Shown here: one piece after another, positions 1 to 26,461 of the stretch
Position numbering within the stretch: the first letter of the stretch is position 1
Layout of the letters: every line of letters begins with the position of its first letter
From: a bacterium
Lineage (GTDB): Bacteria > CLD3 > SB21
Assembly (NCBI GenBank): GCA_013360215.1
Contig: JABWCP010000036.1
Location: forward strand, 1 to 26,461
Length of the DNA: 26,461 bases
Reading direction: 5' to 3'
Notes under the pieces: generated by a model
What the model was told of the DNA's origin: nothing
Databases searched by the model: none
What the model saw: the letters and a program-made list of their open reading frames with translations, nothing else
Made by a program: the position numbers and the translations under genes

Positions 1-275
1 ATTAGCGGCTTAATGGACGGGCGAATGAACTCATCAAAACATTGAGCTGCATGTTGACGAATCATTTCAGCATCTAATCCGCGTAAATACATTTTATTTT
101 GTTTAAATCCGTTTTTTAAATTCGTCGGATGTTTGCACGAATACCGCAGCGTAGCCAATACCAGATCGGAATACGATATAATTTTTTTTTGAAGCAGATA
201 GCGAATGAAGAGCCGCTCGGATGAGTGCCGCGTGATCGTACCGTCAATATCAAAAAAAGCTATACGACGGCTCAC
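1..275 (-). CDS. HAD-superfamily phosphatase, N-terminal part (runs off the window)
   Basis: About 91 codons are visible. The protein begins at a GTG and has a DxDGT-type motif (AFFDIDGTIT) at residues 6-15, the aspartyl-phosphate nucleophile motif of HAD phosphatases. The following residues (RHSSERLFIRYLL) resemble the cap-bearing subfamily IB (SerB-like) hydrolases. The GTG start at 275 overlaps the TGA stop of the upstream CDP-alcohol phosphatidyltransferase (GTGA), so the two are translationally coupled. A phosphatase next to a PgsA-like enzyme could dephosphorylate the phosphatidyl-alcohol-phosphate product, but this is inferred from context only. The C-terminus lies outside the window, so substrate and full domain content cannot be judged. 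Confidence 0.8.
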   Translation of the reverse strand, partial: MSRRIAFFDIDGTITRHSSERLFIRYLLQKKIISYSDLVLATLRYSCKHPTNLKNGFKQNKMYLRGLDAEMIRQHAAQCFDEFIRPSIKPL

Positions 276-919
276 GGTTTATCCTTTACAAAAAACTGTT
301 TCCCCTCAAGTAAAACCGGGATACCTCGCAGGAGACTCACGGCCGTAGTGATAACGGCAAGTATAAGACCTCCGGTATAAGTCAATGATGAAACCCATAG
401 GTATTCCTGTAAATTAGCATCCCGCAGATGCTGCTCTTTAGCCAGTAAAACCAATATCAGATAAGGAAATGTAACGGCTTTGATAACACCATAAAAGGCG
501 CGCATAAACCGGCCTGAAACTAAGAATTTTCCTATTTCAGACTGCATCATTGTGTTTTCCCCAAAAGCCGTTTTGCCGTCGGCCAAGGCCTGGCTACGAA
601 TCGCATCCGTCATAAAACCGCGCGACATCACGATGATCGGTATCCACATCGGTATGATGTCCAGATCGGCAAAGACGATCCAAAAAACATTTTCGACAAT
701 ACGATCACCGGTAATATCAAGTACTCCGCCAAACTGCGTCACTTCATTGCGCTTGCGCGCAACATAACCGTCCAACGCATCCATTACGATAATCAGGATA
801 GCTAGCAAAACAGCCACGATAAGCCACATCGGGCGCTGTGTATAGATCAACACAACCGTCATATAGAGGACACCTATGCGTGCTATAGTGATCGAATTGG
901 CAAGATTTAAAAGTTTCAT
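272..919 (-). CDS. CDP-alcohol phosphatidyltransferase, PgsA-like
   Basis: This 215-residue integral membrane protein carries the complete CDP-alcohol phosphotransferase motif at residues 47-72: D47, D50-G51, A54-R55, G64, D68 and D72, with canonical spacing. Four to six hydrophobic segments surround it. Enzymes of this family use CDP-diacylglycerol or another CDP-alcohol and transfer a phospho-alcohol to a hydroxyl acceptor in the inner membrane. The short single-domain form and the N-terminal NLANSITIARI segment look like phosphatidylglycerophosphate synthase, but phosphatidylinositol-type acceptors cannot be excluded. It is followed, with a 4-base overlap, by a HAD phosphatase. It is separated from the phosphonate cluster by about 600 bases with its own promoter, so it is probably an independent lipid operon. 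Confidence 0.85.
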   Translation of the reverse strand: MKLLNLANSITIARIGVLYMTVVLIYTQRPMWLIVAVLLAILIIVMDALDGYVARKRNEVTQFGGVLDITGDRIVENVFWIVFADLDIIPMWIPIIVMSRGFMTDAIRSQALADGKTAFGENTMMQSEIGKFLVSGRFMRAFYGVIKAVTFPYLILVLLAKEQHLRDANLQEYLWVSSLTYTGGLILAVITTAVSLLRGIPVLLEGKQFFVKDKP

Positions 920-937
920 ATTGGCCTATATAAAATA

Positions 938-966
938 TATGTAGATAGACTTATTTTCTTGGTCAA
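938..966 (-). promoter_or_regulatory. Candidate sigma-70 promoter for the CDP-alcohol phosphatidyltransferase/HAD pair
   Basis: Read on the minus strand, TTGACC (-35, 961-966) is followed by a 17-base spacer and TACATA (-10, 938-943), about 20 bases upstream of the ATG at 919. The -35 matches five of six consensus bases; the -10 is weak and sits at the edge of a longer TA-rich tract that could supply an alternative. Confidence 0.35.
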
Positions 967-1013
967 TCATTTATGAATAACAACATTCTATGTTATTATG
1001 TAATAACTAATCC

Positions 1014-1034
1014 CAAGTATTTTTAAAATACTTG
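1014..1034. repeat. AT-rich perfect inverted repeat
   Basis: CAAGTATTTT (1014-1023) and AAAATACTTG (1025-1034) are perfect 10-base arms around one T. The right arm runs toward a T tract at about 1041, so a plus-strand hairpin is possible. A second smaller repeat, AATAACA/TGTTATT, lies at 976-982 and 991-997. They lie between the minus-strand promoter and the plus-strand gene remnant and could be operator or terminator sequences; no function is assigned. Confidence 0.4.
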
Positions 1035-1118
1035 CAATCATTTTTTTGGAAATTATGAGTTTATCAATTAAAAGCCTATTGTTTTTTATTATCTACAGAA
1101 CTATTTCTATTAGAATAA

Positions 1119-1379
1119 ATAATTAATTTCTCTAGTTATTATGATGGTGACGCTACAGCAAGTCTTTTTTACAATACGGCGTCAAGTTATGATGTTTTTA
1201 TCGGTCCTAACCCTGACCAGACTCATTTTCTCAGAGTTTATGACAGAACTCTGATAAATGGAGATACTGGGGGTAATTATCTCAACATTTTACCTTGGGA
1301 CATAAATAATTCAAGAAAAAATTTGGTTAGTCCAATGAATAATGATATTTCAGCGTCTCAAACACTTCCCAATTCTTAA
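1119..1379 (+). pseudogene. 5'-truncated gene remnant (C-terminal 86 codons, family not recognised)
   Basis: A frame stays open from the stop at 1116-1118 to the TAA at 1377-1379, without an in-frame ATG or GTG until codon ~70 and without a Shine-Dalgarno site. The translation reads like a folded-protein C-terminus: SSYYDGDATASLFYNTAS, then VFIGPNPDQTHFLRVYD, then GGNYLNILPWDINNSRKN. Composition is balanced, rich in N, D, Y and G. A clean intrinsic terminator lies 35 bases after the stop, as expected for a former 3' end of a transcription unit. I do not recognise the family. It is most simply the 3' end of a deleted or transferred gene. Confidence 0.5.
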
Positions 1380-1414
1380 CAAAAAAAAAATTAACATTTT
1401 TTACTACCCTGTAG

Positions 1415-1441
1415 AGCTACCGAAAAACGGTAGCTTTTTTT
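1415..1441 (+). terminator. Intrinsic terminator downstream of the gene remnant
   Basis: AGCTACCG (1415-1422), an AAAAA loop and CGGTAGCT (1428-1435) form a perfect 8-base-pair stem directly followed by a run of T residues to 1441. The T tract is only on the plus-strand side, so it serves plus-strand transcription and not the flippase gene that ends at 1535 on the minus strand. Confidence 0.85.
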
Positions 1442-1534
1442 ATCATCGTCTCTAAGTTTATTTCGCAGAGAGTCAAAAAAATACTATTTAAAAGCAGCAC
1501 ATGTTTAACTCGTTTTTTGAATAAAAACTTCAAA

Positions 1535-2818
1535 TCAGACATTGTTTCCATTGTTGCCGACCGCATTTTCTCGAACCGATTTCACATAACGATTTGCGAT
1601 ACGATAACCGACAAAAAACAAAATCGCATACGATAGAGTTTGCCCCCAAGCTACGCCGTACTCTCCGAATATTGAAATAAATATAAACGTAGCAACTAAC
1701 CCGACCACCCCGCCAACCGCATCACGCATTAAAAATTCAGTCGGTTTACCAAAAATCGATATGATGGTCAGCTGTAAAGCAGACAGTGAAAAGAAAATAT
1801 ATCCGCCAAATACAACCGCCATGATGCCCCACGCATCAGCATACTTCGCCCCTCCCATTATCGGCATAATCCAAGGGCTAAGAATACATAAAATAATCGG
1901 AGGTGGTAACGTAAAAGCCAAATACGTTCGTATGTAATTCTGTCTAACATTAATATCGCGCGTTTGTGAAAGTTTGACTGTCAAAGGATCAGAAAAAGCC
2001 TGAATGTATTGGCGCAGCATTCCCGCTGTTTTGTTGGCTAAACGAAAATTAGCTAATTGCTCCAGCGGTAACATCGCAGGTATGATCAACTGTTCGCCTT
2101 GCTTGAAGCCCAGCCTGAAAAATTTCCTCAGATAAAACGGCCAATATACTTTGACAACCTCCCACATTTTTCCGAGCTGCAGTTCAGAAATACGAGCATA
2201 TTTGAAGTAATCGCGGACATAATATAAGCGGACCAGCAACGTCAGAAACATGGCTATAGTGATGCCGGTAAAATAATGATTCAGTCCGAGCCATAGATAA
2301 AACACAGTCGCAAAAATACGCTCAACGAGATTGCTGGAAGTTTCCAGGAAGGCATCTGTTCCAAAAAGCTGACGGACATTAAAAACAGACGATAAAATAC
2401 CTTCACAAACAGTGAAAAACAGATGCAGCGTACACAAGTATATCACCCACGTGATATTCAGTTCCGGAAATGAAACTTGAAGATCATCTCGCCACAGTGT
2501 ACACATTACTAAAAAAAAACATGACGAAAATAATGCTACAACCATCCGTGTAAAAACCGCCGGCCAAATAATTTCACGCACGGCTTCTTCGATTTTCCCG
2601 TCTTTTAATAATGGCGGCGCTTCGCGTATTTTACGATAGTGCAAGCCCACATCCGCAATGACTTTTACGAAGCTTACAGCCACTTCATACATTGCAATCA
2701 ACGCAAAAATAACTTTTGAAAATTCATATGCAAAGTAGATCATGAAAAGCACACTCAGAAGCCCGACGGAGGAACGTCCAAGCAATATCCGAAAGGACTT
2801 TTTCATCAGTGAGTTCAT
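1535..2818 (-). CDS. Polysaccharide flippase (Wzx/MATE-type, oligosaccharide exporter)
   Basis: This 427-residue, highly hydrophobic protein has about 12 predicted membrane segments and the layout of the MOP-superfamily polysaccharide exporters, which flip lipid-linked glycans across the inner membrane. It begins MNSLMKKSFRILLGRSSV, and aligns along its whole length with the flippase at 13571-14836 (for example FALIAMYE/FALIALYT, KIREAPPLL/VIREAPALM, GFKQGEQL/GFLQGEQL). Its ATG overlaps the TGA of the alcohol dehydrogenase gene (ATGA, 2815-2818), so it is the last gene of the phosphonate operon. The coupling suggests that a phosphonate-bearing glycan or lipid intermediate is the cargo; that is inference. 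Confidence 0.88.
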   Translation of the reverse strand: MNSLMKKSFRILLGRSSVGLLSVLFMIYFAYEFSKVIFALIAMYEVAVSFVKVIADVGLHYRKIREAPPLLKDGKIEEAVREIIWPAVFTRMVVALFSSCFFLVMCTLWRDDLQVSFPELNITWVIYLCTLHLFFTVCEGILSSVFNVRQLFGTDAFLETSSNLVERIFATVFYLWLGLNHYFTGITIAMFLTLLVRLYYVRDYFKYARISELQLGKMWEVVKVYWPFYLRKFFRLGFKQGEQLIIPAMLPLEQLANFRLANKTAGMLRQYIQAFSDPLTVKLSQTRDINVRQNYIRTYLAFTLPPPIILCILSPWIMPIMGGAKYADAWGIMAVVFGGYIFFSLSALQLTIISIFGKPTEFLMRDAVGGVVGLVATFIFISIFGEYGVAWGQTLSYAILFFVGYRIANRYVKSVRENAVGNNGNNV

Positions 2819-3924
2819 GCGACGAGATGCTTCTCGAGGCGGTCAAATAGCGGTTCAACCGGGACTAAACTGTTACCGGCGCGGATATTACCCGTAAGTG
2901 ATTGACGGATCAATGACAAATCTTTTTTGGATAATCCATAATCTGCCGGATGCGTCGACACTCGCAATAATTTCAAAAGATTTCGTACCGCATCGCCGCC
3001 CTGAGCACCAAAAATCGCATTCAAAGCAAAATCTACCTCCGAATGGACGCCGGCCATCGTATCAATAATGTCGGGTAACGTAAAACTGCATGCAATCCCG
3101 TGCGGGGTTCCCTTTTGCGCGGTAACATAGTAAGAAATGGCATGCGCAACCGCGGTTTGAGTATTAGAAAAGGCCAACGCCGTATTCAGACTGCCCCACA
3201 TTTGTCGTGTTCGTAATTCGAGATTGGGCAAATCATCAGCCAACAAAGGCAAAGTAGTCATGATTTCCCGCGCGGCTGTAATCGCATACCGCGTAGAAAT
3301 AGGGTTTGCGTTTTTATTCCAAATGGCTTCCAATGCTTGCGACAAGGCATCCAATGAGGTTTGGACAGTTATATCGCGTGGAAGACTGAGCGTAAGTTCC
3401 GGGTCACAGATACATGCTTCAGCCCAAAGATTCGGCAAATGCAGCGAATATTTTTTCTTTTCCTCCATGTCCCAAACCGTAGCCCATGGTGTCAACTCAC
3501 TGCCTGTGCCGGCCGTCGTAGGAATGGCGATCATGGGTTTCAGTTTATAACCGGATTTAGCACGCGTTCCGCGAATGATGCCTTCTACGATATCAAACTG
3601 ATGCGAGTCATCGTATACCGAAAGCGCTTTTGCGCCGTCCATCACACTTCCTCCGCCGAGCGCGACGATCACATCAAATTCTTTTTCCCACGCCGTAGCA
3701 TACAAATCACGTAGTGCTACAAATGTAGGATTCGGAGGTATCTGATCCAAAACACCGGCGATCTGACCGGTCAAAGATCCAAGTTGATCCAGAATACCTC
3801 GTTTGATAAAGCCCGCTGTCGTCACGAGCAATACACGCCGATTACCGACCCAGCGGTTTATTTCCGCCAATGTACCTGTACCAAAACGGATAGTGACCGG
3901 ATTATAATAAGTAAACGCGTTCAT
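2815..3924 (-). CDS. Iron-type alcohol dehydrogenase, probable phosphonoacetaldehyde reductase
   Basis: This 369-residue protein is a group III (Fe-type) alcohol dehydrogenase. The dinucleotide-binding GGGS motif is at residues 90-93 (ALGGGSVMDGAKA), followed by PTTAGTGSE (135-143). The metal site of the family is Asp, His, His, His; here D192, H261 and H275 are present, but the second ligand position (DALSQALEA) has Gln196 where other family members such as FucO have His. The following IWNKNANPIS stretch is like that of phosphonoacetaldehyde reductases. Its ATG overlaps the cytidylyltransferase stop and its own stop overlaps the flippase start. In a cluster with PEP mutase and decarboxylase but no transaminase, the likely reaction is phosphonoacetaldehyde to 2-hydroxyethylphosphonate with NAD(P)H. 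Substrate is inferred; family is clear. Confidence 0.85.
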   Translation of the reverse strand: MNAFTYYNPVTIRFGTGTLAEINRWVGNRRVLLVTTAGFIKRGILDQLGSLTGQIAGVLDQIPPNPTFVALRDLYATAWEKEFDVIVALGGGSVMDGAKALSVYDDSHQFDIVEGIIRGTRAKSGYKLKPMIAIPTTAGTGSELTPWATVWDMEEKKKYSLHLPNLWAEACICDPELTLSLPRDITVQTSLDALSQALEAIWNKNANPISTRYAITAAREIMTTLPLLADDLPNLELRTRQMWGSLNTALAFSNTQTAVAHAISYYVTAQKGTPHGIACSFTLPDIIDTMAGVHSEVDFALNAIFGAQGGDAVRNLLKLLRVSTHPADYGLSKKDLSLIRQSLTGNIRAGNSLVPVEPLFDRLEKHLVA

Positions 3925-4637
3925 TTGAAAATTTCCTTCGCACGCTCGTAATCCTCAAGAAAATCAATTTCGAGCCATGGTAAATTGCGCGTGGAGCTGC
4001 AATAAATTTGAAAACCTTGATGCGCCATACGCGTAAAGGCATGCGTATCATAGTAATTCAAACCTTCCTCAAACATGATCTTTTCCATGTACGCCAGCGC
4101 GGCTTTAGGATCTTTGATAAACGCAATACCTGTCCACTCTCCCGCCGCTTCGTGAAGCGGAATACCCTTATTGGATTCGATCAACATATGCTCGGCTGTG
4201 ACCCGAACTTTCATCGCTTCCTCATTGACCGGGCCAAAATCAGTAATCAGATCCAGCGCACAATCGTGTTGCAAGGCGTCTGTATAGTTAAGTTTCAAAA
4301 TATCGTTGTGATAAATAATATCCCCATGGAGATAGACGATCGGATCGGCAGCGATCCAGTTTTTTGCAAACCAAAGCGAACCCATGTTGTTGCATTGCTG
4401 ATAAAAAGGATTGGCAATGTAAGTGATATCCCGCCCCAACGTATCCATGATCATTTCTTTTTTGTATCCGACCACGACAGCAATTTCCTGTATACCCATC
4501 GCACGTAGGGCCTTTACGGAACGAAGGAGCAATTCTTCTTCATTGACTTTCAGCAACCCTTTAGGCCGCTCCAAGGTCAACGGATACAAACGGCTGGACA
4601 ATCCGGCCGCAACAATAACAGCTTTGGTAATATTCAT
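3921..4637 (-). CDS. LicC/PntC-like cytidylyltransferase, candidate CTP:phosphonate cytidylyltransferase
   Basis: This 238-residue protein is a single nucleotidyltransferase domain. It has the nucleotide-binding loop AAGLSSRL at residues 10-17, PK at 25-26, a metal Asp in HGDIIY (D106), and a C-terminal LEIDFLEDYERA carrying the second metal region. The NPFYQQCNNMGSLW segment (76-89) resembles choline-phosphate and AEP cytidylyltransferases. I chose ATG 4637 because the GxG loop follows at the usual distance and GGAA lies upstream; a longer frame to 4685 would overlap the neighbouring gene. It is ATGA-coupled to the alcohol dehydrogenase, so it probably makes CMP-2-hydroxyethylphosphonate (or CMP-aminoethylphosphonate). 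It could instead activate a sugar-1-phosphate or choline-phosphate. Confidence 0.82.
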   Translation of the reverse strand: MNITKAVIVAAGLSSRLYPLTLERPKGLLKVNEEELLLRSVKALRAMGIQEIAVVVGYKKEMIMDTLGRDITYIANPFYQQCNNMGSLWFAKNWIAADPIVYLHGDIIYHNDILKLNYTDALQHDCALDLITDFGPVNEEAMKVRVTAEHMLIESNKGIPLHEAAGEWTGIAFIKDPKAALAYMEKIMFEEGLNYYDTHAFTRMAHQGFQIYCSSTRNLPWLEIDFLEDYERAKEIFK

Positions 4638-4654
4638 GAAATAAATTCCGTTGT

Positions 4655-5323
4655 TTATAATGTAAATTCTGCTGCAATCCCCCAACGAAAGCCATAGGGA
4701 TATACAATTTTGACTTTTTGATCTCCGATCTGAGTCTGTGAAAAAAGCGTATATGATAAATAGGGCGATATGTGCAACGAAGGATTCACTTGAATTTTTG
4801 CATTTATCGCTACGTCCGTATAGAAACCATGACCTGATAGGCTTTTCGCATCAAAATAGCCGTCATCCCAACCATAATAGATTTTTGTTTTTGATCGCAG
4901 TATCCAATGATAGTGCGCTGAAAGGCCTCCAAAAACTCTTATGAGATTGGTGCGATACAAGCAATACTCACCCGTCACCACTATATCCGGTACAAAGTAA
5001 TTGTGCTCCGAACGACGCTCGCCTGCAAGAAGAGGTTCTGAATCAATACGTTTTCGATAGTAATAATAAATGCTTGGGCCAAAGCGAAGATGAAAACCAT
5101 TGGAAATCGGAATCGTATTAAAAATTGCAAAGCCTATGCCATACACTGGCTTCGCTGATTCGCGAAGCGCAGGGTGACGCTTCTTATAAAAGCCTAATAG
5201 GTCTTTATTCTCGCTGAACGTCATGCATCCATAACTAATTCGAATAATCGGCTTGGTCATTTCTTGTGTATATATTATCAATGGGAAGAAGAACCAAACC
5301 ACAATGCAAACGAATATGTTCAT
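4655..5323 (-). CDS. Predicted outer-membrane beta-barrel protein, unknown function
   Basis: This 222-residue protein has an N-terminal hydrophobic export signal (about residues 1-20, ending ..IIYTQE). After that come alternating polar/aromatic strands rich in Tyr, Phe and Gly (for example GIGFAIFNTIPISNGFHLRFG and YLSYTLFSQTQIG) and a C-terminal WGIAAEFTL like a last barrel strand. This fits a small 8-10 strand outer-membrane barrel. No catalytic motif is visible and I do not recognise the family. Its ATG overlaps the TGA of the preceding barrel gene (ATGA, 5320-5323), and it ends 17 bases before the cytidylyltransferase. It belongs to a two-gene module that splits the phosphonate enzymes. 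It may act in surface export or may be unrelated cargo. Confidence 0.7.
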   Translation of the reverse strand: MNIFVCIVVWFFFPLIIYTQEMTKPIIRISYGCMTFSENKDLLGFYKKRHPALRESAKPVYGIGFAIFNTIPISNGFHLRFGPSIYYYYRKRIDSEPLLAGERRSEHNYFVPDIVVTGEYCLYRTNLIRVFGGLSAHYHWILRSKTKIYYGWDDGYFDAKSLSGHGFYTDVAINAKIQVNPSLHISPYLSYTLFSQTQIGDQKVKIVYPYGFRWGIAAEFTL

Positions 5324-6069
5324 TGGCTATCTCCATTATGAAAAGGTAAGCCTTGATGTTTACTTAGTAATATCTCAATTCCAAAAGCCCAGTAAATCCC
5401 AACAGCTGGGAATCGCACAGCTGATGTTTCCGAATACAAATCATCATTTTCTTTCAAAACAGCAGTAGACATAAATGCAATTTGACCTGCACCAACAACC
5501 GACACGGAGTTACTTATAGAGTGACGTAACTTTAATGCTCCCGATCCAAAATAGCCATCGCCGCGCATATTGTTAAATGTGGAATAACCGTACCCATGAC
5601 CATGCCCATAACGTATTTTGGAGACCCAAATATTGGCATAAGAAAACTCGATACCCGCCCCAAGAGATATGTATTTGGTCTGGAGAAACTGATATTCAGC
5701 ACTCAACGATGTTAAAAACATTGGATAATGATGCCACAAATAGAGTTTAGCATAAGTGCCATTCATCAGTCTCTTTTTGCCGCCGGTATCTATTTTATCT
5801 TTTGTGTAATGCAGACCAAATGATATTCCGTATCGCCATCGCTGCTTGTGCACCACTTCGTAAGTAAGTAATGCGTTATAACCCATCGGATTACCAAAAC
5901 TTTTCACATACTTGTCCGAACCAATATTGTCACCCAATGGCATGACGCTTATGCTGGTTTTCAAAATCAGTTGTTGCTCGATCTGGTGACTTGTATCAGC
6001 TTGAGCCCAAAGCGAGACAGTAATAAAGCAAAGTGTAAATATATAATAACGTACATTCAAAAAATACAC
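5320..6069 (-). CDS. Predicted outer-membrane beta-barrel protein, unknown function
   Basis: This 249-residue protein starts with GTG at 6069, chosen because AGGAGG lies 6 bases upstream. A signal peptide is clear at residues 1-24 (hydrophobic YYIFTLCFITVSLWAQA, probable cleavage at AQA-D). The mature part has repeated amphipathic strands with aromatic residues (RYGISFGLHYTKD, FLTSLSAEYQFLQ, LGAGIEFSYANIWV, RFPAVGIYWAFGIEILL), typical of small outer-membrane barrels. It is translationally coupled to the next barrel gene. The two proteins share architecture but no obvious long sequence similarity. The function is unknown. It sits 247 bases after the decarboxylase gene, in a spacer that carries a gene remnant. 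Confidence 0.7.
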   Translation of the reverse strand: MYFLNVRYYIFTLCFITVSLWAQADTSHQIEQQLILKTSISVMPLGDNIGSDKYVKSFGNPMGYNALLTYEVVHKQRWRYGISFGLHYTKDKIDTGGKKRLMNGTYAKLYLWHHYPMFLTSLSAEYQFLQTKYISLGAGIEFSYANIWVSKIRYGHGHGYGYSTFNNMRGDGYFGSGALKLRHSISNSVSVVGAGQIAFMSTAVLKENDDLYSETSAVRFPAVGIYWAFGIEILLSKHQGLPFHNGDSQ

Positions 6070-6141
6070 CTCTTACCTCCTCGTCTCTTCGCACAACCTG
6101 TATTCACGAAGGGAAATCGATAAATTAGTTGATTGTTCAAC

Positions 6142-6240
6142 CTAATCACGCGTTGGAAAACTAATGCCAACTGGAGCCACAAATTCGCCGTCAGAGAGCA
6201 CGGTCAGGTTCTTGCAATTAATTTGTTTTTCTAATCGACA
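6142..6240 (-). pseudogene. Short C-terminal gene remnant in the phosphonate cluster spacer
   Basis: The 247-base spacer between the decarboxylase and the barrel genes holds a minus-strand frame of 32 codons, bounded by TAA (6241-6243) and TAG (6142-6144). It reads CRLEKQINCKNLTVLSDGEF followed by VAPVGISFPTRD. The codon use and composition are protein-like, yet no start codon or ribosome site is present. It looks like the last part of a gene whose 5' end was lost, which would mark an insertion or deletion junction. The fragment is short, so chance cannot be excluded. Confidence 0.35.
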
Positions 6241-6316
6241 TTAATCATTAAAGATTGTTGTTATTCAACGACCATTTTCAACATTACTTGATTGTAATGC
6301 GAACGTATTATCGCTA

Positions 6317-7447
6317 TCATGATCTCAAAAACGCCATCAACCGTTCTTTGACTTGGTATGGTTTCACCTTAGGACGTCCCAGTTCCGGCGGCGACCCTTT
6401 TGATATTCTCATATACAAAAAGGTCAATCCACCATTTGTCTTCCATTCTTTGATCCGCTGTTCCAGTTCATCCAGCGAATGAACGTGTATCGCATGGGTG
6501 TATCCTACTGATGCAGCAAGGTCAACAAAATGAATCATATGCGAAACCGTCGCCTGGCCTCCGGTAGAATCGTGTACGTTATTATCGAGTAAGATATGGC
6601 ACAAATTAGAAGGACTGTAATACGCATTGGTTGCGATAGAACCCATACGCATCAGGAAAGCACCATCCCCGTCAATTGCGATGATTTTTTTCTGCGGTTT
6701 GGCGAGCGCTAAACCTAACCCCAAATTACTGATGCAACCCATTGATCCGACCATGTACAAATTATTCGACGCATCTTCGACTTCATACAGTTCACGCCCT
6801 GTTTTACCCGTTGTGGCCAAGTGAACGGTGTGCTGATCTTTGACGGCATTGATGCGCGCTAAAGCTTCCGTACGTTTGGGTTTTTGTTCATCGGTAGTTT
6901 TAACTATTCTACGAACATTCGCAGGTGACTTCAGCGTCTGCGGTTTTAACTCTTCTTTTTCAAACGTTCCTTTTTTTACAACAAAGAAAAACGTTTTGTT
7001 CTGTTTGATGATATTGTCGGCGCGCTCGATTTGTTTTACCGCCTCATTATTGTCAGATGCGAGATACTCCCACGGTATTTCCATCAAATCGAGCATTTTA
7101 GTCGTGATCGGCCCCATCAGCTCGTGCTGCGGTTCATCACTTAATCCCGGTTCGCCCCGCAAACTGACAATACCTAAAACGGGTAATTGGAATGTCCAGG
7201 TCAGCGATGTAAGCGGTGACGTTGCATTGGTCAGACCGGAATTTTGACAGAGGAATACCGATTTACGACCACCGAGATATGCGCCGGCACATGCCGCTAC
7301 AGCGTCACCCTCATTGGTGGCCATCACATAATCGCATTCGTTAATCGCATAATTGATCAGATCTTTTAAGAACGAACATGGAACGCCGCTGTAAAAGTCA
7401 TAGCCTTTCCTTTTCAATTCTTCGCCGAAAACGCGTGTACTGAGCAT
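6317..7447 (-). CDS. ppd: Phosphonopyruvate decarboxylase
   Basis: This 376-residue thiamine-diphosphate enzyme decarboxylates phosphonopyruvate to phosphonoacetaldehyde, the step that makes the PEP mutase reaction thermodynamically favourable. The N-terminal pyrimidine-binding domain has the cofactor-activating Glu in ATNEGDAVAA (E46). The C-terminal domain has the ThDP/Mg motif from GDG (260-262) to NN (289-290), followed by VHDSTGGQ, which is typical of phosphonopyruvate and sulfopyruvate decarboxylases. Both domains are in one chain, as in Fom2/AepY. The start at ATG 7447 lies one base after the PEP mutase stop and behind a GGGAG site; a longer in-frame start at 7489 would overlap PEP mutase and is unlikely. 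Sulfopyruvate decarboxylase is excluded by the PEP mutase neighbour. Confidence 0.93.
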   Translation of the reverse strand: MLSTRVFGEELKRKGYDFYSGVPCSFLKDLINYAINECDYVMATNEGDAVAACAGAYLGGRKSVFLCQNSGLTNATSPLTSLTWTFQLPVLGIVSLRGEPGLSDEPQHELMGPITTKMLDLMEIPWEYLASDNNEAVKQIERADNIIKQNKTFFFVVKKGTFEKEELKPQTLKSPANVRRIVKTTDEQKPKRTEALARINAVKDQHTVHLATTGKTGRELYEVEDASNNLYMVGSMGCISNLGLGLALAKPQKKIIAIDGDGAFLMRMGSIATNAYYSPSNLCHILLDNNVHDSTGGQATVSHMIHFVDLAASVGYTHAIHVHSLDELEQRIKEWKTNGGLTFLYMRISKGSPPELGRPKVKPYQVKERLMAFLRS

Positions 7448-7448
7448 A

Positions 7449-9044
7449 TTACATATCTCCCGCTTTTTGAAGTTTGACCACGTCATCAATGTCCAGCCAT
7501 GAGCCGCGTATGTATTTTACAGCTATGGTCGTGGTTTTAGCGATTTCATTAAAAAGATCGGCCATACGCAGATTCTTAAATTCCGGATTTTTGGATAATG
7601 TTTCCATGGCTTGTTTGACCGCAGCGGCACCATGCGTATTGACCTTCCACAGACCGACAAACTCACCGTGAATTTCTTCCGATTTCAGATTGGTGGACAT
7701 ACGGACAAATTTAACTGAATCCTGAAACAGGTTTTTGGAGTGCGCACGCTCGGCCCGCACATAATCTTTATATCCGGGTGTCATTTGTACGTCACTATCC
7801 ACCACGATCGTAACATCGTTATTGTCGTTGAGCAAATCATTTAAAATATAACTTTTAAAGACAATGTCACCGTAGGCAATAACCGTGTTTTCTTTAAGTT
7901 CGTTTTTCGCCAGATACAAGCTGTACAACTCCTTCGTGGAGGCATACGCTTCATTATCGATCGTTTTGATATTGGTCGCTTTGATCGTATCTTTTTTATA
8001 TCCGCGAACCACGGTAATATCTTTGATCCCGACGCGATTAAATTCGTCCGTAGTACGTGCCAGCAATGTTTTGCCTTGGACCTTGAGCAACACCTTCGGT
8101 ATATCTTTGGTGAGTTCTTTCAGATTGTTACCTTCCGAAGCGGCTAAAATAATCGAATTGACATTTTTACCGGATGCGGGGAGGTATTTATCTTCGGCCG
8201 CTTCAAGTTCATCTGCATTTTGCAGGCGAAATATTTCATTCACCGAGGCCACTTTATCTTCAACATTGATCAACGATTGCTCTTCAAAAATTCGTTTGGA
8301 AGTGGCCTGCATCGCTGTGATTGAGGTACGAATATTATGATTCGCCCAGATGACCATACTGATACCGATCTGCCGATATAAATCCGTCGGCGTTGAATAA
8401 TACTTCGTCGGCACAATAACGACCGGGAGTCGGCCGGCCCACTCTTTCATAAACGCTTCGATATCCGATGGATTGGATTTTTTGCTGTGCACGAGCACGG
8501 CATCTGCACCCGCCTGACGATACGCTTCGCCGCGACGTAGCGCTTCATCCAGTCCCCATCCTGCAATGAAGGCTTCGATACGCGCTACGATAACAAAATC
8601 ATCGTCTTTCTGGCTGTCGCGCCCGGCCTTGATTTTGCCGCAAAACTCATCCACATCCGCCAACGGTTGCGCTTCGCCGGAAATAAAAGAATTGGTTTTG
8701 GGAAATAATTTGTCTTCGATACAGACGCCGGCTACATTTCGTTGTTCCAGTTTTTGTACCAAGCGTCGCATATTATTAAAATTTCCATATCCCGTATCGC
8801 CGTCCAACAGCATAGGAATCGTCGTGGCATCGCTGATGTATTCGCATACATCCAACACCTGCGTCCAGGAAGCTTCATTATTATCACGCACGCCCAGCGA
8901 TGCCGATATGGACAAACCGCTGCCCCAAATCCCCTTAAATCCCGCTTCTTCTACGATTTTAGCTGATAATCCGTTATGCGCTTCCATGATGAACTCCAGT
9001 TCTTTGGAGCGGATCATGTTTTTAAGTAGTGTCGTTTTATTCAT
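7449..9044 (-). CDS. pepM: Phosphoenolpyruvate mutase fused to a C-terminal nucleotidyltransferase domain
   Basis: This 531-residue protein has two domains. Residues 1-275 are phosphoenolpyruvate mutase of the isocitrate-lyase superfamily: DGDTGYG (81-87) and the diagnostic [10 protein letters not shown] (110-119), the EDK-x5-NS motif that separates true PEP mutases from lyases. It converts PEP to phosphonopyruvate, making the C-P bond. Residues 295-531 are a nucleotidyltransferase domain: [13 protein letters not shown] (316-317), YGDIVF with metal D392, and WLDIDD near the end. The loop lacks the usual GxGxR arginine. Such fusions are known among bacterial PEP mutases, and the domain presumably activates the final phosphonate with CTP. 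The start has AGGAAC upstream. It is followed one base later by the decarboxylase. Confidence 0.95.
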
Positions 9045-9089
9045 GGCATGTTCCTATAACAAGTGTGGGTTAATATTTATTAATAAAGC

Positions 9090-10262
9090 TTATTTGTGGT
9101 TTGAAGGCATTAAATAATACTGCGTAATCCAATAACATACACTTAAAAAGCCGTACAACGTTATAAAATAAAATGATTCCGTAAACATGTCCATTCCTAA
9201 ACCGATACCCATTAAGATCATATTCATATTCCATCGGGTACCGCTGAATAATCGAAGTTTACGATTCAAATCCGAGGTGTCATATATAGACCGACCGTAG
9301 CGACGATTGTATCGGATCGTAATAGGTTTCATTATAAAAAAAAGAAAAACGAGCGCTACCGCATTTACCATAGGCCATGACCAAACCATGCCGGCGCCGA
9401 GATGATAAGCTATAGCGACATACCACAACGGATGATAAATCGAATGAGAAACCTTGTCCAACCAATGACCTAATCGGCTTGACTGAAATGTCAAACGCGC
9501 CAAAACCCCATCCCACGCATCACATATCATCGTGAATGCGCTCAATGCCAAGCCGAGCGCCCATTGTCCCTGCGCGTACGCCATAAAGGCGCCCGCCGCG
9601 ATAAAAAGATAACCGATAGTAATCTGATTGGGAGTCAGAGGTACCAAAGGTATTATGCGCATGAGCCTAGCAACGATGCGCACATAAACGTACGTATATA
9701 AAACATCCATGACACCTTTGACCGACGCGTCAAAAAATAATTTTTCTGCACGGCGCACCTCCTCCTTCATACGCATATCCGCCGCAATCGCTGGTACATA
9801 AACGCGCAGAGAGAGAATATGCGGGTCTATATCTTCCGGACGAATTTGGACTGAGCAGGACTTCTGAATATCAGATTCACCATGCCCACCGTTCAAAACG
9901 GAAGAATGAATCCAAGCGGCCAAGAGCCGGTCATCGGTCCCAATATATGCAGCATTTTCTTGGGATCTCATAAGTTCGGAAAAAATCCGTGTATCGTATG
10001 CATGCGTACTTCGTAACCATAGTACGCTATCATGTCGCGATATGATAGGTTGAATATCTGCATCTTGAGATTTTCCTGCTTCTATACGATGGATTACTAC
10101 GTCTTTTATGATTGGTAAATCGAAAGTACTCGATGCTGTTCCAACGAGAATTACTTCTTCACACCCAAATTTTTGTAACTGACGTATGGCACGTGTAAGC
10201 GAGGTCAGGCTCCAAACTTTATGCTTCGGCATTCCATCCGTTATGTCAATACAACCCAGCAT
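9090..10262 (-). CDS. Nucleotidyltransferase-like/CDP-alcohol phosphotransferase fusion with a D-to-H change in the motif
   Basis: This 390-residue protein joins a soluble N-terminal region (about 1-180) to a membrane CDP-alcohol phosphotransferase domain (about 185-385). The N-terminal part keeps an alternating alpha/beta pattern (SLTRAIRQLQKFGCEEVILVG) seen in nucleotidyltransferases but has no GxGxR loop or PK. The phosphotransferase motif is D248, D251-G252, A255-R256, G265, D269 and then H273 where the family has its fourth Asp, normally the catalytic base or a metal ligand. The start has AAGGAACC upstream; the gene follows its partner fusion after 8 bases and precedes pepM by 45 bases. 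The layout resembles the bifunctional inositol-phosphate cytidylyltransferase/DIPP synthase. It probably transfers or binds a CMP-activated phosphonate; acceptor unknown. Confidence 0.8.
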   Translation of the reverse strand: MLGCIDITDGMPKHKVWSLTSLTRAIRQLQKFGCEEVILVGTASSTFDLPIIKDVVIHRIEAGKSQDADIQPIISRHDSVLWLRSTHAYDTRIFSELMRSQENAAYIGTDDRLLAAWIHSSVLNGGHGESDIQKSCSVQIRPEDIDPHILSLRVYVPAIAADMRMKEEVRRAEKLFFDASVKGVMDVLYTYVYVRIVARLMRIIPLVPLTPNQITIGYLFIAAGAFMAYAQGQWALGLALSAFTMICDAWDGVLARLTFQSSRLGHWLDKVSHSIYHPLWYVAIAYHLGAGMVWSWPMVNAVALVFLFFIMKPITIRYNRRYGRSIYDTSDLNRKLRLFSGTRWNMNMILMGIGLGMDMFTESFYFITLYGFLSVCYWITQYYLMPSNHK

Positions 10263-10270
10263 GAGGTTCC

Positions 10271-11530
10271 TTAATTAGTCCGTTCTTTTTTTGGCTTTTC
10301 AACAATAACGCGCCCAAAATGAAAAACAACATACACCATCATCCAGCAGGCATACGCGATGTATGTTGCTACCGGCTTACCGATAACAAGCCCGACCATC
10401 ATCATATAGATGAAAATATTACGCCGCGGTAAAAAAAGACGTGCATAGCCATCCAACGGCGAGAAGTCATGAATTCGCATTTTATGATAATAACGAAAAG
10501 CACGCGCGGCTAACTTGTCAAGAATATGACCGCCAACTACAGCCGAAATCAAATAAAACGTCGTCTGCCACGAATCTAAAAATCCCGCTACTTTGAGCCC
10601 GATACCAAAGCCCACATAATACAGATATATATTGATACGATCAGCCACATGATCCAGCTTATCGCCTTGATCGCTGGTGCGATATGTAAAACGCGCTAAT
10701 TTACCGTCACATACATCGAGAATACTGACCACGATAGCATGCGCGATACCCCACGTTAATAAACCAAAAGCAAATAGCGGCGCCACTGTAAAAGCAAAAA
10801 GTATGCTTGTATAGGTAATTTGGTTGGGAGTGATATGCGTCTTCGCTATCCATTTAACCAATACTTTTGACAATACTTTGTAAAAATACTTCGCTACAAC
10901 ATCAATTGCGCCATAATGCGTGACTTCAAATAAGTACGCTTCCGCTTCCGACGCTGCTCTTTTATCGTGCACTTCAAATGCATAAGGGTGGATAGACTTA
11001 CGCAAATTGCGCATATAAACCATAGTCCGAGCTACATCAACAACGCTAATTTTCCTATTTTCAGCTAATGCCGCCGCCAATACTCCGACATCATTGCAGG
11101 AAACATCCAAATTTTGGAGCGCATTTGCGTCTAGACGCAGCAATCCCGGCATTTTCTTTTGCGAGTTAGCAAACGTCGTATTGCTTTGGGCTTGAATAGC
11201 CTGATCTATCAATGCCTCCTGATAAATCGCATTTCCCTGAAGCAACACGAAGGTGTTGTCCTGAATTTCAGGCACCTCTTTTAATGCATCTATCAATAAT
11301 TTAGGCGAGGGGTGTATTCGATATGTTATAGGCTTAAACCGGCCAAAATCTTCTCTGAACTTAACTCGCCTGTCATCGTTGGTTATAATAACCGTCTGAG
11401 TTATTCCGTACAAAGCCAGTAATCGCAAATTGCGCTCTAACAGCGAAATAGAAAAAACAGTAATCTCAGATTGATCTGAACGGGCATCAATGACCGCCAG
11501 TCGTTGCTCGTTTTGGTTTTGCTTATTCAT
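10271..11530 (-). CDS. Nucleotidyltransferase-like/CDP-alcohol phosphotransferase fusion with an intact motif
   Basis: This 419-residue protein has a soluble N-terminal region (about 1-200) and a membrane CDP-alcohol phosphotransferase domain (about 205-410). The domain motif is complete: D272, D275-G276, A279-R280, G289, D293 and D297. The N-terminal part follows a nucleotidyltransferase fold pattern (RNLRLLALYGITQTVIIT; then FVLLQGNAIY at the usual metal-site position) but lacks the GxGxR loop, lacks PK and has Asn for the metal Asp, so it is probably not a working cytidylyltransferase. It is paralogous in architecture to the next gene. The two may form a heterodimer, one active and one divergent, that attaches a CMP-activated phosphonate to a lipid or sugar. 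No Shine-Dalgarno site is visible before ATG 11530. Confidence 0.82.
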   Translation of the reverse strand: MNKQNQNEQRLAVIDARSDQSEITVFSISLLERNLRLLALYGITQTVIITNDDRRVKFREDFGRFKPITYRIHPSPKLLIDALKEVPEIQDNTFVLLQGNAIYQEALIDQAIQAQSNTTFANSQKKMPGLLRLDANALQNLDVSCNDVGVLAAALAENRKISVVDVARTMVYMRNLRKSIHPYAFEVHDKRAASEAEAYLFEVTHYGAIDVVAKYFYKVLSKVLVKWIAKTHITPNQITYTSILFAFTVAPLFAFGLLTWGIAHAIVVSILDVCDGKLARFTYRTSDQGDKLDHVADRINIYLYYVGFGIGLKVAGFLDSWQTTFYLISAVVGGHILDKLAARAFRYYHKMRIHDFSPLDGYARLFLPRRNIFIYMMMVGLVIGKPVATYIAYACWMMVYVVFHFGRVIVEKPKKERTN

Positions 11531-11545
11531 CGGGGTAAAATATAA

Positions 11546-12136
11546 TTATTTTTTAAACATCGTGTTTTCGATAATTTCACACAGTATGTGACCGATCATA
11601 ATGTGCGACTCCTGGATACGCGGCGTATCGTTAGAAGGCACATTGATAAGATAATCACACACATCCTTCATCTTGCCCCCCGTCGTGCCGGTCATTCCCA
11701 CAGCTATCATATTTTTTTGTTTTGCCGCTAGCATAGCATTCAAGATGTTTTTTGAGTTCCCTGAAGTTGATAATCCGATCAGAACGTCGCCCGATTGCCC
11801 CATGCCCTCGACTAACCTTGAAAACACCACATCGTAGCTATAATCATTGGCAATGGCGGTGAGGTAGGACGAGTTTACGTGCAACGCCTCTGCCGGCAAA
11901 GGTCTGCGGTCCATATAAAACCGACCACTCAATTCGGCGGCCAGATGCTGTGCATCGGCGGCACTTCCCCCGTTTCCGCAAAACAGGATTTTTTTCTCTT
12001 CATTCAGTGCCTTGATCATGATCTCAGCCGTTTTTGCTATAGTATCCAATAATACCGGCTGCGTCAATATTTCTTCTTTGACACGGATCGAACTGCGAAT
12101 GACATCTGAAATTTTTGTCAAATTCTGGTATTCCAT
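11546..12136 (-). CDS. gmhA: SIS-domain phosphoheptose isomerase, GmhA-like
   Basis: This 196-residue protein is a single SIS domain with the GmhA signatures CGNGGSAADAQHLAAELSGRF, GLSTSGNSKNI (sugar-phosphate binding) and ESHIMIGHILCEII (catalytic Glu/His region). GmhA isomerises sedoheptulose 7-phosphate to D-glycero-manno-heptose 7-phosphate in the cytoplasm. The start is ATG 12136 because AGAGG lies 6 bases upstream; the longer frame to 12214 has no ribosome site and adds residues foreign to the family. It is the first gene of the phosphonate operon, 15 bases before the first fusion gene. No gmhB or hldE is present in the window, so a heptose acceptor for the phosphonate is possible but unproven. 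DiaA-like roles are a weaker alternative. Confidence 0.88.
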   Translation of the reverse strand: MEYQNLTKISDVIRSSIRVKEEILTQPVLLDTIAKTAEIMIKALNEEKKILFCGNGGSAADAQHLAAELSGRFYMDRRPLPAEALHVNSSYLTAIANDYSYDVVFSRLVEGMGQSGDVLIGLSTSGNSKNILNAMLAAKQKNMIAVGMTGTTGGKMKDVCDYLINVPSNDTPRIQESHIMIGHILCEIIENTMFKK

Positions 12137-12229
12137 TTTACCTCTATAATAAAACCATGGTATCGTGAGGATGAGTGTCGAACGGATATGCGCATTAGAT
12201 AAAGTCCTGCGCATAAAAAGTGCGATGGA

Positions 12230-12258
12230 TTTTACGAAAGTTGTTTTAAATTTACAAT
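12230..12258 (-). promoter_or_regulatory. Candidate sigma-70 promoter of the phosphonate operon
   Basis: On the minus strand TTGTAA (-35, 12253-12258) is followed by a 17-base spacer and TAAAAT (-10, 12230-12235). It lies about 90 bases upstream of the gmhA-like ATG and just after the terminator of the previous gene. The position supports the phosphonate operon being its own transcription unit. Confidence 0.45.
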
Positions 12259-12325
12259 GAATTCGTTACCGATGTGGAAATTTGTAATCGCGGCACTGGC
12301 GGTTTTATGAAGAAAAATTAAATAA

Positions 12326-12355
12326 AAAATCTTGGCTTGATTAAGCCAAGATTTT
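12326..12355 (-). terminator. Intrinsic terminator between the nucleotidyltransferase gene and the phosphonate operon
   Basis: AAAATCTTGGCTT (12326-12338), a GATT loop and AAGCCAAGATTTT (12343-12355) make a perfect 13-base-pair stem. Read on the minus strand the stem is followed by TTTATTTAATTTTTC. It lies 26 bases after the stop at 12381 and separates that gene from the gmhA-led operon. Confidence 0.88.
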
Positions 12356-12380
12356 AAAAAGATTATATATCGATTTACTG

Positions 12381-13211
12381 TTATCCGACGTTTTTCATCA
12401 TCAGTGGTTGATACAAACCATTGGTACGCGCATACAATCCGGCAGGATTGGTGTGCAACATGATTGTTTGTTTCATCAGTCCGGACATTTCGATTTCTAA
12501 GTGATGCAGGTCTTCAAAAAAATCTAACTCACCGTATTTGAAATCCGTGACATCCACCCAACCAACATTTTCGCCCATATCAATCATGTGCTGGATAGCA
12601 CGCACAAAAAACGCATTGCGCGTAACGTCTTTGATCATGGCCGAATCCAAAGCTTGCTTAAAAGCTTCGATACCGGAATTACGAAACGCACGGAGACCGA
12701 TAGATTCGCCGTTAGCAGCATAGTTATCGATTTCTTTGCTGATTTCTATCACGCGATCACCATTGATACGAACCTTCATATCTTCGTTGTCGTAAGCCGG
12801 GTTTTTGTGAATGGCTATACTGACATTCATGTCTTTTTGTGCAATGACTTTGGATAATGCTTTACGTTCAAATACGTTATCGCCATTGATAACAACAAAT
12901 TCCGTCGTCATTTCATCTTTGGCTAACCAAAGCGAAAAAAGATTATTGGTTGTTGCGTAATCTTTGTTGTTGACCATTTTGAGACGTATATCAAGGCCGT
13001 GAATAGCGATATAACGTTCGGCGTAATTTTTCAATTTCTCAATTTCAAAACCACCGATGATAACCACATCTTTGACACCGCAGCTTGCAAGTGTAACCAG
13101 CTGGTATTCCAGAATGGTTGTACCTTTAACATCCACCAACGTTTTAGGCGTTTCAGCCGTAAGAGGAAGCAACCGCTTGCCTTGTCCTGCTGCTAAGATG
13201 AATGCTTTCAT
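12381..13211 (-). CDS. NTP transferase (sugar-phosphate or choline-phosphate type nucleotidyltransferase)
   Basis: This 276-residue protein has a full nucleotidyltransferase N-terminus: MKAFILAAGQGKRLLPLT with the GxGxR loop at residues 9-13, PK at 22-23, then NNKDYATTNNLFSLWLA, as in LicC-type choline-phosphate and related cytidylyltransferases, and the metal Asp in VVINGDNVFE. A C-terminal extension of about 40 residues follows the KYGELDFFEDL region. The start is ATG 13211, since GGAG lies 8-9 bases upstream and the glycine-rich loop follows immediately; the upstream in-frame Met at 13274 lies next to the predicted sigma-54 transcription start. It is flanked by that promoter and a perfect terminator, so it is probably monocistronic. 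Substrate unknown; it may supply a CMP or UDP/dTDP-activated unit to either neighbouring operon. Confidence 0.85.
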   Translation of the reverse strand: MKAFILAAGQGKRLLPLTAETPKTLVDVKGTTILEYQLVTLASCGVKDVVIIGGFEIEKLKNYAERYIAIHGLDIRLKMVNNKDYATTNNLFSLWLAKDEMTTEFVVINGDNVFERKALSKVIAQKDMNVSIAIHKNPAYDNEDMKVRINGDRVIEISKEIDNYAANGESIGLRAFRNSGIEAFKQALDSAMIKDVTRNAFFVRAIQHMIDMGENVGWVDVTDFKYGELDFFEDLHHLEIEMSGLMKQTIMLHTNPAGLYARTNGLYQPLMMKNVG

Positions 13212-13280
13212 TTTAATATCTCCAGTTCTCTTATTTTCTACTTTTTTTATCACTTTATTCATTGTGACATTCAATTATTA

Positions 13281-13298
13281 TGCAATCTACATGCCAAA
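13281..13298 (-). promoter_or_regulatory. Sigma-54 (RpoN) promoter upstream of the nucleotidyltransferase gene
   Basis: The minus strand reads TTTGGCATGTAGATTGCA. It matches the -24/-12 consensus TGGCACG-N4-TTGCA with a single mismatch, and the spacing between GG and GC is exact. The predicted transcription start is near 13270, giving a leader of about 60 bases to ATG 13211. The surrounding 359-base spacer (13212-13570) holds no gene that I can support. Confidence 0.6.
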
Positions 13299-13392
13299 GT
13301 AATTGAAAATAGAACAAACCTTGCTATGTATTGTTTTTTATTGATTTAATTAAAAATTATTACCGAATTATTAAAGCATGTTACCAAATTGT

Positions 13393-13443
13393 TGCATGCA
13401 CGCGAAACATTGAACTTGCAGGTGCAATAAAAAACTTGCATTT
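13393..13443. promoter_or_regulatory. Cluster of TTGCA/TGCA half-sites, possible enhancer-binding region
   Basis: TGCATGCA (13393-13400), the palindrome TTGCA-GG-TGCAA (13416-13427) and a repeated AACTTGCA (13413-13420 and 13433-13440) crowd into about 50 bases. They lie roughly 100-145 bases upstream of the predicted -24 element, the usual distance for sites of a sigma-54 activator. The binding protein is unknown. Confidence 0.35.
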
Positions 13444-13570
13444 CGGCGTTCAAATAAATGTATTTGTGTGATTTAAGACACAACTAACCGTTATAAAAAC
13501 GAGAGAAGGTCGGTTTATCTGCGGAGAAGAAAAAAGCCAGAAAAGAAGATAAAATTAAACAGCAGGAGGC

Positions 13571-14836
13571 TTACAAGGTTGTGTGCACCGAGTCTTGATT
13601 TCGTAAATATTTTTGAGAGATGTGGTATCCCGTGATATAAAGCGTAAGATAAGTGATGACCTGACCCCATGCGAGGCCATATTCTCCGTAAAACCATATC
13701 AGTGCAAATGTAGCCGACAGACCGGTTATACTGCCGATGACATCACGTTTGAGCGCTTCCTGAGGTTGACCCAAAATAGTAACAACCGTAAATTGAAAAA
13801 TAGAAAGCGCGGATATAGAGTAAGAAACAAAAAGAATGGATAAAATAGGCCAATAGTCGGCATATTTTTCTCCGCCGCCATACTTCATGATCCACGGACT
13901 CAGAATCGCTAAAATCAGAGGTACCGGAATCGTAAACATATAAAATGTTTTTTGGTACTGCTGCCTGACAGATATATCGCGCGTTCGGGATAATCGGACG
14001 GATAATGGGTCCGAAAAAGCTTCTAAATACGCCTTCATGTATTTGGAAAAACGTTTAGCTAAATTGAAATTGGCTACTTGCTCCAATGGTAACATAAGGG
14101 CAACCAGCAATTGCTCGCCTTGTAAAAATCCAAAACGGAAAAAACGCCGCACGTACATGGGAAAATAATATTTAAGCATGGGCCGCATTGTTTTCATCCG
14201 AACCTCATGGGGATACCACGCCAATAACTGCCGAACAAACCAGAAACGCAAAAGGGCTATAGCGCCTTGCGCCAAAAGAACACCAGTAAAATAATGATTC
14301 ATCCCCGCATAGATGTACAAAATCGTAGCCAGTATATTTTCCAAGGTCTGCGCCGAACCATTGAGAATGGAATTAAGCCCAAATTGGCGACGAATTTGGA
14401 ATAGCTGTATGGATATCGTGCTCAGGCATTCAAAAAAAATCGAAAACCCCGCGATCGTGAGAATATATGGCGCCGAAAGATCGGGAAAAGTTTGGGTAAA
14501 ATGTGCGCGTATAAAAAAGAAAAATAAAAAAATCACAATCAAAACGATCAGCGATGCCGCAATACGTAAAAAAACAGACGGAAAAATGATCGTACGCATT
14601 GCTTCGTCCGTTTTTCCGGCATTCATCAGTGCCGGCGCTTCGCGTATCACTTTGTAGGATAGACCTAAATCAATCACTACTTGCGCCAGAGTACTCAGCG
14701 TGGTGTACAATGCAATCAAAGCAAAAGTGGCTTTATCCAGCACATACGCAAAATAAACCGTAAAAAGTACCGACACAAAAGACACACTCATGCGTCCGGC
14801 CAAAATCCGCAGTGATTGTTCAAGTAATTTATTCAC
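13571..14836 (-). CDS. Polysaccharide flippase (Wzx/MATE-type), paralogue of the gene at 1535-2818
   Basis: This 421-residue protein is very hydrophobic with about 12 membrane segments, a MOP-superfamily exporter expected to flip lipid-linked oligosaccharide. I chose GTG 14836 as start because the protein then begins MNKLLEQSLRIL and aligns residue for residue with MNSLMKKSFRIL of the other flippase; a TTG at 14842 is the alternative. Similarity to that paralogue is continuous, including GEQLLVALMLPLEQVANF against GEQLIIPAMLPLEQLANF. It is the last gene of the glycosyltransferase operon, 42 bases after the preceding stop. No clear terminator is visible after it. It probably exports the glycan made by the adjacent transferases. 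Confidence 0.87.
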   Translation of the reverse strand: MNKLLEQSLRILAGRMSVSFVSVLFTVYFAYVLDKATFALIALYTTLSTLAQVVIDLGLSYKVIREAPALMNAGKTDEAMRTIIFPSVFLRIAASLIVLIVIFLFFFFIRAHFTQTFPDLSAPYILTIAGFSIFFECLSTISIQLFQIRRQFGLNSILNGSAQTLENILATILYIYAGMNHYFTGVLLAQGAIALLRFWFVRQLLAWYPHEVRMKTMRPMLKYYFPMYVRRFFRFGFLQGEQLLVALMLPLEQVANFNLAKRFSKYMKAYLEAFSDPLSVRLSRTRDISVRQQYQKTFYMFTIPVPLILAILSPWIMKYGGGEKYADYWPILSILFVSYSISALSIFQFTVVTILGQPQEALKRDVIGSITGLSATFALIWFYGEYGLAWGQVITYLTLYITGYHISQKYLRNQDSVHTTL

Positions 14837-14878
14837 ATGCAATAAACCTTATCCCAGATCGTTTTTTTACACATGTTT

Positions 14879-16090
14879 TTATTGCATTGCTAACTTAAAA
14901 ATATCTTCGATCGCGCGTGTTTTGGTGAACGCATCAAAGTGCGTAACCGCACGACGTCTCGCCGATTGGGCCATGGCGGCACGCTCCTGCGGATTATTCA
15001 TCAGACGAATCATAGCGTTTGCAAGCCCTTTCACATCGCCACTTTCGACGATCAATCCGTTCCCCTCATCGCCGATTACTTCCGGGATACCGCCACGGCG
15101 AAATCCGATGACAGGCACTTGGAGCGCCATCGCTTCGAGCGCCGTGCGACCAAACGGTTCATCCCACAACGAAGGTATCGCTAGCACATCCATGCCGCAT
15201 ACGTATGGACGCACATCCGATTTGAATCCGATAAAAATAACACGATCGATCAAAGCCAGTGAATGTACTTGTGCGTGCAGCGATGCATCATACGCCTGTT
15301 GTTTACTCGAATTTTGGCCGCCGACAATAACACAGCGAATATCTTTTTCAGGGAACTGCCTGATCATCTCAGCAACAGCGGTTATCAATACATGATAACC
15401 TTTTTTAGGAAGCGGTCTCCCGCACGCGCCGACGACAAAAGCCGTTAGCGGAATATGATACTCCTCGCGCAGCCTACTGCGTATCCGCGTAGGATCAAAT
15501 TCATCGAAATCTATTGAATTGTAAACCACATTTTTTTTATGTGAAGGTACCGGAAAAAGTTTAGCCGTATGCTCCGATACCGCAATAACGGATTTTAATG
15601 AGGACCATCGGCTAAAAAAAGCTATCCCTACACGCGACAAGCCGTCGGGCACATTGCGTAAATGCCAAATCACAGGAATTTTTGTTACCCATCCCGCAAT
15701 GGTACCAATAAAACGTGTCGCGGTAGTATTGGCATGTATCAGTGCAATATGGTGCTTACGAATCAGAGACGGTAAATAAAAAAAACTCACCGCTATGAAA
15801 TCGCGCACTTGCAAAACCGGCTTGATCCACCGTAAGAAGCCTCGAGCTTGATGCGATGTCATCCCGATGCGCAGATGCGGCTCATATAAGATGGTCGCCA
15901 GTTTTTCTTCCTGAACGCGCGTATTGAGAAGGCCTTCTTTTTCCGGTACAGCAATAAAAGCCTCAAACTGCTCTTTATCAAGAAAACGTAGAATATAAAA
16001 TAAACTACGGGCTCCTCCGCCGTGCGTCAACGACTGCTCAAGGAATAGGATACGCGACTTAGATATGGGCTCTGAGAAGTGTGAATTCAT
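14879..16090 (-). CDS. Glycosyltransferase family 4
   Basis: This protein of about 403 residues has the GT-B fold of GT4 enzymes: an N-terminal acceptor domain with LTHGGGARSLFYIL and a C-terminal donor domain with FVVGACGRPLPKKGYHVLI, then PSLWDEPFGRTALEAMALQVPVIGF, where the two Glu of the E-x7-E motif bind the nucleotide sugar. It is a retaining sugar transferase of the cytoplasmic face of the inner membrane. The ATG at 16090 overlaps the TGA of the asparagine-synthetase-like gene (ATGA), so it is preferred to the GTG at 16096. The donor and acceptor sugars cannot be read from sequence. It acts with the other two GT4 enzymes and flippase of this operon. Confidence 0.9.
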   Translation of the reverse strand: MNSHFSEPISKSRILFLEQSLTHGGGARSLFYILRFLDKEQFEAFIAVPEKEGLLNTRVQEEKLATILYEPHLRIGMTSHQARGFLRWIKPVLQVRDFIAVSFFYLPSLIRKHHIALIHANTTATRFIGTIAGWVTKIPVIWHLRNVPDGLSRVGIAFFSRWSSLKSVIAVSEHTAKLFPVPSHKKNVVYNSIDFDEFDPTRIRSRLREEYHIPLTAFVVGACGRPLPKKGYHVLITAVAEMIRQFPEKDIRCVIVGGQNSSKQQAYDASLHAQVHSLALIDRVIFIGFKSDVRPYVCGMDVLAIPSLWDEPFGRTALEAMALQVPVIGFRRGGIPEVIGDEGNGLIVESGDVKGLANAMIRLMNNPQERAAMAQSARRRAVTHFDAFTKTRAIEDIFKLAMQ

Positions 16091-17802
16091 TTCCACAATT
16101 TTTTTACCTGATCAAGCCACAAAGAAAGTGCCGTGACATTCCACATAAATTCATAAGCGCGTCGCGGCAATCGTGTTTGCGATGGAGCCGTAGCCCTCCA
16201 TAACACATTAAGTTGACCATGATCTACAAACGAAAGCAAAGGATTATCTTTTTTCCACACCGTGTTTTCTATATATGCCCGAATTCGCGGTTCTGAAAAA
16301 ATTTTGTGCATCGGCGGAGTAAAACCTTTCTTTTTTCGATAAACCAAGTCATTCGGAATATTTTGAGCTAACATGGATTTGAGTATTGATTTATTAACGC
16401 CGTTTCGGCATTTGATCGAAAACGGCAAGCTCAAGCCATTATCAACAAATTCAGGCGAAAGATAGGGATAAATCATACGATTCCCAAATCGTATCATACT
16501 GTCATAAAGTTTAGCTCCGGCTTTACCGGTGCAGGCCATCTGGATATCCGACGCAGCATAATTGGCCAATAAATTTTGTTCATGATACATTGGTTGATCC
16601 AAAATATATCGCAAAACTTCTTTTTTTACCGAATCCGGTATGGTATAAAGAATACCATTAAACGGATTACGTGCCAAGTACCACGCCACAGGCAACGGCC
16701 ATTCCGCCGATAACTTGTGTTTAGCCAAAGTAGCGCTCCATGCCGTGTCATAACGCCAAAGCGACAAACTCCGGTACATCCATGACTTCATTTTACGTAC
16801 AAGATACGGTGAGCGATAGCGCCGTTGCCATTTTGTATATGCCGTCAAACCGCCGTGCAATCCGTCTGCACCGGTACCATCAATAGCGCTATGTCTGGGA
16901 AATTTTTGAGCGACGTATTCGGCTAACACCATAGAAGGCAATGTCGCGTAATCACAAAACGGAAATGAATACGTAAGGCCGATACGCGCCATTTGGGTTT
17001 CGGCTTGCTCCATCGTAAACTCTGCGACATGAAGCGGCATTCCCAAATACGTACTTATGGCGCTCGCCACCGAAAGCTCAGGATCGTCCGACCCAAAACT
17101 CAAAAATACCGGTTCGATTTTTTTTTGTATTGCTCCGGCATACGCCATGATTAAAGCCGAATCCACGCCGCCGCTAAAAAATAAAACCGACCTATCCGGT
17201 ATAGAGTGAATCGTGTCCGAGAGCGTCTTTTGCGTGTCCTGGTACGCTTCATTATATGTCTTATTTTCCAACGGCGGAATGCGGTAATGGGTATCTTCAA
17301 TCACCGCTTTAAACGAAAAACGATACGCACAACCCGGGCGTGTACGACGAATGGATCGGAAAAGCGTAAGCGGTGCCGGAGCGCTATTAAATTGTAAACA
17401 TGCATAGAGCACGACTTCGTCTATTTCAGGCGAGGCAAAACCAATCATTAACCGCAAATCATCGGAAATCAACCAACCGTTTCCGCAACGGGCATAATAA
17501 ATTTGTTTTACTATCCACGGCGCACAATAAACCGTTATCTCTTCGGTCGTGGTTTCCCAATGTAAGTAATGTGAATTTTGGCGAAAGTTTCCATTCGGAT
17601 GTGTATCTGAAAATAAAATATCGGCCGGATTCTGAATCGTTCCCAAGCTGGCTTTAACAAACATCATCTTCGCATTATTTTGCTTTTCCAAACGATAGGT
17701 CAAACCGATACCGGCAGCATACCGCGCGACATGGTTTTCAAAATACTCCGGCGGCTTATCGCCGAAAAACGCAATAAAGTAAACGGAGTCGTTATTATTC
17801 AT
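16087..17802 (-). CDS. Asparagine-synthetase-like amidotransferase lacking the glutaminase cysteine
   Basis: This 571-residue protein resembles AsnB. Its C-terminal ATP-pyrophosphatase domain carries the PP-loop FFSGGVDSALI (SGGVDS at 210-215) and later the conserved DGTGADGLHGG and YRKKKGFTPPM-like segments of the synthetase domain. The N-terminal half keeps the fold pattern of a class II glutaminase (LISDDLRLMIGF, YACLQFNSAP) but starts MNNNDSVYF with no Cys at position 2, so glutamine hydrolysis is not expected. It may use free ammonia or another amine to form an amide, or, like beta-lactam synthetase, close a ring. In O-antigen clusters such proteins amidate uronic acids. It overlaps both neighbours by 4 bases, so a role in the glycan is likely. 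Confidence 0.82.
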   Translation of the reverse strand: MNNNDSVYFIAFFGDKPPEYFENHVARYAAGIGLTYRLEKQNNAKMMFVKASLGTIQNPADILFSDTHPNGNFRQNSHYLHWETTTEEITVYCAPWIVKQIYYARCGNGWLISDDLRLMIGFASPEIDEVVLYACLQFNSAPAPLTLFRSIRRTRPGCAYRFSFKAVIEDTHYRIPPLENKTYNEAYQDTQKTLSDTIHSIPDRSVLFFSGGVDSALIMAYAGAIQKKIEPVFLSFGSDDPELSVASAISTYLGMPLHVAEFTMEQAETQMARIGLTYSFPFCDYATLPSMVLAEYVAQKFPRHSAIDGTGADGLHGGLTAYTKWQRRYRSPYLVRKMKSWMYRSLSLWRYDTAWSATLAKHKLSAEWPLPVAWYLARNPFNGILYTIPDSVKKEVLRYILDQPMYHEQNLLANYAASDIQMACTGKAGAKLYDSMIRFGNRMIYPYLSPEFVDNGLSLPFSIKCRNGVNKSILKSMLAQNIPNDLVYRKKKGFTPPMHKIFSEPRIRAYIENTVWKKDNPLLSFVDHGQLNVLWRATAPSQTRLPRRAYEFMWNVTALSLWLDQVKKLWK

Positions 17803-19010
17803 AAGTTTTTTTCGGAAGGTACAATATGTTCATACAAACGACGCACGTTTTTTTCCATATCAAAATAATTATTTACAAACTGATATGCTGATGCCATGCA
17901 TGCACGCGTCTGATCAGACTGGGTTAAACTTTCAGACATGGCATCCGCCAGCGCCAACGCATTCGCAGGTTCACAGAGTAGCCCGGTTTCCCGGTGTTTC
18001 ACGACTTCCGGAATGCCCGATACATCAGTTGCCACCACCGGTGTTTTAAGAAACATTGCCTCAATGATCACATTGGGGATACCATCCCGGTCACCGTTGG
18101 ATGTAATAATTGACGGCATAACAAAAAGAGCCGCCGATGCTATTTCTCGTAGAACCTGGGTGTTATTTAGTTCACCGGCCATGGTCACACAATCGGATAC
18201 ATGTTCCTGTTGAATGGCTACCGACAACGATTCCCTTAGCGGTCCGTCGCCGATCAAAATCAATTCAAAACGAAAACCGCGTTTTTTTAATACACCACAC
18301 GCACGGATCAAATAATTAAATCCTTTTTTTTCGACCAACCGCCCAACCGTTATTATTTTAAAAGGTAACGTTGGATCTTTTTGTGGTCGAATAAAATCAT
18401 TAAAAATACTCGTAGGAATGCCATGATAATCTAGGTGAATTTTATGCGCTAGATCGTTATATGTCAAAAGCGTTTGACGATTGTAAGCCGTGCACGTTGA
18501 TACAAATGATGCTTCAGAAAGTTTATTTTTCAGAGCGTTACGGTAAACGTAAATATCATTTGCATGCGCTGATGCGCTCCACGGTATGCCCGTTATCCGA
18601 CTGACTACAAGAGCCACTTCAGAAACCCATCCCAAAAAATGAACATGTATGTGTTGCGTCGGTTTTTTTTCTATAAGATCAAGCAACCATAACGCATACG
18701 CCGATTTTTTAATTGCTTTCCATCGCTTACCTGCATTACGATGCGGAAGTAAAAACCATCCGGCAATGCATCGCACCGAACGCAACGGTCGTCGTAAGAA
18801 ATACTTCAACGCCTCTTTATGTATTGTACGATCCGGCGATTCAACCGTATCAAGTATGCGGCCTGGATCGTCAAATGCATCCAGGGTATTTTTAGAAAAC
18901 GTAACAACACGGATCGGTGTAATGCGACGCATCACTTCCACTTCGCGAAAAATAAATGTCTCCGATCGACGCGGAAAAACACCGATCAAATATAAAATTT
19001 CTTTATTCAT
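17799..19010 (-). CDS. Glycosyltransferase family 4
   Basis: This 403-residue GT-B protein begins with LIGVFPRRSETFIFREVEVM, like the WcaL/AmsK group of exopolysaccharide transferases. The donor domain shows FKIITVGRLVEKKGFNYLIRA and MPSIITSNGDRDGIPNVIIEAMFLKTPVVATDVSGIPE, the usual E-x7-E region with the start of the nucleotide-sugar pocket. It probably adds a hexose to a lipid-linked glycan in the cytoplasm. Its stop overlaps the start of the asparagine-synthetase-like gene (ATGA), placing it in the same operon. A clear Shine-Dalgarno sequence is not visible. Sugar specificity cannot be assigned. Confidence 0.9.
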   Translation of the reverse strand: MNKEILYLIGVFPRRSETFIFREVEVMRRITPIRVVTFSKNTLDAFDDPGRILDTVESPDRTIHKEALKYFLRRPLRSVRCIAGWFLLPHRNAGKRWKAIKKSAYALWLLDLIEKKPTQHIHVHFLGWVSEVALVVSRITGIPWSASAHANDIYVYRNALKNKLSEASFVSTCTAYNRQTLLTYNDLAHKIHLDYHGIPTSIFNDFIRPQKDPTLPFKIITVGRLVEKKGFNYLIRACGVLKKRGFRFELILIGDGPLRESLSVAIQQEHVSDCVTMAGELNNTQVLREIASAALFVMPSIITSNGDRDGIPNVIIEAMFLKTPVVATDVSGIPEVVKHRETGLLCEPANALALADAMSESLTQSDQTRACMASAYQFVNNYFDMEKNVRRLYEHIVPSEKNL

Positions 19011-19080
19011 GACTTATGCGATTTTCCGTTCGATTGGCCTCAAATAACGAAAAAAAACGCATAGTTCATCGTACTTTTTT

Positions 19081-20301
19081 TTATTTGGAAAATTCGACGG
19101 ATTCGACAGAAAATATGTGGGCCGAGCGGCTGATTTCTCGTTTACGCCAAAAAATCTCAAATAACAGTTTATCATTGTGACGCGCCATTACATCCAACGA
19201 AAAATTATTAATCGTCCATTCACGGCCTTGTTTCCCCAGCACTGCGGTTTCTTCCGGACGGAAAATAAGTTTTTTGACGGCCTCGCTCAAGCTCTCCACA
19301 TTTTCCGGAGCGATAAGCAAACCGCTATAACCGTCGCGAATGGCTTCCGTAATGCCGCCGACTTTCGTACCGATAACCGCTTTGCCACGCATACCGGCTT
19401 CGACAAAAACCAAACCGAAACCTTCAACGAATTCACGGGTGACACGACCCGACATGGCAAAAACATCCGCCACTGCATAATAATTTTCCAGCAGTGAAGC
19501 CTCAACATAACCGGCAAAAAAAACATGATTTTCCAAACCTAATTTTTTGACCTGCATTTCAAGATTTTTACGCGTGTTCCCCTCACCGACAATGATATAG
19601 AGTATTTCAGGAATTTCGTACCGCAAACGATGCACAGCTTCAATAACAAGGTCATGACCTTTGGCCTCGACAAGACGGCCGACCGTTAATACGATCTTTC
19701 GATTGCGCCATTGCGGCCAAAGCGTCAGCGCTTCTTCCTTTGTTTTTACAGCTGTCGGATCAAATGCGATACCATTGTATATGACTTTCAGCTTGGATTG
19801 CAATATTTTTTCAGGCATAGTATTACGAATCAATTTTTCGGCTTCATTACTAATCGTAACAATAGCGTCGGCACGTCGAATGAACAAGTTACCCAACCAC
19901 GTCGATAAACCGGCGAAAAAGCCTCGAGAATTATCGGAGCGCAACATACCGCCACCGTGAATTGTACCGATCCAACGGCCGGGTAAAAAAGCCAGCACTG
20001 CCGTGGAGCGGCAACCTGCAAATGTTGAGCTCCATATGACATCCGGACGAAATTTCCAATAATGCCTTATAATAGAAATCGTCGCAAAGATAATGCGGAT
20101 ACCGTACCATGCCTCATTGGTTAACGGCATGCGTATGATCTCGTAATCGGAACGTTCAGAAATGATTTTTCGCTTATATTGAGGCGCCAGTAAACGAACC
20201 TGATGACCCTGATTATGAAGGCCCTGAGCAAGATGATGTGCGTAGGTCGCGCTGCCCCCGCTGGCCGGAAAAAATTTCATTGCAACGACAAGAATTCGCA
20301 T
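19081..20301 (-). CDS. Glycosyltransferase family 4
   Basis: This 406-residue GT4 enzyme has the acceptor-domain start RILVVAMKFFPASGGSATYAHHLAQGL with its glycine-rich loop, and the donor-domain segments RKIVLTVGRLVEAKGHDLVIEAV and VEGFGLVFVEAGMRGKAVIGTKVGGITEAI (E-x7-E). The ATG at 20301 has GGAG five bases upstream. It is the first gene of the operon that runs through two more GT4 genes and the asparagine-synthetase-like gene to the flippase, with 70 bases to the next gene. It probably starts or extends the lipid-linked oligosaccharide. Donor and acceptor sugars cannot be told from sequence alone. Confidence 0.9.
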   Translation of the reverse strand: MRILVVAMKFFPASGGSATYAHHLAQGLHNQGHQVRLLAPQYKRKIISERSDYEIIRMPLTNEAWYGIRIIFATISIIRHYWKFRPDVIWSSTFAGCRSTAVLAFLPGRWIGTIHGGGMLRSDNSRGFFAGLSTWLGNLFIRRADAIVTISNEAEKLIRNTMPEKILQSKLKVIYNGIAFDPTAVKTKEEALTLWPQWRNRKIVLTVGRLVEAKGHDLVIEAVHRLRYEIPEILYIIVGEGNTRKNLEMQVKKLGLENHVFFAGYVEASLLENYYAVADVFAMSGRVTREFVEGFGLVFVEAGMRGKAVIGTKVGGITEAIRDGYSGLLIAPENVESLSEAVKKLIFRPEETAVLGKQGREWTINNFSLDVMARHNDKLLFEIFWRKREISRSAHIFSVESVEFSK

Positions 20302-20391
20302 ACGACTCCAGTAAGAATAAATCCGTAAAATTGTTATTTAAATCACAATAAATAGGTAACACAGAATGAGTATAGGACTGCCAAATTAGGT

Positions 20392-20424
20392 ACATATTAA
20401 ATCATTATTAACGATTTAATATGT
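20392..20424. repeat. Perfect 12-base inverted repeat upstream of the glycan operon
   Basis: ACATATTAAATC (20392-20403) and GATTTAATATGT (20413-20424) are exact complements around a 9-base centre. The element lies 91 bases upstream of the first glycosyltransferase start. No T tract follows on either strand, so an operator is more likely than a terminator. Confidence 0.45.
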
Positions 20425-20683
20425 TTATTATATACATTGCCGATCTAACTCCACTTCTGTCAGACAGATATATCTCATACCCGTTATTCACATTTATTCC
20501 TTTTCCCAAAATTGACCTAATCATAGGTATGTACAAATCTTCAGGTGTTGGATTTCAATCAATTTTTCAAAGGAAATTCACTGCGACGACTTATCGAGCA
20601 ATAGCTATGCCACACACATCTGCAATTGCCTCTAAAATTTTCAAGGAATTATCTATTATAATGACGTTATCATCGCTGCATAA
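20408..20683 (-). pseudogene. Possible decayed gene on the minus strand (three internal stops)
   Basis: One minus-strand frame reads SDDNVIIIDNSLKILEAIAD, then VCGIAIAR, a TAA, VVAVNFL, TGA, KID, TGA, then NPTPEDLYIPMIRSILGKG and YEIYLSDRSGVRSAMYIINI to a final TAA. The pieces are in the same frame and protein-like, and the two TGA codons fall where Trp would read naturally. The opposite strand has an 88-codon frame at 20421-20687 with unbalanced composition. I favour a degenerate minus-strand gene, family unknown. The wider spacer 20302-21011 otherwise shows only short repeats and a possible promoter. Confidence 0.3.
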
Positions 20684-20695
20684 TTAGTTGAAATA

Positions 20696-20710
20696 TTTCA
20701 CACTGCCATA
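20696..20710 (+). repeat. 15-base direct repeat, copy 1
   Basis: TTTCACACTGCCATA occurs here and again at 20980-20994. This copy continues into AAAAAAATGGCA, so TGCCAT/ATGGCA (20704-20709 and 20716-20721) could form a small hairpin. Confidence 0.45.
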
Positions 20711-20877
20711 AAAAAATGGCATGCATGGATGAATATCGTACTAACCAGGTTTTATTTTCTTAGTGTAGAGACAATTGGCGGTGATCAATAAGCCAATGCG
20801 CCGATTGCATAATTACAATTAATTTTAAGGATTCGTACCTACTATTTATTCAAGATTCCCTGACTTAAAAAGCTATA

Positions 20878-20886
20878 TGATATAAT
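20878..20886 (+). promoter_or_regulatory. Candidate extended -10 promoter for the oligopeptidase gene
   Basis: TGATATAAT combines a TGn extension with a perfect TATAAT (20881-20886). No good -35 is present, as is common with extended -10 promoters. The predicted leader to ATG 21012 is about 120 bases. Confidence 0.35.
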
Positions 20887-20979
20887 TTGTTACGAATGTA
20901 TATTGAACCGCTTTGATTCAAAAAAGGTAATACAGAAGTCAAAACGACCGTTCGTTATTTATATTTAGAGTTCCATTTT

Positions 20980-20994
20980 TTTCACACTGCCATA
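20980..20994 (+). repeat. 15-base direct repeat, copy 2
   Basis: TTTCACACTGCCATA matches copy 1 (20696-20710) exactly, at a distance of 284 bases. This copy lies 17 bases upstream of the oligopeptidase start codon. Confidence 0.45.
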
Positions 20995-21011
20995 TTAAAA
21001 TTACACACACC

Positions 21012-23049
21012 ATGATTAATTTTTTTCGTTCTATCTTCTCCTCAAAACCCAAGCCTCCGGTAGCACCAATAAAGCCACATCGTGTAACGCATATCGGTAA
21101 ATCACTTACGGACGATTATTATTGGTTGCGCGACAAAGAAAATCCGGAAGTTATTGCCTATCTGGAAGCTGAAAATGTATATACAGACGCCTTGATGAAA
21201 CCTACTGAGGCTTTGCAAGATACGCTGTATCGCGAAATGCTCAGCCGCATTCAGGAGGACGACCGATCCGTCCCTGAACAAATCGGTGAGTTTCTATATT
21301 ATTACCGGACGGAGAAGGACAAGCAGTATAAAATCTATTGCCGTAAAAAAAACGGCGAGGAAAACGAAGCCGTACTACTTGACCTCAACACTCTGGCCAG
21401 TCATACACCCTATCTTGCACTCGGCGCCTACCGTGTCAGTCCGGATCACCGTTGGCTCGCATTTACTATAGATCATGACGGATCAGAACAATTCACACTT
21501 TACATCAAAAATCTGGAAACCGGAGAATTATCCCCCGAACACATTCCGAATACGTATTACGGTTTGGAGTGGGCCAACGACAGTGCAACGATTTTTTATA
21601 CGACGCTTGATCCAAGCCTTCGCCCGCATCGGGTGTATCGGCACAGTATCGGCTCAGAATTAACATCCGATCAACTTGTGTACGAAGAACCCGATGAACG
21701 GTACTATCTTGACCTTACCAAATCGCGCAGCGGGCGTTTTCTTTTGATAACATTGGCCAGTAAAACAACAACCGAAGTACATTTTTTGAATGCGGATCAT
21801 CCCGACAAACCGTTTCAAGTATTTCAGGAACGTGTGCAGGGTCATGAGTATAACGTCGAACATTGGGAGGATCGCTTTTTTATCACGACCAATGATCAGG
21901 CTGTTAATTTTCGTCTGATGGAAACACCTGCAGATCGGACAAATAAACAAAATTGGCGCGAAGTCATTGCTCCGGGATTTTATAGTTATTCATACACGTA
22001 CCAACGGCCTCAAAAGCATAACCATTCGCACGCAACCCGATCGAACTGAACATACCGTGCTTTTTCCGGAGCCCGTGTATAGTTATACGCCTTTGCGCAA
22101 TCCGGATTACAACGCATCGTTTTTTCGTTTGAACTATACTTCGCTTGTAACGCCGTCCACGGTGATGGATTACGACATTAAGAAAAGAGAACTAACGATA
22201 CGTAAACGGGAAGAAGTGGCAGGTTATGATGCCAACGACTATTCCAGCGAACGCATTTTGGTACAAGCGACGGATGGCACGTTAATTCCCATGTCCATCG
22301 TTTACAAAAAAGATCGCTTACCGAACAAACCGACACCGGCACTATTATATGGTTACGGTTCGTACGGCATTTGTATTGATCCGCAATTTGCTTCGCATCG
22401 CATCAGTTTACTGGACCGCGGTTTTGTTTTTGCCATAGCTCATATTCGCGGCGGTGATGATCTCGGGCGCAAATGGTACGAAGACGGAAAATTTCTTCAC
22501 AAAAAAAATACATTCACCGATTTTATCGCCTGCGCAAGGCATCTGATTTCGCAAGGCTATACGACACCCGCTCAATTAGCCATTATGGGCGGAAGCGCCG
22601 GCGGTCTTCTGATGGGCGCCGTGATCAATATGCAACCCGATCTCTTCGGAGCGGTCGTAGCCCATGTTCCTTTCGTGGATGTGGTCAATACCATGCTTGA
22701 TCCCAACCTGCCTCTGACCATCACCGAATACGAAGAATGGGGCAACCCCAATGATCCCGCTTATTTTGACTATATGATGTCTTACGCGCCTTACGAAAAC
22801 GTTAAACGTCAAGCGTACCCTCATATCCTCGTAACGGCCGGACTGAATGATCCGCGCGTAAGTTATTGGGAGCCGGCCAAGTGGGTTGCCAAACTGCGGC
22901 GTATGAAAACCGATCGCAACGACCTTCTAATGCGCACCCACATGGATTTTGGCCATAGCGGCGCTTCGGGTCGTTATGATTATTTGTTAGAGATCGCTTT
23001 CGATTATGCTTTTATTATTGAAAAAACCAAACCATCCGGACGTTCTTGA
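21012..23049 (+). pseudogene. ptrB: Oligopeptidase B (S9A serine peptidase), broken by an internal deletion
   Basis: Two frames together encode nearly all of an oligopeptidase B. The first (21012-22049) carries the N-terminal segment DYYWLRDKENPEVIAYLE and the propeller up to NWREVIAP. The second picks up at DFIVIHTRTNGL (about 21978) and continues to 23049 with the catalytic Ser in MGGSAGGLLMG, the Asp region NDPRVSYWEPAKWVAKLR and the catalytic His in FGHSGASGRY. Oligopeptidase B has about 13 residues between these points, so roughly 38 bases seem to be missing at 21971-21977, shifting the frame. Restoring them gives about 691 residues, near the 686 of E. coli OpdB. The family cleaves peptides after basic residues. 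It is a pseudogene unless the gap is an assembly error. Confidence 0.85.
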
Positions 23050-23050
23050 T

Positions 23051-23935
23051 ATGACGTGGAAAAAAGTTTTACTTTATTTTTTTATCGTACTGTTTTCGGC
23101 AGCCACCGGCGGCGGGATCGTCGGTTATTATGCGTATGAAAAATATTACCGTCCTATGGATCTTGATTTATGGAAAACACGCAACGCATTAGCCGAATCC
23201 CATGCGCAACTCCAGGCTATTTATCCCGAATACGAACACGCGAAACAATTTGCCGACTCGCTGCAAACATTCATTCCACTGCAGAGCGGGCTTAATTATC
23301 CGATGGAAAGCGAACGTCAGTATTATTATCACGACAAAATGTTTAATATCATCTACGATACCAAACGTTATCTGGAGCAGAAACGTCGCAAACAGGAATC
23401 GCATTTTCTGGAATTAGTAGATCATGTGATGCCGCATGAAAAACATCTGCGCATGATCCTCGACAGTATCGGCGTAAAAACAAACGATACGCTTCATCTG
23501 GAAAAAAATGCACAGGCCATCATGGATTTTGTTCAGTGCATACCGTATCAATCCGAAAACCGTGCTTACACCAAAATGCCGCTGGAGACGTTGTACGAAG
23601 GCGGAGGGGATTGTGAAGATTTAGCTGTTCTAGCGTATTCGCTACTTACGACGGCCGGCATTGAAGCGGTACTGGTCGTACCCACACGTACGATTGCCTC
23701 CATAGATCATGCAACGGTCGCTATTCATGGAAATTTTACAGGCCAATATATTGAACATAATCAGAAGCGTTTTTTTATCGCCGAATCCGCCGGCACGACC
23801 GACGCACGCAAACCCAAACGTTTTAAAATCGGTCGCGCGGAAAAATACAACATTTCACTCGTACTCGGTGACAGCCTCGAAGTTGCCAAACACGAAGTGG
23901 ACTGGATCATCAAAGAAAAACTGCGAACCCGGTAA
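23051..23935 (+). CDS. Membrane-anchored transglutaminase-like cysteine peptidase family protein
   Basis: This 294-residue protein starts with a short cytoplasmic end and one membrane helix or uncleaved signal (residues 5-28, LLYFFIVLFSAATGGGIVGYY). A charged helical, possibly coiled-coil, region covers about 38-125. The C-terminal half is a transglutaminase-like domain: the active Cys in GGGDCEDLAVLAYSLL (C188), His in SIDHATVAIHG (H220) and an acidic residue near IAESAG (E245). Such domains act as peptidases or amide-forming enzymes at the envelope. The start at ATG 23051 is one base after the oligopeptidase stop; an upstream in-frame start at 23006 would overlap that gene. It is read toward the methyltransferase, with 6 bases between stops. 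Substrate unknown. Confidence 0.82.
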   Translation: MTWKKVLLYFFIVLFSAATGGGIVGYYAYEKYYRPMDLDLWKTRNALAESHAQLQAIYPEYEHAKQFADSLQTFIPLQSGLNYPMESERQYYYHDKMFNIIYDTKRYLEQKRRKQESHFLELVDHVMPHEKHLRMILDSIGVKTNDTLHLEKNAQAIMDFVQCIPYQSENRAYTKMPLETLYEGGGDCEDLAVLAYSLLTTAGIEAVLVVPTRTIASIDHATVAIHGNFTGQYIEHNQKRFFIAESAGTTDARKPKRFKIGRAEKYNISLVLGDSLEVAKHEVDWIIKEKLRTR

Positions 23936-23941
23936 ACAACC

Positions 23942-24703
23942 TCAATTGCTTTTACAAACGGCAATCAGTTCTTTTGAGTTTTCATCAAAGGCCGTACGAT
24001 CAAATCCGCCGTACATTGTCTCCAGCGCCAACCCGCTCCGGTAAATCAAATGCTCCAGTTCAAATCGGAAATAATAACGTACCCGAAATGACCACGATTC
24101 ATCGTGCGTCGTACCGTTTTCATCCCAGACATAACGCATCGTCACATGATTGATTTGGTGCATGAAATCCGGGACGACAGTGGTAAATCGTTTGAGACGT
24201 TGACCCGGCGCCCATTCCCCGTCGAAATCCAACGTGGATTCACGGCCTTGTGAGCACAATACCGGGTCCGGATTAAAAACATCCAAAATTAATGTACCGC
24301 CGGGTTCCAAATGATCTTTGATGCAGGCTAACGCCGCAAGTTGCTCATCCACCGTACGAAGATGCGTGAAAACGCGAAACGGCGCGACAATCAACGCAAA
24401 ACGGCGATCCATCGTAAAATCGCGCACATCCGCGACACTCACACGTTGCTTTTCTTTGGCATCAAGTTTGGCTTGTAAGGTGCGAATCATCGTTGCACTG
24501 GCATCCAGTCCGTAGATATCCGCACCGGCACGCAGCGCTTCCATAAAAAGCCGCCCCGTTCCCACGCCGACTTCCAAAACAGAGCCTTGCGCGCGGGTTG
24601 TTTCTTCGACGTAAAAATCATGATCTATGGATGTACGTATTTTGGCATACACCGTATCATAAAATCGTGCTACAAATTCAGGATAAGCCGTAGAAGCCGA
24701 CAT
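23942..24703 (-). CDS. Class I SAM-dependent methyltransferase
   Basis: This 253-residue protein has the Rossmann-type methyltransferase motif I SVLEVGVGTGRLFMEAL (residues 41-57), the acidic ribose-binding end of strand 2 in IYGLDASATMI (D67), and a motif II-III region RFALIVAPFRVFTHL. The C-terminal half (TTVVPDFMHQINHVTMRYVW, then SFRVRYYFRFELEHLI) resembles small-molecule methyltransferases. The start has AAAGGAG about 6 bases upstream. It is convergent with the transglutaminase-like gene and divergent from accC, so it is a single-gene unit. The substrate cannot be read from the sequence, and nothing ties it to the phosphonate cluster 12 kb away. Confidence 0.85.
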   Translation of the reverse strand: MSASTAYPEFVARFYDTVYAKIRTSIDHDFYVEETTRAQGSVLEVGVGTGRLFMEALRAGADIYGLDASATMIRTLQAKLDAKEKQRVSVADVRDFTMDRRFALIVAPFRVFTHLRTVDEQLAALACIKDHLEPGGTLILDVFNPDPVLCSQGRESTLDFDGEWAPGQRLKRFTTVVPDFMHQINHVTMRYVWDENGTTHDESWSFRVRYYFRFELEHLIYRSGLALETMYGGFDRTAFDENSKELIAVCKSN

Positions 24704-24744
24704 AGGTATCTCCTTTGGAGTTGGCTATTGAATAATGAAAACTA

Positions 24745-24774
24745 TTGGGTTAAATTTACGGGTGCAAGGATAAT
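24745..24774 (+). promoter_or_regulatory. Candidate sigma-70 promoter of accC
   Basis: TTGGGT (24745-24750), an 18-base spacer and GATAAT (24769-24774) lie 46 bases upstream of the accC start, in the 117-base divergent spacer. Both hexamers are near consensus, but the region is AT-rich. Confidence 0.3.
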
Positions 24775-24820
24775 TTTATCAATTTATCAAAACTGCTTTT
24801 CTGAAAGAACTATAATACTT

Positions 24821-26326
24821 ATGAGCATAACCCATCGCACCATCAAAAAAATTCTCATCGCCAATCGCGGTGAGATAGCCATACGCGTCATCCGGGCATG
24901 CCGGGAAATGAATATAAAAACTGTCGCCGTTTTTTCCGAAGCGGATCGTACGGCGGCACACGTTCGTTTAGCGGACGAAGCCTATTGTATCGGCGAACCG
25001 CCGTCCAATAAAAGCTATCTGCGCATGGACAAAATCATCGAAGTTGCCAAAAAATCCGGCGCGGATGCGATTCATCCCGGATACGGTTTCCTCAGTGAAA
25101 ATGAAGATTTTGCCGATCTGGTCATTCAAAACGGTATTATTTTTATCGGCCCGTCGTCGGAAGCGATGGCGCAGATGGGCAGTAAAACCGCGGCCAGAAC
25201 GCTGGCCAAAAAAATGAATGTTCCGACCGTGCCCGGTACCGAATCCGGTATCAAAGATAAAAACGAAGCCATCACGATCGCCGAAAAAATCGGCTTTCCT
25301 GTTTTGATCAAGGCGGCGGCCGGCGGCGGCGGTAAAGGCATGCGCGTGGTTCAAAAAATCGAAGAACTCAGCGAAGCGATCGATCGCGCACGCGGCGAAG
25401 CGCTCAATGCCTTCGGTGACGATACCGTTTTCATCGAAAAATATGTCACTAAACCGCGGCACATCGAAATCCAAATCATCGGCGATCAACACGGCAACAT
25501 GGTGTATCTCGGCGAACGCGAATGCTCCATACAGCGCCGTCACCAGAAAGTGATCGAAGAAGCGCCCTCGGCCATCGTAACACCGGAAATGCGTAAACGT
25601 ATGGGCGAATCCGCCGTTCGTTTGGCGCAAGCCGTCAATTACTACAATGCCGGTACGATGGAGTTTCTCGTGGATGCGGATATGAATTTTTATTTTCTCG
25701 AAATGAATACACGTTTGCAAGTCGAGCATCCCGTCACGGAAATGGTCACCGGCATTGATATCGTCAAAGAGCAGATACGCATTGCATCCGGCGAACCGCT
25801 TTCCTTCCGGCAGGAGGACATCCGCATACACGGCCATGCTATCGAAAGCCGCATTTACGCCGAAGATTGCGAAAATAATTTTGCACCGTCCATCGGCCGC
25901 ATCGAACATTTGGAACCGTCGTACGGCCCGGGCATTCGCGAAGACAGCGGCGTTTTCGAAGGCGATACCATCCAGATCTATTATGATCCGATGATATCCA
26001 AATTAGCGGCCTGGGGACCCACACGTGAAGAAGCCATTAACCGCATGCGGCGCTCCTTGCGTGAGTATGCGATTGTCGGCGTCGAAACCACGATTCCGTT
26101 TTGTCTTTTTGTAATGGAAAACGAAAAATTTCGCTCCGGCGATTTTGATACCAGTTTCGTGGGAAAGGAATTCACTCCGGAAAAACTTCAGCATAAAGAA
26201 GAAAAAATGGCCGCCATTGCCGCGGCTGTTCATGACTTTGCAAAAAAACGTGATATGAAAATCAGTACGGACGCATTGACAGCTTCCTCTCCCAAATCCA
26301 GCCGATGGAGGCGAAACCGTAACTAA
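24821..26326 (+). CDS. accC: Biotin carboxylase subunit of acetyl-CoA (or related acyl-CoA) carboxylase
   Basis: This 501-residue ATP-grasp enzyme carboxylates biotin on the carrier protein with ATP and bicarbonate. The N-terminal domain starts KKILIANRGEIAIRVIRACREM. The ATP-binding glycine loop is KAAAGGGGKGMRV, and the signature EMNTRLQVEHPVTEMVTGID is intact, followed by HAIESRIYAED. The start is ATG 24821, giving the standard N-terminus; the frame is open further upstream but that part overlaps the divergent methyltransferase. The protein is about 50 residues longer than E. coli AccC (449), with a charged tail ending SSPKSSRWRRNRN. Without a neighbouring BCCP or carboxyltransferase, propionyl-CoA or pyruvate carboxylase subunit roles remain possible. 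Confidence 0.92.
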   Translation: MSITHRTIKKILIANRGEIAIRVIRACREMNIKTVAVFSEADRTAAHVRLADEAYCIGEPPSNKSYLRMDKIIEVAKKSGADAIHPGYGFLSENEDFADLVIQNGIIFIGPSSEAMAQMGSKTAARTLAKKMNVPTVPGTESGIKDKNEAITIAEKIGFPVLIKAAAGGGGKGMRVVQKIEELSEAIDRARGEALNAFGDDTVFIEKYVTKPRHIEIQIIGDQHGNMVYLGERECSIQRRHQKVIEEAPSAIVTPEMRKRMGESAVRLAQAVNYYNAGTMEFLVDADMNFYFLEMNTRLQVEHPVTEMVTGIDIVKEQIRIASGEPLSFRQEDIRIHGHAIESRIYAEDCENNFAPSIGRIEHLEPSYGPGIREDSGVFEGDTIQIYYDPMISKLAAWGPTREEAINRMRRSLREYAIVGVETTIPFCLFVMENEKFRSGDFDTSFVGKEFTPEKLQHKEEKMAAIAAAVHDFAKKRDMKISTDALTASSPKSSRWRRNRN

Positions 26327-26371
26327 GGTATGTTTTAGCGGTATGCATAACAGAATGTGTGAAACATAAAC

Positions 26372-26402
26372 AAAAAAGGCGGCTCATCGGCCGCCTTTTT
26401 TT
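26372..26402. terminator. Bidirectional intrinsic terminator after accC
   Basis: GGCGGC (26378-26383), a TCATCG loop and GCCGCC (26390-26395) are flanked by six A on the left and seven T on the right. The A and T runs make it usable in both directions, which suits the convergent genes on either side. Confidence 0.9.
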
Positions 26403-26419
26403 ATCATCATTTTCAAATA

Positions 26420-26461
26420 TTACTTCGCTGCAGGCTCTGCGGGTTTTTCGGTAGCTTCCTG
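26420..26461 (-). CDS. C-terminal end of a minus-strand gene (runs off the window)
   Basis: Only 13 codons and a TAA (26420-26422) are visible. The tail reads QEATEKPAEPAAK, an Ala/Pro/Glu/Lys-rich end of the kind seen in ribosomal proteins and other nucleic-acid or envelope proteins. It stops just after the shared terminator, as expected for a real convergent gene. Identity cannot be given from this fragment. Confidence 0.55.
   Translation of the reverse strand, partial: QEATEKPAEPAAK

Follow-up and report, generated by a model that had tools for sequence, protein, structure and literature searches.

A Mobile-Looking Phosphonate Cassette, Probably Acquired Horizontally, Is Predicted to Activate 2-Hydroxyethylphosphonate with CMP in a Bacterial Surface-Glycan Locus

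Introduction

The capacity of bacteria to make phosphonates is thought to serve mostly cell-surface decoration, and the steps past CMP activation are not known (PMC6697681). The window is the whole stretch that was analysed, 26,461 nt of contig JABWCP010000036.1 (GCA_013360215.1; Bacteria; CLD3; SB21), positions 1 to 26,461. The reading that we consider probable is that a horizontally acquired, mobile-looking cassette of four genes produces 2-hydroxyethylphosphonate (HEP) and couples it to CMP, giving CMP-HEP, within a native surface-glycan locus. CMP activation and the occurrence of CDP-alcohol phosphotransferase (CDP-AP) genes in PEP mutase (PepM) clusters have already been published, for PntC and for the phosphonolipids of Burkholderia and Nostoc, and the route from PEP to transfer is, as a whole, not new (PMC6697681, PMC5987646). 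What is new is the replacement of Glu104 and Glu196 by His and Thr in the nucleotidyltransferase (NT) linked to Fe-ADH, which suggests that its pocket takes the phosphonate in the hydroxyl form and not in the amino form that is usual.

Organization of the Locus

The features of the locus are as follows.

272..919, minus strand: CDPAP3, PgsA-like CDP-alcohol phosphotransferase (PF01066, 8.8e-19)
1535..2818, minus strand: Wzx1, polysaccharide flippase (PF01943, 6.4e-15)
2815..3924, minus strand: Fe-ADH, predicted phosphonoacetaldehyde reductase yielding HEP (PF00465; TIGR03405)
3921..4637, minus strand: NT2, stand-alone LicC/PntC-like nucleotidyltransferase (1jyk, 3.6e-16; 6pd1, 7.1e-8)
4655..5323, minus strand: OM1, secreted ORF, beta-barrel-like by inspection
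5320..6069, minus strand: OM2, secreted ORF, beta-barrel-like by inspection only
6317..7447, minus strand: Ppd, phosphonopyruvate decarboxylase (TIGR03297, 405.2 bits, cut-off 312.5)
7449..9044, minus strand: PepM-NT, PEP mutase fused to an NTP_transf_3-like domain (TIGR02320 above cut-off; 1m1b; NT signature)
9090..10262, minus strand: CDPAPb, NT-like/CDP-alcohol phosphotransferase fusion (PF01066, 2.4e-10)
10271..11530, minus strand: CDPAPa, NT-like pseudo-domain (about residues 1-205) and CDP-alcohol phosphotransferase (PF01066, 1.1e-11)
11546..12214, minus strand: SIS/GmhA-like isomerase (TIGR00441, 213.0 bits, cut-off 209.45)
12326..12355, minus strand: terminator-like hairpin, 13 pairs and a T run (consensus scan only)
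12381..13211, minus strand: NT3, stand-alone nucleotidyltransferase (PF00483, 1.6e-12)

The genes that a preliminary description had placed on one strand all lie on the minus strand at these coordinates, with the cassette genes (PepM-NT, Ppd, NT2, and Fe-ADH) downstream of the two NT-like/CDP-AP fusions. The sequence itself shows the order of the cassette genes, the families to which they belong, and their catalytic residues. The strong terminator-like hairpin at 12355-12326, found by a consensus scan only, divides the upstream glycan genes from a unit running from the SIS gene to CDPAP3, which suggests that the isomerase gene is the first of the predicted unit; SIS, CDPAPa, CDPAPb, and the phosphonate cassette are all downstream of the hairpin. 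Also in the flanking DNA are a third CDP-AP gene (at 272-919), a pair of flippases, and a glycan cluster; Wzx1 overlaps the end of the Fe-ADH gene. NT3 has a sugar-type INGD motif, with Asn and Val at positions 104 and 196, and is not NT2-like. The end of the contig falls inside a HAD gene, which continues on contig C52. Rfam and tRNA scans of the whole window returned no matches.

Two unrelated outer-membrane-like ORFs lie between Ppd and NT2 (4655-6069). Neither has a Pfam match; OM1 is weakly similar to OM2 (BLASTP, E=6e-4), and a search of the phylum's 8 other genomes gave no homolog of OM2.

The PEP Mutase Fusion and the Decarboxylase

PepM-NT scored 396.6 bits against TIGR02320 (cut-off 319.55), matched the Mytilus PEP mutase 1m1b with an E-value of 1.8e-143, and carries the EDKxxxxxNS motif of PEP mutases, while its C-terminal domain belongs to NTP_transf_3 and has a variant NT signature. 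The earlier claim of a PEP mutase with EDK-x5-NS fused to a nucleotidyltransferase was thus borne out, as was that of a phosphonopyruvate decarboxylase by the TIGR03297 score of Ppd. Misannotation of a methylisocitrate lyase was ruled out for PepM by the EDK motif and the TIGR02320 score. The ORF list starts Ppd at 7489, an upstream TTG; the ATG at 7447 comes after the PepM stop.

In the fused NT domain, the signature reads SEGNNL, and the catalytic Arg of GxG(T/S)R is absent. The equivalent of Arg15 is gone in nearly all of the more than 80 PepM-NT fusions compared, whereas an alanine mutant of this residue in Tde-PntC is less than 10% active (PMC6697681). A domain without this Arg, which PntC requires, should not have been counted as a second cytidylyltransferase. 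Of all PEP mutases, roughly one in three is a PepM-NT fusion (PMC6697681), and the absent Arg casts doubt on the assumption that the NT domains of these fusions are cytidylyltransferases of the usual type.

NT2, Fe-ADH, and the Identity of the Activated Phosphonate

NT2 carries the equivalents of the PntC catalytic residues Arg15, Lys25, Asp106, and Lys153; the metal-binding Asp is present, and GLSSR stands where PntC has GxG(T/S)R. The ORF list begins the gene at a TTG (4685; 3921-4685), and the ATG at 4637 is the more likely start. In the solved Tde-PntC, Glu104 and Glu196 contact the amine of AEP (PMC6697681). In NT2, these acidic residues are replaced by His and Thr, respectively, and it was therefore not filed as an AEP-type PntC. 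The His/Thr pair occurs in all 6 Fe-ADH-linked NT2 orthologs and Glu or Asp in 27 of 27 NTs linked to an AEP transaminase (AEPT), with Arg15, Lys25, and Asp106 retained throughout both groups. The change to His/Thr is a single event in a single clade, and the covariation of positions 104 and 196 therefore does not represent many independent events.

Because the amine-contacting acids are replaced and no AEP transaminase scored above cut-off in this genome, NT2 is predicted to be a CTP:2-hydroxyethylphosphonate cytidylyltransferase, yielding CMP-HEP rather than CMP-AEP. The evidence argues strongly for HEP as both the product of the cassette and the substrate of NT2, and the CMP activation proposed in the preliminary description is upheld in this refined, predicted form. 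No PntC structure with bound HEP is known to us that would confirm this reading of the pocket. Positions 104 and 196 track the cluster chemistry (amine or hydroxyl), and thereby offer a testable rule for predicting the activated phosphonate from sequence.

At one other locus (L102), an NT with Tyr/Thr at positions 104/196 is fused to a methylphosphonate synthase (6b9s, 3.1e-141) beside an Fe-ADH. Methylphosphonate synthase is an enzyme of HEP, and the fusion was counted in favour of the HEP reading.

The Fe-ADH start overlaps the NT2 stop by ATGA, which confirms the coupling of Fe-ADH (2815-3924) to a cytidylyltransferase (3921-4685) described earlier. By far its best NCBIfam model is TIGR03405 (PsrA / Phn_Fe-ADH), at 389.6 bits; this is under the equivalog cut-off of 423.7, so the enzyme was classed as a relative and not as a member. 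The Fe-ADH copies of the Bacillota cassettes also fall under this cut-off. At a likely metal-ligand position, the His of DALSH in four of the six aligned Fe-ADHs, the window enzyme has Gln, as does the L047 copy. The score under the PsrA cut-off and the Gln were both counted against the main explanation.

Recurrence and Acquisition of the Cassette

Gene neighbourhoods of PepM-NT loci were built by tblastn. The search for the same gene set, a check that the preliminary description had proposed, found the order PepM-NT, Ppd, NT2, Fe-ADH in Cohnella fermenti (L056), Bacillus ndiopicus (L064), an uncultured Bacillus MAG (L053), and two genomes of another phylum (L047 and L142). That this four-gene arrangement recurs in other phyla indicates that the grouping is more than chance. 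The Fe-ADH-linked NT2 orthologs form one clade (100/97), in which the window copy sits among Bacillota copies (99/97), although the host phylum is unrelated. None of the 8 other genomes from the host phylum (sampled as 9 genomes from two families) has a PepM; PepM-like matches in these relatives were all under cut-off and were rejected as PEP mutases. The position of NT2 and this absence of PepM argue for horizontal acquisition of the cassette. A search of a plasmid collection gave no close NT2 ortholog (best 32.6%).

The CDP-Alcohol Phosphotransferase Fusions and the Transfer Step

In the proposed pathway, PepM would convert PEP to phosphonopyruvate, Ppd would decarboxylate this to phosphonoacetaldehyde, Fe-ADH, in place of the usual AEP transaminase, would turn the aldehyde into HEP, and NT2 would form CMP-HEP from HEP and CTP. 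A CDP-AP, most likely CDPAPa, would then use CMP-HEP as donor and place its hydroxyethylphosphonyl group on an alcohol of a lipid-linked glycan or lipid precursor, and Wzx1 would export the phosphonylated precursor. We put the chances that CDPAPa catalyses the transfer at about even, and a glycan acceptor is mildly favoured.

Both fusions named in the preliminary description (9090-10262 and 10271-11530) are above the PF01066 cut-off. CDPAPa has a complete signature, DVCDGKLARx8GxxxDxxxD, conforming to DxxDGxxARx8GxxxDxxxD. CDPAPb, with DAWDGVLARLTFQSSRLGHWLDKVSH, departs from this pattern in that His replaces the last signature Asp, and is still above the PF01066 cut-off. The structure model of CDPAPa is of low confidence (mean pLDDT only 59) and was used for overall architecture only; within that limit, it matched IPCT-DIPPS (4mnd) with Z 19.2 and rmsd 8.4 over 355 residues, and its N-terminal domain matched PntC (6pd2) with Z 16.8 over 181 residues. 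In the N-terminal domains of both fusions, the nucleotide-binding loop (GxGxR...PK region) is missing, and the profile match begins after it.

Of 80 PepM-NT loci, 34 had CDP-AP signatures in the DNA retrieved around them (at most 10 kb per side), whereas a whole genome has a handful of CDP-AP genes, so that CDP-AP in PepM-NT loci is supported in general. In the preliminary description, the whole route from PEP to a possible transfer step seemed to lie in one operon; the part from PEP to a CMP-phosphonate is supported, given the catalytic residues of NT2, but the two fusions do not secure the transfer part, as they belong to a paralog family that also occurs without PepM, carry His for Asp in one case, and lack the nucleotide-binding loop.

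Alternative Explanations

It is quite possible, though somewhat short of an even chance, that the fusions are native enzymes with ordinary CDP-alcohols as substrates, serving a phosphodiester-linked surface polymer, and that the cassette merely shares their unit while the transfer of CMP-HEP falls to an enzyme whose gene lies elsewhere. CDPAPa and CDPAPb fall within a paralog family specific to the small host phylum (93/93), which is also present in relatives without any PEP mutase, and do not group with the PepM-linked CDP-APs of other phyla; their donor may thus be another CDP-alcohol. SIS, Wzx, CDPAP3 (63-79% conserved), and several CDP-AP fusions are arranged likewise in the PepM-free relatives. 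However, the two fusions have diverged from all of the relatives' copies (30% identity or less, full length) and lie directly before PepM, and loci from several phyla have a CDP-AP signature next to PepM-NT. CDPAPa remains the best candidate for the phosphonyl transferase. Only tentatively can a broader reading be offered, in which a HEP-specific LicC/PntC-like class marked by His104/Thr196 feeds CMP-HEP to a pseudo-NT/CDP-AP fusion that forms phosphonodiester linkages within the surface polymer of a small and little-known phylum, while the NT domain on many PEP mutases is a conserved variant with another role and not a conventional cytidylyltransferase.

That this fused domain is instead the working cytidylyltransferase, with NT2 in another role, is unlikely. 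The domain is conserved across many phyla and retains the Lys25 and Asp106 equivalents, and some AEPT-type loci have no other canonical NT in the fetched DNA, but its Arg15 equivalent is almost always gone, and its signature is the same in AEPT and Fe-ADH clusters, between which the NT2 pocket differs. Membership of the PntC/LicC family, with all catalytic residues, would also suit an NT2 that activates AEP or another amine phosphonate, like the characterised PntC; the loss of both amine-contacting acids and an Fe-ADH where the transaminase would be make this very improbable. We would give equally little weight to a diffusible phosphonate natural product made via transient cytidylylation, as in fosfomycin biosynthesis: CMP-HEP is the product of Fom1, as cited in PMC6697681, yet the window holds no further tailoring enzymes, and the neighbours are flippases, glycosyltransferases, and CDP-APs.

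Relation to Known Systems

The PntC phosphonyl-tailoring pathway of Treponema denticola (Tde1415) and Atopobium rimae (Ari1348) (PMC6697681) shares with the window PepM, Ppd, a PF12804 LicC-like cytidylyltransferase with the same catalytic residues as NT2, and a surface-glycan context; the window differs in having Fe-ADH for the AEP transaminase, His/Thr for Glu104/Glu196, and a separate PepM-fused NT with a variant signature. Phosphonolipid clusters of Burkholderia and symbiotic Nostoc, as outlined in PMC5987646 (after Yu et al. 2013), likewise bring together a CDP-alcohol phosphatidyltransferase, an NTP transferase, pepM, and ppd. In that outline, they have an AEP transaminase and a 2-oxoglutarate Fe(II) oxygenase, whereas in the window Fe-ADH is present and the CDP-AP fusions come from another subfamily. 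Fom1 forms the CMP-HEP that is predicted for NT2, but does so with an N-terminal PF01467 cytidylyltransferase domain, whereas NT2 is a stand-alone PF12804/PF00483 protein in a surface-glycan context.

IPCT-DIPPS (4mnd) and AF2299 (4o6m), which were the best whole-length structural matches of the low-confidence CDPAPa model, also join an NT-like N-terminal domain to a CDP-alcohol phosphotransferase. IPCT-DIPPS is bifunctional; the N-terminal domains of CDPAPa and CDPAPb lack its nucleotide-binding signature. The closest counterparts of the cassette, in Cohnella fermenti, Bacillus ndiopicus, and the Bacillus MAG, have NT2 copies 44-61% identical to that of the window and, unlike it, no OM ORFs between Ppd and NT2. 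Among the three, only the MAG locus showed a CDP-AP signature, in a short protein with no fused NT domain. Its gene (PF01066) lies directly after Fe-ADH, and PepM-NT, Ppd, NT2, Fe-ADH, and CDP-AP there form a compact gene set for testing the whole route.

Locus organization

The window is the entire contig C36, from a host genome of 3.7 Mb, and the minus strand encodes the genes between 20301 and 272. Gene calls on this strand bore out the full gene list of the preliminary description, which had proposed a route from PEP through a CMP-phosphonate to a possible CDP-alcohol-type transfer. In transcription order, the features are:

12355-12326, minus, terminator-like hairpin preceding SIS/GmhA
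11546-12214, minus, SIS/GmhA
10271-11530, minus, CDPAPa (NT-like/CDP-AP fusion)
9090-10262, minus, CDPAPb (NT-like/CDP-AP fusion)
7449-9044, minus, PepM-NT (PEP mutase with fused nucleotidyltransferase, NT)
6317-7447, minus, Ppd (phosphonopyruvate decarboxylase)
4655-6069, minus, OM1 and OM2 (two secreted ORFs, no family)
3921-4637, minus, NT2 (stand-alone NT)
2815-3924, minus, Fe-ADH (ATGA overlap with NT2)
1535-2818, minus, Wzx1 flippase
272-919, minus, CDPAP3 (PgsA-like CDP-AP)

The 5′ side of the SIS-to-CDPAP3 stretch holds NT3, a second flippase, glycosyltransferases, and an asparagine-synthase-like gene. The paralogous flippases at 1535-2818 and 13571-14842, 72% nucleotide repeats 12 kb apart, flank the SIS-to-Fe-ADH stretch. 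A HAD phosphatase gene is split between window positions 1-271 and the start of contig C52 (L042:2-343), and thus the two contigs probably abut; on C52, beyond the HAD gene, lie a LarA-like gene and three more CDP-AP genes. The prolyl oligopeptidase frame at 21012-23049 is broken into overlapping ORFs (21012-22049 and 21967-23049), likely by a frameshift or assembly error. OM1 and OM2, which are secreted and probably beta-barrels, are inserted between Ppd and NT2, and are missing in other cassette copies; no OM2 homolog was found in the rest of the phylum's genomes.

Distribution and origin of the cassette

Recurrence was assessed over 80 PepM-NT loci from named genomes (53-70% identical). Hosts included Bacillota, Bacteroidota, Spirochaetota, Bdellovibrionota, Pseudomonadota, Verrucomicrobiota, Nitrospirota, and others, in agreement with the broad distribution reported previously (PMC6697681). 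Within the fetched DNA, a 2-aminoethylphosphonate (AEP) transaminase was present at 54 loci and Fe-ADH at 4. The window's order, PepM-NT, Ppd, NT2, Fe-ADH, recurs in an uncultured Bacillus (L053, with a PF01066 gene directly 3′ of Fe-ADH), Cohnella fermenti (L056), and Bacillus ndiopicus (L064), and in L047 and L142 from another small phylum. Because the window NT2 clusters with Bacillota copies in the tree (support 99/97), yet no PEP mutase was found in the phylum's eight other genomes, horizontal transfer is the most likely origin of the cassette.

Substrate of NT2

PepM and Ppd both scored above curated profile cut-offs, PepM matching the Mytilus PEP mutase at 1.8e-143. The best model for Fe-ADH, TIGR03405 (PsrA/Phn_Fe-ADH), scored under its cut-off, as it did for the Bacillota cassette enzymes, and the window copy carries Gln at the DALSH His position, which is His in most aligned copies. 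Reduction of phosphonoacetaldehyde to 2-hydroxyethylphosphonate (HEP) by Fe-ADHs is established in other pathways.

CMP activation of phosphonates has been published, and the same paper cites CMP-HEP formation by Fom1 in fosfomycin biosynthesis (PMC6697681). In Tde-PntC, our reference for alignment and numbering, Ala mutants of Arg15, Lys25, and Lys153 have <10% activity, and Glu104 and Glu196 are positioned to hydrogen-bond the AEP amine (PMC6697681). NT2, whose nearest PDB entries are LicC (1jyk) and PntC (6pd1), retains Arg15, Lys25, Asp106, and Lys153, but carries His104 and Thr196 in place of the two glutamates. This pair was found in 6/6 Fe-ADH-linked orthologs (window, L053, L056, L064, L047, and L142), whereas Glu or Asp occupied both positions in 27/27 aligned NTs from AEP transaminase loci; four more NT loci, on contigs showing no transaminase, were also acidic there. 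The six orthologs form a single clade and therefore represent one evolutionary switch, not six. Since Fe-ADH replaces the transaminase, and no AEP transaminase over the cut-off was found in the window's genome, the simplest reading of the sequences is that NT2 would be a CTP:HEP cytidylyltransferase. A literature search of partial coverage found no paper on an HEP-type PF12804 enzyme.

In a Chloroflexota MAG, a PntC-like NT with Tyr104/Thr196 is fused to a methylphosphonate synthase (L102:11624-13744; 6b9s, 3.1e-141). The gene lies between PepM-NT and Ppd/Fe-ADH, adjoining Fe-ADH; together, the fusion and its position suggest a CMP-activated methyl- or hydroxyethylphosphonate.

The PepM-fused NT domain

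The C-terminal half of PepM-NT (7449-8160) and 80+ related fusions share a variant signature without the PntC catalytic Arg. In these >80 fusions, the NT domain reads AAS(R/Q/K)GxxL...PK rather than the usual AAGxG(S/T)RL...PK, and (S/A)YGD rather than (E/D/H)xD. Equivalents of Lys25 and Asp106 are retained almost throughout, and solely L053, among the fusions compared, has Arg at the catalytic position. The signature is identical between transaminase and Fe-ADH clusters, and activation of AEP or HEP by this domain should not be assumed.

CDP-alcohol phosphotransferases and the transfer step

Clusters combining pepM with CDP-AP and NTP transferase genes have been described (PMC5987646, after Yu 2013). 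CDP-AP signatures occurred in the fetched DNA of 34 of the 80 PepM-NT loci; with just a handful of CDP-AP genes per genome, far fewer would be expected by chance, although the loci are phylogenetically redundant. In the tree, CDPAPa and CDPAPb fall inside the host phylum's paralog group (support 93/93), apart from the PepM-linked CDP-APs of other phyla, and their full-length identity to any relative is ~30% or less. In relatives of the same family, which lack PepM, several NT-like/CDP-AP fusions accompany SIS, a flippase, and CDPAP3 (63-79% identical).

Many of the phylum's paralogs depart from the CDP-AP signature in its second half; the signature is complete in CDPAPa, and its last Asp is His in CDPAPb. 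The NT profile match to their N-terminal domains (96.2%) starts only past the nucleotide-binding loop. Over its full length, the CDPAPa structure model, which is of low confidence, is similar to IPCT-DIPPS and AF2299, and its N-terminal domain is similar to PntC. CDPAPa is a plausible candidate for the phosphonyl transferase.

Six same-family loci (L042, L043, L044, L046, L051, and L052) encode phylum-specific CDP-AP paralogs, in which the Gly and the third and fourth Asp of the signature are replaced, e.g., DSVDGKLARLTVRLSKTAGIIEHATS. At L147:6837-7880, a 469-aa single frame with canonical NT and CDP-AP signatures lies beside AEP transaminase and PepM-NT, and perhaps combines activation and transfer in one polypeptide.
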